Assembly (NCBI GenBank): GCA_001600455.1
Contig: BCKC01000006.1
Span: forward strand, 3,162,001 to 3,226,000
DNA: 64,000 nt
Direction of reading: 5' to 3'
From: Endocalyx cinctus
Taxonomy: Eukaryota; Ascomycota; Sordariomycetes; Amphisphaeriales; Apiosporaceae
Position numbers and translations under genes: made by a program. This document shows positions 1 to 64,000 of this stretch, piece after piece. Within the stretch, counting starts at the first letter, position 1. The number at the start of each line of letters is the position of its first letter. The notes beneath the pieces were generated by a model. That model did no database searches. It saw only the letters and a program-made list of their open reading frames with translations, and was not told the origin of the DNA.

Positions 1-1775
1 TATTGCCGATCTTTTATTCCCTAAGGAATTAAAGGCATTAGATTGTTTCGAGGGAGTTAGATTCATAATCCTACGTAAGAGCTAACAACGTTCAAGCTTT
101 TTTTGATGGTGTCACTAGGGTTTACTGGTATCTTTGCACTTGCAGCCTGCAGCTTTCTTTGGGATTCTTAGTCAGATTCATGCTAAAATCAATAGTGGAA
201 AGACTTAGCGACTCTATTCGGCTTTTAATGACCAGATCTTATAGTGTCCCAATAAGAATTTCTGCCTTGTTGGTAATTATGCGTTTCCCATCACAAGTGG
301 AGTTTGTGATGTTATCATTTGTAAACAACAAGTTGTAATTCGTGGCTATTAAAGGATGTAATAATTTGTTGGTGTAAGAATCCACAACAATAAGACCGAA
401 AGGATTTAAGAAAAATATAATATGCCTCAAATGGCCCCCAGAACTTTACATCTTCGCGTTTCTGGAGATTTAATTATCATTTTTAGCAACTGCCATGCGC
501 AGGTTTACCCTGAAGTCAAATCCTGAGAATTCTTGGAGATATCGATGATCACTTCTATTTCCATTTGACTACTTACACCAACTAGGGCTTTCAAATCATC
601 TTTACTTGCCGCTTTTTGGTTATCTTTGCCTCGTGTCAAACGCCGAAACCAAAAATCATGCGAGGAACTAAATGTTGGGGCGTCTCGGCATTTGATAGCT
701 CATGAGTTATGATACTATTACCTAACCTTGCCTGCAATGTAAGGCTCGTTACGTGAAGCGCCATGGTGTTGCCGACCCAAAGTGCTCACCGCTTCAAGCA
801 GTGTCTATTAATGAATGATGCCATCTATCTGTGATCAAGCAGTCCACAAGTTAAGCTGTTAGAGCATGCACTAGCATAACTAATTCTCAAAGGGATGTGT
901 ATTGAACTTAAGAGCACTAACTGGTATTCTTCCATCAATTAGCGCGGATGATATAGTAGTATCTTCTCAAAAACAATGAAGCAAAAGTACCGACGACTGT
1001 TTTTTTTGTCCATGTCAGAGCTATCATCATTTGTCCTGACATGGATGTTGTTTTAATAGACTTTGAATGACAGCATATTTAGATATGAACGGCCTGGGCT
1101 GGGAATAAGGGGAAATATAATGCACAGACCATATTGAGATAATAGCTACCAAGTCGTCCCCTATACCCGTAAATAGTAATGTTGATGTCTATTGCTTATA
1201 TCCTATATCACTGCTATGCCATTTGTGTTCCATTAACTTTCAGATATAATTTGGCCAGACTATCATCGAAGGTTCTGGAAAATGGAGAACTTGCGAGTCC
1301 ATGGACTCCTGAGCTAGCCTAAAACTAGAGAAGGAATAAGAAAAAAAAAACGGTTAAAGAAATTGATACTATGGCAAAAGACGCAAGCCAGTTTTTTCTT
1401 GAAAACGATCTAAATCCCTGGTATAATGTGTTAAGATTTACTACCTAGGGATTGATCATGACTTTGCTCAAGTCACGAATTAAAACAAACGTCCGTTATG
1501 ACCGGATAGTTTATAACTGCTTATGTAGTCTCTACTCAATATTTTACTGTTAAGGGATTTGAAAAAGTTCCCTTCACTCTTTTCAAGATGCTCATTGTAT
1601 TTGAAGGTTAGGTGAGTGAATCCCTTGTAAGTAGACAAAAAAGGTGGAGGAGAGTAGGCTGGCCCTCGTCATGTATTATAAAATATTCTGATCAGTTTTT
1701 AATAACTTGATCGTATATTAGAATTAGGATATGGGCATGGGTGTACTCATAGGCCCAAATAACACATTCACCACC
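1..1775. other. Intergenic, no gene recognised
   Basis: About 1.8 kb of AT-rich sequence with only short open frames (under 65 codons) on either strand. None shows a recognisable motif, a signal peptide or a spliced continuation. The right edge is set by the solo LTR that follows. Confidence 0.6.
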
Positions 1776-1986
1776 TGTTGGGTTAAAATCGTAAGATTTT
1801 ACTGTTCTGAAAAATGAAGTTATTATTGTTGTTGTTGATGTTGTGAAATAATTCTGCTAGTCAGAATTATTTCGAGTGTAAGTGAGCTGGCGCACAGGCC
1901 AGCTCCGCACTGGCCACATACACCAGCCTGTGGCTGGTGATGTGGCTGGTGTGGCTTATACTCCAGCTAGCTACTAATAATCAACA
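1776..1986 (+). mobile_element. Solo LTR, copy 1 (5-bp TSD CCACC)
   Basis: A 211 bp unit starts TGTTGGGTTAAAATCG and ends TAATAATCAACA, giving the TG...CA ends and short TGTTG/CAACA inverted repeat of an LTR. It is flanked by the direct repeat CCACC at 1771-1775 and 1987-1991, which is the 5-bp target duplication expected of an LTR retrotransposon. A near-identical unit lies inverted at 46788-46995 with its own different duplication. No internal retrotransposon sequence adjoins, so this is a solo LTR left by recombination. Family unknown. Confidence 0.85.
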
Positions 1987-2049
1987 CCACCGTCCTTCGG
2001 GGCATCAATATGCTGTACTATCAAATAAGCTTGGAAGATATTTTGAAAA

Positions 2050-2157
2050 GGTATAAATATTATTACATAGCAGGTGCTACCTAGGTACTAACCACCAGCT
2101 GGCCCCATCTGACTATATAGTCCCTCTCACAGTACATGTACCGTGCCATGCCGTGAC
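2050..2157 (+). repeat. Dispersed repeat D, copy 1
   Basis: This segment shares a series of short blocks, in the same order, with 44403-44515: a TATAAATA stretch, CAGGTGC/CTGGTGC, CAGCTGGCCCCA, AGTCCC and GCCATGCCGTGACA. The copies are diverged and have indels. Nature unknown; probably an old transposon fragment or MITE. Confidence 0.5.
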
Positions 2158-2461
2158 AGGTCGCCGTAAATTACCCCACTTCCCATGGATATATCAAATG
2201 GTATCATGCTTGCGGAGAGATTAGTTAAACCTTTCTTCATTATTAACAATTTACTATCACTTTCGTTATTTTCATCTGACCAGGATTAGCATCGCCCATA
2301 TTCCAAAGATTGAAGGTAAATAGATAGCTTACAATTAACTCTTCTTTTCTCTTCGCTACGATAGTTCTTTGATTCCTTACCATATCTATCACTGTATAGT
2401 CTTTGTGACTGTTGCATGTTTCTCACCCTACCCATACGCAGAATTTCGTATATCAACCAAC

Positions 2462-4817
2462 ATGCTTTGTGATATTTGCCAGGGCATCAAGTTTTGTCCT
2501 GCGGATGAGCTAGAGGAGAAACACGGCGGAAACGCAGCCGTGGAGTATCGTCGGAGATACGAATTGGAAAAGAGAGAGATGCTCTTCATTTGCTTAGTTG
2601 GACCGCCACCCCTCGTCTACTTCCACAAACCGATAATAGATGTGGCTCGGAGAGCTAGCCAAGGTTGTCACTTTTGCCATCTCATGCTCGAGACCCTTGC
2701 GAGATCTGGTAATTACGATAAATGTCTCAGCGAGTGGCATCAGATAGGACACGATGGACTAGTCCTTGAGGCAGGCCGCCAATCCTCTACGCCACTAAGA
2801 ATCATATACGAAGGCAAGGAATCGTGCGTATCTCTAGAGCTTCTGGAAGGTATGTAATGATTAGCGCGGGTTTCTCTTATCATCGGTGGACAGTGACTTA
2901 TGACTCATGTCAATAGACGAGTTTGCCAATATTTCTGATGTCTCCAATTTGAACTACGAGGATGATCTGTCTACAGGGTCGAACAACAGTCTCGACCTGG
3001 CGCGGTCGTGGTTAGAGATTTGTCGGAAGAATCATTCAGAATGTATGGCTGTAAAGGAAGGGAAGCACGATCTTCCAAATTACATTGTCGACGTCGGCTC
3101 ATCATCAGAGTTCAACCCTGCACCTCGCCTTGTGCAAGGAAATCGGTGCAGTGACGGATATGCAACCTTGAGTTACTGTTGGGGTAGTTCTCTACAGCCA
3201 GAAGTTACCACTACAAAGAATCTCAGCGAGCGCTTACTAAACATTGATCTTCAAGCTCTCCCAAGAACCCTTCGCGATGCTATCTACTCTGCTAGAATGC
3301 TTGATATGAGATTTATCTGGATAGACTCATTATGCATCATTCAGGATGATCCAAGTCATTGGAAGCAGGAATCTGTTAAGATGGCGAGTATTTACAGCCA
3401 CTCTGATATAACCATTGCTGCAGACTGCGGACCGTCGGTAGACTGTGGCTTGTTCAGCTCAAGGAACCCGTTAGCAGTCCGCCCGTGCCGTATGCCCCCG
3501 GAAGCCGTTCAGTCTGCATGCTTCCATGCCTTAGAGAATTCCAACATCTTCGTTTGTCACAAATACTCCTATCATTGGCCGCAGCAGTCTTCGGCACTTC
3601 ACTATGGCAAATCAGACTTATTGACCTGTTCGTGGCCGCCCGTTATAACATATCATGAGACTTCCTCATGGTTGGAACAACGAGCATGGGTTTTTCAAGA
3701 ACGTTTGCTCTCACGACGCATTCTTACCTTCAGTCCTGGAGGTATGCGTTGGGAATGTCTCAAAGGGGATGGGTGTGAGGAGAGACCGAGAGATATCTTG
3801 GATTATATGGAGCCTGTGTTAAGGAATATCCAAACGATCGCGGGCATGGAGCGCCAAGAGAGGTATGGTAAGTGGGCTGAGATTGTGGAGCAGTATAGCT
3901 GTCGGCTGTTGTCGTACAACACCGACAAACTCCCAGCTCTGTCAGCTCTTGCATCGACGTTCAACGAGCTGACGCAGTCTGTTGGGATACAAGACACCTA
4001 CCTCGCTGGAATTTGGAAGTCAGATATCTGTAGAGGCTTATTAGGGGAGGCAAAGAAAATTGATGGGAGGTCAAAATCTCCTGCTGTAAAAGAGTCTCGA
4101 TACATCGCACCCTCTTGGTCTTGGGCGTCTCGTGACGGTGTGAAAATCGAGATTATCCGAAAGTCTCCTCACGAGATTTGGTACGAGTGGGAAACAATCA
4201 ATTCGTTCTCTGTTATCGACACGAAATATCTCACTGATGGGCAAGACGCATACGGCAAGATTATTGAAGCCTCTTTAACAGTTCGTGGAGCTTTCGTAAA
4301 AGTCCTCGTATTTGACGTCGAGGCAGAAGCATTTAACACTGGACTTTCCAATCCGATAGATGATGATTGGAAGGGGGAATGGTTGGGTTTGATTGGATTT
4401 GATTCGGCCGAGTCCGCGGGAATGATCCTGCTAGACCTCCCAGGAATACCCAATGAACCAATTCTATGCCTTCCGCTGCTTAGTAGGTGGGACTATCATT
4501 TTGGCGCGGACCTTCTTAACTCCTCGATGAATGAATTGATACACATGAGCCATAACCTGGAACTTCGTATGAAGGCGTTTGGCATAATTCAGAACGAGGA
4601 GAAGAGGAAAACAAGCTTGCAGCCAGGGGTAGTGCCTTCATCTGGTTTGGAAAGTGTTGGCCAGTCTTATGGTAAAATTACAAGACTTATTTATCGTTGT
4701 CTGGCAGTAATACCGACAGAAGAAGGTACGTACAGGCGTGTTGGAATAGCGGACATATGGGATGTCTTCTGGTTCGACACCCAGAGTTCGAAGACTATGG
4801 TTTACGAACTTGTATAG
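2462..4817 (+). CDS. HET-domain (heterokaryon incompatibility) protein
   Basis: Two exons, 2462-2849 and 2917-4817, joined over a 67 nt GTATGT...ATAG intron with phase preserved; 762 residues. I chose the ATG at 2462 because MLCDICQGIKF is the usual opening of this class and no upstream ATG is in frame. A Cys-rich N-terminal segment precedes the HET domain, seen as YATLSYCWG, then IWIDSLCIIQDD, then MASIYSHSDITIAA, followed by a WVFQERLLSRR block and a SWSWAS motif near the C-terminal third. These are standard HET landmarks. HET proteins trigger cell death on non-self recognition in fungi; the partner here is unknown. Dispersed repeat A begins 72 bp after the stop. HET family is near certain; the biological role is inference. 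Confidence 0.92.
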
Positions 4818-4888
4818 AGACGTAATATGAAAGGAGTGGACTATATAAACCGTTATAACCAAACAGGTAATAACGGATTCGTTTAGAT

Positions 4889-5006
4889 GTGGGACTGAAT
4901 GGGACCTGGCATCGGAGACGTTAAATTAAGGGGTGGAATCAAGCTTACTGACCCGGTCTGAGAGATTGACTAATCTCGTAATTACGTATTGCCAGCTCAG
5001 GATATA
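4889..5006 (+). repeat. Dispersed repeat A, copy 1 (3' of a HET gene)
   Basis: This copy begins GTGGGACTGAATGGGACCTGG and ends GCCAGCTCAGG. It matches 23963-24075 (same strand) and the reverse complement of 11824-11942 along the whole length, with scattered substitutions. No coding capacity. It starts 72 bp after the stop of the HET gene and has the same orientation. Confidence 0.85.
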
Positions 5007-5301
5007 CTAGAGTAGAGATAAGCTAGAATAGAGTATAAGGGCTCGAATAATAATATATTAATTCCTATCTTCTTTCCCATATTAAATAAATGGGAGCGAG
5101 GCCACACATATATATACACGATAATTTATACGTATACACCAGGGTAGCTAGTGGTTAACTGTCTCCTGACAACACTCGCTCTTTATAAGACACTAAGGAA
5201 CTATAGTAGTCAAAGTTGGGTTTCAACATATAAGGTAACATCCTTCTGTAAGCAATATTATCTCTAACTAACTACTAAACAATTATTCATTAGCTGACTA
5301 A

Positions 5302-6430
5302 TTACAGCAACTGGAAGAGTAGGCATAACCCCATCCCTCCAGTGAAAAATAGTGCAAGAGTCGGTGAAATGGTAGCGGCGCTATTATGTTCTCCAGCTGA
5401 CCCATCGTTCATAGTATCTAGGGACGCCTTTGCGGGTCCAACTGCCTTGATACAAGTAATACTAGCATCGTTTGAGGTGACAATGCTCCCGTTTCCGCTA
5501 CTAAAGAAGAATGTGAGGATGGGTGTTATGGCCCATTGAGCTTTCTCCGCATCAGAAACCTGAAGGCTGCCCTGTGATTGTGGCTTTAGTTAGTTTACGG
5601 GACTATGTGGCCTTGGAGTAGATCTGTTAGACACATACTGGCATTGCGTAGTCGCTCACGAATGTAAGAGTATCTGTTTTAGGGAGGACGGGCCAACAGG
5701 TAGAAGTAGAATTCTGCGAGGTTGAGATCGGTTTAGGAGCACCTTCCCCAGTCAATGCTAGGTGACGTTAGAAAGATAAAATACAGATCAATCTACACCT
5801 CAAGTGTGTTTTGACCAAGGTAAACGTTATGAACACCAAGAGGGTGACGATAATCGACTCACCAACAGCAGTCAGGTTTGCCCAGGATAATCCGTTGGTA
5901 ACCTGCTGGCAAGCTTGATCTAGATTATCCTCCAGGTCCTTTTGAAGCTCTGCGCAAATATCTCCACTCTTTGTGTCGGATTTCAGTGCCCGAGCAACTA
6001 AAGCATCGACGCAGTCGGTAGGCAGGGCATCTTGGCAAGTTCCCTGGGCAGAGTCGGGGTTATCTGCTCCCTGGAAAGAAATAGACTCCGCAATCCCATT
6101 GAAGAAAACAGCGCAGGCACCAGTATCAGCGAGATCTAAATCCGGCGGTGCACCTAGGTAGAAGGAGCTGTGAAACACTCTCCCGTCGGGGGAATCGGTG
6201 ATATTGAATCCCTTGACCCAGGAAATGCTCGCGATGGATTGGTCCTTGCTCGGTATACCCGTTAGTCCAATGAACGGGTACGAACTGTCGACAATAGTAC
6301 AGTTGTCATTTGCAGTATCACGGGTGCTGGGAGGGCAGTCGACTTCTATGCAGCTAGAAATTATATTTTGGGCCTGGGTCTTTATGATCAGCGCTGACAT
6401 GGCGCTCGCAAGAATGCTGGTAATCTTCAT
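5302..6430 (-). CDS. Secreted, probably GPI-anchored protein
   Basis: Three exons on the minus strand: 6430-5863, 5757-5639 and 5571-5302. The introns are 105 and 67 nt, with GTGAGT and GTATGT donors and CTAAC-type branch sites; 318 residues. The ATG at 6430 opens a signal peptide (MKITSILASAMSALIIKTQA). The mature part has several cysteines, including SSCIEVDCPP near the start, and N-glycosylation sites. The last exon carries a Ser/Thr/Asn-rich stretch, a small-residue patch (NDGSAGEHNSA) and a hydrophobic tail ending LCLLFQLL with no basic cap. That tail is the arrangement of a GPI-attachment signal. No enzyme motif was recognised, so function is unknown; the cell surface or wall is the likely site. 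Reading the first exon alone would give a false C-terminus. Confidence 0.75.
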
Positions 6431-7771
6431 CGTATGAAGCAATGACTATACAATGATGAGTATGGTAGAACTAACATGAAATAACGAGGAAAGTGATTTA
6501 GGTAAAAAGAAAATCAGGTTAGGGAATCAGCTTTTTTTTAAAAAAATTCAATAAAAAAAGGAGAATGGTTTATTGAGGTGGGTAGGAAAGGAGAGAAAAT
6601 GAGTTATGAGGTTACAATGATTTATTTGGTTACTAATCATACCCTGACCCCTTAATAAATCGGAATAAGGATTTCCTAAATAATTAGATATATGATGGCG
6701 TTGGGGTCCGACTCTCTTTTACGTGTGTTTGTAGATATATAAGCGATACAATTCAAATTTATTGGTCAGATCAGTCTATCGCCTAATTAATATTTACGGC
6801 TAGAATATCCGACTGCTTCCCAATATCGCCCCCAACCTCCATCAGGGCATTCCGACCTGAAACATATTGGTTACACCATTTGGAGATGGCGGAGCGGATA
6901 TTCAACTGCGATCACATCTGCTTTACCCAGCTTCTTATCATAGCCTCATTGTAGATACGACGAGGCTCAAACCGTGCGATGACCGGCACCGCCCACCACA
7001 TAATATTTTTAATGAACATGTTCTTGACAGGAGCTAATAGTAGCATCCTAAGTAGCCATTTCACCTCAGCTGCGGCGAAAATAATGCAGGTACTTTAGTT
7101 ACTACCAGAGGCGCCCAGTTTGAAACCGCCCCCCCTCTTTACGTTCGCTCCTGACAGAGGGGGCGTAAAAATCTTTTTTTTTTTTCGAACAGCTTTGTTG
7201 TAACAAATTTACATAGAAATTACACTGAAATGAGATATTAAAACGGTTTTTTCCCCCTTTTTTTAAAAAAACAAAAATTAATTATTACTACTACCTAACT
7301 ATTATGATTACAGTATTGAGGGTATATTCGAGACTTCTGCCGCTAAACTAAATGATTTTTCAGGATAATACAACCTGAAAAAAGTTGAAGTGAGAGTTCT
7401 AGACCACCTTTTCTTGTTTCAGGTGAGACTCGAGTTATGTAGTTGTTTTCGCAAAAGTGTAAAAGTGCAAAATATGGTTTGGAGGATCATATTACGATTA
7501 ATTAATCACAATGAAAAGGGGTAAGGTAATCATGTATTAGATAGAAGAAATGGTGTGAATGAAATTGTATGGAGTCGAAGTATAAAAGCCAGCTTCAGCA
7601 GTTGATTCTTACAGATAGGAAAGAAAAGAAAATCATCAAGGGAATCACACTCATTAGTCTTCTCGACAAATTTCACCATCCAACTATTTACATTCATTTT
7701 CAACAACTCTCACTATTTTGACATATCTCAAACGTCCCACATTCGTTCCAAAGTTGTCAAACTATAGAATA
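6431..7771. other. Intergenic, AT-rich
   Basis: No supported gene. It contains homopolymer A/T runs and a small GC-rich inverted repeat near 7130-7166 (CCCCCTCT paired with AGAGGGGG). The right part is the promoter and 5' leader of the gene starting at 7772. Confidence 0.5.
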
Positions 7772-8959
7772 ATGTCTGCAGTCATCGAAGCAGTTGGGCT
7801 GGTTTCAGGTGTCCTTGGAATTCTACAGTTTGGGATAGATAATTTCCCCGAGAAGGAGACCGTTAGCTCCACGATCAGGATCACCGTCGGACTCGACGTG
7901 AAGGGTGGCCTAAATGACGCGGGCGGCCAGGTTCCTGATATTCGCCTTTTCAACGAGGCCGGCGAGTTTCTTGGTATCAATGTCGATGGTGGCGACGTTG
8001 AATCTGGTGGATTCACAGACATCAAGGTCGACCACAACCACGATTCTACGCAATCAGCCGCATACACTCTGTTCTCAGCCAACGATGATGCTGTCTGTAT
8101 TGCCCTAGCCTCCATCACTTGGCCCAGCGGTGACAAATACTCGTGGGTTGGTGATTGGGGCCACCAATGCGGTGGGTCCTGGTACTATTCCAACGTGAAT
8201 ATCCAAAGTTCCGACCATAAACCCGACTGCCTGTGGATCGACAAGAATAACGACCAGCCCCAGACAGGCTTTCAGATTCACTGGTCGGAATTCTCCCCCA
8301 CCGAGGGAGGAGGCGTACCTGATAGTAGCGATGAACAGGCCAAGAAAATCGACTATCTCTGTAACGCCGGTCCGCCATTCAAGATGCACACGTATCCCGA
8401 CACCGACCCTACAGGCATTACGTATTGGACTCTTGGAAAGGAGCGATCGGTTCATTTCAAGTCTACCACAGCGATGTCTTACGCCCCACGAAAGTCGGGG
8501 GCGTCGGCGCGGTTCCACGGCGGCTGGAAGTTTCCCCGGGGTAACGGCACGGAGGCCACTCGGCCCAACCCCCACACCAACCGGCTCGTTATGGCTAGCG
8601 GCCCTCAGCATACGGCGGGAGGTCTTTGCGAAAGCCCCACGTCCTTCGGACCGGACTTTCTCAACGTCGCGGATGGGTCCTTCTGCAGAATGACAGATAA
8701 GACAGTGGTACGTACTGAGCATCGACGACAAGTCCTCTTTTTTGCTAGCCTACCCCTGAGAAATGTCTTCCTTAAGTTACTCGAACAATTAAGACATCAA
8801 GTTGCTAACTTAATATTATTGCGGGAACTCTAGTGGCCAGTGTGCAACGGCGTCGATGTAGTGGACAGTTGCTTCAATACAAACTTAACGCAGCTAATCA
8901 TTAACGGCTTGGCAACCAGAGATACCCCGTACGATGATATTCTCAACTGGACTAGCTGA
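7772..8959 (+). CDS. Conserved Pezizomycotina protein of unknown function
   Basis: Two exons, 7772-8707 and 8834-8959, phase 0 across a 126 nt GTACGT...CTAG intron; 353 residues. The N-terminus MSAVIEAVGLVSGVLGIL is a hydrophobic helix followed by QFGIDNF, not a clear cleavable signal. The body is acidic and Trp-rich, with blocks such as PDIRLFNEAGEFLG, SWVGDWGHQCGGSWYYS, PDCLWIDKNNDQPQTGFQ and FCRMTDKTVWPVCNG across the splice site. I remember uncharacterised fungal proteins with the same block order, which supports the exon joining, but I know no assigned function. Even Cys placement (CGGSWYYS, PDCLW, LCNAG, VCNG, DSCF) hints at disulphides and export, but this is unproven. Confidence 0.8.
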
Positions 8960-9349
8960 ATGTGTGATATTTTATTATTTGGAACCATTCTCTTTCAAAT
9001 ATGTTATTAATGCTCTTAATAACTTTATGTACTTATTATTAATGTATTTTAAATTCCTTTCTTCGGCAATAATGCATCTGAGGTGCCATTGACCCTGCGT
9101 TCTTACCATAGGTAGTATACACCTACATACATGTACTTTTTAGAATCGATAAGTGACTCAATTCTGTCCCGCATCACTCTCGCAGTATTATAAAATTTTA
9201 ACCAGAATTGATCCATATAGGACGGTTTCCCTCGATCCATCCATCTTTATGTTACGTAGTTTAACAAATGTTCCTTCGAAATATCCGGCGCCTTTTGTTT
9301 TCTCCGTCGAACCACTATTAGTGATATTCCACGCCTTTCCGGTAGAATG

Positions 9350-10285
9350 TCACCATAGAATCTCGTCCTCTAATTCATCTGCCTCCTCGGAGTAATCATC
9401 CCACTTGCGCAATGCGCTCGGTGGAGGCCCTGAACTCGAAATCTTATATCCGGTGAATTCGACGTTCGGGCCGATAAAGGATCCACGGAAGACGCCGTGG
9501 AAAACAAAACAATGGCGATCTTCGAAGTCAACGTATCCGGACTGACTACCGTCGTTGCCTACCAGAATTTGACGCTCGTCGATGTCGCGGCCGCGCCAGA
9601 GGAAGTGCATTCGGAGAGGGTGCTCGTCGTTCTCTTCTTCTTCCTTCGTTCTTTTGATTTTCTCGTTTTGTTCGGCCTCGGTCATATCTGACGCCTGACG
9701 CTTATGCTTTCCCGTGACTGAGGACTTGGACGTACCGTTAGATATTTTCTTGATGGCTTTCTTGGCTGTCGTGAAGTTGTCGCCTTTGAGGATGGCGCCA
9801 ATTACCGAATCGAGTTTGCTCTCCGTCGCGGCTAATTGGATTTTGCAGGATGAAATTTCGTCCTTGAGTTGATCAAGTTCGTCTTCGGGCATCTCGTCGT
9901 CGTCATCATCTTCTTCATACTCTTCGTCGGAGTCTGGAGCCTGAAGATCGGTATGCGGCAACTTCTCCAATTTGGGACCGAAATGCATTACACCCTCCAG
10001 ACAATCCCAATCAAAAAAGCCCAAGACCCGAACGCCGATTCCATACTTTCCTACCCGAAGACGAAGATCGGGGCCTATTACATCACTCTTGATAAGCCAA
10101 TCGCCATTCATTGAGACTTTGAGGTCGTTTTTGTCTCCGCGTTCTTCAGGTTTATCGGAGATATAATTGGCGTTGGCCTTCGACTTCGCCTTCTGGCTGT
10201 CGACAAAATCCAGGTGTTTCTGAAACTTCTCCTCCCAGGTCATCTTCTCAAAACCCGCGAAGTGATTGGGAAACCTGACCGACAT
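9350..10285 (-). CDS. Hypothetical protein with acidic and coiled-coil segments
   Basis: Single open frame of 311 residues with ATG at 10285. No known domain was recognised. Residues about 112-140 are strongly acidic (DSDEEYEEDDDDDEMPEDEL). A predicted coiled-coil (LDQLKDEISSCKIQLAATESKLDSV in two heptad stretches) follows, then a Lys/Arg-rich segment including KHKRQ and KIKRTKEEEE that could act as a nuclear signal. The N- and C-terminal thirds each hold a short beta-rich block (NGDWLIKSDVIG; GYVDFEDRHCFVFHGVFRG). A nuclear or chromatin-associated role would fit the composition but is speculation. The long clean frame argues for a real gene. Confidence 0.7.
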   Translation of the reverse strand: MSVRFPNHFAGFEKMTWEEKFQKHLDFVDSQKAKSKANANYISDKPEERGDKNDLKVSMNGDWLIKSDVIGPDLRLRVGKYGIGVRVLGFFDWDCLEGVMHFGPKLEKLPHTDLQAPDSDEEYEEDDDDDEMPEDELDQLKDEISSCKIQLAATESKLDSVIGAILKGDNFTTAKKAIKKISNGTSKSSVTGKHKRQASDMTEAEQNEKIKRTKEEEENDEHPLRMHFLWRGRDIDERQILVGNDGSQSGYVDFEDRHCFVFHGVFRGSFIGPNVEFTGYKISSSGPPPSALRKWDDYSEEADELEDEILW

Positions 10286-10819
10286 GATGAATATAGTAGC
10301 TTAGAAATAAGTACTTTAGCAGCTAAAGATATTCGGAAAAATTAGAAGGGGGAAGAGGGTTGAGTTGCGTGTCTCCGAGGTGAGCAAGAGGAAAGTGTAG
10401 AGGGAACAGTTCTGGAAATTGCTGGGCCTCCGATAATCCGGCTCCAACCTCTGGCTTAGGTACTGTAGAATCTGTAAACATGAACATGTACTACAGTACT
10501 GTGAATAGTGAAGGTGTCTCAACAGATTACATCAATTTATGGTCACCACCCCGCTATTTCACCAAACGAAGTTGTTGTATGTATGACGCACTAGAATTGA
10601 TGACACTGCTTACAGGTTTGTGCACAGACTACTACGGCAGTATTCAGCTGTCTTTAGTATAGGAACAACAATATATAATTATCAAAGTCATTAGTCTCTC
10701 TGTGTTCAGGTTCTCTCCATTATTGTGAGAGTTGTAAAGTTGATTGATTAATGTTATGTGTGCGAAGCAAAAAGACTGCTAAGTATTATATACCCGAGCG
10801 GGGTAGCAGCTGACGATTA
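10286..10819. other. Intergenic, with a 29-bp block shared with 40509-40537
   Basis: No gene is supported. Positions 10782-10810 (beginning AGTATTATATACCCGAGCGG) are identical to 40509-40537. The transposon at 10820 sits 9 bp downstream of this block, so the element may have inserted into an older repeat. Confidence 0.6.
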
Positions 10820-11660
10820 AAGATGTGTATGGCCTCACGGGCCACCGCCTCACGGGCCACCGCCTCACGGGCCACCGCATATGCAGATCACCAACGCGTA
10901 TCTCAATTATTGTTTTTTTTTTTTTCAATTATTACTTCGTTTTTTACTCAATATCACTTTTTTTTGATATTGTAAGGACCAAAAAGAGGGAGCACAATGA
11001 TGTTGTATTTTTCTAAGTCTCTGGTTCTATCTAATTAATTCTTCCCTCTTGAAAAGTAATTGCAAAAGTGGGTCGTCTCGGTTTAGGAGGGCTCTTCCCC
11101 ACTCAGGTGGGTACACCCTTCCCAATATCATTCGAATTGTTATCTCTGATACTTTTTACCATAGTACTTTCTAATATTAATAAACGTACGCTGGCAGCTA
11201 TAAAAGAGGTCAGACTTGGAGGCTCCGTACGTGCTACTGCCACCAAATGGGGCCTCACGCGATCATATCTCACGCATCGCCTTGAGGGCGTACCTGTACG
11301 AAAAGAGACGAATGGAGATCTTCAAACATTATCACCATTATTAGAAAGCCAGCTAGCTAGCTGGGCGATTAGCCAGGCCAGGTTAGGGTTCGCTCCGGCC
11401 CTTACGAAATTCAAAAGTTACGAAATAGGGTAATATACGACGATAAGGCTAACGATGTTAAGGTACCTAGAGACGGGCCTGGAGCACCCAGTAATAATTA
11501 TCTTAGTGATACAGAGCCCGAAGAGTATATTACAGTAAAAAACAACAAAAAACAGAATTAATATACCTATTCTGGTACTTAAGATAGCTTCAATTAAAAT
11601 GCGTTCGTTTATTATATTGGTGGCCCGTGAGGCGGTGGCCCGTGAGGCCATACACATCTT
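10820..11660 (+). mobile_element. Tc1/mariner-pogo (Fot1-like) DNA transposon relic
   Basis: An 841 bp element has perfect 42 bp terminal inverted repeats beginning AAGATGTGTATGGCCTCACG. The TA dinucleotide is duplicated on both sides (10818-10819 and 11661-11662), as expected for this superfamily. The termini carry a tandem 15-bp unit, GCCTCACGGGCCACC: three copies at the left end and two at the right. The internal frame encodes only the DNA-binding part of a pogo-like transposase, so the element is internally deleted and non-autonomous. Confidence 0.9.
11068..11433 (+). pseudogene. Truncated pogo/Fot1-like transposase (HTH only)
   Basis: The open frame has no convincing ATG. From roughly 11180 it encodes RTLAAIKEVRLGGSVRATA, which matches a psq-type helix-turn-helix. 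LSPLLESQLASWAISQARLG then matches the start of the CENP-B-like second HTH found in Fot1/pogo transposases. The frame ends at 11433 just after LTKFKSYEIG, and the DDE catalytic domain is missing before the right terminal repeat. It therefore cannot be an active transposase. The assignment rests on remembered motif patterns. Confidence 0.75.
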
Positions 11661-11670
11661 TATGCCTGAG

Positions 11671-11812
11671 TGCCTGAGTTTACGAAGGGTCTTCTACACG
11701 CCTCTACGGAACCATCTTTAAAAACCCCTGTTATTTTCTTATCTTATCTTTTCTGTATAGCACAGGAAAAATTGTAAACTTAGGCCGTTCTGTGGACTGC
11801 AAGCTTACCTCC
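11671..11812 (+). repeat. Dispersed repeat B, copy 1
   Basis: A ~140 bp unit running from TGCCTGAGTTTACGAAGGGTC to AAGCTTACCTCC. It matches 40328-40465 (same strand) and the reverse complement of 17547-17680. An inverted pair inside it (CCTGAGTTTAC and GTAAACTTAGG) brackets about 110 bp. It abuts the right end of the TA transposon. Confidence 0.85.
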
Positions 11813-11823
11813 TGTTTATAATG

Positions 11824-11942
11824 CTTCCTGAGCTAGTAATACGTAATTACGGGATTGGTCAATCTCTTAGACTGGGTTAACAAGCTTAATTCCACCCCTT
11901 AACTGAACGTCTCCGATACCAGGTCCCATTCAGTCCCATTTC
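11824..11942 (-). repeat. Dispersed repeat A, copy 2 (3' of a ustYa-like gene)
   Basis: Reverse-complement copy of the unit at 4889-5006 and 23963-24075. It begins, on the plus strand, with GCTTCCTGAGCTAG and ends with CAGGTCCCATTCAGTCCCAT. It lies 314 bp beyond the stop of the minus-strand UstYa-like gene and shares that gene's orientation. Confidence 0.85.
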
Positions 11943-12255
11943 ACCGTCACAACAATTTAATAGCAGATGATATGAAATTCTAGGAATGTGTCACAGTCAA
12001 ACATTATATAAATGTAATCGCTGTGGCTAACGACAGAACTGTAGCTACTAATTAGTCGCAAACGTGCACTGTAAGCTTATGAAAACAATAAGAAAATAGA
12101 CAACAGAGACTACGGAATAAATAGGGATTACTATAATTACTTTTAAATATTTTCATATAAAATACACGAAATATATCTAAGCATTGCTTTGATTAAAACT
12201 CATATCCTCAAAAGATGCTTGTGTTTCTATTCGTTCAGCAGCCCCAAAACCTCCT

Positions 12256-13305
12256 TTATCTATGCTCCTTATCTTGAATATCGACCCCCTCTGGTACTAT
12301 AGCCAATGCATCTTTGGCTACCTCTTTACCCCGTGTGCCCTTCCTCGATGTGGGAGTTCTGAGTTGAGACCACGTTACAAGCTCGTTAAACCGTCTACAG
12401 CTATGCACGGTTGCGAAATCGGGACCATATCTATGAGCCTGGGGATACCATTTCTGATTCACAGGCGTGGTATCGGCATGACACATCAAAACCTGCCTTA
12501 GATAGTCTATACAATGATCAAGATGTAATCTTTGTGTACGCTCTGATACATTTCGTGGGTAATGGTCCCTATAGAGTTCTCTCCGAAGCGAATCCTGCAA
12601 GGCGAGGGAAAACAGTTAATGATACTGGCAAATAGAGGACTCTAGACGTTTCGACGTACGAGACAATGGAGCTGGTGGAACACGTCAAGACCAGTGAACC
12701 AATACCCGTTCTGCAGCACGGTCTGATCACGAACTTTGTCTGCTTCATCACCCTCGAGCAAGACGCCCCAGACTGATTAGAATATTGTTAGTATAATGTC
12801 ACCAAGATCTATCGACAGGTTCTCAAGATAAAAATACCTTCTTCAAGACTATCCCAAGCTGCATCAATCTCCGAAGTAGGCTCTCCTACCCAAACCTTTT
12901 CTCCGGCAGCATGCTTGTTGACTAAGTTGCCGCTTTCATTCCAGGTTAGAGCACCTGTGAACTGGATCTGAACCCGGCCGGTATCGACTTTGCAAGGAGA
13001 TAGTTAGTTATATCTGATATAGGTCCCTAAATTCTGCACGAACTTTTAAAATTCTTACCAAGTTCAAGCGGTACGGCAGTGAAATCAGGAGCGCCCGGAG
13101 ACGAATCAATGAACGATTGCCGAAAAAGTAATACAACAGTCGTGAACGCAAAAATCAGAGTAGATAGCATCCATGGCCAAGATAATTGACCTAGATTTCT
13201 TTGTGGTAGAGATGAGATATAATACGAACCAAACTCAGTAGAAACCTCTTTTCTTAATAAGGTTGCCCGATTTGAACACTCATCTTCATGTTGTATGTTC
13301 GCCAT
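12256..13305 (-). CDS. UstYa-like (DUF3328) oxidase, RiPP-type
   Basis: Four exons: 13305-13059, 12987-12838, 12772-12660 and 12594-12256. All are joined by GT-AG introns in phase; 282 residues. There is one N-terminal transmembrane segment at about residues 43-61 (WPWMLSTLIFAFTTVVLLF). The two family motifs are present: HQLHC at residues 165-169 (in DVFHQLHCL) and HLDHC at 194-198 (in HLDHCIDYLRQ). They are followed by CRRFNELVTW. In ustiloxin, cyclochlorotine and related pathways, UstYa proteins catalyse oxidative cyclisation or chlorination of peptides, with the HxxHC pairs as the presumed metal site. The gene is divergent from a second UstYa-like gene and 3.2 kb from a candidate precursor peptide. 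Family assignment is firm; the substrate is inferred. Confidence 0.92.
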
Positions 13306-14019
13306 TTTCTATCAAGAGCTTAGAATTTGATAAAAGAGGTGATATTCTTGTTCGTCTATGGTTCCCGGAATTTTCTTTCACACTTCAAGGAGGGGAATCG
13401 TCGAGACCCTGAAAATTAGTGTCGTTCGTCAGTCGGAGGGATTATTATATCCTAGGAGCCAAATATTTGGGGGATGCATCTTGTATACAGTGTGAGAACA
13501 AGAAGAAATAATTATACGAGGGTCTCACTTCGGAAATACCGCAGATAACTAGAGAGATCGACGTTGCATCTGCATATATATTGTTCGTGTAACAATGCTT
13601 TCCTCTATCCAATCATTATTTTCAAGGTTTCTTGTGTCCCGCACGAATAGGTGGTGCTCCGAACACACTATTAAGACGGATATGAGTGTATAACCCTTCC
13701 AGACAGGCAGAAGTTTATGTCGGAGAGCGTATCAACTACTTAGGGGTGTATGCTACCGTGCACGAAAGAAATCTTGTTTTTCAGGCCGCGTCGATCCGTT
13801 TCCATCATTTCAAGCACGGGCCCGGTCAGCTTCACCACTTTGTTTCAATATCCTTCTCTTTACGTTCATTCGGGATAACCCCCGTCTTCAAAATCCTTTT
13901 TTCTTTTTTCCATCATTATTCGCTTCCGACATAACTCTATCCTACACATTCCAAATTGCGTCTTCCTACAAGAGTATATATTTATTTTCTCCTTAATTTA
14001 CAACAACCACTGGGTTATT
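13306..14019. promoter_or_regulatory. Shared divergent promoter of the two ustYa-like genes
   Basis: The 714 bp between two divergently oriented UstYa-like start codons must contain both promoters, which would allow co-regulation. It is pyrimidine-rich just before 14020, typical of fungal core promoters. I recognise no specific operator. Confidence 0.6.
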
Positions 14020-15023
14020 ATGGATCATGTAATATACTCCCCGATTAATAAAGAGATACACGATTTGGAATCGTCAGAACAAGACGAGGGCAGCTTTTCT
14101 GAAGATGAAAGTCATTCTGTTCCAGGCCACATCCCCCATAGTTATGCGGCTAAAGCGCTCCAACTTACCAAGGATAATTGGCTGGGTATATTCGCGGTAA
14201 TCTGGCTAGCATCGTTGCTGCTGACTTGGAAAATCGCATCCATACTTTTCAAGCCTCAGTTCGATTTTTCCTCCGGCTTAGAGACTGAGCTAGGTAAGAA
14301 TAAATCTCGATCACGGCGATAGTTTTGTGCTATATAGAAACTAACCCCAATCAGTGCCTCTAAAATCACAACTTGAAATACAAATGGTCACGTACACCGG
14401 CGATCTAGACTGGGACGAAAATGGAACACTGTTCAGAACAACGACGCCGGGAGAGACTCAATACGTGGGTTATCCAAATCCAGGAATAGATGCAGCCTGG
14501 GACCATCTAATCTTTGGTAAGAAACCTATCCGTAGCCTTTTCATCAGATAAATGCTGACAGAATGAACAAGGTGACGGCGTGGACCTACGAGGAGACGAA
14601 GCAACATCAGTAGAAGGCACCACGTTCCAGAAAAAAGATGGCTGGTGGGTTTTGGGCATCGATGTCTTCCACCACCTTCACTGTCTCGTAAGTTTACGCT
14701 CAAATGGAAATTCTTCATTTCATGGGACACTGACGTAAGTAATGTATCAGAACATGATCCGCAAAACGCTATACCTGGATTACTATGGAATGAACGAAAA
14801 GTCAGCAGATAGTTATTATGCCCACGTCAACCATTGTGTCGATTCGATCCGCCAGGCACTTATGTGTTCGTCGGACATAACGGCGTACCCCGTGGAGTGG
14901 AATAGTAAATACCATCGACCAAGACCTAACTTCATCACGAAGGTTCACACGTGTCGAAATTTCGAGAAACTGCGAGACTGGGCTGCTGACCGTGCTACTG
15001 AGCTACATCCAGATTGGGTATAG
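14020..15023 (+). CDS. UstYa-like (DUF3328) oxidase, second copy
   Basis: Four exons: 14020-14293, 14355-14516, 14572-14687 and 14751-15023, in phase; 274 residues. Intron 2 appears to end in AAG; the nearby CAG would bring a stop into frame. An acidic cytosolic N-terminus precedes one transmembrane segment at about residues 54-77 (starting WLGIFAVIWLASLLLTW). The family motifs are HHLHC at 179-183 (in DVFHHLHCL) and HVNHC at 209-213 (in HVNHCVDSIRQ), followed by CRNFEKLRDWA. The intron positions correspond to those of the neighbouring copy, so the two are related, yet the sequences are well diverged, suggesting different reactions on one substrate. Membrane-anchored oxidase of a ribosomal-peptide pathway is the likely role. 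Confidence 0.92.
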
Positions 15024-16537
15024 CTATTGATAGTCTTTTTTTTCCCCAGAAGAAAAGCGGATGAAGCAAGGAGTTATGATATTTCCAGAGGAAATCTTCA
15101 GTTATTACAGTACGAAGAGTCTCTAACGCAGCCCCAAGATAGATTTCTTACGTATTTTACGATGAGTAGAGTCTAAAGATTTCGCAAATTAGAGACACCA
15201 AATGGAATTGTGATCGGGAATGTTATGGAGAGAAAATTAAAGTAGTATTCTTCTTTAGTCACATATCTAACATGATAAAGGCCCAAACAGGGCTATTAAC
15301 GTTTAATATTGCCGTCAGCCCTGGAAAAAGTCTATCTACGTTTCATTTTCACTTCGTTTCACAAATTAAGGTGTAATGATGAATAAGATAAGCTATGTGG
15401 TTAGAATATGATTTTTCGCCAAGCATATAGCGAGAGCCCACTGCCTAAAATCATAGTCAAGAACTGCAAAGTAATTACAGATTGACATACGCCATTGTTC
15501 TATAAACGCGGGAGATGACCGATTGTGCAACGTGAAATGTCAACGCCCTGGAAGGGTATTGGGTGTAAATAGACTACCCACCCAGCCACCACCCCACGGG
15601 GCTGAGAACAGGGGTAAGTAATGGTACTAGGTCGACACGCATAAGCGTCCGCGCCGGGCTTCACAATTATCCTCAAGTGATATTATTGGGTCACGGGTCG
15701 GATCAACATCAGAGATCAGCACCGGATTTAGGAACATCGTTAAAAACCCCGAATAACTACCCCGAGTATTTCCCCGCACAAATGGGTCGTTTTTAGCAAG
15801 GCTTTCTTTTACCGGTTATGCCCGTTATATGTCGCAATAGTAACATCATGTGCTTCAATTCTGCCTTTGTAACACCTCGCTTTATAGCTCGCGTATGTAC
15901 GAGACATGAAATGCTATTGGAATGAATGTGCAATAGACATAAGATCAACCCACAGATCATAAAACACATAGCTTGACTATTCTATATCATTCTCGGATCG
16001 GCGTAATTAGAATGCAACTCCTCACCGAGTCAACGCATCGCAGATCAACAATAAAGTAGATACCCGTGTAAAACAGAAATAGGAAATTAGGGCTTTGAAC
16101 TCGAGATTCCAAATAATTTAGTGTCTACCTATCGACAATTGAATTCAAAAACGTCACTTAGTGCTGCACGAGGAAGATCCTTATGCGTATGTTATGCAAA
16201 ATGTGAGTAGGTTATCACAAATTCCCCTCGTACAAAAGGACCATGCACTCATAGCGGGAGAGGGGAGCGACGATTCTAAGCCACGGGCTTTGTATTTACT
16301 CGAATACTTCACCCGGCGGGTGTAGTCTTCTAGTATACCTCGCACTGGGATAGACTGTAGACCCAGGGGTTCGAAGCATGTAGGATGAAATCTATAGAGG
16401 TTGACTTGTAGCAAAGAAAAGTATAAGTACGGCGGAAAAGTCACACTCTGTGGTAAACTTCTAAACATCGTCAAATTTTACCGGAAACATAACTTAACCC
16501 CCTAAGCTTACTTAAAGTTGAAGAAATATCCGTTACA
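15024..16537. other. Intergenic between ustYa-like gene and peptide precursor
   Basis: 1.5 kb without a supported gene. A 97-codon minus-strand frame at 16181-16474 has no motif or splice support. The last few hundred bases hold the promoter of the precursor gene. Confidence 0.5.
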
Positions 16538-16867
16538 ATGAAGCCGTCGCTATTCCTTAACCTCATCGGTTCCATGTTGGTGCTTGCAGTCCCGACCCCG
16601 AAAGATAGTAAGTGACTTTGATTCTATCCATACAATCGCACCCTTTAGTTTTGAACTAGTTTTTGAGTATGCATAAGATTAACAAGAAATATAGTGAGCC
16701 TAGATGGCAGTCTCTCTTCTAGGTCACTTCAGTCAAAGAACAACGCTGAAATCGATGCTCGAGTCCTTCAAGCAAACTATAGTGCCGACGAGTACGACAC
16801 TCCTGATGTTGCTCCGCGAGTACTCCAGGCAAATTATAGCGCGGATGACTACGAAGATGAGGAGTGA
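16538..16867 (+). CDS. Candidate RiPP (dikaritin-type) precursor peptide with two core repeats
   Basis: Two exons, 16538-16607 and 16695-16867, with an 87 nt GTAAGT...TATAG intron splitting an ATG codon; 80 residues. Residues 1-18 form a signal peptide (MKPSLFLNLIGSMLVLAV). The second exon encodes two near-identical repeats: RVLQANYSADEYD starting at residue 46 and RVLQANYSADDYE starting at residue 65, linked by TPDVAP. The repeats differ at several third codon positions while the peptide is kept, which signals selection on the protein. Signal peptide plus repeated Tyr-containing units beside UstYa genes is the architecture of ustA-type precursors, which are cut in the secretory path and cyclised. 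The usual Lys-Arg spacer is absent; a single Arg precedes each unit. No translation in the other frames shows the repeat. The alternative is an unrelated small secreted protein. Confidence 0.72.
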
Positions 16868-17546
16868 TGATGGGGATAAGCTCGATCTATTCGCCCACAC
16901 TACAGCCGCAGTGGTGAAGGGATCATTAGGACATTGTGAATCTTATCTAGTTATATGTCAATTGGAACCAATGCCAGATATATTCTAAATACATCTCTGT
17001 TTTATTTCTAGTAACAACGAAATGATTGTCTTATACGCATTTTCTACTTGCATTCTATATATTAATACCTATAGGATCATGATGGATTACTACGCCCCAA
17101 TTTTACAGGTCCAGCTATTGACAGTGTCGACATTTTTCTTTCTAGTGTATACTTTATTCTCTTTCTGGGAAAATATGTTTGAATACTACGTTGCCTTCCG
17201 ATTGTGCTTCGGATCTTAGTGCCGGATGCCCCCTGGTCAACCGATAAAGCTTGTCATTTTCAACTCTTTATCCCTCTCCGCCCATGCTCTCACGACCAAC
17301 AATGCCGTATCCCGGCCACGAAAGAAAAGTCATGTTCTTTCGCATAGGTCGCAAATCAATAGCATCTAGGAGTACGGGCACGGTCCGAGCAAAACAAAAG
17401 CGTTGATCTTCACTTTCCTTTTGTCCGAATGGGTAGTAGTAATAGATATTTCTTAGAAGGGTGTAAATAAGAGGAAAAATATATATAAATGAGAAAGAGA
17501 GATGAGCCATAGAAGGAGCAATAATTAGACTATCTTATTGTACTAG
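16868..17546. other. Intergenic after the precursor
   Basis: No gene is supported. A 65-codon hydrophobic frame at 17022-17219 looks like AT-rich chance sequence. Any terminator of the precursor gene lies here but is not recognisable. Confidence 0.45.
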
Positions 17547-17680
17547 AGGTGGGCTTGCAGCCTACAGAAGGACCTGAGTTTACAACGATGATACGATATA
17601 AGATAAAGATAAAGAAACGACAGGGGGTTTAAAGATGGTTCCATAGAGACGTGTAGAAGAACCTTCGTAAACTTAGGCAT
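17547..17680 (-). repeat. Dispersed repeat B, copy 3
   Basis: Reverse-complement copy of the units at 11671-11812 and 40328-40465, more diverged than those two. The inverted pair CCTGAGTTTAC / GTAAACTTAGG is present at its ends. It lies between the peptide precursor and the AAA ATPase gene. Confidence 0.8.
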
Positions 17681-17929
17681 ATCAGCTAGCCTTTTCAAAT
17701 TCAATTTTGGAGGTCATTATAGAAAACCACGTAACAAATCATCCAGCGTCCTCACCTGTCTAAGCGGGATAGATTATCCTTTCTTAGCCAACCCGACCTT
17801 GTTATGCCAGACCATTTTCATACACGCATCCGTCGCTCCCTCGACATCTCCCCTCCTACCTCCCGGTTTGTAGAATCCCCTCCCCTCGGTGGTAATGGCC
17901 GTATTAAACACATTGCAACCAGCTCCAGT

Positions 17930-20344
17930 TCAGTGATTGACACCCGTGGACTTAAGCACCATCTCAACATGATTTCTGTTTAATGATGACTTTTGTCGCG
18001 TTGCCAAAAGTGTGGATATCTTGGCGATGTTTTTAATCTCACGACCGTTCAGATCCATCTGGCTCAGCTCTTCCAGATCATCACTTGTCAAGTTGTGACC
18101 ACATTCTAGACTTGTGACGAACTGCGTCCATACGTGCTTCCTGGATGGAGGGTCCAGATTAGGATAGTGTAGCGTCAGGTGAATTCTGCTCTGAAAAGCC
18201 GTATCGATTGCGTCCGAACGGTTGGAGGTCATGAAGAGGATACCTTTATAGTACTCCAGAGCGCTTATAAATCGTCAGTCATATTGTATTGAAGCATCGG
18301 GATGCTACCGAGGCACTCACCGCAGAAAAACAGAGACAATTTCGTTGTGCTCCATATTATCCAGAGATCTTTTTTGGAGGAAAACGTCGCATTCGTCAAA
18401 GAGCAGCACCGCATCCCACATCTCAGTGATTTCCAGTATGTCTCTTAGCTTGGACTCAATGGAGCGTGAATCTGAGCCAAGGTCACCAGCGCTCAGCGTA
18501 TAGAGCGGTTTCCGAATGTAATCAGCAATAGCCTCGGCCGTGAGGGTTTTGCCAACCCCAGGATTTCCAACTAGTAACATGGTCACGCCCTGACCTTTGC
18601 CTTGGATGACATCGTCGAACGAAGATTTGTTCTCAATGTGGCTCTCGACGAACGAAAGTAGTAAGTCTTTACGTCCATCCGGGAGGACGAGACTAGGAAA
18701 GGCCGTATCGTTCCACGATATTGATTGGGTCGAGCTGACTAAAAACATGGCCCATTTCTTAATTTGGAGAGAATACCCTCGCACGAAGGGGGGACAGAGA
18801 ATCAGCTGATCTCTTGTTAAATCTGGTTAATTGAATACTTATCAGTTAACTTCTCAGTGATAATGACGATGAGAACGTGATAGAAGAAGCGGTACCTTGC
18901 CTGTGTTTTGCTTTACGCTTCGACGTTGCCATCTCGATAGGATTTACTATTGTCGGGTTATGGCCAGTGATGTAGCCAGAGAACCGAGGGGCAGGGGCGG
19001 GATAGCCGTGGCCAGCGCCTCGGAAATGTTCATTGACGACGTGCTTTCGATCTTCAATGTTAATAACCGGCATGATCGTGGCCGATTCTAATGGCATCAA
19101 GGGCGGGGACAGTCCTGTATTGAAATGCTCGTAAGAGTCCGCATCTACAACGATACGGCCGCTGATCTAATCCAAGCGGGAGAGTTAGTAACTAGCTCGG
19201 TATCTATAGATTAGGAGCTAAATAGTAAAATAGTTTATACAAGATAACTAACATTTCGTAACTGGGGTTCTCGTCCTGAATCACTCCAACCAGCCAGACC
19301 GGTGTATGCCAAATAATGAACACCAGCAAGCTCCTGGAATCTCTTTCCACGATCGAGTGCTCTGGATTCGAGCTCATCAATGGTCTGACAAAATCTTGAA
19401 GGATACTCTTCGAGTTCCAGGATCGGCTTTGTACCAGAGAACCCTTCGATGGTAAGTGTATGAGATCTCATCCCGTAGTTGGTACCGTCATAATCCACGA
19501 ATTTAACAAACAAGGCGAGAAACTTCTCATTTTTAGTGTTAGATCTATAAGCGCACCGGTCGAGTAGGTAGAATTGGACTTCATCCACTAGTAACGTCAC
19601 CTTGGGCTTGAAGACACGAGAACCTGGTTCAAATAAGGCCCATAGATAATCGAACGTGATTACTCCATTGTCGACTAGGTCGTTGATTTCCAGAACCATG
19701 TCCTGCATCTCGTCGCATATAAGACCATAAAAGAGTCGAGCATGTTGCGCGCCAATAGAATCTTCATCCGCCTGAGCCTCCACAAGTTCCGTTAGTCGGT
19801 CCCATCTGTAATATATATCATGAAATGGACGCTTAAAAACCAGTTTCTTCAGGCCGGCAGTGATTCCCCTGTAGTCTTTGAAGACCTGACCGAGTAATTC
19901 TTTGAGCTGGGCGCTTTGAACAACAATAGAGTCGAGTACCAGGGCCTTACCTTCGTCATGGTTTTTCCGCATGCGTGCTATGATGGCCTTGGTTTTCGTC
20001 TCTGCTTGTTGTTCAACGGAACTTCGTAGATCGTCAGGGAATGATTCGACCCAGTTGATGCAGCATGGGCATTTTGGTGGGCCTTCGAAGAGGGTCTTGA
20101 TTTTGCATTCAGCCCCTCCCTCCATCGTAGATGAAAAGGACTCGGACCCGTCATAATGTGAGAGTAGAGAAGCGCTGTCAGAATTCGGACTGGACTGGCC
20201 GATAATGTCTGAGAGGAGAACTGAGCTAGAGGTGTCAATGCGCTTGGTGCTGTTTTGATCGGTCCGGGTATATTTCGCCACATCCCTTTTTGGGCTCCTC
20301 CCCCTGGAGGGCTGAGTCGCAATCCTCTTAAATGTCTGGGACAT
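17930..20344 (-). CDS. AAA-family ATPase with N-terminal DUF7025-like region
   Basis: Four exons: 20344-19253, 19166-18896, 18822-18321 and 18263-17930, in phase; 732 residues. The last intron ends in AAG. The N-terminal 360 residues contain ECKIKTLFEGPPKCPCCINW, then KRPFHDIYYRWDRL and a beta-rich part (LLVDEVQFYLLDRCAY), which I associate from memory with the DUF7025 region of fungal AAA proteins. The middle exon has GRIVVDADSYEHFN and a short Pro-rich stretch. The ATPase core shows Walker A GNPGVGKT, Walker B VLLFDECDVF, and sensor-type MTSNRSDAIDTAFQSRIHL. This ATPase class is common and uncharacterised in filamentous fungi and probably remodels proteins. There is no sign that it belongs to the neighbouring peptide locus. 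Confidence 0.88.
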
Positions 20345-21153
20345 TACTAGATTTTCTTGTACAGACTGAACTCTTGAGCGGATAAGAACTATTCGACTTT
20401 TGAAATGATGAGCCTTGTAACTATTTTTTAAGACAAAGGCTCAAGTCTAGTTGTAATGCTCAATCAATTACACATGAAGGACTATCACGATGAACAAATT
20501 GAGATTTCCAACGAAAGAGTGGATTACCACTTGGTTAGTTAAAGAGAAGTTGGAAGAGTTATTTTTCAAATTCTTAGGCAGCAACACAAACCTCTATTGG
20601 GTATCAAAATAGTCATCTCGATCTTAACGCCCGAGTCTGTCTTTGCGGGGTGGCCGCCTGCCTTACTTATATACACAGTTGGGTTTCACCATTTTCTTAT
20701 CTATAAAAGGCAAATCTGCATTTTTAATCACTTTCTATACTTTCAAAATCAAAATCTGCTATCATGTACTATAAGGAGAAGTGATCAGTGATGGCGGTAA
20801 ACCTCCAGAGTCTAGACCGTTGGGGTCATCCAATAGATTGACAGGCTGCTAGGTAGAATTGAACTAGGCATGGAAGGCAAATCAGGCAGGCAAGTAAGAA
20901 CTAGGCAGACATGACAAAAGAAATGATCCGTCTGCGTGGTCGTACAACCCCGCATGAATGGTAGATATTGGAGGTATTACAGCGGAGAAAAACTGTTCGA
21001 TTACTCGTCCCTTTTATGGGACAATTTTGAATTTGTGACGCTTAGATTTACTGTTCATCATTACTATACCTAATGTTTTAAGTAGATTCTCGAATGGTGC
21101 CTCCATCGCGGGCAAAGTCACACCAAAGGTCCTAAACTTGATTTCCGTTCCAG
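20345..21153. other. Divergent intergenic region, AAA ATPase / HET gene
   Basis: 809 bp separate the two divergent start codons. It holds both promoters. There is no gene or repeat that I can support. Confidence 0.5.
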
Positions 21154-23910
21154 ATGTCATCGACATTCTCACTTTCTTTCCTTGACGATATCGAAAATCA
21201 CAATAGTGAAAAAGACGTAGAGAATCTGTGGGCGGGAAGGACATTTCCACTTGTACGAACAAAGGATTTTGATCAGAATTGGGTTGCGGTCGAGAATACT
21301 GACGGCATTTTTGTCGATGGGTCTGGTTCTCGTTGCCGTGTTGTGCCGCAAGAGCATTTCCGATCCCACTGCCAGATCCATTTTCGTTCAGGTGACAAAA
21401 CTGATGATTTCGAGACTCTCTATGAGGCAATTGTTTTTGCTAAGCTGCTATATCATCACTTTAAGAGCAAGAGAGATCGTTTGCGGCAACCACCAGAAGT
21501 CCAGCGCCGGGGTTTTGTCGATGATTATGTGAACAAACTCCCTTTACAATGGAGGGAAATGATTGTCGTCAATAATTTACACTTTTATGAACCAAATCAT
21601 GGTACTATATTAGATCATCCAGGTCTTAATGTATATAAGGCATTGGACAAGCCTTCTAACATTCGCTTAATCACTATTGAACCGGCATCTCAGAGTTACT
21701 ATCCAATCAGCTGCACACTGAAAGAAGAAAGTTTCGCGGCATGTTCAGACTATGAAGCTCTATCATACGTATGGGGGTCACCTTCTCCAAAGCGCGATAT
21801 CATCCTCAATGGGAAAACTGTCAAGGTTGGCGAGAACTTGGAAGCGGCTTTGCGACATCTACGGAAGCAGGATGGCACAACACGCACAATGTGGATCGAC
21901 GCCGTTTGTATTAACCAGATGGATCAAAATGAAAAGGGGACTCAAGTTGCCCAGATGGATAAGATTTATAAAAATGCGATTGGGGTTGTGATATGGCTTG
22001 GCCAAGAAACCAACACGAGTTCTCGAATATTTGATGATTTGCACCGAATGCATCTCCTCGAAGAAATCATCAAGCCGCCACAGGAATTTAAAGCGTTCCA
22101 CAGTCGATTCCCTTTCCAGCTCGATACGTACTGCCAGGATTGCAGCATCGACAAACGAGGAAGTAACAAAGAAATCGTGTTACCAGAAGTATTAGAATTA
22201 CTAGAAGCAACACACCGTGAGCGTGGTCACGATCATAAACAGCGATCAAACGAATTTATAGAATATCTCGCTCGTCTGAAAACCTTTCAAAAAGAAACAG
22301 GCTCCCAACATGCTTATTGCCCGGAAGAGTCATGGGATTCACATGTTGGTGAACGCCAGGATGAACTTGAAGCCTGGATAAAATTACTGCAGAGACCATG
22401 GTGGAAAAGGGTATGGGTATTGCAGGAAGCTTCCCTAGCGAAGAAGCTTGTCATTCAGTGTGGGAATCGATCAGCGGCATGGGACTCGTTCCAAGGTATG
22501 CTGTACACTCAGGTCCGGAGAAGTCGACGCTCGCAACTACGATTCCAGGAAACTATTACTCGTGGAACTTACTTGAACGATAAACTGATGTCCGTGATTG
22601 ACACTACTTGCATATACTTTCTGCCTAGGCAGCTTGACGTACCTTATGCAAGAGATAGTAGTTACCGGATGGCTCACTTGCTGGCTCTGTCCGCTGGCTT
22701 TGAAGCCACAAATCCTCGAGATAAGATTTATGCTTTAACTGGCCTATTGCCAGAGGAAGGGGATGAAAGGAAGAAATTTCTACCCAACTATAATTTGCCG
22801 GTTGAACGTTTAAATCTTGAAGTGACCAGATTCTTTCTTGAGACAAGTAGGCGAATAGACGTTCTGTCGGCACGACCGAATCAACCATCCTACTGGAAGG
22901 CCTTGACTAAGAAGCAGAGATTCAAAACGGGTCCATCCTGGGTCCAGGACTGGGATTTGGTACCATATCAGAGCCCGCAATCCTATGTTTCTATCAGTCT
23001 CGGGAGCTTCTCTAAATACGACGCTCTAAATGAGTTCATGCCTTTACATACCCCATCTGGTTCTTTTATGCGGCAATCTACCGGCGATACTTTTTATAGT
23101 GCCAGTCTAATTGCGAAGTCACCGTGGCCTATTAAATTTTCATCCTACGGTGAGATACTTGAGCTATATGGGTTGATAGTAGACACTGTCACGGTTATGA
23201 CCGTTCCGTTTGATCCAGTGATGTCCTTTCATCTCTATAACCCATCGATTCCTGGGCACTTGGATGGTGGGCTCCAGGGGGTTGACGCAGTCGAGATCGG
23301 TATTTTGAAATACTGGCAAGAAGCAGCTGGAGCGCAAGAGGGGCTATTCTATCAATCCACGGGGCAAACCAGGCTCGAGGCTTTCTGGCGTACCGTATTT
23401 TTGGATCGATTTCTAGATGGGTCTCATATCTGCCGAATTCCGGCGACGCTAGACCATCCGCCAGAATCTAATTTTAGAAAACTCTTAGGCCAGAAGGAAT
23501 TCCCACCTCGGGATCAAGATGGCTTGAAAGCAGTACACAACCTTCTTATGCGTCAAATAGCAGATGGCAAAAGCTTTTACGGTGTCAGCCCCCAGTCGAT
23601 AGGAACAAGCCTTTTTATTACTGCGAAAGGCTACATTGGCATTGGCCACACAAACACACGACCAGGAGATAAGGTGACGATCATCATGGGAGGTAGCGTA
23701 CCAATGGTACTTCGAGAGCACCCGGAAGGTTATTCGGTAGTCGGAGAAAGGTAAGTACTAATTAATCCATGTCTGAAAATACCAATTCTGTAGACTAACG
23801 CCTTTTGTAGTTATGTACACGGGATTATGGATGGTGAGGTTATTGAATTTGAAAAAAGTCAGGGTCGAGGACAGAAAAAAACAGATTTCCAGCTCTTTAG
23901 TATCATATGA
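21154..23910 (+). CDS. HET-domain protein (HET-6/OR-like)
   Basis: Two exons, 21154-23750 and 23811-23910, across a 60 nt GTAAGT...TGTAG intron; 898 residues. The HET domain begins near residue 200 with YEALSYVWGSP and continues with TMWIDAVCINQMDQNEKGTQ, MDKIYKNAIGVVIWLG and, after a long insert, WWKRVWVLQEASLAKK. NPRDKIYALTGLL and the tail with MGGSVPMVLREH and YVHGIMDGEV are typical of the HET-6-like subgroup. The last two are joined only if the final intron is removed, which supports it. About 170 N-terminal residues before the HET domain are not recognised. Likely role is non-self recognition and cell death. Repeat A starts 53 bp after the stop, as at the other HET gene. Confidence 0.93.
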
Positions 23911-23962
23911 ATTATGTAGTATACCCGGAACACGAGTTCAGCATATAAGCTGTAGCGGAGAA

Positions 23963-24075
23963 GTGGGACTGAATGGAACCTGGTATCGGAAACGTTAGAT
24001 TAAGGAGTGGAGTCAAGCTTACTGACCCGGTCTAGAGATTGACCAACCCCGTAACATATTTCCAGCTCAGGAAAT
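23963..24075 (+). repeat. Dispersed repeat A, copy 3 (3' of a HET gene)
   Basis: Same-strand copy of the unit at 4889-5006, starting GTGGGACTGAATGGAACCTGG and ending CCAGCTCAGGAAAT. It begins 53 bp after the HET stop codon, in the gene's orientation. No coding capacity. Confidence 0.85.
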
Positions 24076-24612
24076 ATTATAAGGTGCTGAGATCCCGTTC
24101 GATTCATAGAAATAGATACTTCCTTAAGCCCTAATTCAATGAGATATTTACATATACATTCTATATAATTGCCAAGCTCCCAATCCAATTCATAAGCTCT
24201 AACACTCTGATAGTAACCTTACAGATTTAAAGGACGACTGAGACAGAACAGGTCGGTTTTAAATATACGTTTTACATCGCTGATAGTTAGGCAACAGGTA
24301 AGCGATATATGCGCGATTATTCAAATAATGGTAATTACTGCCCCTCCTTTGATAATGGAGACCAATCCAATTGCCCCTGATGTTCTATTGTCAGCATAAT
24401 TATCACCGTGAGATCAGATACCGTTCCAAGCTATTGGTGCCCGCTCTATCTCGTGATATGGTAGATATCTCTTTTTACCGCCTCGTAATATGAATAGATT
24501 TTGTCTTTAATCATGATGTCCACTCTCTATATTTTTCCTTATATGCTACTACAGCTGTGATCTCTCATTTAAACCAACCGACATACTCATCACTATAAGT
24601 TCTATATTTACT
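24076..24612. other. Intergenic, P450 promoter region
   Basis: 537 bp of AT-rich sequence upstream of the P450 start codon. No gene, repeat or recognisable operator. Confidence 0.45.
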
Positions 24613-26450
24613 ATGTTATCCTCAATATTTGTGGCGGGGCTCTTAGCAGTTCTAGTGTATATTGTATACGGCAGCTTCACTCACGGCCATCGGAGGAGGG
24701 AAATGCCTATTGGTGAGCCCCCTATAGTTTTTTTCCGTACTGTGCTTGACTAATATGACAGGACCCAAAACGGTTCCATTTATCGGCAATCTTCATGTAT
24801 TTCCAAAGAAACACGCCTACCTGAGGTAAGTTGCCTTAAGTCCTTCTCTAGTAGGATATTCTCAACAATAACGTGTCAGACTTACAGAATGGGCCCGCCA
24901 ATATGGAGGTTTGTATACGCTGAAGTTGGGGACCGGTACCATGGCTGTGATCACCGACAGAGATATCGCGAGAAGAACTTTGGATAAGAAAAGTAATATA
25001 TACAGTCACCGGCCCGTTTCTTATGTAAACGACATCATTGGAAATGGTAATCATGTCCTTATGATGCGCTACGGCGACAAGTGGAGATCTTTCCGAAGGC
25101 TCATTCATCAACACTTTATCGAGAGCATGATGGAGAAGCATATACCCGTAGCTAACGCTGAAGCGATTCAACTTGTTCGGGACTATATGTTCGCCCCAGA
25201 AGATCACATGCTTCACGCAAAAAGGTTTACCAACAGTATTATAAACTCGATCAGTTAGTTATTCCTACTTTGCTCATTCTCTCATCCTCCCTTACCTCCA
25301 TAGAGGTTCGACCAATTCCACTGACTAGAGTTCACGAAGTATTTGGGATTCGTACTCCACACCCTAGGACCAACTATATGAATCGCCTGTACACCTTGAT
25401 GGAGTCATTCACGGAGCTCATGGAAACTGGTAACACTCCACCTGTGGACATTTTTCCCTGGCTCAAAGCAATTCCACAACAGTTTCTTGGAAACTACAAG
25501 GCGCGCGCTCTTGCGACAGGGAAACAAATGAACGATCTATACGAGGACATCCTGCAAGACGTCCTTAAGCGACGAGAAACGCGCAATATTGGATCTTTTA
25601 TGGACGTGGTCCTCGATCAGCAAGACAAACTCAAGTTCACGCGCGAAGAACTGCGGTTTGTTGGCGGCGTACTAATAGAGGCTGGTTCGGATACAAGTTC
25701 ATCACTCATATTGACCATCATCCAGGCACTCATCTTGAATCCGGAAGTACAAGTAAAGGCACACCGTGAAATCACTAAGGTAGCGGGTGAGGATAGATCT
25801 CCTAACTGGGCAGATATGGAAAAGCTTCCGTACATTAATATGATTGTTAAGGAGGCCCATCGATGGCGATCAATTGGACCACTGGGTATTCCTCATGCCC
25901 TGGGTGAAGGTAAGTTCAAATTTACAAATTTATTTCGATGCTAACGCTAAAGACTAAGATACTAATTTGTACAGACGATTGGGTTGACGGGAAGTTCCTC
26001 CCCAAGGGCACCATTGTCATACTCAACACTTGGGGCATCCATATGGACCCACAAGCATGGCAAGACCCGGAGAAGTATATCCCGGAACGTTTTCGGGACT
26101 ATCCACTTTTGGCCTCCGAGTACGTTGCGCGAGAGGATCGCGACCATTACGGCTACGGAGCTGGAAGACGTATATGTCCCGGGATTCCTCTCGCAGAGCG
26201 AAAGTTGTTACTTGCTACGGCCAAACTAATCTGGGCATTCGAGTTCAAGCCGCAAATCGGACCAGATGGCGAGCCGATACCGATTGACTCCGATCCAATT
26301 ACCGGATATGATCACGGGGTTCTTCTTGCTCCTAAAGACTACGGGTGCACACCCATGTTACGGTCCGAAAGAGTCCGAGAAACCGTGATGCGAGAGTTTG
26401 AAGATGCCGAGAGAAATGTATTTAGTCAGTTTGAAATAAGCGACGGATGA
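24613..26450 (+). CDS. Cytochrome P450 monooxygenase
   Basis: Five exons: 24613-24712, 24762-24825, 24880-25253, about 25340-25909 and 25975-26450; about 527 residues, near the family norm. The start of exon 4 is uncertain. Position 25340 (AAG acceptor) gives the expected NSI-IFGIRTP join, while 25304 (TAG) would insert 12 residues and is also in phase. An N-terminal membrane anchor (ILVYIVYG-like helix, residues 1-20) is followed by GPKTVPFIGNLHVFP. The I-helix is IEAGSDTSSS, the K-helix EAHRWRS (ExxR), and the heme-binding loop HYGYGAGRRICPG with Cys at about residue 437. It resembles O-methylsterigmatocystin-oxidoreductase-like P450s of fungal secondary metabolism. Substrate unknown. It is 7.7 kb from the peptide precursor, so cluster membership is possible but unproven. 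Confidence 0.93.
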
Positions 26451-26670
26451 CGTGATCTAGATATCAGAGAAACACACAAGTGGATAATATGCTCATGTGG
26501 CTGTCGGGTATGGTTTGTTTTATGAAAAATCATTTGCTTTAAGAGATACAACACTAGTAAAGTACGAATACGAATATGAGAACGAGAATAAAACTTTTCT
26601 AATTTCCGCGCGCGACCTCGTTGCCTTACTTAACAGACTGACAAGGAGTCATTTTTCCACGCTTATGTTA

Positions 26671-28014
26671 TTATCTCCCAGACTCAGCTCCGAGTGGAAT
26701 CGATTTCCAAAGTGCTTTCACACCAAACCACCAGAGTTCATCCTGCCACGTGTTCCAATAATGGCTCCCGAACGGCGTGATTCTCGACAAGAACGATACA
26801 CCGGAATCTCTTAACGCGCTCTGTAACTCCCGTGCACCGTCAAACACGACATCGTATAGTCCGTATGCCACGAAAACTCCCTTCTCTTTCAGGGCCGGGT
26901 TCTCCGCCGTCAAGTTCGCATCAATCAGACGACCGCCGGTGGCAGGGGAGAACAGTCCGTACCAATCGAAGTAATCGGTGGCGTTCATATACATCTCGTA
27001 TGTCAGCACACCACCCATGGATAGTCCGGCAAATGCGCGACAAGATGGCACGTCGCAGACGTCGAAGTTCTCTTCTACGTAGGGGAACAAGTAGTTTTGA
27101 TAGTTTTCGCGAACGGTGGGTGCGGCAGGTACCGGCGCGAAGACCGACATGTTGCCGTAGATGAACTTGGGTAGGCTCGAGTCGATGTTGTAGAAGGACG
27201 GCATTACCACCACGGTCGGCTCGATGTGGCCCTCGAGGATCAAGTTATCCATTATACTCGACATGCGACCGAGGTTCTCCCAGTCATTGCCATTGCCCCC
27301 GGCGCCGTGCGAGAGATAGAGAAGAGGGTATTTTTTGTTCCCTTTCTTGGACTCGTCGTACCCAGGTGGCAAGTACACGGTGAAATCATGCACGTCGGGT
27401 TCGGGGTGGATGGAGCCCGGCGAAGTGTAGTTGACCGACTTGACGGTGCCCCTATGTCCGTGCGGCGCAGACAAGGCGTAGTCGAAATTGGTGTCAATAT
27501 CGGACGTCTGAAAGCGCGCATCGAAAGGTACTTGGAAACTAGATGCGACTTGGTCTCCCCGTGTGTTCATAAACGGTGGCATATCTGGGTCGATGACGAG
27601 GTTTCCCGTGTCTATGCTGCACCTCAAGGCGAACTCGCAATCGATCAAATACGCATAGCTGTATATTCCCGATGGTAGGGGAGTGGTATACGTCCACACG
27701 CCATCCTCGTGCTCACTGACCATTTCATATGGCCACTTGTAGTCAGGTGTTATTGTAGCACTACTGACATAAAAGTCTCCAGGTCTGTAATCATGTGGAT
27801 CATAAGGCGTTGCGTAGAATTGCCCGGCGTGGAGCTGATCAGTGAGGGGGAATAGACCACCTCCGATCAGTACACTGCTGGCTGTTTTGTTCGTATATTT
27901 GAAGTCTACTTCGTAGCCCGTCGGCCCATTGTTAGTTTTGCATACTACAACAGAGGCTGAACCTACTAAGGCGAAGGCTAGAAGCCGAGTGAGGTGTAGG
28001 GATGATCGCGTCAT
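26671..28014 (-). CDS. Secreted alpha/beta-hydrolase esterase (esterase D / feruloyl-esterase-like)
   Basis: Intronless, 447 residues, ATG at 28014, tail-to-tail with the P450 (220 bp apart). Residues 1-25 form a signal peptide (RLLAFALVGSASVVVCK). The N-terminal part resembles a carbohydrate-associated beta-sandwich (GVWTYTTPLPSGIYSYAYLIDC), as found ahead of bacterial XynZ-type esterases. The catalytic domain has VYLPPGYDESKKG, YLSHGAGGNGNDWENLGR, the nucleophile elbow AGLSMGGVLTYEMY, and a late His in FGSHYWNTW. The acid is probably the Asp in GLYDVVFDG. A likely role is removing acyl or feruloyl esters from plant polysaccharide outside the cell. N-glycosylation sites are frequent. Substrate not determined. 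Confidence 0.88.
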   Translation of the reverse strand: MTRSSLHLTRLLAFALVGSASVVVCKTNNGPTGYEVDFKYTNKTASSVLIGGGLFPLTDQLHAGQFYATPYDPHDYRPGDFYVSSATITPDYKWPYEMVSEHEDGVWTYTTPLPSGIYSYAYLIDCEFALRCSIDTGNLVIDPDMPPFMNTRGDQVASSFQVPFDARFQTSDIDTNFDYALSAPHGHRGTVKSVNYTSPGSIHPEPDVHDFTVYLPPGYDESKKGNKKYPLLYLSHGAGGNGNDWENLGRMSSIMDNLILEGHIEPTVVVMPSFYNIDSSLPKFIYGNMSVFAPVPAAPTVRENYQNYLFPYVEENFDVCDVPSCRAFAGLSMGGVLTYEMYMNATDYFDWYGLFSPATGGRLIDANLTAENPALKEKGVFVAYGLYDVVFDGARELQSALRDSGVSFLSRITPFGSHYWNTWQDELWWFGVKALWKSIPLGAESGR

Positions 28015-29864
28015 GGTGGGGACTGTGATTTGACCGTTTGTATGAAGTGTGCCGGATCTTCAAAAGCTCTGGTTACAGACCCACGTATTCTTGAGAATTT
28101 TAAGGATATATATATCTAGTCAAAGAGCTCGGATACCATCCCACCGGACCCGTCAAGGTCCAGGAGAGTATCATGTCATTCCTCAATTTTCTCTGATCCA
28201 GCATTTGTTCAAATTTCAACCATGTCTCCTATGAGAAGGTCTAAGACGTAGTAAGGTCAGGATGCAGAAAGTCGAGAATTTTCGGCGACCTGTCGGTCCT
28301 ATTCTACGAGCTGTATGCCAAATCCAGGTCCGAACTGATTTTAGGAATTCTTGGCTAAGAACATAAGAGACGGATGTAGTACTCAGTCCACCGGCTAAAC
28401 ATCGTCATGGGGTATATGTCCCAGTCTATATTCCCCTATGTAGGTCTGTCCATTAGTGGAGCTTGCCTTTTGTCTAGTTGTATGTGGATTGCATTCTCCA
28501 CATCCCCCATCTTCTCCAACACCTTGGCAAAAGTACATCTACCGACAGATTGGCTTACACGAGCTTTCCCCAATCATCCCCCCCGCCTATAATGCAGATT
28601 GGGATTCCTTCTTAATACATGTGATCATTACAGGATTATGGATTTAAAATCCCCATCGTAACGAGCGGTCACAACCTCGGTCGTAGAATACATAGCGGTA
28701 ATGAGATTAAAAATACCCGGCTTGTAGTTTCTAATCATATTGAGGGAGATGAAAAGGAATGCATAACTAATGAAGCGTTCTACGTTTGTGGTTGTACTGA
28801 AGACTTGTACTTTTTTTCCTGTTTGGCTCAAGAGCTGACACTGTATTATTCATTTATAGATACGAGTGGGCTTCGTAGACTTGTAGACACAACTGTACTT
28901 GAAAAGTTTATATTCGGCATTGTATTGGTCAGATCTAGCTCTAGTAGCACACACGAGAATACCTTGGTGGGATAAACCATAGGACATGAACTAAGAAGAA
29001 CCTTTGTTTATATTTGCAAGACGTTTTTTGGCCGCCCGTCTATCAGCAGATGTGGCGCGACGTGCTCGTCTTTGAGAAGGGACCCTATAAATTGCTCGTA
29101 GTTATCTTCGCCGCCAATTGTGCTTAAAGTAATGTTTTGATGGGAAAAGCGTTGCAAAAGTGGGTACGCCTAGTTAAGTACTTATCTACTCTTATACCAA
29201 AGCCTACTATTATCACTAAGCAAGAACTTAATAGGGTAGAATTTTAGAATCATAGAGTTTTTTTCTATTCAATATTATATAGAACAAATCCTTCTCATTT
29301 TCAGTCTTGTTTTACTTTTCCGGCTAGTTGTTAGTCAAGTTCTTGCCCATTAAGAATAGAAGGTTTTGGTATGAGTAAGAGTGGTAAATATATAATGTGA
29401 GATGTTCTGTGTCTAACTGTATTATGACAATTAAGTATTAAGACAATAAACGAACTTAACTTAGTATTCACTGATATCGACAAATATCAAGCGTAAATCT
29501 TTTTGAATGAATGTTAAGAAAGCATGTTAAGCTCGTAGCTAATTAAATTATAATCAAAATAGTAGGGAATTAGCTATTACGAAGCCTCTTAAAGGTAACC
29601 TTCAGTCCAAAATAAAGGGAATACGAATATATTACCGGACCAGCTACCAGCATATTGGAATTACCACTGTTATGCAAAATACGAGAGAAGATAATTATCC
29701 CCGAAAAATACCACATCTGGCCATTTACTATATCGGGAAGCTGGCTCCTAGCCGGTTACCGTACCAGTATCAATCCAATGGAATCCTTATGTCATATTCG
29801 TGAATGGGTGAAGGGGAAGGAATAATAATATCAAAACTCTACCCAAGAAAATTAGAAGTTCAGG
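28015..29864. other. Intergenic, no gene recognised
   Basis: 1.85 kb with only short overlapping frames around 28400-28830, none with motifs or splice continuity. I see no shared repeat. It may contain gene debris too decayed to name. Confidence 0.5.
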
Positions 29865-30600
29865 TTAAGCCACCATCTCCACAGCGATAGTCAACCGCTT
29901 CCGCTGTTCGATGTTTAGACCCTCACCCGGCACGCCCACAAAAGCGTCCGCATACCCCTGCATATCGAGCATGTCTAGGAAATTCTCGACATACGCCAGT
30001 TTCTCTTCTGCTGTTGTCGATCCTGACTGTCTAAGTAAGGCACTAAATTGCAACGCCTCGCGCACGGTTTGAGTAACCAGGTGTATATCTTCTTGCTGGA
30101 CATGCCCGACCTTTCTCTGGAAGCTTGTGTCCCGCGTGCGTCCGTCGACGAAGATACCTACACTCCACGTACCGATCGAAACGCGATCGGCTAAGATATT
30201 CAGTAGCATAGTTTTGCCTGCTCCAGTAACGCCCTAGAAGGTGGATATTTTACTCAGCTGATCTATCCAGGTTTCTACCCACTGGTTCGTTTTCTTCAGG
30301 TTTCCGAGCGACTTACCATCAGGGCTGTCAACGTTCCCGGCTGCACTCAACCATCCACGTTACGGAGGATCTGGCAAGTTCCTCGTCGTGTCCTAACTTC
30401 GTAGTTAATCCCCGCCCAGTGAAAACAGCCAACTTGATGTGCGTTCTGAGATATAGCTTGCGGAATCTCTGTGTCTTGTAACAAGGTACTTGCTGCTCTA
30501 CTATGAAACTGGGTCTGACTCGTATCCTTGAAATTTGGGAGGGAAAGAAACTTAGCACCAGTTACGAGGTTGCCAGAAGCATGTTTCGATCGCGATGTGA
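29865..30600 (-). pseudogene. PDR-type (ABC-G) transporter relic
   Basis: On the minus strand, one frame from about 30590 reads into FHWAGINYEVRTRRG, CQILRNVDG, a TGA, then VQPGTLTALM before a GTAAGT donor. This is the lead-in to the second nucleotide-binding domain of a PDR transporter, where the TGA replaces a Trp expected from the family. After the intron come Walker [45 protein letters not shown] and a signature-like [17 protein letters not shown]. The frame then stops at 29865 and no transmembrane domain follows. The first half of the transporter is also absent. Only a fragment of a multidrug/efflux-type transporter remains, and it cannot be functional. Confidence 0.85.
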
Positions 30601-30640
30601 CACCACGAAATCTGAGGACTTCCCCTTTTGAAGGTCGTGC

Positions 30641-31484
30641 TTAGATGTACTCGAACGCAAGGAGATGAATGATGAAGAAACCAAGCATCATACTGGTAAG
30701 TATACCGAAATTTCTAGTCAATAAATCTGTGGTCCGTCGCAGATTCGCTTGCGTCTCCTGGTGTAGATCCGTTAGAGCAAAAATACCTGCTATTGTTAGG
30801 AACTATACGTAACTATGGAAAGTAAACTTGAACTCATATCCGGACACAATAGCAAATAACCCTGCTATGATCGGATTCCACTTCCTCGTAGGTAATTGGG
30901 GTTGCCATAACGCTTCCACCGGATCGGTCTGTACCAACGTCAAGATGATGGATAGCAGTCCCAGTACCGCAACGAGTACCGTGTTCACGGTCAATCACCG
31001 CTTGAACCAGGTCTTGTTGCCAAATAGGCCGACCAGGAGCAGACAGATAGAGATACGTGCAGTGATGGAGCACAGTACGCCGGGAACGGTCGAGATATAC
31101 ACCCATTTGAGCATTTCGGTCCACCCCATGGCTGGATCCTTCATCAAATACTCGTTGTGGACACCTAGTCCCCAATAGTATGCCTCAGTGATGCATACCT
31201 GACTGCGGATCTGAAGTGCCTGGACGGATGACAATCTTTAGTGATCTATGGCCATACCATATTGGCAATGGGTTCAAGAGTGAAAAAATATATATATCGA
31301 TAACACATACCGTAGCAACGATCATAAAATAATCATGAAGACTTAAGCCCTGAAAATTTTCGAGTCGTACGTATATCCGTAGCAGTATTACAATGATACA
31401 AAGCGCCGTCGATACCCAGGTGATTTGTAAGACGAGAAGTCCTTGGTCACCAGGGTCGTTGAAGTTCGGCCGGCCCATGATCAT
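30641..31484 (-). pseudogene. SAT4/fungal-rhodopsin-type integral membrane protein, with internal stop
   Basis: Exon 1 is 31484-31311 (MIMGRPNFNDPGDQG, then a TM helix and RIYVRLENFQGLSLHDYFM). Exon 2 starts at 31219 (ALQIRSQVCITEAYYWGLGVH) and continues through several TM helices (KWVYISTVPGVL, ISICLLLVGLF). At 30995-30997 a TGA interrupts the frame after TWFKR. The same frame then goes on with LTVNTVLVAVLGLLSIILTL and DPVEALWQPQ, the expected next helix and loop. A further downstream segment (IFALTDLHQETQANLRRTTD, ending FEYI) could be a last exon, but I could not find a clean in-phase junction. The layout matches SAT4-type seven-helix proteins common in fungal metabolite clusters. Probably a recent pseudogene. 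Confidence 0.7.
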
Positions 31485-31854
31485 GTGTCGCTGGGATTTA
31501 TCTCAAAAAAAGATGATGGATATCAAATTCAGCCTGTTAATTCTAGTATGTGCCGAGGAAGGGGCCACTTAGGGTAGAAGTCAAGTGTATGAAATCAAAT
31601 CTTAGATTTAATTATGAGATATCTACTAACTCAAATTCAAACGGAACCCGCCATCTGCTAAATTCATACCATATTCCAAAATAACTTTGAGAATAATGTA
31701 TATCCAGCGCTAGGGTCGCACGGGACCAACAATTCTTGGGGACAATCTTAGAGATGGGTGGGTGGGGTCATAGGAGGACGTGGAGGTCGACAGTAAAGTG
31801 ATGATGGGGTAAAAGCACATGCCTTTGTATAGGCTAATGGACTTTGCAAGTCTG

Positions 31855-33171
31855 TTAGACTCCATTGTTTGAGTTGGCCAACTGTGTTACCCAAGGTCCG
31901 ATGAGACGGACCGGCAGGAGAGCAGCTGTATCAATCCCCAGCCTGGTACTGGGATAAGCATAGACCGGGCTAGACCAGATGAAAAACGCCAGAACCCATA
32001 AATACCCTGTAATTCGACGGAGTGGTCTTGGGAGAACTGCAAAACGATCGGGGCGATGGCATCCTCCAAGCAAATGCCGAGGGGGTGTAAGAGAAAGAAG
32101 ATAATCGCACCGTTCTCGGCATTTGGCACGCCCATAAGTTGGTCTGCACGATAGTGTAGGACTCCGGAAATGAGAAATGCGATGGTCAATCGTGCATACC
32201 GAGCCGCAAATGACCCCTGTGGGAGGAAGGGAAGCGTGCTGTCAACCAATAAACGAGCGTGTCCGGTCAAGAAACTCCTGAACATCTGATGCCAAGTAAC
32301 CCTGCAAATTTTACATTGTCAGCTTGCCCCACGCGCATTCGTCTTTGGATGTTGCGACGCAGCCTCCAAGTGCATGTAACTCCACTCACCCCCAAAAAGT
32401 TCGGACGGTATAAGCCTCCGAGAAAGCACCGTACAGAGGTGGACAGTCTGCTGGCTGGCTGAATTGCAACAATACCGCTGCAGCTGCACCCATGTTAACC
32501 ATAAAGAGGTTTAGTGTGCCTGTCGTAAACCAATAAGAGATCGTCATTACGGTACGGAAAGTAAAGTCGCCGGCATCTAAGCGGAGCAGCGAGGAGAACA
32601 GGGCTGTCTTCTCCGGTTGCACAAGAGCAGGATCTGGGGACGGTAGCGAGGCCACGAAGTCGACAATGAGGTAAGCTACCAAAGTGACGAATAGGCGTTT
32701 GAGAATAAAAGCACCACGCGATGTTACCTGCTGCGTAGCCGCGGTCGAAAGGGGTACGTTCTTGACTTGCCATTTCGTGCCAATGCGACGCATGTTCCAC
32801 AGGAGGCCGATGGCTGACGCGCCGATGCTGATCCTTCCAATACCTTCTTTTGCAGCGCCAGGGTTGCACAGCTCGGATGAATGGACGCGAGACACTATGA
32901 TCAGCTCTGACGCGCTCAAGAGCTGAACCCAGAGCAAAGATGCGACAGTCGCAGCCCAGTGTGGTCGCTCACTAGTCAAGCATAGCTGGGCTATCAACTG
33001 CTCGTTGAAATAGGTGATAGCAGCTAGCAGTGCTAGCCCGCTCATGCGCAAGAATGAACCGTGGGTGGGACTGTTGAGGATGGTGAGGGCGTAGATGGTC
33101 AGAAAGGCTGTCTCGCCAACAAAGAATAGAGGCAACGAAGGGAGCGGAGATGTCGTGGTTTCGGAGGCCAT
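31855..33171 (-). pseudogene. Wax-synthase/MBOAT-type O-acyltransferase, frameshifted
   Basis: Exon 1 is 33171-32390. A GTGAGT...GCAG intron leads to exon 2 at 32301, producing RTFWG-GVTWHQMFRSFL, the hallmark FWG..WHQ motif of fungal wax-synthase-like acyltransferases. It continues with several TM helices and FLISGVLHYRAD, which holds the expected His, then FFLLHPLGICLEDAIAP. At about 32025-32045 the family-like reading moves to another frame (ITGYLWVLAFFIWSSPVYAYP, ending at 31855), while the original frame ends at 31887 in unrelated sequence. No splice donor lies in between, so an indel is the simplest explanation. Members acetylate terpenoid or trichothecene hydroxyls at the ER membrane. 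A sequencing error is the alternative. Confidence 0.8.
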
Positions 33172-34321
33172 CTTGTTTAAAAAAACGCTGGTGTATACAA
33201 GAGTTTAGACATGTGTAGAAGTTGAGTGTCTTCGTAAAATCACAAAAAAGTGGAAATATATAGAAGATGGGTAGTATGTCCAAAGGGAGGGATGGCTAAT
33301 CAATAGGGTGGGGGGGATGTTGGTCCGTTGGAGTTAAAAAGAAAAAAGACATGGGTCTTAAATACCAGATATAACTATGACGAACCAACAACCAGTAAAG
33401 ACTATTAAATATGTAATACAAGTGTAAGGCTCTGCGGAGAAATAAAGAACCGGAATTATATAATTATTTTTATGTGGTACTTCTGGTGGTATTTTTTCTG
33501 GTATTTTGTACGTGAGTGGTACTTCTAAAGGTCAATAATTCACTAGCCTCGTAATGTATTCGAATTACCGTATTTTCGAAAAGGCACCTTCAAGAAGCTC
33601 CGCGCAACAAAATCCCAATAGGAGACTTTCATCAGGGATCTCTACAATCAGTCGAGTTGGCAGTATTTATTTGAGAAGTAGGGAGCTTGACCATTCATCT
33701 AAGCGAAGCCACTGGTTATCTATAATTATGGGAAGTACTTTTGGTGGAAAAGAGCCTACGGGTAAGCCAGAAACGGATTCGTTTCAACCGATTTGGGGGG
33801 CATGATAGTTGATTACTGAGATGACAGTGCATAATTTTAGGTGTTACAAAGGAAGCTGATATTGTTCAAAAATACAAAAGCGAGTACAAGAAGCAGATTT
33901 TTCTCACCGAGATGGCTCAAACTGATATCTCCCTTCACGAGGGGTAAACTTAACCATACCTTGGTGTAATTACCAACCGCATTTTAAGTCCGAAGCCTCC
34001 CTCCCGCGCCGCTCGAAAAAAACTTAAGATTTTGATCCGTGATGTCATTATTCCTTTTGAATGCCTAGATATATGTACTATAGGAGAAATCACGCCAGCT
34101 CTAGTGCAGCGACGCTATGAAGAGGAGAATAATGGGACTGAAGCAAAATATTGACTCGAGGAGAATGGTCCGAAATTTTAGGGAGCACACCTTATCGCAG
34201 TTGGAGAAGCAGAATTACAGCAAGGAGTCCGTTGACTAAACCAAGCGGAACAATTGGCACTTTGCCTCCAATTAGCTGTTCCAAATTCTGAGGCGTCGAG
34301 TCGTGGATCCCGCCGTGAAAA
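33172..34321. other. Intergenic, no gene recognised
   Basis: 1.15 kb. An 83-codon plus-strand frame at 33554-33805 starts with ATG and is Ser/Arg-rich, but has no motif and no recognisable downstream exon. Otherwise AT-rich. Confidence 0.45.
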
Positions 34322-35482
34322 TTACAGAGTCGTGTGAACCCAATCCAAAAAGATACCATCGACAAGATCGACATTCCACCTGGGACCGTCGCCGAAACAG
34401 ACGGGAGTTTCGTACAGTTTACACTCCATCACCTCGAACAGCCGTCTGAGTGCCGGATCATCGCCTCCGCCTCCCTGCGATCCCCTCGCGACCGTTTCCA
34501 AAGCGGCGAATGCGTCCGGGCCTAGCATGTCCCTCAGGCGGTTCTCGATTCCTTTCGTCGAGATCCAGCGGTCGGGATCCAGGCCCCGGGCGCGGTACTC
34601 GGCGACGATCCGCTCGTTGATGATCGTGCTCAGATCCGGCTCCGCTACGGCCGCGTACTGCGCGCTGATGGATCCTACGCGCTTGTACTCGCGCCGCGCG
34701 TCGACCATGGCCTGGACGAAAGTAATAGCCCAGCTCTCCGTCACCTTGGAATGCATCACCCCCTTTCGGATTAGCGTGGCCCGGTCGCTATGTGTTTTGC
34801 AGTTGTTACACTTTTGATTCTGTTGTCCGTGGTCCATGAGGCCCCAAAATAATATGCCACCTAGCGTCCGTGATCCGGCGCCGATGTATGGTAGGATATC
34901 GTCTGGTGGCATCGATACCCGCATGTAGTGCATATGGTCCAGCCATATACCGCAAGTGAGACGGGACTGCGATGTCGATGAAATATTAGATGAGGACGAA
35001 GCCGAGTGCTCCGAGTACCCATTAGTAATACGAGCCTGGGGCGTGTGGGTGACGGCGTCCCTAGTTAAGACATTGATAGTTATATCTTCGCCAGAGCCGG
35101 CTGGTGGTATCAACTTATGGCTGTTTAAGCGTAGATGTGAATGTACTCCGTTATTACTTTGATCCTGGACGGGTTTTGGAGGATGGGGCAGACCGGCTGC
35201 CTCGGCAACGGCGAAAATGGTCTCGAGCAGCTCCGGGTGCTCGTTCCCGCGCGTTGTATCCACTAATTTCTCGATCATGCGCCTCAGCCGAAGACTTCGG
35301 TCCCGCTCTTGCTCGATTGCCTCCGCCTGGCGCTTGCGAAAGTTTGCTTGAGACCGACGGCCCCGCTCTCGTCGCTGCTGTAATTGCTATTAGTAGACAT
35401 CGATTGGAAAGGAGAGTGGCGAAAGTAAGCCACTTACTCGAAGCGCATCATCCGCTTTTGTCGTAGGAGGAACAGGCGTCAT
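34322..35482 (-). CDS. bZIP-like transcription factor
   Basis: Two exons, 35482-35438 and 35377-34322, phase 0 across a 60 nt GTAAGT...ACAG intron; 366 residues. Residues 16-35 form a basic region QRRERGRRSQANFRKRQAEA, followed by a heptad-like stretch. Compared with AP-1-type basic regions, the invariant Asn position is Gly here (ERGRRSQ), a variant I recall from fungal bZIP-like regulators. The middle is Ser/Asn-rich and disordered. The C-terminal half is helical (HYMRVSMPPDDILPYI, EYRARGLDPDRWISTKGIENR), probably the ligand or oligomerisation part of the class. It sits between an acyltransferase and a P450, where a pathway regulator would fit. It probably acts in the nucleus; targets are unknown. 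Confidence 0.8.
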
Positions 35483-36220
35483 AATTATCACAGTGGATTC
35501 AAAGATGAATGCGTCATTCGTCGAATTCTTATGAGTAGTTATGTAACAACCGGGAAAGAGAAAAAGAAAATGACCGGTCTTCTAGAACAAAAAGCATTTT
35601 ACTCTTTCCTAATCGTAATAGCGGTCACGTAAGCGGTCTTGGCACGGCCCGAAATTTGCCCGAGTTCACATAACCCAATCGAGTTTGTACAAATAGCGGT
35701 AGAGTCTTGTGGCGGTGCGAAAGGGATGACTAACACAGAGTCTTTAGTATAATTAGTTAACCCCGCCTGCCCCGCAGAGCCGTATGTAGTTAGTTCTTAT
35801 CCCACATCGCAGGTACTTATTACGTCATAACGTACACTAGTGGGGCCCGCACTAGCATAAAAGCATAGACAGGACGATATTTGTAGTTAGACTTACGAGA
35901 ACAACAACAGAGACTCAGATTCGTACTTCATCATCGACCAGGAGATTGACCAAATCAATCCATTTAGGTAGAAACGTGAATTGAATTGCCTCTCTTCGTT
36001 CCTTTCGTTACGTTCATTTCTTTATATGACTCGAGACTTGCAGCTTGTATCTACGACTCATCTTGGTCGACCAACTCGGCACCCTTTACATCGTCAATCA
36101 AAAGGAGCGTGGGAATCGCTTCGATGCTACCTTAAGCAGCACAACAGTTCTTGACGTGTGTTCTACTTCCCGCATTTTCCCCCGCCAGCTTCACAAGGCC
36201 TGAGAGCTTAAAAATTCGAT
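35483..36220. promoter_or_regulatory. Upstream region of the bZIP-like gene
   Basis: 738 bp between the bZIP start codon and the stop of the next minus-strand gene. No coding sequence is supported. It contains repeat C. The bZIP promoter must lie here. Confidence 0.5.
35708..35749 (-). repeat. 42-bp repeat C, inverted copy of 40468-40509
   Basis: The reverse complement of this segment (starting TACTAAAGACTCTGTGTTAG) is identical to 40468-40509. It lies in the 0.74 kb region upstream of the bZIP-like gene. There it could be part of the promoter, or a trace of the composite repeat seen at 40328-40537. Confidence 0.8.
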
Positions 36221-37970
36221 TTACCACAGTCTTCGCCATCGGACTTTCATGTCTCGGTCTGGGGGTGCTGCTACCGCATTTGCGTATGTATTATCATCCA
36301 TAGCAGGACGATCCGAGGAGGTTCCGTCTAACTTTACCCATTTCACAAACTCGACTTCGAACCTCGAAATTATCATGGAAACTGCCAGTAGAATCTCTGC
36401 ATTGGCAAAGAATCTCCCGGCACAAATGCTGATTCCGCCGCCTGTTCAATTTTGTCAATGACATCAGTGATACTCTAGTCACCTATGCCACTTTCTTTCT
36501 TTCTTGTCGGCATGAGGGGCTTACTCACCATAAGGGAAGAAGTATCCTGTCTTGTTGGCAATGGAGAACTCAAGCTTTGTTACTCGATTTCCACTGGAGT
36601 CCTTTTCCTCCACTTCCTTGACGTGCCGGTACGCCCAGAATTCGGACGCCGGATGGCCTGGTCTGCCCCCTGACATAGAGTTAAGATAAGCTGGTCATCA
36701 GTAGTACCGGAGGCGTGAGTGCCATGAACGAGTCACACTTACAGACATCTTCATCAAGATGCGCCACGTCTGTTGGCGCTTGCACTATCGAGCCCTTTGG
36801 CAGTGTGATGCCAGCGAGGGTCACAGGCTCTGTCGACTTCCGTGTAATCAGAACATCCACATGTAGACGCATTACCTCGGTGAACACTGACTGTAGTAGG
36901 GGGAGTGAAGTAACAATTTGGTGGTCAAGGTAGATCTCGTCAGTACCTTTGCTCATTTCTGCTTGCTTAATTTCGTCCTGTACTCTCTTGCACAAGACCG
37001 GGTCCTTGATTAGTTCGAAAAGAACCCAGCAGGAGACCGGAATTGCATTAGCATGTAGTCTATAGTCGTCGGCTGTCAGTACAATTACTAGAATTGGCTG
37101 TGGTCTCCATGCGTTGAGGTCTGCTTGGACCACGTACCCGTAGATGAGAAGAGCGAAAGCTCCACCTATGCTCTCCGAGGCGAAGTCGAATGACTTTGCC
37201 CACCAGGCCAGACCTTTGGAAACTTGTGACCCAAAGATTGAATCCCAATCGGAGTCTCGATCAGGGCCTGTCCAATCATATACGAGATCACCGGATTCAT
37301 ACCACTTGCGGCAAATAGCCCCGAATCGATCCCGTACTTTTGCCGCTGACCTATTAAGCCACGGAGGTAGGCCAAAGGCGAGCACCTCGGGCACCTTCTC
37401 ATATTCCCAGAATACATCTAAGAAGTCAGGGTTGTCGTCCATTATTCGCGGACCTAGAATCGCATGGGTTGCTGCCGCCGCCATTTTGTACTTGAGAAAT
37501 CTGGAGACATGTACGTCTTCTATCCAGTCGTTGACGGGGAACTCCAAGAGCTCCTGCGAGAAGAACTTCTGGAACGAATTGGCGAAAGCACCTACATGAT
37601 GAGCTCCAATCAAGGTGTCGTCATGCATGCGATGGCTCAAATACCAAATGCGCTTCTCCTGCGGGAGTGTTAGCTCACTCGCATCCCTGCGTGGCACGCT
37701 AGCGGCCCCGGATCTGTCCGCGTAGAAATGAGCCATGTCAGCAGGAGTGTATGCTCCTGAATACTCAAGAATGCGCAAGATCCAAGGTTCTGAAGTAAAG
37801 GATGACCGGAATATGGTGGAAATATCATTGCCACCAGCAAGTAGATAGGTATCCATCGGTCCCAGTTGACACTGCACAATAGGTGTGTCTCGTAGGGCTT
37901 CTCTATCACGAGGTGAAGACTCGTCAACCAAATATGAATAATAAGCGCTGACAATAATGGCTGGCTTCAC
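36221..37970 (-). CDS. Cytochrome P450 (CYP7/oxysterol-hydroxylase-like group), N-terminus unresolved
   Basis: Clear exons are ~37970-36743, 36669-36529 and 36441-36221, joined by 73 and 87 nt introns in phase. The joins give AHLDEDV-W-GRPGHPASEFWAYRHVK and FFPYG-GGISICAGRFFANAEI, the latter being the heme loop with its Cys. The K-helix region FTEVMRLHVDV and TEPVTLAGITLPKGS are present. The long frame opens without an ATG, and the sequence before 37950 shows no clear membrane-anchor exon. I found a possible donor near 37975 but no coherent upstream exon, so the 5' end is either missed or lost. The group includes fungal relatives of 7-alpha-hydroxylases and prostacyclin synthase. Substrate unknown. 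Confidence 0.8.
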
Positions 37971-38517
37971 TTACCTTACTCGTTCCTTGAAGCGCCTCTT
38001 CTTGGTCGTCGGGCTTCGTATGTAAGTGGCGAAAAAAAAAAGCATCCTGCTACCTATTAGGTAGGTCGGCATGGTAGAGAGTGACTTTTTTCCAGTATAC
38101 TACAAGACTGATACACGGGTTCGGTGTTTTTATTGGGGCTCTGCGCTTCAAGATGCCCGGATATATACCCAGCATAGCAGTAACTTTCAAGTATCATGCA
38201 GGCTCGCAATGGAGTAGAGTATTTTTATCACTTATCTACTAGGTACGTACCTAGTAGACAAACCGGTGTATTGATGAAAAGTACTTATATTGACGTTACA
38301 CACGTGAGGGGTTGTTTTGGATAGAGACACACTCGGGGTCTCTAGACCAGAAATGTGCCAGTGCTATGCAGCGCGCTCAGCGCTGAAACTTTTCCAACCT
38401 GATCAAGATTATATCAAACTTCTCATCTCCTCCTCTTGCTGCAAAAATAATAAAAGAACAAAAACATAAAAACGCGGGTAAGAATCATAGTTTATTTCCG
38501 AACCTGAGCTTGTTAGC
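37971..38517. promoter_or_regulatory. Divergent intergenic region, P450 / SDR
   Basis: 547 bp between divergently transcribed genes. If the P450 has a missing 5' exon it should lie here, but I could not identify one. No repeat was seen except a short duplicated CTAGGTACGTACCTAGTA palindrome near 38240. Confidence 0.45.
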
Positions 38518-38988
38518 ATGAGCGCTGTCAAAGGTACAGTCATTGTCACCGGCGCTAACGGCGGGCTTGGCTCCGCTATTGCTGGTCAACTCGCATCGGG
38601 ACCCTCGTTTTCCGCATATCATGGCCTCTACACTGTGCGCGATTCAGCAAAGGCACCCGCACTCCAATCCGTCCTGTCGAACTCCAATCATCCCCATGAC
38701 ATCGTTTCGCTAGACCTCACCGACCTGAAAATCGTTCGTCGCGTCGCGGAGAATATCAATGCGAGAATTGTAGCGGGGGAGATACCTCCTATCCAGGCGC
38801 TGATACTCAACGCTGGCTTCCAAGATTTCGGCAAGCAGGTTTGGACCAAGGATGGCTTGGACGTAAACTTTAGCGCCAACTACCTCGGCCACTGGCTGTT
38901 TACCCTCCTGGTCTTGAAGAGTATGAATCGGGATTTTGGACGTATAGTTCTGGTTGGAAGCCAGTCTCATGAGTATGTGCTACTGTAG
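38518..38988 (+). pseudogene. Short-chain dehydrogenase/reductase, 3'-truncated
   Basis: An ATG-initiated frame carries the SDR nucleotide-binding motif TGANGGLG (about residues 12-19), an acidic DLTD after strand 3, LILNAGF (NAG motif), NYLGHWLF and IVLVGSQSHE, where the catalytic Ser strand would lie. A GTATGT donor follows SHE. The next 600 bp contain no recognisable YxxxK segment or C-terminal part in any frame, and the unspliced frame stops at 38988. The catalytic Tyr-Lys half is therefore missing. It is either a truncated gene or one whose remaining exons have decayed. Divergent from the neighbouring P450, and formerly perhaps part of the same pathway. Confidence 0.7.
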
Positions 38989-39592
38989 ATATATTAGTTT
39001 TGATATTTTCCCGTCATTGGCACTACATTGTACGACTGTAGCTCATAGTTTCTCGAAACTTGTTACCTATTTTGTCTCTTCAAAGAAGTAGTCTTCCTTC
39101 TCAGTAAACGCATTCTCCATTGACCCCTCGCATATAGACGCAGTCATTATGCCGTCGTCATACGACATTACCATCAAGACGTTAGTTTGTCTTTATCCGC
39201 GAACTCCTTGCTTCTTATTCTGCACATCCGGAATATTTATCCGTTAATTTAATGATTATATTTCGACGATAAATATATGTTGTGTAACACTCGGCGAACG
39301 ACTACCACTTTCCAGGCACTGTCCCGTTCGAGTTGCTGAGAAGATTATCTAAATTATCTAAATTATCTAAATGATCTTATCAATATTTGAGTATAAAGTG
39401 AAACGATCTTCTTAGGAATAGATACTCTACCCGGCTACTTATGGCAGGATGAGATATGGCATTATCATCGTAAAACACCAGCAGAACATATTTACCTACA
39501 TATTAAACTTACGAAACACTATCTCACAATCAGCAATTTGAACAGACTTTGGAAATATTCTTCTTCGCATCTATACAATTATATCATCAGCC
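38989..39592. repeat. Intergenic with a short 9-bp tandem repeat
   Basis: No gene is supported. At about 39341-39371 the unit ATTATCTAA is repeated three times in tandem with a degenerate edge. The rest is AT-rich and carries the promoter of the secreted-protein gene. Confidence 0.5.
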
Positions 39593-40087
39593 ATGCACTT
39601 TATTACCTCCTTCCACAGTGTGGCTATCATGTCTACCTGTGTTGCCGCTATAAATCTGGCCGACTTTAACACAGACGGATCTGAACCTGCGGATGGATTC
39701 TATACCGGCAAGCAAGACGCGCTTGGAAATATCAAACTTACTTATCGTGGCATGATGCCGGATATCGTCACCCCTCGAGAGCTCCCTGTCATTACCCCGA
39801 GCAAGCGAAATCACGTCAACTGCGACGGCTTCCACTTGGACCATAACCTAACAGACACGGCTTGGAACAAGATGAAAGAAAACTGCGACGTTTGGACGGA
39901 CGAGTACGCCGTCACAAAGATGGGTGACGTTGTCGCCTTCTTCTGCCGCTACAGTAACTCGGCCACTTGCAGCTCCACGGCTGCAAACCAGGGTGGTACC
40001 GCCATCACGGACACATGCGGCTCGTACAATGCAGGAAATTGGGTGGCTGAGGATAAATCTTACGCTTATAGCTACACCAATTGGTAG
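39593..40087 (+). CDS. Small secreted cysteine-containing protein (effector-like)
   Basis: Intronless, 164 residues, ATG at 39593. Residues 1-19 act as a signal peptide (MHFITSFHSVAIMSTCVAA). The mature protein has five cysteines (VNCDGFHLD, ENCDVWTDE, FFCRYSN, ATCSSTA, DTCGSYN) and ends in a Tyr/Trp-rich tail, SYAYSYTNW. Spacing and size fit secreted proteins of plant- or substrate-associated fungi. I do not recognise a family and no catalytic motif is visible. The flanking regions hold repeats, a common setting for fast-evolving secreted proteins. Function unknown. Confidence 0.75.
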   Translation: MHFITSFHSVAIMSTCVAAINLADFNTDGSEPADGFYTGKQDALGNIKLTYRGMMPDIVTPRELPVITPSKRNHVNCDGFHLDHNLTDTAWNKMKENCDVWTDEYAVTKMGDVVAFFCRYSNSATCSSTAANQGGTAITDTCGSYNAGNWVAEDKSYAYSYTNW

Positions 40088-40327
40088 ACGCATTCGTTCT
40101 GCGAATGCCCAGAGGGTAGCTCGAATGGTCACTGTCATGGCTAGTTTCATAGAGTTGTAGAGAAAGACAAGTTATGATTGACTGTCATACCAGTTCACTC
40201 TTATAATAAAAATCAGCCGCATAGCTTATTTCGTATACTTAGACTTCTTATAGTGTACTGATTATCAAACTTCGTTTATTATTTCTTGGTAGCACGAATA
40301 ACTACTGCTAACACAGTGGGCGTGCAA

Positions 40328-40465
40328 TGCCTGAGTTTACGAAGGGTCTTCTACACGCCTCTACGGAACCATCTTTTAAAAAACCCTGTTGTTTTCTTAT
40401 CTTTTCCGTATAACACAGTAAAAATTGTAAACTCAGGACGTTCTAGGAGCTGTAAGCTCACCTCC
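40328..40465 (+). repeat. Dispersed repeat B, copy 2
   Basis: Same-strand copy of 11671-11812, with a perfect 11-bp inverted pair CCTGAGTTTAC...GTAAACTCAGG bracketing about 110 bp. The similarity extends about 30 bp past the right arm to ACCTCC in all copies, so the inverted pair is internal to the repeat on that side. Confidence 0.87.
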
Positions 40466-40467
40466 CG

Positions 40468-40537
40468 TACTAAAGACTCTGTGTTAGTCATCCCTTTCGC
40501 ACCGCCACAGTATTATATACCCGAGCGGGGTAGCAGC
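40468..40537 (+). repeat. Composite: repeat C (42 bp) joined to the 29-bp block
   Basis: Positions 40468-40509 equal the reverse complement of 35708-35749. Positions 40509-40537 equal 10782-10810. Directly upstream is repeat B. Three segments scattered elsewhere in the window are thus contiguous here. Confidence 0.8.
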
Positions 40538-40881
40538 GCAGCTGAGAGTTTTTTTTGGGTAGAATAGCGGAATAATTCTAATTACACGAAACCAACGGTT
40601 ACGTGAATGGCATAAAATTACCCCGATTAATAGCAATTCTACTAAGAAAGCATCGTATATACGGAGTACGAACATATGTACTATGGACTCACGTACGACT
40701 CAGAACAGATCTATAAAGATGTTGCATGCTGGCTTGTCTAGGGAGGAGAGGTACAGTATCTCTACTATTAATTACAAAATAAGACAAATCTATACCTCAA
40801 TTAACCTTAGAGAATAAATTTCATATCATTCATTGTTCCCTTTCACCGTGGTCTATAAGAGATATATTAAAGATATTCATT

Positions 40882-42190
40882 ATGGTTAAGATCGCGATCG
40901 CAGGAGCTTCCAGCCGTACGTGTCCAACATCACTCTAGACCCTAAGGAAACAAATTGCAGATGCAGTCTTCATCAAAGCTAATTTTTCATATATTAGAGC
41001 TTGCCAGTGAGATTATCGATGAGCTGGTGGCAGCCAAAAGGCATGAAATCATAGGCTTGATTAGGAGGGTAAATTGAATATCACCTACCCAAGCTGTTTA
41101 CTGGAACATTCCAAATTGACGACTGGAGATTTGTTGATAGGATCCGATCCAAATGTCATCTATGCCAGGGGTTGAATGGATTCAAACAACCTACGAGGAC
41201 AAGTCGAAGTTGGTGAACTTGTTCAAAGGCGTAGAAGTTGTGATGTGTCTCATCCCTGTGCATGTCGACGTGGAGAACGCCATACAGACGCGCCTGATCG
41301 ACGCGGCGGTCGAAGCTGGTGTGAAGCGTTTTGCACCTTCTGAATTTGCAACGTGAATTAACCCCATCACCCATTTCAAAGTCTACACTGGGAGTATGCT
41401 AATCCAGATATATCAGCGGTGTCAAGCTAGAGAAGGCTATCGACTGCATTCCGTGGTACGCTAATAAAATCGCAACGGCGCGGTACCTTGAACGGATCAA
41501 TAAAGATAAGAAGGTATCATTCACCGTACAATCATTCTTCTATATAACCTATTTGATTCTGAAGTGCGCAATATACAGGTCATCGAGTATACTCGATTTC
41601 AACCAGGCTGCTTCATGAACTACCTGGGTTTTCCACACACTACCACCAAGCATGTTGGCGTAATTCCTTATCTCTTCGATTTCGGAAATCAGCGTGCTAC
41701 TGCCATCGAAGGTTGCCTCGATGATGTTCTCGTGTGGACGGACGTGCGTGATATTGTTGGCGTTATCGCCCGTGCTGTTGATTACGAAGGCGAATGGCCT
41801 GCCGTTGGGGGCATCTGCGGTACTTCCACCACAATGAGGGACATGCTAAACCTTGGCGAGTGTGTTGGTACGAACTTTGTTCTTTTACTCTACTGCTACA
41901 TCGGACTAATGAAAGCTTTCCTAGGCAAACCATTCAATATAACCTGGCTAAAGCTGGAAGAACTCGAGGCAGAGACGATAAAGGTCGACGACGACAAATT
42001 CGTTGATTTTGATCTCCACAATTCCGCACCCGAAGAAGTCAAGGCGTTTATGCAGATGGCGGAACGAGGCATATTACGCGGTATTCACCGCGGCGCCTAC
42101 TCGGTGTCGGACGAATGGAACAGGTTGCTACCTGATTATAAGTTCACGCAGGTAGATGATTTTGTGAAGGAGATTTGGGGGTACAAATAA
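40882..42190 (+). CDS. NmrA-like / isoflavone-reductase-family NAD(P)-binding protein
   Basis: Six exons: 40882-40915, 40998-41068, 41141-41352, 41408-41513, 41579-41867 and 41925-42190, all in phase; 325 residues. The N-terminal Rossmann strand is MVKIAIAGASS with a degenerate glycine motif (GASSQLASEI). Then come HEIIGLIRR, GVEWIQTTYEDKSKLVNLFKGVEVVMCL, GVKRFAPSEFAT and IPWYANKIATARYLERIN. The C-terminal substrate part has FQPGCFMNYLGFPHT, VWTDVRDIVGVIARAV and ends VDDFVKEIWGYK. The last intron (57 nt) is in frame without stops; removing it gives the expected VGKPFNITW. Probably a cytosolic NADPH-dependent reductase or redox sensor. Substrate unknown. Confidence 0.88.
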
Positions 42191-43319
42191 ATTCACCACA
42201 GACTCCACACGACTTGTAACAGCTGCTCAAGCGTGTAACTACCTATATATAAGAAAGAGAAAAGCGTTCGCGTCCCGAGATTAGTAACTATGGATTGACA
42301 ACCGTAACCAAGAGTTCGTAAGTAAGAAACCCGAGAAAGATTGAAGAGCGTGCTTCGCGTAATAATAAATTCACTTGGAACAAGCACAATTGGAGTCGCA
42401 TGGGTGGTGAAGCTGAGAATACGACTCTGTACGTTGAGGATAAAAAAATGGGGCTCACTTACTGTCAGACAGCAAAAATCGATGCAGCCTATCACAAGGA
42501 GACCAGATTTCATAAGGTTGGTGCGAAAAAAAACCATGCTGACAAAAGTTGTCACACTGTGTAATATACCGATGTAAAGGGGGTCACAAAAGCTGTTCGG
42601 ACTAAAGGAGAGAAGGAAAGGGGCCGCCCAACCAACCGAAAGCGTCTCATACAGGAGGCACAACTATCATGTTAACAGTCAAATGAAATGAGCCACTACT
42701 GTATTATTATGATTAATACTTTACATTTGTCAATTTCCAAAATTTAATTAATTACAGAGAGGAGAAACAGGAGTGCCTAACTTACTTTTTTTATGTAAAT
42801 ACGTGAGAAGTGTTATATAATATTTTTTTTTTCTCTTGAAAGAATATTGGATTCTTCAACACTCGATTTAGAATATTTTCATCGGATGTTATAAACCAAA
42901 TATCTATGTTAAAATAGGGAGGTGCGGGTAATACCCCTCTTACGAATAATCCCAGTATGTCAGCCCGATGCTGCGTGACTTCTATAGTTTATGTAGGTTA
43001 GTATTTTATGTCCAGGCTGCATAATGCTATAAGTAGTCGGTGACGTACCAAGCTGTGCAATTTACATATCAGTACGATATCTTATACCTCTCGTTGCATG
43101 CAGAAGCGTGTTGGGCCGCCGGCTAGCCCCGAGAGCGCCATCGAATCCTTTGGGGGCTAAACGTAGCCTTATAGGACTAGAGATATGAGAAAACAGATAA
43201 GCAGTGGGCAGGTACTTGGCTGGTTTTTATTAAAACTCAATCATATCTCTCCCCAGCAGACTAGCGACTATCCCAAGATTCCCTTTTAGTCTCTGGCAAA
43301 TCCAGTAACTACTTCAACA
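42191..43319. other. Intergenic, no gene recognised
   Basis: 1.13 kb. A 156-codon minus-strand frame at 42193-42663 has no ATG-led motif and is rich in Phe/Leu/Ser, as AT-rich noncoding sequence often is. Not supported as a gene. Confidence 0.5.
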
Positions 43320-43829
43320 ATGGCTGTGAATAACCATGTCCTGGTAGTTATAGGGTCCGGACCTGGAATTGGTCGATCAGTATCTACCCTCTTCGCGATG
43401 AAGAGGTACAAGAGTGTCGCCCTGATCGCTAGACAGGCTCAGCAGCTTCAGCTGGAGCGGGACGCACTCGGTGAAGCCGTTGGCGCCGACGTTCAAGTCG
43501 CAACTTATGCCCAAGACGTTGTCGATACCGATGCTTTGGTCACTGCTTTGAAGCAGATTGAAAATGACCTGGGCACTCCTGAGTGCATCTTTTATAACGC
43601 TGCGCGCGTTCTCCCCTCGAAACTTCTGACTCATCCTATAAACGACCTAGAATATGATTTCAAGGTATGTGTATCCGAGTTCCCTTCCACGCACAAACAC
43701 ATACATATATACACGCACTCCTCACGTCGAGCGCCAACTCTAGAATGACTAACTCATTTTCTTGGGAATAAAAAAAAGATAAACGTTTCGGCTTTTTACG
43801 TCTGCATGCAACACCTAAACATTTCATAA
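43320..43829 (+). pseudogene. SDR front half, truncated (rear half at 52958-53287?)
   Basis: Exon 1 is 43320-43664 and exon 2 is 43779-43829. The protein begins MAVNNHVLVVIGSGPGIGRS (SDR glycine motif) and includes ALIARQAQQLQLERD, a middle acidic-linker region, FYNAARV in place of NAG, and LEYDFK joined to INVSAFYVCMQHL. At this point family members continue with PQLL and a Ser-containing strand. Here the frame reads NIS and stops. The point of divergence follows CAACAC at 43809-43814. A matching continuation, beginning with the same CAACAC, occurs at 52967 on the same strand. As it stands it lacks the catalytic Ser/Tyr/Lys. Confidence 0.78.
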
Positions 43830-44313
43830 TACAAATGTCAGCTTATCGTCAGGCACACTCCGATATTTTATACTTCTCAATCCAACCACAGCTGCTAGCA
43901 ATATGACAAAGCTAAGGACGCCATGTCATACTCCAAAAACCTGGGCACGTAATGCCCCACACTACCATCTAGCCCATAATTATGTAGCGGGCTGGCCCGT
44001 CACCAATTACTAGGGGCATGGTCTACCGGCCTCGAGCCGCATCACCCTCCTGGTCATACATATTCTGCACATGCATGGTGGTCGTTATTACCCCTATAAT
44101 AATCACAAACCATTGGCTCAACCGTTTATGATCTAATAAAGGAAGAGCCTTACTAAGGGCCACTTCCATGGCTCCCGATGTAAAGCAAACGTAACCGAAC
44201 GCACTAAGAGCATTTCGGGTCAAAAAATGGTAGTCGCCACCTCCAAAGTTGCTGTACCTAGTACTCAGACACAAAAATCCTACACTATTGTGATGGCACA
44301 TACGATATATCAA
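43830..44313 (-). pseudogene. UbiA-type prenyltransferase relic
   Basis: The minus strand reads FLTRNALSAFGYVCFTSGAM, WFVIIIGVITTTMHVQNMY and DQEGDAARGR, the second Asp-rich motif and following basic residues of UbiA prenyltransferases. A TAG then occurs, followed in the same frame by TMPLVIGDGPARYIIMG, a second TAG, and MVVWGITCPGFW, which are the next expected family blocks. A frameshift appears necessary beyond that to recover a GLRSIKYRS-like C-terminal part. Two stops plus a frameshift mark it as dead. No upstream exon with the first Asp-rich motif was found. Fungal members prenylate aromatic cores in meroterpenoid-type pathways. Confidence 0.75.
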
Positions 44314-44402
44314 AGCAAATGCTCGAAGTAATCAGTATATTTATCGAAGATCCTAAAATTTAAAAAAAAAGGAAAATACTAAGTGACTAAGGTATTCTAA
44401 AA

Positions 44403-44515
44403 AGATATAAATACCATTATATGGCTGGTGCCACCAACCTTCAGCTGGCCCCACCTGGAGTACAGTCCCCTTCAAAATATGTATACCACCATGCACTATG
44501 CCATGCCGTGACATT
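44403..44515 (+). repeat. Dispersed repeat D, copy 2
   Basis: Diverged copy of 2050-2157, sharing CAGCTGGCCCCA, AGTCCC and GCCATGCCGTGACA in order. Confidence 0.5.
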
Positions 44516-45725
44516 ACGAACCGACCAATCAAACAAACCTAGGAAGGCCAGTATTGTCCGACGTATTAGCGGGTTTGTAATACCTCAACCCTTACATCTA
44601 TAATATTAATCTACCGTTACGTTTATTACAACATAGCTCCTATTATATGTAGAAAGGAAGGAAGGAAGATGGCGAATCAACTTTAAAAGGAGATGTTAAG
44701 GAAGCTCTCTTTTGCTAAAATAGAAATCTTAATGAAGTAAGTAAGCGGTTGAGGGAGACCCTGAGTTGTGCAGGGCGAGGGCTATTGGGAGATGATTTTG
44801 TAGGTAGCTAAGTAATAGTGAACGTACATCTACCAAGTTATAGCTCTATTAAGTAGTATTATTTATACCACCAAAATCTGACATCTCCACCATTCGTTTG
44901 CGGATTGAAACCTAAGCAACCTACAACTTTAAGATGAGGCCTCAGGGAGCATCCTCAAAGTCAACTGGGAAGATATCTACAGGCAAAGACAGCATGTTCA
45001 AATAATAATCCCCCTTACGCGGATATTGTGTCAGGAGCGTGGTCAGGGTAACCAGGCCGAAGTGGCTCCGGGTGACAAGGGTGCGCCAGGAAGAGTCAGC
45101 GGATATGGCCATTTTCACATATAAAAAGTAGATATATTTCGTCTCTGTTTAAGGAGATCAAGCCATCGCCCATGGCATAGGCAATACATAAGACACGCTT
45201 CTTTTTCACAAAATTTTCAAGTAGACTGCTTTCGTTCCAAGTTACGGCCGGAAGGCCATACTTCCCATATAACCCCCATATATTTCATGGCCCGTATTTC
45301 GCCGCTACGATCTATCTAAGTCAAAACCCCTTATACTAGGCTTCCACCCTGCTGGAAATACATTGTTCTGCACAGCGGTGTTCTCGTCCTTGTTCAATAT
45401 GCTTTATAATTCGAGTATAGAAATAATTTGATCATAACTAGAATGCGATGAAGATTATGCTCGAAGATAGTATCAATTATAAACGAATGAATGGCTAAAT
45501 ACACCCCTAAACCAACTGCTCTCCCATTAAAATGAATGACAAGACTTAATTCTACTGCACACATTGCACTTTCCAGGAGTCTTCGAAGTGCGCATTTTAT
45601 GACACCATGAAGTTCTTTACACTTCATTAAGCACACCACGTGTCAGTGTTTACGCAGCATCGCATAGAACTGATACCGATATTGAGAGACGAAGCTAGAC
45701 AAACAATTCAGCACGTATTTAAAAG
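44516..45725. other. Intergenic, no gene recognised
   Basis: 1.2 kb of AT-rich sequence. Short frames only, no motif and no shared repeat. Confidence 0.5.
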
Positions 45726-46163
45726 CTAGCCACATGAGTAGTCGTTTGGGTTTAACTTACTGTCTGAAACAGTACCACTAAGCACATCAGTATGCTTGCC
45801 ATCACAGTTATAGTTCCTGGAAACTTTAGTCAGCTCCTGACCCCATTTTACGGACACCATCGGTCTAGTTAATAAGCACTTACGCCCAGAAAATGCAGAT
45901 GTCGCCGTCCGAGATTGCGAGAGAGCCAACCTTGTCGTTGTCATTATACGGGATGTTCTCTGCAGCCATATTAGGTATGGAGGAAGGCGAATACTATAGA
46001 ACGAGGACAGCTTACCGCAGTTTCCATTCGCTACAACAGCTTTTCCATGTGTTCCACCTGCGTCGTGTGCGGTGTAATAGTCCACGGTAGCGAAGTTTTC
46101 GTCCTGCGCATGCACGGCTGAGAGGCACGCGCCAATGCTGGTTGCGACGTATACGAACTTCAT
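45726..46163 (-). CDS. Small secreted cysteine-containing protein
   Basis: Three exons: 46163-46016, 45959-45884 and 45816-45726, in phase; 104 residues. The unspliced frame is also open but reads into unrelated sequence, so splicing matters. The signal peptide is MKFVYVATSIGACLSAVHAQ. The mature part is NFATVDYYTAHDAGGTHGKA, GNCGENIPYNDND, DGDICIFWANYNCDGKHTDVL and a tail ending DYSCG, giving four cysteines in about 85 residues. The pattern of spaced Cys with IFW and NCDG recalls small crystallin-like secreted fungal proteins, but I cannot assign a family. An effector or antimicrobial role is possible. Confidence 0.75.
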   Translation of the reverse strand: MKFVYVATSIGACLSAVHAQDENFATVDYYTAHDAGGTHGKAVVANGNCGKLSSFYSIRLPPYLIWLQRTSRIMTTTRLALSQSRTATSAFSGRKCLLTRPMVSVKWGQELTKVSRNYNCDGKHTDVLSGTVSDSKLNPNDYSCG

Positions 46164-46489
46164 GTTGAAAAGAGGAATGGTGAATTTGTAAGGTTGGTTG
46201 CGAGTTTACTACGGTTTTGATGATGCTTCTGAGTAGATGCAGAAGTTGAGAAGTGGGTGTTGATTGTATGCATTTATACTCGTCGCTTGGAAGTGACGGT
46301 ATGGAGAACTTCTAGTTAAGCATCATAACGTCATAACTTCGTCCATTCTTAGGCTTGCGCAACAAGATACCTAACTGTGTAACTGATCAGTTGCAAATTT
46401 CCAGGTCAATTGTCAAACATTCTTCTGATCCAGTATAATATTGCATAACAAATAACGTCTCTTACTAGCCTACCGGCCACCTCCACCTA

Positions 46490-48460
46490 CCGTCCGGTTA
46501 GATTAAAATATTAACTTCGAAATAAAAATAACGATAATATTCCCAATTTTTATTCGTTTTTTTTACTTTTTTTTTTAATTAAATTAAAATAGTTAAATAT
46601 ACCGAAATAAAATTTTAGTATACTATTAAGGTAATTATTAAGGGCTAGAGCGTACGTAGTATTATAAAAAAATGGGATATATTACGGTTTACTTTAACCG
46701 ATTGATTAAAAGGGTAATTAACCTAAAATATTATATTTTTGTATTTATAACTACTTTTTGTACCCTAAAAAAAATATTTAGTCAATTTGTTGATTATTAG
46801 TAGCTAGCTGGAGTATAAGCCACACCAGCCACATCACCAGCCACAGGCTGGTGTATGTGGCCAGTGCGGAGCTGGCCTGTACGCCAGCTCACTTACACTC
46901 GAAATAATTCTGACTAGCAGAATTATTTCACAACATCAACAACAATAATAACTTCATTTTTCAGAACAGTAAAATCTTACGATTTTAACCCAACACAATT
47001 AAATAATTATTTAATATATATTAAATGCCCCTATTATGTATAAATAAATATGCGATATTGTATTATAAATATTATTAGTTAATAAAAGCTCCAAAAAGTT
47101 AAAAAAGAATTAAGTTAGTTATTTTAAATAATCATATTTAATTATTAAATTATTCCGATAATATTTAGTTAATTTTCGAAAAGTTATTAAAACTAATCGA
47201 TTAATTATAATAAAGTAATTTAAACGGTTTAATATATTTAAAATAAAAGGTATTAAACCAAAAAATTGGTAAAATATAAATAAATTAAGGGTAATAAAGG
47301 ATAAGGGTAATAATAGATTAATCTTAGGAGTATAAAATAATTAAATTATTTAAAAAAAATAACCTGGAGTATGTATATAAACTTTATTTTTTAAATATAT
47401 TTTAGTTATAAAAAAAATATTTTCGCTACTTATTATTTTTTAAGGTTAAAATTTTTAAGTATAATAGTATCCCCTTAAAAAGTTATTGTACGTTAATTAA
47501 AAGTTTATAAATTATTTTAAAGGTTAAATATACGATAAATTTACGTTAGAATAGTTAAAAAAGGTATTTATTTCGAAAATAATATTGAAAAATTTAAATA
47601 ATTAGTAATTATTAATATATAACGGTTATAATAGTTATATTATTAATAATTTTATATAGAAATATTATATATATTATATTTATATTTTTTATTTATTTTT
47701 ATATATTTTGCACGTTTTTTAATTATTTAATATAATTATTTTTAAATTATTAAAAAACTTATATTAGAAGTATTTAAATAATTTATATTTTAATAATAAT
47801 TTAACGATTATAGCGAAAAAAAACTTTTTTTTTTATTATTATAATATTTGTATGGAAGTAATAATAAAGTTAAATATATATATTAGTTGGAGAAATGTTA
47901 GGTTATAGCCTGTTTTATTAATAAAAGTTTTTTTTAATCTATTTGTATTAAATTATAACCTTATATTATATATATAATGCGGAAGATAGCGAATTAATAA
48001 CGTATTATTTGATATATAATTAAAAAAAATTTTTTAGGTAATTTGGAAAGTTTTGTATATTTTTTAGAAATTATACGAAAAATTTCGCGAATTATAACAC
48101 TTTAACCTTAACCTTTATACGTAACGATTATTATTTTAAAAAATTAAAACCAGCTAGGACGAAAAAAATATTAAGATAGTGATTATGTAAAAAGAATTAG
48201 AGGTATTTAAAGTTAGGTTAAATAATTTATTAATACGAAAACGTAAAAAAATTAAGTTATCGTTTAACTAAAAATTTGTATGTATTAGTAATATATATTG
48301 GAGTAAGGGTAATTTTAATTTTATTAAAAATATTTTTAGTAAATCGGCCAGTACGGAAAGATCTAGTTTATTAGCTAGTTATATTATTATTAATGGGAAA
48401 ATGGTGTAATTGGGAGATTATTATTATTTGAAAATGGTTGGTAAAAAGTGGCCGGTAGGG
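46490..48460. repeat. Very AT-rich, RIP-like block
   Basis: About 2 kb made almost entirely of A and T, far beyond the flanks, with no open frame. Many of the remaining cytosines sit in CpG, and CpA looks scarce outside the embedded LTR. This is the footprint of repeat-induced point mutation acting on a former repeat, probably a retrotransposon. The identity of the ancestor cannot be read. The block ends sharply near 48460 at a GGGGGTGGCCGGTAGG stretch. Confidence 0.75.
46788..46995 (-). mobile_element. Solo LTR, copy 2 (5-bp TSD CAATT)
   Basis: A 208 bp reverse-complement copy of the LTR at 1776-1986, beginning on the plus strand TGTTGATTATTAG and ending TTTTAACCCAACA. The direct repeat CAATT flanks it at 46783-46787 and 46996-47000. 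It keeps its GC-rich core although the surrounding sequence is almost pure AT. Confidence 0.87.
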
Positions 48461-49170
48461 GGGGGTGGCCGGTAGGCTAGTGAGAGACGTTATAGCACGT
48501 AAGCGAACTATCTCGACTGTGTTGATCACGTAGCAGATCAGGCGTAATCATATACGTCATGCGTGTACACCTACCTATATTGACGTTCGCATCTAGGTCT
48601 TAATCGCTCGCTATGCCACAGTCATAGCAGGGTATGTGTTGAATGACATTGACGAAACCAGGGGTTTCCACTAATATTCGCATCTTGAACACCCTTCCTA
48701 GTTGTGTATTCATTTGCTATATACCTACTGACTAAGAAAAGGGTGCCGCTATAGAATAAGCTGACTAGTCATTGTAATGAAACTAATTTATTATTACCAG
48801 CTTATTAATATTAAGTCATTCACTGGGGTTTACTGTTTATATTTGGCAGATCGCTACATACAGCTTATATTGGCGTAGTTATCTGTTTGACTGGAGAGGA
48901 CAAACGACACCGATCTTATTTTGATTGGCCTTTACACTCAAGCTTAAATATGGAATCCAATTGCATCTCATTCTACTGCTAATAATTCGCGTTAACGTGT
49001 CCATATTTCTACTACGAATGTCAAAAATTGAATGACTCCTGCAATCAATCGTAACATATAATTTCTAAACATTGGTGCTTCTTATGTTACATGCTACTCT
49101 TGAACTCATCCCTGTTTTATGCGCTATGTGTCTGTCAATTGAGTAAGGAAATAATATGATAAAAATCTAG

Positions 49171-51099
49171 TTACGGCAATTCCATGATAATTTGACGTAG
49201 TTTTTCGTAATCTGGGCTCCCAAGACCAGTCACGGCATCCCATCCATCCGTTGCTCTGAAAGCGGGATCTTGACCACATCCCTCGTTTGCTCCAATTTTC
49301 ACATCGTCAAACATTTTCTCGGCATGCGCGTACAAGGTAGGGTTCAAAAAACCCACCGGCGTTTTACCCGCGCCGAGTCGTTCGTTATTGATCAGGGCAA
49401 TCATGGAAGCGAAGACGGGCGCGGATGCAGACGTACCGTGGATTTTTTGCAGCTCTCCGTCGACGACCGTCAAATAATTGGCTGCCAAGACGGCAAGGTC
49501 CGGAAACCCGCGCCCCTCGCCGCTGAAGTAAGATCCCGAATCCTGAAGCTCTTGCAGATGCGCGCTCTCGCGCCGCCGGTATCCGGAAATGGCTCGGCGC
49601 TGGTATTCCGGGGTCGAGAAGTGATTGCTGAAGCCGCCGCTGGAAGAATAGTAAACTCCGTTTTCGAGCTGGATGTTGAAAGCCTCCTCCTCAGGAGCCT
49701 CTCCTCCGAGTTTTGCTGCCGGGGACGTGGACGAGTTGGACGTGGAGACCCGCTGGGTGCCCCCGACTGAAGTCACCCATGGACATGCCGACGGCCATTG
49801 CGGACTTGATCTCCCGTATTCTGCATCGGGAGCGCCAGTCGTTCCGTTGATACAGGTCCCCGGCGCTATGCCGCTCTGGGTGCCAGTATCACCACTGGCA
49901 ACGACGACGGTGACTCCCATGAGGCCAAGCTTGAGGAACTCCATACACTGACGTTGTAGGTATTCACATGGGAAGCTGGCTTCGGGGACAGCTACGGAGA
50001 TCGATAAAACTTTTGGTGGTGTTACAGTACCACAGTCCGTGGTCTGGTTGTATCCCCCTTTCTGCATCGAAGGGAAGGTTGGATCAATTGATGAATCGAG
50101 CGCACCACAATAATAATTATCGAATGCTGCAAGCATATTGTTGAAATTACCACCCTGAATCTTATCGCCGACCTGGATATCCGTGATGGGTAGGGGGTTT
50201 GTCAAAGCCATGGCATACTCAAAATCCAAGTCAGGCTCAAGGTTAAAAGGCGAGATCTGGTACTGTGTCTGCATGTATCCGCCGTCTATCCTTTGAATCA
50301 TGGGATAATGGCCAGTAATCTCAGGTTGAAACGTGTCGAAAAACAAGTCTAGGTCATCTGCCAACCAAGAACTGCTAGCGAGCTGAAAAATTCCAAGTGA
50401 ATTGTTTGGGTGTGGGCTGGTACCTCGTGGGAAATTGTAACGTTCTTTCAGGCATTCGGGTGTTGTGTACTTATTGCAGTCTACGACAACAGAAGATGTT
50501 GAATTTCTAGTTGGTGATGATCGAGAGTTCAGATCAGAGAACTTATGTTTAATGCCTTGAAGAGAGTGATCCAGTATCGGTGACGTTGCCGTTATAATAT
50601 AATCAACAGCGGAAGATAAACCCTGTGGAACGAGGTAAAGTCCACAATTAATCCGTCTGTCTCTAGCTTCACTCTGGCTTCTCTGTGTGCATGTCGTGTT
50701 GAACAGCCTTGTGACTTGCTCCACAGTCATATTTACCATGATATACCCTCTACCGTGAGAATGGTATAATCTATCAGCGGTAATTCCAGATTGGTGAAGC
50801 CAACGTATCACTCTATCCCTATGCTCTGAAGAAGGAGCGAAGGTGGTAGCGACGTCCATCGCCGTCCAATGCTTCCCGTACTCTGTCGACGTAGGTTCTG
50901 AAATATTTAACAGCCATTTGGCTGCCTGCTCGATATTCGGTTGTGTGAGCGCGATTTCAACTTTCACACTGGAGTCCCGCCGCAGATTGCCACTATCTAT
51001 GTTCGATAATCCATAGCTCTGCCCCGTACGTTTCTGGTCGCCGGAGGCTCTGAGGACACCGAGGAAAAGGCCTGAATATATGAAAGTAGATAGGATCAT
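49171..51099 (-). CDS. Secreted sedolisin (S53), tripeptidyl-peptidase-like
   Basis: Intronless, 642 residues, ATG at 51099. A signal peptide (MILSTFIYSGLFLGVLRAS) precedes a pro-kumamolisin-type propeptide at about residues 40-190 (YGKHWTAMDVATTFAPS, GYIMVNMTVEQVTRLFNT). The catalytic domain shows the S53 set: Glu288 and Asp292 (LEPDLDFEY), oxyanion Asp404 (VVVASGDTGT) and Ser557 in GTSASAP. A C-terminal calcium site lies around DDVKIGANEGCG and DGWDAVTGLGSPDY. Length and order match fungal Sed-type tripeptidyl peptidases, which trim tripeptides from proteins at acid pH outside the cell. No defect is visible. It lies beside the RIP-like block. Confidence 0.94.
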   Translation of the reverse strand: MILSTFIYSGLFLGVLRASGDQKRTGQSYGLSNIDSGNLRRDSSVKVEIALTQPNIEQAAKWLLNISEPTSTEYGKHWTAMDVATTFAPSSEHRDRVIRWLHQSGITADRLYHSHGRGYIMVNMTVEQVTRLFNTTCTQRSQSEARDRRINCGLYLVPQGLSSAVDYIITATSPILDHSLQGIKHKFSDLNSRSSPTRNSTSSVVVDCNKYTTPECLKERYNFPRGTSPHPNNSLGIFQLASSSWLADDLDLFFDTFQPEITGHYPMIQRIDGGYMQTQYQISPFNLEPDLDFEYAMALTNPLPITDIQVGDKIQGGNFNNMLAAFDNYYCGALDSSIDPTFPSMQKGGYNQTTDCGTVTPPKVLSISVAVPEASFPCEYLQRQCMEFLKLGLMGVTVVVASGDTGTQSGIAPGTCINGTTGAPDAEYGRSSPQWPSACPWVTSVGGTQRVSTSNSSTSPAAKLGGEAPEEEAFNIQLENGVYYSSSGGFSNHFSTPEYQRRAISGYRRRESAHLQELQDSGSYFSGEGRGFPDLAVLAANYLTVVDGELQKIHGTSASAPVFASMIALINNERLGAGKTPVGFLNPTLYAHAEKMFDDVKIGANEGCGQDPAFRATDGWDAVTGLGSPDYEKLRQIIMELP

Positions 51100-51729
51100 G
51101 ACGATTGTTTTGAAGTAAATAATGGATGGAAGGTGAAAATGAACCTCAAAGATGAAACGCTTAGGAATTTAGAAGAAAATGTGAGAAGAATTCAAAAGAT
51201 GTTCCATGCCACATTTTTCAAGCACTGGTTGGTTGAGTACCTAGGTAGCCGTGGTTACCTCCAACGCTAATTATATCATCGCATTATTATAGACCTATGT
51301 AGCTGTCCAATAACTATTTTTTCCCGTTTGAACGTGTACTTACACATTAACTTAGAAAGAATCCGATGGTTGTATTGACAAAATATTATCGTCAGCATAG
51401 CGGGGATCGACAATCTAACGTCAGTGGTCGCTACATCTAGCCAAGAACTAGTAAAAATGATTCTCGCGTGAAGTGAGATACTAAAAGGGGAGAAAATAGA
51501 AAATAGAAAAATTCTATAATATAATGATGTCAATATTTTAAAGTCAACCTTGTTATCATTTTCATACATCATCTTGCGATGTTATTCAACTATAAATATC
51601 CTCCTACAGGAGCATATTTCATACAGAAGAAGATCAAATATCATCTCTATATTCTACGAAAAGCACAAATTACTCAACCGTTTTTTTTACCACATTCCTC
51701 AATCTCATTATTCGAAAATTTTTGATAAA
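51100..51729. other. Divergent intergenic region
   Basis: 630 bp between the sedolisin start (minus) and the small secreted peptide start (plus). It holds both promoters. No repeat was seen. Confidence 0.45.
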
Positions 51730-52040
51730 ATGAAGTTCACCATAGCTTCCATCCTTCTGCTAGCTAAAGTTGCCTCTTGCGCGCCTGCAGGGGATAAAGC
51801 CGTTGTAAATAGCGCCGTAGAAGCAAGGGTAATGACATTCCCGCCTTTTTCCATTGTAAAAAATGAATTTTCTAACATATTTAATCTTTACAGGGCGGAG
51901 GAGGTCCCTGGTGTCTTCTTGTCTGCGCATCCCTAAAAAATGACATAGCAGCCTATAACGCCTGTCTTCAGAGTTGTACGACTCAAGGAGCCCCCGATGA
52001 GAACGTGGACATCGATGACATCGAGATTAAAGGAGAGTAA
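51730..52040 (+). CDS. Small secreted peptide with CX3C-X12-CX3C (hairpinin-like) motif
   Basis: Two exons, 51730-51828 and 51894-52040, phase 0 across a 65 nt intron with a clear TCTAACAT branch site; 81 residues. The signal peptide is MKFTIASILLLAKVASCA. After a short pro-like stretch (PAGDKAVVNSAVEAR) comes a Gly4-Pro-Trp block, then CLLVC, twelve residues, and CLQSC. An acidic tail ends EIKGE. Two CX3C pairs at this spacing are the signature of a disulphide-linked helical hairpin, as in alpha-hairpinins. The Arg before the Gly run could be a processing site. Function unknown; antimicrobial, signalling or effector roles are all possible. It is missed if the intron is ignored, because the first exon runs into a short wrong frame. 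Confidence 0.78.
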
Positions 52041-52957
52041 ATAAGGCATGGAACACTCCTGCAGATTTGGCGGAAGAAGTTGCACACGTAGGAGATGCAC
52101 GATTTGGCACGCAGTTATCGCCCCATGCTTTCCATAAGCCTCTCTCACCATTACGGAAGTTCACTGCGCTGAAGTCATATTTTCAAGCGTTAATCCGTTA
52201 TCATTCGTTTCATAGAATTACTTGCTTTCATTTTTCACGCTGTTGTCATTCGTTAGAAAGGATTTCTAGTCGTATTAATATATTGCTTTAAATTCGGGGA
52301 ATTTATCAAATCGGTGTATCCTCATTGATATATTTTACAATTCAAGAACGCAGCTTCGACAATTGTCCTGAGCATATCCTGAGAGATGAAGGTTAGTGAG
52401 CTGGTGGGGTGCTGAGTCTTCCACAACAGTGAACCCCACTTTCCTTTTACAGTCTGAGATAAAACGTTGGCGGAGGGTGGCTGGGTGGTAGGGCAACTTC
52501 CGGTGTTTTTTAAAGGTAATGTAAAATATAGCGGCCGGCAGTACCACGGCTGGCCCGGTATGAGGTTAGTATTAGCGTTAATCAACCTTCCGGACCGTCG
52601 GGTGGTACAAGTAAAAAATAACGTCAATCCATGTGTTGAATTGGCTGTATACGATCGTATTGTTCAAAATGCAATATATTATTATTCGGTAAATTCTTGA
52701 TGATTATTCTAAGTTTAAGGAATTTCCGTACGATCAGGAGATAATCCCTTTAAGGGGGAATATCACCTGACTCGTACGTACTATACTAAACTAGCTGTAC
52801 GATAGTATGATTAACCCCTATTACCAGTATTCCAACACAAACTATTAACCAAGATTTACCTAAGCACACCTGAGCACACCCTAAGTAGTACCTGAGTAGC
52901 ACCTGAGTAAAGCGGCGACAGACTGAGCCGCTGACCAGGGTAGGAGAGGGCAACTTT
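52041..52957. other. Intergenic, no gene recognised
   Basis: About 0.9 kb. Minus-strand frames at 52322-52627 and across 52786-53272 are not supported; the latter is the shadow of the SDR fragment on the plus strand. Confidence 0.5.
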
Positions 52958-53287
52958 TGTGAAAGACAACACGTCATGCCGCAGCTTCTCAGCTTGGCTA
53001 AGAGGGACGAGACAGCCCAGCCTTCCATAATTGTCACCAGTTCTATGCTGCCACAGGAGCCGATTCCGCAGCTTTTTGTGCTTTCGCTCGCCAAGGCGGC
53101 GTAGCGTAGCCTTGTTACCTCGCTCAACATGACTTACACCAGCCGGGGCGTGCATGTCGGCCTGATCAACGTGGGCGGGCAGGTTTCGCCTGAGGATAAG
53201 GTCTGGAATCCGACCAACATCGCAACCAAGGCTTGGTACTGGTTCGAACGGTCTAAGGAGGAACCCACTCATGAGGTATTAATCTAA
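52958..53287 (+). pseudogene. SDR rear half, with internal stop
   Basis: From CAACAC at 52967 the plus strand reads QHVMPQLLSLAKRDETAQPS, IIVTSSMLPQEPIPQLFVLSLAKAA, a TAG at 53102-53104, then RSLVTSLNMTYTSRGVHVGL, INVGGQVSPEDKVWNPTNIA, a Trp-rich stretch and EVLI before TAA at 53285-53287. These are the catalytic and C-terminal parts of a fungal SDR. The TAG falls where I expect Gln, so CAG-to-TAG is a simple origin. No start or nucleotide-binding motif precedes it. It is the natural continuation of the front half ending at 43814, 9.15 kb upstream on the same strand. Confidence 0.8.
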
Positions 53288-53861
53288 AGATACTATTCTT
53301 TAGTCGTTAAAATTCATTCGTGTCATGTTTTCGAGATCTAAATAATTTTTTTTCTTATCTGGGTTGCTTGAGTTAGTTTTACAGATAAAAGTATAATTAA
53401 TACTCTCGTAATCTAGTTAATTACATTAAGGCGACTTTCTGGAGATTATACCATGAACTATATACGCTGGTAAAAAAAATTTAAAGTCAAAATTTAAAGT
53501 ATGTGTTTCTCAATGGCGCCTAGAACGGAATATTTTAATAGAGAACCGCACAGGCATGCAGAAACAGATCTATGTCAACATTATAAGGTTTTCTAAGAAT
53601 GGCCCTTAAGAAGTTATCCCCCCCCCCCCCTTTTTTTTTTCTCGGAAAAAATACGGCTGATATAGCGCGACCAATATTCGTACTGTCTCAGCCAGTGGAA
53701 AGCTTAAGCTTCCAAAAGCAATCCGTCTAAATATATATCATTCATTTACATTCAATCTGAATCCTTGAATTCATAATTTCCCGCCCGACCGTATACTATT
53801 CGCATCTCTACATCATCGCCTATTGTAAAAGTGGTCATGGACAGCCGATTGCCCGTCTGCA
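53288..53861. other. Intergenic, with C- and T-homopolymer run
   Basis: No gene. Around 53620-53640 a run of C is followed by a run of T, a low-complexity tract. Confidence 0.5.
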
Positions 53862-54865
53862 TCACGCGTCACCTGGTTCACCTTCTGTATACGGAGGTGG
53901 GTCATTCCAGTTTCCCCCATTTGGACCTGGCTCCCGGACGTTATTACACGCGTACTTATAGTATGAGTTGGTGGCGTGCCACGCAAGGTTATCGGCGTTG
54001 GTGACGGCCGTCTCTCCACTTTCGCCGGTATCGTTATCCTGATTGGAATCGACAAGCCCGTGGGTCCGCTGAGGATAATAAGCCCGCAGCCCATCGTCAT
54101 TGGACTGGTCGATGATTTGGGAGTTGAAAATGGGGTTCCCGACACTTCTGTAATGGAGTGCTGATGAAAGCGATAAGTTAGTTGGACGTGTCTCATAATT
54201 TCGAAGTAACAGAGCCGGTGGGGACGTGGTAACATACTCTCATGGAGAACGAGTCTCGCTAATGATTCCATGCCTTCGTCGGGGTGATCAGATAGATCAA
54301 GGCAATCATTATCAGCTGGCAGAGTGGGAAACTGGAACGCCGAGTTACAGAGGTGAAACTTTTCGCGGCCATCCCCCCCGTTATCAACTCCCCAATAGGC
54401 ACCTTCTTCCACGGCATCATCATCGGAATCCTCATCACTTCCGCTTTCAGGGCAGAGTCCGAGGAAGTCATTATTGTCCAATATCATATTAGCAACAATT
54501 GGCTTTGCCATGCCGTTGCTGGTGTCCACGAGTGCGTTGTAGACTTGGCGCACTTCCGATTTGGTGGTGGCATCGTTTACAAAGAATCGAGAAAAGACGG
54601 TTGTATCAGTGTCATCCAGATTCTCGGAACCAAGAACCAGGAGTTGCGACCACCCAGTGCAGAAGGCCTGGTGGGCGGACTGCACGCGGGTAAGTTGCTG
54701 ATTGTCACCTACGTCAAAGTTAAGATATTGGAATTCATTCGCGCACGCAGAGCCGCCAGGTACGGGATAAGACGAAGGCTTGTTCTGACGTCGAGTCTTG
54801 GTAGCCGGGATCGCAGCGGCGCTAGATGCAAGAAGCAGAAAACCGAGAACCTTGAGATGGTTCAT
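53862..54865 (-). CDS. Secreted HExxH (zincin) metalloprotease-like protein
   Basis: Two exons, 54865-54238 and 54160-53862, across a 77 nt GTATGT...ATCAG intron; 308 residues. The signal peptide is MNHLKVLGFLLLASSAAAIP. The first exon has FQYLNFDVGD, AHQAFCTGW, SEVRQVYNALVD, REKFHLCNSAFQFPTLPADN and an acidic loop. Splicing places ARLVLHE before TLHYRSVGNP, creating the zinc motif HETLH; without splicing the motif is lost. A later NADNLAWHATNSYYKYAC could supply the third ligand, as in M35-like enzymes. This class of fungal secreted putative peptidases is common and little studied. Likely extracellular; substrate unknown. It ends with a Pro/Gly-rich tail. Confidence 0.82.
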
Positions 54866-55752
54866 TCTGGGAACAAGGCAAGGTATATAATTGAAAAGGG
54901 GGGGATTAAAGACAGGGAACCAATAAATTGGACTTCCGGGATAGTTATCTGTTCACAATTAACAATCTTCGTTGCGGGAAAAGCATTCTTATACTCTAGA
55001 TCTGCCTGCCAAGGCATTCTGTGTATATTTAGTATTAAGGTTGCTTTATCAAAACCTGACTCTCCAGGCAATCAGATTGTTACTTGTCCGGCTCATCGAA
55101 GAATTCGGTCATTTTTGTGCGTAGAACATCACATCGCCATAGCTTCTCAGTACCTAAGAATAGAACAACACTAAACAGTAAGAAATGCATTTCTACAAAT
55201 TTTGCATTGATCAGGATCAGTTTATAGTCACGGAATATCAATCATTGCCGATGGAAAATAAAACAAATTACCTAAAAATAAAATAAAGTTGCCATGAAGA
55301 TAGTCACAGCCTTCTTGATGGTTATAATACTACATACAGCCTTAGGGAGAGGCGCAGCGATGAGAGCGGCTTGATGGTGACGAAATGGTAGCGGATGGGA
55401 CACATTAGTTCGCGCTACGCTGCCTCGATGAGGAGATAATTATAGCTTACAAGGAATTGAACTTTAACTTTATATGAGCACCTAAAATTTTATTACATTA
55501 TCTTTATAAGAGTTATCAGTTCTATAATTAATCGGTGAATGACCATTAATAGAATCGAAACGTCTGCTCAAGTGACAATCAACGTAGTCAATTCTGATTG
55601 TACGATTTCCATCGAAAAATACAATAACAGTGTATGACGTCACCTACCACACCGTGTATCAACATTGACTTCTTTTGAGTCATCATTCCCGTACATATCA
55701 GTCGATCTTCCTGACTTTCTCTACGTTTTTACATTGAAAACTTCATCTCATA
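54866..55752. other. Divergent intergenic region
   Basis: 887 bp between the metalloprotease start (minus) and the next plus-strand gene. No coding sequence or repeat was recognised; the plus-strand frame running in from 54353 is a shadow of the protease gene. Confidence 0.5.
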
Positions 55753-56937
55753 ATGACTACAATTAACACAGAAGATCAAGAGATACCCATCCAAGTCAGC
55801 ATCAGAGGCAACTACCAGCCGCTTGTCTTCGATCTTTCAGGGGCCGTAGCTTTCAAACTGAACTTCACTATACGAAGAAACGCTCAAGATGAAGTAGACC
55901 CTCGAGATATGATACTCTTGAAGAATGGGTCGGTTTTCGATTTTCCAGTATCGCTGGAACAAGGCCTCGTGGAATTAGTTGACGAGACTACTGGGGAAAT
56001 CGTTCACCAAGCTCGTGGGAATACAGATGAAACGCAGCCTGAGCAATTAGCTCCTATCACCAGCGATTCGAAATCATTCATCACACTTCCACCCGATGTC
56101 CAGCGAAGGGGCCGCCCTATTCGGAATTTGCCAGTGGATGCGGCACCATCTCTTCGCGCTTTAGTAAATCCAGACCATAAATATCACCTGCGGCTGCGCG
56201 ACAGATCTCTTGGAGTGAAATGGTGGGGATGGGGAAACGCTCAAGAGTCATACAAAGACGGTACTGATCTGCCTCCATCTGAAAACAAGACACTTGTCTC
56301 GTCTAGTCCAGTGCGATCGAAGACGTTCACCGTTGTATCGGATATACCCATCCCTCCTACGCTATCTATCGATTTGTCCTTAGAAGACCACGAGACCGAA
56401 GTTCCGGAGGTAAAGGGTAGCACTGAATCCGGGTTTTCCTCAACATCCTTGCCATCATCGCCCGTCTTGCGGATCGCCATTAGGAATACCGCTGATCAGA
56501 ACATCATCCTGAAGACCATCGGAGAACAACCCTTTCTTAGGAAACCCGGTGAAATAGTAAACCCTCATGCACTTGCCACGGCCAACCACCCATCCTTAAA
56601 GAACTTCTCCGTCGTCGATCAGGAGACCCAAGAGGACCTTATAAGTGATGCCCCTCTTTTCACCTCACCTGTCGCAGGCGGTAGTGGACGGGGCTGGCCG
56701 CGGAAACAGTTCCTTGAGCTAGCACCACAGGAGCAAGTAGTTCGGACAGTTGAGCTTCCAGGACACAGGCTCGTTCCCGGCCGGAAATATCACGTCAGCT
56801 TGAGGAGAAATGAATGCTGGTGGGCGTACGGAACGTTGGACGACTTGTTTGGAAAAGGAAACTCCGTGCTCAAACGGTGGCCTTCGGCGTTGACCGTTCC
56901 AATGGTATTAGAAAGTGATGATATGACTAAAATATGA
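55753..56937 (+). CDS. Unnamed protein with two repeated beta-rich domains
   Basis: Intronless, 394 residues, ATG at 55753, no signal peptide. The protein appears built from two similar halves. The first has VSIRGNYQPLVFDLSG, a FPVSLEQGLVELVDETTGE block, and ends YHLRLRDRSLGVKWWGWG near residue 158. The second has LRIAIRNTADQNIILKTIGE, a KNFSVVDQETQEDL block, FLELAPQEQVVRTVEL, and ends YHVSLRRNECWWAYG near residue 360. A Ser/Thr-rich linker joins them. Each half looks like an Ig-like beta sandwich closed by a Trp-rich strand. I recall unnamed fungal relatives but no function. Cytosolic location is the default inference. Confidence 0.8.
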   Translation: MTTINTEDQEIPIQVSIRGNYQPLVFDLSGAVAFKLNFTIRRNAQDEVDPRDMILLKNGSVFDFPVSLEQGLVELVDETTGEIVHQARGNTDETQPEQLAPITSDSKSFITLPPDVQRRGRPIRNLPVDAAPSLRALVNPDHKYHLRLRDRSLGVKWWGWGNAQESYKDGTDLPPSENKTLVSSSPVRSKTFTVVSDIPIPPTLSIDLSLEDHETEVPEVKGSTESGFSSTSLPSSPVLRIAIRNTADQNIILKTIGEQPFLRKPGEIVNPHALATANHPSLKNFSVVDQETQEDLISDAPLFTSPVAGGSGRGWPRKQFLELAPQEQVVRTVELPGHRLVPGRKYHVSLRRNECWWAYGTLDDLFGKGNSVLKRWPSALTVPMVLESDDMTKI

Positions 56938-57534
56938 AATAAGTCTAATTATAAGTTGACTAATTCTTTTGTATGGAATTTAAGTAATATTTTATATATG
57001 CAGACTATAATTTTACTTATCATGGTTCCTAAAACCTTAGGTGCAAGTCCTTGGGTGTGCGATTTCTAGTTTTGCACACGGAAAAAGATCAAATATCACT
57101 TAAGTCCTAGGTAATGATAATGGATGAAGCATCTATGGCCACGGCCCGGATATGTTATGTCCGTTAATTTTGTAAGTGCTCCCCTGTCCCCGTATGAGTC
57201 ATGGTTTAATAGCTTTCATGTTGTACTATGATTCAACCAATTGAGCTATGATATTTGTCCCTAAGGACGACCGGGTAATTAGTGCTTATGGTGATTTATA
57301 AGGCATCTCTAACAACGTATATAGCTAACCTACAGTATTTCCCTTCTACCCCACAAGCTATTCGGATTTACCACTGAGGCGAACGCCGAGATATATCGAC
57401 GTTTTCTCGACTTAACTATACTATAAATTGCGCCCTTTAGCTAGTGTTCGTGTAACTGGATTTCAGAATTCGCCAAGGAAATATCTGAACATATATCGAC
57501 TACAATTATAACTTGTTTACAACTATCACTGAAA
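56938..57534. other. Intergenic
   Basis: 597 bp, AT-rich, with the promoter of the following gene. Nothing else recognised. Confidence 0.45.
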
Positions 57535-58743
57535 ATGTCGTTTAACCGCATCGCTCTATATGGACATAGAGGCTGGGTTGGCTCGGCCGTTCTCAACGCT
57601 CTCGTCGCAACCGGTGCTCCAATCAAAGTTCTACACCGGGCAGGGTCAGATATCTCTGGCCTCCCCGCCAGTGTAGCTGCGGCCGAAGTAGATTTGGATA
57701 ACCCGGAAACTCTTATCCCAGCTTTGAAAGATATCGACATTCTCATGTGAGTATCCATAACTTGGAGTCGATAAGGGGTTTATAGCCATTCTTGATATAT
57801 CTATACGAAAGAGGTGTGGCTGATGTAATAATACACGAGTAGGTCGTTCGCCGCAAGGGACATAATCCCGTCGCAGCTGGCCTTTGTCAAGGCCATCCCA
57901 AACACGGCAGTTAAGCTGTTTGTGCCCTCGGACCTTGGTTTACGCGTTGACGAGGTCGCCATGAAAATTCCCGTAAATAAGGCAAAGCACGACATCGAGC
58001 GGGCTGCTAAGGACGCCGGGATTCCCACTGCGACGGTCTGGGTGGGTTGCTTCACCGAGTCTGCGCTTGCATTTCCGTGAGTTATCTATTTTCCAACGAT
58101 CATATCTTGTATATTACTGAGAGTGATGAGTGATTACTAATCTATTTTTTCTTTTCTTCGTCTACGTTACAGGATTTTGGGAGTCGATACACTGGGGAAT
58201 AGGCTGATAGTTACGGGCGACAGTCTCAATCAGCAAATCACATTTTGGTAATAAACTTTTTTCCTTCTATTAATATGCACCAAATTCTAAGTATAAATCT
58301 AATTATGGATGGATTGAATCATGAACAGTACCCGAGAGTATGTTGCCGCTGCATATGCATCAATTTTCGCTCAAACCCCAGTCTCAAATCTCCAGGGGCG
58401 AGCGTTAGGCATTTCTGAGTTTAAAGCTACTGGGAACGAGATCGCAGCAGCGTTAAAAGAAAAACACGGTGGCTCAGAACCGCAGATATTTACACATACT
58501 ATTGAAAAAGTCGACCAGGAGATTGATCGCTGTGTAAAAAATGCCATTCCCACAGCGCTAAGCTGGTACTGTCGAAGAGCGTGGGGAGTCGGGGATATTG
58601 TCCCAGGAATTGGAAATGATTTATGGGAGGTCAAGGGTTATAAAAAGACTACTTTACGCGAATTGTTGGTGGAGGGGAAGTTAGCACCGTACCGGGACGT
58701 GCCGCCACAGGTAAAGGATTTGTTTTATGCGGCCTTTTCTTGA
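57535..58743 (+). CDS. NmrA-like / isoflavone-reductase-family protein, second
   Basis: Four exons: 57535-57746, 57843-58076, 58173-58247 and 58329-58743, in phase; 311 residues. The Rossmann motif is RIALYGHRGWVGSAVL (GxxGxxG). It is followed by IKVLHRAGSDISGLP, DLDNPETLIPALKDIDILM, KLFVPSDLGL and PTATVWVGCFTES. The third junction gives ITFC-TREYVAAAYASIFAQ. The C-terminal part has ALGISEFKATGNEIAAAL, VDQEIDRCVKN and KTTLRELLVEGKL. It is distant from the gene at 40882-42190, so not a recent duplicate. An NADPH-dependent reductase or redox-sensing role is likely. Substrate unknown. Confidence 0.88.
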
Positions 58744-59598
58744 GGAGAACACGTCTCGATGAATAGAATATAATTTCTGCCGATTTATCTCATTGAATCG
58801 GAATGTGATTAATGAAATCGGAGAGAAACATATTATGAATCTAGATCGAGTAGAAGGATGAATAATTATTCATTACGCACCAAAATAAAATCACATCGGT
58901 TAGTGATTTGGGGCGCAGAGATCCTGCACCGGGATGCTGCCTGATTTGGAACATGCATGCATGATGCAGTGACAAGTGGTAAAAGTCCCAGCATTCCAGA
59001 TCGGCGGTTTATGCCAGACAAATGAAGGTTACTCCCGATAGTGATTACAAACCAGAAGTCCCGTATGCATCAACCTTGCATGTAGTCGCCTCGGGGTTTC
59101 ATCCTTATTTGTCTGAGCTAAGTTTTTTCCAGAAATTTCTGATGTCCATCCATGTTCATAAGAATTTACTGAAGCTTTTTTTAAGGTGAAGCTTCCAGTG
59201 TCGAAGAGTGATTGGTTAGAATTGCTCGTTTCTATCTACACCCATGATGGCATGTTGAACCCAGCATTAATTTTCTGACGATCCTTGTAGTATTTCGCAT
59301 AATATCTACAAGAATAGTAAATAAGCCTTTGTAAATCACCATCTCTCATATTCTCCGGAGCACATAGTAGGCATACCTATTTGCTTTCGTTGGAGTTTAT
59401 TGCCCGGCCTCGTGTGTTACTACCCTCTGGCTTGATACAGTACTACCTCTATCAAAAGCAATAAAATAACATATAATTATCTACTATCCACTATTTATCC
59501 TAGCTTACGCTAATATCCATGGAACTTGAGATTTTCTATCATTTGTGAATATCGTTCTAATTTCCTTTTAGATTTCTATCATTAGTTAGAGCCAAGTT
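58744..59598. other. Intergenic, no gene recognised
   Basis: 855 bp, AT-rich. Missing 5' exons of the decayed gene that follows may have lain here, but none is recognisable. Confidence 0.45.
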
Positions 59599-61205
59599 TT
59601 GTCTTATGATTATATCGAGAAGGAATCTGAAAGAAGCACGCCTTTAGCTATGTTCCAGACACAGTTTAGCCATTTGGCTCAGCCCCTCATACTTGCATGG
59701 TTGAAGAAGCTAGGGCATGGCAAATTACAGATGAAAATTCGGGAAGGCAAGAAGGGTAAAGTCTACGACAGTATCGAGTTTGGATCGAAAGACAAGTCAC
59801 AGAGTGATGATGGTGGTATTCGGGCCACGCTGACTATAAACAGCCCCGATGTCTGGTTGAGATTGTGCAAAAATCCAGATGTTGTAAGTCACAATTTCGG
59901 ATTGTTCATATTTTGGGATGTCTCGTAGTGAAACTCACGTATCTACCCATCCAGGGCTTTGCCGAGTCGTACATGATTGGGGATATCGAAGTTGATTCAC
60001 TCCGAAACTTCTTTCTGGTAGGCTTCAGCATGAAATTACCCAACGGTGAAGGCCTTCAAAATCTGAACATTATCACGACAGATTTATATACAAAATTCGA
60101 AGAACTTAGGACGCGGAAATATCATATTCCGTATCATGCCATCACTTTTCTATCTTTATAGGAGAGAAAATCATCCCATCCGAGCCCTTAAGAATGCATC
60201 CTTCCACTATGATATGTCCAACGACCTGTTCTCTGGGTTTCTCTCGCCAGATATGAATTATTCTTCTCCGATATGGTCAGAGGAAGCCCCTGGGGAAAGT
60301 TTAGAGGATGCCCAGATGCGCAAGGTCCATCACGTAATCGACAAGCTGAATCTCTCCCCCGAGGATCATCTTCTTGAGATTGGAGGAGGCTGGGGAAGCC
60401 TAGCTATTGAAGCCGCAAAGACGAAAGGATGTCGCGTGACGGCCCTGACATTGTCGCACGAACCAAAAAATGCTTTTTGACGTGCGTGTCAGGCGCGCAG
60501 GGCTTCAAGATCGAGTTGAGTGTCGCATCTGCGATTATCGTGAATGCTCAGCACCAGCAGGAGGGTTCGATATCGTATCAATCGAAATGATTGAGCATGT
60601 TGGAAAGGCTCAGTTGAATGATTACTTCGCCTCGATATCCAAGCTCCTTAAACAGACGGGAGGAATCCTGGTAATCCAGAGCACAACGATGATTAAAGAG
60701 GTGATATATTCAACTACTTATTGATAGTTGTCGCTTGATACTAACCGTGTTAATAACCATAGTTCCAAAAGGTACATGACACGGGGGACAACTTTATTGA
60801 AAGATACATCTTCCCAGGTGGCTAAATATGCACCCACCGCGGGACAAATTTTGAGTGCTGTCGACCTTGGATCAAAAGGGAAGCTAGAGGTACAATCTGT
60901 TGAAAGTATTGGTCAGCATTATTGCAAGGCCCTCAGATTATGGAGGGAGAATTTTGAGGAGAACTGGCCTACTATCCGAGATTCTTACCAAAAGGATCAT
61001 CGGATATCCGAAGCACAACTAGAAGGGTTCAGGAAAAGATGGGTGGTGGGTATCTTTTTTTTTTTTTTTTTTTTCACTAATCTGCTATTGCATCTCATTT
61101 CTCCCCCTTTAGCATTTATTAACATTTACTGACATTAAATATCAGTATTACTTCACCTATTCTGAGTCCGGTTTCAGGTCAGGTGTCTTAACAAATCATA
61201 TTTAA
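59599..61205 (+). pseudogene. Cyclopropane-fatty-acid synthase-like (SAM methyltransferase), frameshifted
   Basis: The order of blocks matches a CFA-synthase-family enzyme: LAMFQTQFSHLAQPLILAWL; SPDVWLRLCKNPDV spliced to GFAESYMIGDIEVDSL; FHYDMSNDLFSGFLSPDMNY; LLEIGGGWGSLAIEAAKTKG (SAM-binding loop); FDIVSIEMIEHVG; FQKVHDTGDNFIERYIFPGG; SVESIGQHYCKALRLWRENF; and a last exon with YYFTYSESGFRSGVL ending at 61205. The reading frame must change at least three times: near 60130, in an A-run near 60466, and near 60825 after the FPGG. No splice sites explain the first two. The parts are present in order but the gene is broken. Such enzymes modify lipid acyl chains or sphingolipids. Confidence 0.85.
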
Positions 61206-62768
61206 CTGCAGTTAGGCATCCAGTCGATGCAGGTTCACTCAAAGCGCCCTTATAAACGGAAATGTTCTTATAATTTGAACTCAGCATATATCCAGATAGG
61301 GATATCTCTTAGGGGCAAATATGAAAACGGAATCCTAATATTTCATTAAAATATATCCGGATAGACTCTCGATACATGATGCCACTGTACTGAGAAAGCC
61401 TGAATCGGGTATTACTACTTAGTCAATGAACGAAATTGTAGGATAGGCAACTCGACACCTTATAGTAGAAGATAGTCTCAAGTTGGTAGGTAATTAATTA
61501 TTAGGAAAGCGCAACAGAAGCATTAGTGAAAATAGTTGTATTGATTTTACTGATGATTTAATTGTATGCATCAATTGTTGAGTTCTCTATGTTATCCTAT
61601 CTCAGGTGTGACAACTATAATACAGGGCCGTTGTTACGTAATATGCTGAGCTCTCTTCCTTGCTTTTACCATACTTAGAAGATTGGATATTCCATTATGT
61701 GTATGCACGAGGCGTACGACGTACCTTGGGCTAATTGAATAAATACCTTATTTCCTTATTTAAATTTGGTTAAAGGGAGAAGAGCTAGTTGCCTAAAGAG
61801 AAGGAAGGGGGACGCAGAGTCTCCAGTTTACTACTAGTTAAGTATTATTTAGTTTAATAATTAGGGGTAGAGGCTAGAGCCAACCAGCTAGTAACATTAA
61901 GAAAAGACGAAGTTAAGAATTATATGCTTAAATTTTCGAGTTCGCGTTATCCCGCTAATCAAAAGTTTCACGACGGTTCGAAGAGCATATTTGAATTTTA
62001 ACGCTTCTAACCTAAGACATAATAATGGCTTTGGCTTGATTCTTAATTCAGGCCTTCGTGTATCAAAATCAAATCCATATGCTATTCAAAGCGGGGAGCA
62101 TATTTTATTATTAAGCCCACCTTTTGCCAAGCCGCGTTCAATTGTCAAGTTGTGTAATGCATTAGATCATTCAAGAGTCTTCTCGCCCCCACACGGAATG
62201 ATGGCCCATCTCGTCCTCCAACACGTTCCATTTCTACCACAACGTCTTATACACAATATTAATATTCGATAGATCTGCAATTATCATATTCATCTCAATT
62301 TTCTTAATGGAAAAAAAGAAAGGTTGTCATCGGACTGCAATATACGACTCGACCAGAGGAAGTTAAAAACGTTGATGTGATTAATGCCGGTGGTAAGTAA
62401 CGTCAGTTCCTGCAGTCTAGTGGATACTTTCTCTTATATTTATTTCATGGTGATATTATGGTTTGGTTGAATCTCTATAGCTGACGAGCGCTCATATTCT
62501 TAGGAGATATGGCGGGTTGTATTTTGACGCCAAGACTCGTCGATGTGGAACCACTGAAACTGTTAAGTGAAGAGCTGAGTGAGAGCTCGCTAAAGCGTGT
62601 TAAGTGGAAAATAATGATGAAATTTGGCACATCTCCCAAAGGGGGTGTTCAGTGGGAAGGGGAGCCGAAAGATCTACTTATATAGACTTTGGGCGCTAGT
62701 AAGATGCCCCGAGCATTTAACGAGCCCCACCTACTCTGTGACTCTCACTAGACCCAACTTCGAATACT
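61206..62768. other. Intergenic; possible further GMC debris
   Basis: No intact gene. Around 62325-62395 one frame reads KVVIGLQYTTRPEEVKNVDV, which could be a decayed middle part of the oxidoreductase that follows. This is weak and I do not call it separately. Confidence 0.4.
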
Positions 62769-63264
62769 AAATACACTCTTGACATCCGCACGGGTTTCCT
62801 GGCAGATGATGACGAGATTGTTTTGAAGCCTCGTATGTGCGCGTACAGGAAACAGCGTGAAGTAGCCCGTTGAATGAAGTGTAAACGAAGTGAGGCCAAA
62901 GAATACGGACCCAATTTCCCACTCGATTCAAAAGCCGCGGTAGAGGAGCCGATTTAAGGATATTTACGGCAATGGAGAAGATCTGATTGGGTACTCCCCA
63001 GGCGATGAAGCGGCTATTCGGGAGTGCATGCGGCAGAGTGTCACCACGCGTTGGCATGGACTAGGCACGTGCAAGATGGCCCCGCAGAGTGAATGTCACA
63101 AAGGCGTAGTGGACGAAAGACTCAACGTCCACGGACTTAACGGAGTGAACATCGCTGGTCTGTGTGTTCCTCCGAATTACATATCGGCAAATATTAATAA
63201 TTCTACCTTGACGATTGGAGAGGGAGCAGGAGATGCTATTCTCCATGATCTCGGTCTTTATTGA
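62769..63264 (+). pseudogene. GMC oxidoreductase (alcohol-oxidase-like) C-terminal relic
   Basis: The plus strand reads KYTLDIRTGFLADDDEIVLK, MCAYRKQREVAR, a TGA, MKCKRSEAKEYGPNF and PLDSKAA. After a further stop and a frame change it reads SPGDEAAIRECMRQSVTTRW, HGLGTCKMAPQ, GVVDERLNVHGLNGVNIAGL and NYISANINNSTLTIGEGAGD. The end is the standard GMC C-terminal domain with the active-site His (TRWHGLGTC) and the Asn region. The FAD-binding N-terminal domain is not recognisable upstream. The gene is dead. Fungal relatives oxidise alcohols to aldehydes with hydrogen peroxide release. Confidence 0.82.
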
Positions 63265-64000
63265 GGGAGGTGAAGACTCATTAAACTACCCCACTTCACA
63301 ATGCATATCATCAGCACCAGACCCTTGGGAGCTCCCAACTCCAACCCAACAACATATATCACTGCATCCATAATTGTCTTCACTTTTGCCATTATTGGTG
63401 AGCGTCCAGCTTCGTCTCCATACGAGTAGTTAAGTTATTGATAATAGGATATAGTACATTACGATTGTGATATATTCTAGTTCCGGTCCATGTCACGGCA
63501 AGACTTTTTCTCACGAAGAAGAGAGCGTAGTGTAATTTACAACTTTGCAGGGATTCTCCTCTTCGCAATGAGTCATGCCAGTGAATGTATGAAATGGCGA
63601 AACGAAATTATGGCTCTACGGTCATGGCTTATGCAGTCAATAATTATCTGGAAAAGCCAAAATAGCAACTAAACATGCAGCTACCACCACGAGCCCTATA
63701 CTGAAGTCTTTTCACCGAGTATGGACCTTTTGAAAACCTCTATTCTACAGCTAAGAATATCTCATGCCTAAAATATTCGCGAATTGGCGCGTGATTATCT
63801 GATTCTGCACTTTTGCATATGTAACCACGGTACTCTTGAACATTATTCGGTATTTCATAAAGCTAGAGGAGCCATTCAACCATACAGACCATAGAAGGTG
63901 AGGGGTACGTAATAAGAACTATGGATACTGTAAGTCACATGTCTAAAGTCATTTTTATTCTTTCGTATCAGAAATCTTGATTTGACGCTGTAGTAATACT
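63265..64000. other. Intergenic, no gene recognised
   Basis: 736 bp to the window edge. Only short frames without motifs. A gene could begin beyond the edge. Confidence 0.45.

Follow-up and report, generated by a model that had tools for sequence, protein, structure and literature searches.

The 64,000-nucleotide stretch of Endocalyx cinctus DNA analysed here, referred to as the window, probably contains a minimal ustiloxin-type (dikaritin-like) RiPP module, in which a pair of UstYa-family oxidases, A and B, acts on a tyrosine-bearing core. The features associated with dikaritins or ust-RiPS are present, namely UstYa (DUF3328) proteins with two HxxHC motifs, a precursor gene close by and a repeated tyrosine core; an older five-gene definition of dikaritins (with tyrosinase, methyltransferase, transporter or peptidase) was later relaxed (PMC12048977). 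New here are a second unit of two oxidases and a repeat peptide, and precursors without dibasic sites.

The initial annotation had described two divergent UstYa-type genes with paired HxxHC motifs, and both were recovered with exact exons. Oxidase A (12256..13305) lies on the reverse strand in four exons (13305-13059, 12987-12838, 12772-12660 and 12594-12256) and codes for 282 amino acids, and oxidase B (14020..15023) lies on the forward strand, also in four exons (14020-14293, 14355-14516, 14572-14687 and 14751-15023), and codes for 274. Each scores 145 bits against the PF11807 profile, for which a cut-off of 25 bits was used. The motifs are HQLHC and HLDHC at residues 165 and 194 in A, and HHLHC and HVNHC at residues 179 and 209 in B, and a hydrophobic segment begins near the N-terminus at residue 43 in A and 57 in B (threshold 1.6; the best segment and the weakest one above the threshold were reported). 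In an alignment of 60 homologues, the columns conserved to at least 90% include the HxxHC residues, and in a structure model of the FL1651 homologue (pLDDT 78) these residues are found on two helices that follow one long N-terminal helix. When the fold of the UstYa model was searched against the PDB, none of the 121 matches reached E 0.001 or better, and the PDB sequence search gave a single match (E 0.98), which was judged to be due to chance; a relative of the UstYa proteins with a solved structure is absent from both searches.

The precursor gene begins 1,514 bases past the stop codon of B and extends on the forward strand from the ATG at 16538 to 16867. Exon 1 (16538..16607) codes for a signal-like segment, MKPSLFLNLIGSMLVLAVPTPKD, whose sequence can be aligned with the beginning of the paralogous precursor at C2, described below. 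It is followed by a predicted intron of 87 bases in phase 1 (16608..16694, GTAAGT...AG) and by exon 2 (16695..16867), which carries single arginines and the two core repeats, R-VLQANYSADEYD (16760..16798) and R-VLQANYSADDYE (16817..16855), the second starting 57 bases downstream of the start of the first. The unspliced frame meets a stop after 25 codons, so that the signal segment and the repeats are joined only by intron removal. The 80-residue spliced peptide with two copies of RVLQANYSAD[ED]Y, originally placed about 1.5 kb past B, was confirmed to the base in its two exons. A third RxLQ (R33-SLQ) occurs without the tyrosine part, and the number of full repeats is two.

The window precursor shared words with 11 candidates in a set of 5.8 billion proteins, none of which aligned at E 10 or better, and this set yielded no precursor from any other species. 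The lack of a database relative would fit a chance frame or a dead gene, an explanation that is nevertheless very improbable in view of how the two repeats differ and of the homologous second copy at C2, which has its intron in the common place and phase. Over 13 aligned codons, the repeats show 9 base differences, all at third positions (chance P = 3.4e-6), which amount to 7 synonymous codon changes and 2 Asp/Glu exchanges, and the codon after these has changes at its positions 1 and 2. The restriction of 9/9 differences to third positions indicates that purifying selection acts on the window repeat. In the C2 precursor, third positions account for 18 of the 23 differences between the two copies of 31 codons. 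The window has two matches to the pattern R..Q..Y[SG]A.[DE]Y, against none in 40 resamples of 64 kb generated with a first-order Markov model; the less strict Y[SG]A.[DE]Y, to which the window also has two matches, appeared 5 times in total over those 40 resamples.

The second three-gene unit, C2, is located at 4.42 Mb on another contig of the same genome and has the same layout as the window, with A on the reverse strand divergent from B on the forward strand, followed by a precursor gene on the forward strand. C2 A and C2 B are each 57% identical to their window counterparts, while relatives outside the two units do not exceed 46%. The C2 precursor has 98 residues and lies 1,102 bases past C2 B. 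Both precursors share the hydrophobic N-terminal signal segment, an intron of identical place and phase, an EE end and the core frame R-xx-Q-xx-Y-[SG]-A-x-[DE]-Y-[DE], and the alignment score of their mature parts was equalled by only 1 of 5,000 shuffles. The tyrosine frame, with two tyrosines per repeat in both copies of both precursors, is among their best-kept parts. A search of the genome for a third close A/B pair gave none, and within the 191 kb of it that were examined the core motif occurs at the window and C2 only. The original reading as a RiPP locus is thereby supported by a paralogous unit with the same gene order and a homologous precursor at the only other close A/B pair; an A/B locus devoid of a repeat peptide was also looked for, and at the one other readable locus, the paralogue C2, the peptide is present.

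It was a repeat scan, and not a similarity search with the precursor, that revealed the C2 paralogue. When each precursor was compared with its own genome, it matched itself and not the other precursor, the window precursor giving in addition one chance match (E 5.3). The repeat scan covered 34 sequences with 175,759 bases, comprising the window, L031 to L033 and 30 loci, most of them including 1.5 kb of flanking sequence at either end, which were grouped by eye into 24 of the approximately 31 UstYa places. Against the window's other frames as background, the next best score was 43 versus 63. By judgement, repeat peptides are present at 5 of the 24 scanned UstYa places (the window, C2, L016, L001 and L019), and those at L016, L001 and L019 have dibasic sites. 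Many other lines above the cut-off, most of them from L013, were rejected as GC-rich, low-complexity or other-frame stretches.

The duplication that gave rise to the two units is old, since the two loci could be aligned by blastn (E 0.001) only in the A/B coding sequence and in dispersed repeats. A repeat of roughly 140 bases lies beside each of the units and might have suggested that a block was copied, but this dispersed element has at least 40 copies across the genome (40 out of 130 candidates scored), so that its presence at both units is uninformative about the duplication. The neighbours beside the two units differ. For phylogenetic analysis, a hand-picked set of 33 out of 166 database homologues, drawn from the better matches, was combined with the four genes of this genome. 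In the resulting 37-row tree, A and B form separate clades, and C2_A branches together with genes of FL1651 and Nemania, separated from window A (100/97), in agreement with an old duplication; the branching order for B was without resolution (81/43). The closest database relatives of A are 55-62% identical and belong to the Xylariaceae, and B is 62% identical to a protein of Xylariaceae sp. FL1651. All 6 strains that appear among the relatives of both A and B have the two on equally long contigs, which we read as a shared contig, and adjacent numbers were seen for VHEMI01211/01212 and F4808DRAFT_458938/458939. This linkage in other fungi lends further support to the RiPP-locus reading.

Proteins of the UstYa type are also employed in non-ribosomal and polyketide pathways (PMC12048977), and A and B might accordingly modify the product of another pathway, as in cyclochlorotine-type clusters, with the peptide gene as a bystander. 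Two of the 50 B relatives listed (P0004, P0010) carry the source name 'Cyclochlorotine biosynthesis protein', and the C2 unit is flanked by a P450 and an AMP-binding/NAD_binding_4 reductase. However, directly next to the window unit no gene of this kind was recognised, the nearest P450 being 8 kb away, and the precursor peptide is the sole further gene seen beside A/B at both units, which makes this explanation quite improbable. The window P450s (25-38 kb) and a sedolisin-type gene (49-51 kb) were rejected as cluster members, as they lie 8 to 32 kb off with AAA and HET genes in between. Among 26 different translations scanned with Pfam (23 from the window and 3 from C2, a part of all open reading frames), there was no tyrosinase, methyltransferase, transporter or S41 peptidase.

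As in the ustiloxin (UstA, UstYa, UstYb) and phomopsin (PhomA) systems, a repeat precursor with a signal-like start is found near UstYa/DUF3328 genes with two HxxHC motifs. The shared core of these dikaritins is given as EDYXI (PMC6339444); acidic residues likewise precede the tyrosine here, with [DE][DE]Y in three of the four repeats and ADY in the fourth, but there is no Ile two places past the tyrosine. Further differences are the two repeats, compared with the 16 or 8 reported for ustiloxin and phomopsin (PMC6514808), the lack of KR sites and the lack of a tyrosinase among the 26 scanned translations. Neither precursor of this genome contains any of the dibasic Kex2 sites KR, KK, RK or RR, only single arginines, a feature that the initial annotation had passed over. 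With no dibasic site and only two repeats, in contrast to the ustiloxin, phomopsin and epichloecyclin precursors described (PMC6514808), the window precursor as predicted is not a textbook dikaritin precursor. The small gene set resembles that of asperipin-2a (AprA, AprY), whose core FYYTGY also holds several tyrosines (PMC6514808); that system differs in its core, in having one DUF3328 protein instead of two, and in its reductase and transporter. The window precursor is also similar to Kex2-processed repeat proteins (KEPs) with DUF3328 neighbours, being of the secreted type, repeated and adjoined by a UstYa gene. Such precursors are common, with 1,758 of 7,878 KEPs in one survey, and tyrosine is present in 65.6% of the repeats of DUF3328-linked precursors versus 38.2% of those of other precursors (PMC7329392). 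However, the survey asks for three or more repeats separated by KR, KK, RK or RR (PMC7329392), which leaves out the window precursor on both counts, and surveys requiring dibasic sites would miss precursors of this type.

In the mechanism that we propose, the precursor, very probably a translated and secreted peptide, would enter the secretory pathway, and a protease would cut after single arginines (LSSR, IDAR, VAPR), freeing pieces that begin with VLQANYSADEY and VLQANYSADDY; cleavage at single arginines is reasonably likely. The peptide is probably the substrate of A and B, which would work jointly on the conserved N-Y-S-A-D-[ED]-Y stretch in the manner of UstYa and UstYb. Their most likely reaction would be the formation of an oxidative cross-link between a tyrosine and a residue close to it, and final trimming would yield a small acidic macrocycle. 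A putative tyrosine cross-link in the product is given somewhat better than an even chance, and it is still something we infer, as the initial annotation had cautioned. The computed linear [M+H]+ values are 1967.887 for VLQANYSADEYDTPDVAP, 1760.713 for VLQANYSADDYEDEE, 976.353 for both NYSADEYD and NYSADDYE, and 747.283 for YSADEY, from which a cross-link would subtract 2.016 or 4.031. Alternatively, the peptide could be secreted and cut but never cross-linked, acting as a linear signal, pheromone-like or effector peptide, with a minor or unrelated role for the UstYa pair. Repeat peptides without this chemistry are common, as 78% of the surveyed KEPs have no DUF3328 neighbour (PMC7329392), and the translations scanned revealed no further tailoring gene between the three window genes or immediately next to them. 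We consider a linear peptide unlikely, as the oxidase pair is accompanied by the peptide in both units and the tyrosine frame is so well kept in both peptides.

If the preferred reading as a RiPP module with a modified core is extended beyond this genome, a hidden branch of UstYa RiPPs can tentatively be proposed, at slightly less than even odds, consisting of a co-inherited A and B pair and single-arginine-cut precursors with the frame R-xx-Q-xx-Y-[SG]-A-x-[DE]-Y. It would occur wherever the A/B pair does (Xylariaceae, Seiridium, [Torrubiella] hemipterigena and probably their kin) and would have been missed through the site and repeat rules of KEP surveys. If this is true, the rules for finding fungal RiPPs (dibasic sites, at least three repeats, annotated proteins) omit part of the class, and UstYa pairs of the A/B type would be a handle for finding the omitted members. 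The two diverged, parallel units in one genome allow us to ask which residues a UstYa pair recognises, because the frame has been kept while much around it has changed.

The window spans 3162001-3226000 of contig C6 in a genome of 44.76 Mb on 15 contigs, and its unit at 12256-16867 comprises two divergently transcribed UstYa-family genes, A (minus strand, 12256-13305) and B (plus strand, 14020-15023), together with one small gene. With splice sites picked by hand and the models then checked by translation, A encodes 282 and B 274 amino acids. Each protein scores 145 bits against the Pfam family PF11807 (DUF3328), contains two HxxHC motifs and has a hydrophobic stretch near the N-terminus (best 19-residue means of 1.78 for A and 1.98 for B), which bears out the divergent gene pair with paired HxxHC motifs described in the initial annotation. 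Two HET-domain genes are located at 2904-4814 and 21142-23751, the second past AAA and DUF7025 frames adjoining the module. The region 25162-42187 contains, inside 17 kb, two P450s along with genes for an esterase and a short-chain dehydrogenase and a 272-aa frame that matches no Pfam family; this may be a separate metabolite cluster. GC content falls to 25.5% in an island at 46001-48000, against 39% to 51% in the window's remaining 2-kb steps.

The small gene (plus strand, 16538-16867) consists of a 70-base exon, an 87-base intron (16608-16694) and a 173-base exon, which encode a peptide of 80 residues. The peptide starts with the hydrophobic MKPSLFLNLIGSMLVLAVPTPKD and continues as ...LDGSLSSR-SLQSKNNAEIDAR-VLQANYSADEYDTPDVAPR-VLQANYSADDYEDEE, in which the hyphens, added by us, mark internal arginines. 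The motif R-VLQANYSAD[ED]Y[DE] is present in two copies, the second starting 57 bases after the first. An alignment of 13 codons from each copy shows 9 base differences, 9 of 9 at third positions, with seven of the differing codons synonymous and two swapping Asp and Glu. This distribution, with a chance probability of 3.4e-6, points to selection on the protein sequence, and together with the spliced model it upholds the 80-residue peptide with two repeat copies proposed earlier. A third RxLQ (16721-16732, R33-SLQ of the spliced peptide) is located ahead of the repeat pair, perhaps as a degenerate remnant of the head of one more repeat. The protein database contained no relative of the peptide, a gap in the case even though small split genes often go unannotated.

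A repeat-peptide scan of stretches around UstYa genes, covering 24 of about 31 UstYa places as grouped by us, turned up a repeat peptide with TYSAEDYD and TYGAADYD on contig C2 at ~4.42 Mb. The 9 kb read there showed the same layout as the window unit, with A2 on the minus strand (266 aa), B2 on the plus strand (273 aa) and, 1102 bases beyond B2, a two-exon gene on the plus strand for a 98-residue peptide. A2 and B2 are each 57% identical to A and B, respectively. The two peptides begin alike for the most part (MK.S...LIGS, LVLA.PT), with a phase-1 intron directly after this start, and both go on with L.G....R, then R..Q..Y[SG]A..Y[DE] twice and a terminal EE; the alignment score of their mature parts was matched by 1 of 5000 shuffles. 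In the 191 kb scanned, overlapping loci included, the strict frame R..Q..Y[SG]A.[DE]Y was absent outside these units. Whole-genome searches (33 matches for A, 38 for B) gave no third close relative of either gene, with identities of at most 46% outside the four genes. Because frame and close relatives are confined to the two units, close A-type and B-type genes co-occur with a peptide of this type twice and nowhere else among the DNA read. On its two sides the C2 unit has a P450 and an AMP-binding/PP-binding/NAD_binding_4 reductase (2-1056 and 7505-8998 of the stretch read there, L034, both minus strand), neither with a recognised counterpart immediately next to the window unit. Both units also lie near copies of a dispersed repeat, about 140 bases long or longer (window 11815-11949, 4885-5002 and 23956-24208; L034 6601-6871), of which the genome contains at least 40 copies, with 40 of 130 candidates scored.

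None of the dibasic sites KR, KK, RK or RR occurs in the window peptide. Three further UstYa places of this genome have repeat peptides, each with dibasic sites: L016 (contig C6, ~30.1 kb; repeat SEIDVADAF, KR-..IDVADAF), L001 (C7, ~1752.9 kb; EPTYIRMYLGG, GGKREAAPEEASELEPTYIRMYLGGK) and L019 (C8, ~1618.8 kb; DNDEIWLW, ..WLWKK..). The fungus therefore also has precursors of ordinary appearance, and the absence of dibasic sites is peculiar to the window and C2 units and not a species trait. The string DVAPR is common to the L019 and window peptides, and xAPR as a cut site is a hint, no more. Kex2 cuts the K1 killer toxin at Pro-Arg, and release of the window peptide by Kex2 at a single Arg is possible. 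Evidence for Kex2 sites with other P2 residues is mentioned in a yeast study, which also cites work on yapsins as monobasic-specific aspartyl proteases (PMC2515848); yapsins would be alternative candidates for single-Arg cutting.

In the protein database, 132 of 725 candidates for A matched at E 0.001 or better (best 120 listed) and 50 of 197 for B, the closest relatives of both, among the matches listed, being from Xylariaceae. Six strains among these matches have both A-clade and B-clade tree members: Xylariaceae FL1651, FL0594 and AK1471, Astrocystis sublimbata, Seiridium cardinale and [Torrubiella] hemipterigena. In all six, one A and one B relative are on contigs identical in length, which suggests the same contig, and two of the strains have consecutive gene or protein numbers for the pair. 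However, AK1471 has an extra, longer A relative on a different contig, the only A match of Nemania FL0916, which has a B relative, is weak and also on a different contig, and some species appear in one list alone among the matches listed, e.g., Xylaria grammica (A) and Talaromyces rugulosus (B). The predicted structure of the FL1651 B homologue (pLDDT 78, pTM 0.62; low confidence before residue 36) has one long helix (39-74), and helices 172-186 and 199-220 carry the HxxHC motifs, a putative metal site; fold comparison found no matching solved fold.

In the ustiloxin pathway, formation of the first cyclic intermediate is described as requiring UstYa and UstYb along with UstQ, a tyrosinase homologue, and AprY is described as essential for asperipin-2a (PMC6514808); by analogy, the stretch targeted by A and B would be N-Y-S-A-D-[ED]-Y. 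Surveys of Kex2-processed repeat proteins describe a search for KEX2 sites between repeats (PMC6339444; PMC7329392), one of them also demanding at least three repeats and annotated proteins (PMC7329392). Both units fail these rules, on KEX2 sites between repeats among others, and would therefore have escaped the counts. For Hypoxylaceae and Xylaria hypoxylon, another survey reports ustiloxin-like clusters in some species through similarity to known precursors, with the true diversity not judgeable according to its authors (PMC8403587). Core words of the peptide, and UstYa together with Xylaria, gave no match in open-licence papers without supplements, a scope that makes this absence weak evidence of novelty. 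The initial reading as a RiPP locus is strengthened by the second three-gene unit on C2: judged from sequence, the window unit would be a RiPP locus with a putative product, a variant of the dikaritin (ustiloxin) type rather than a standard member.
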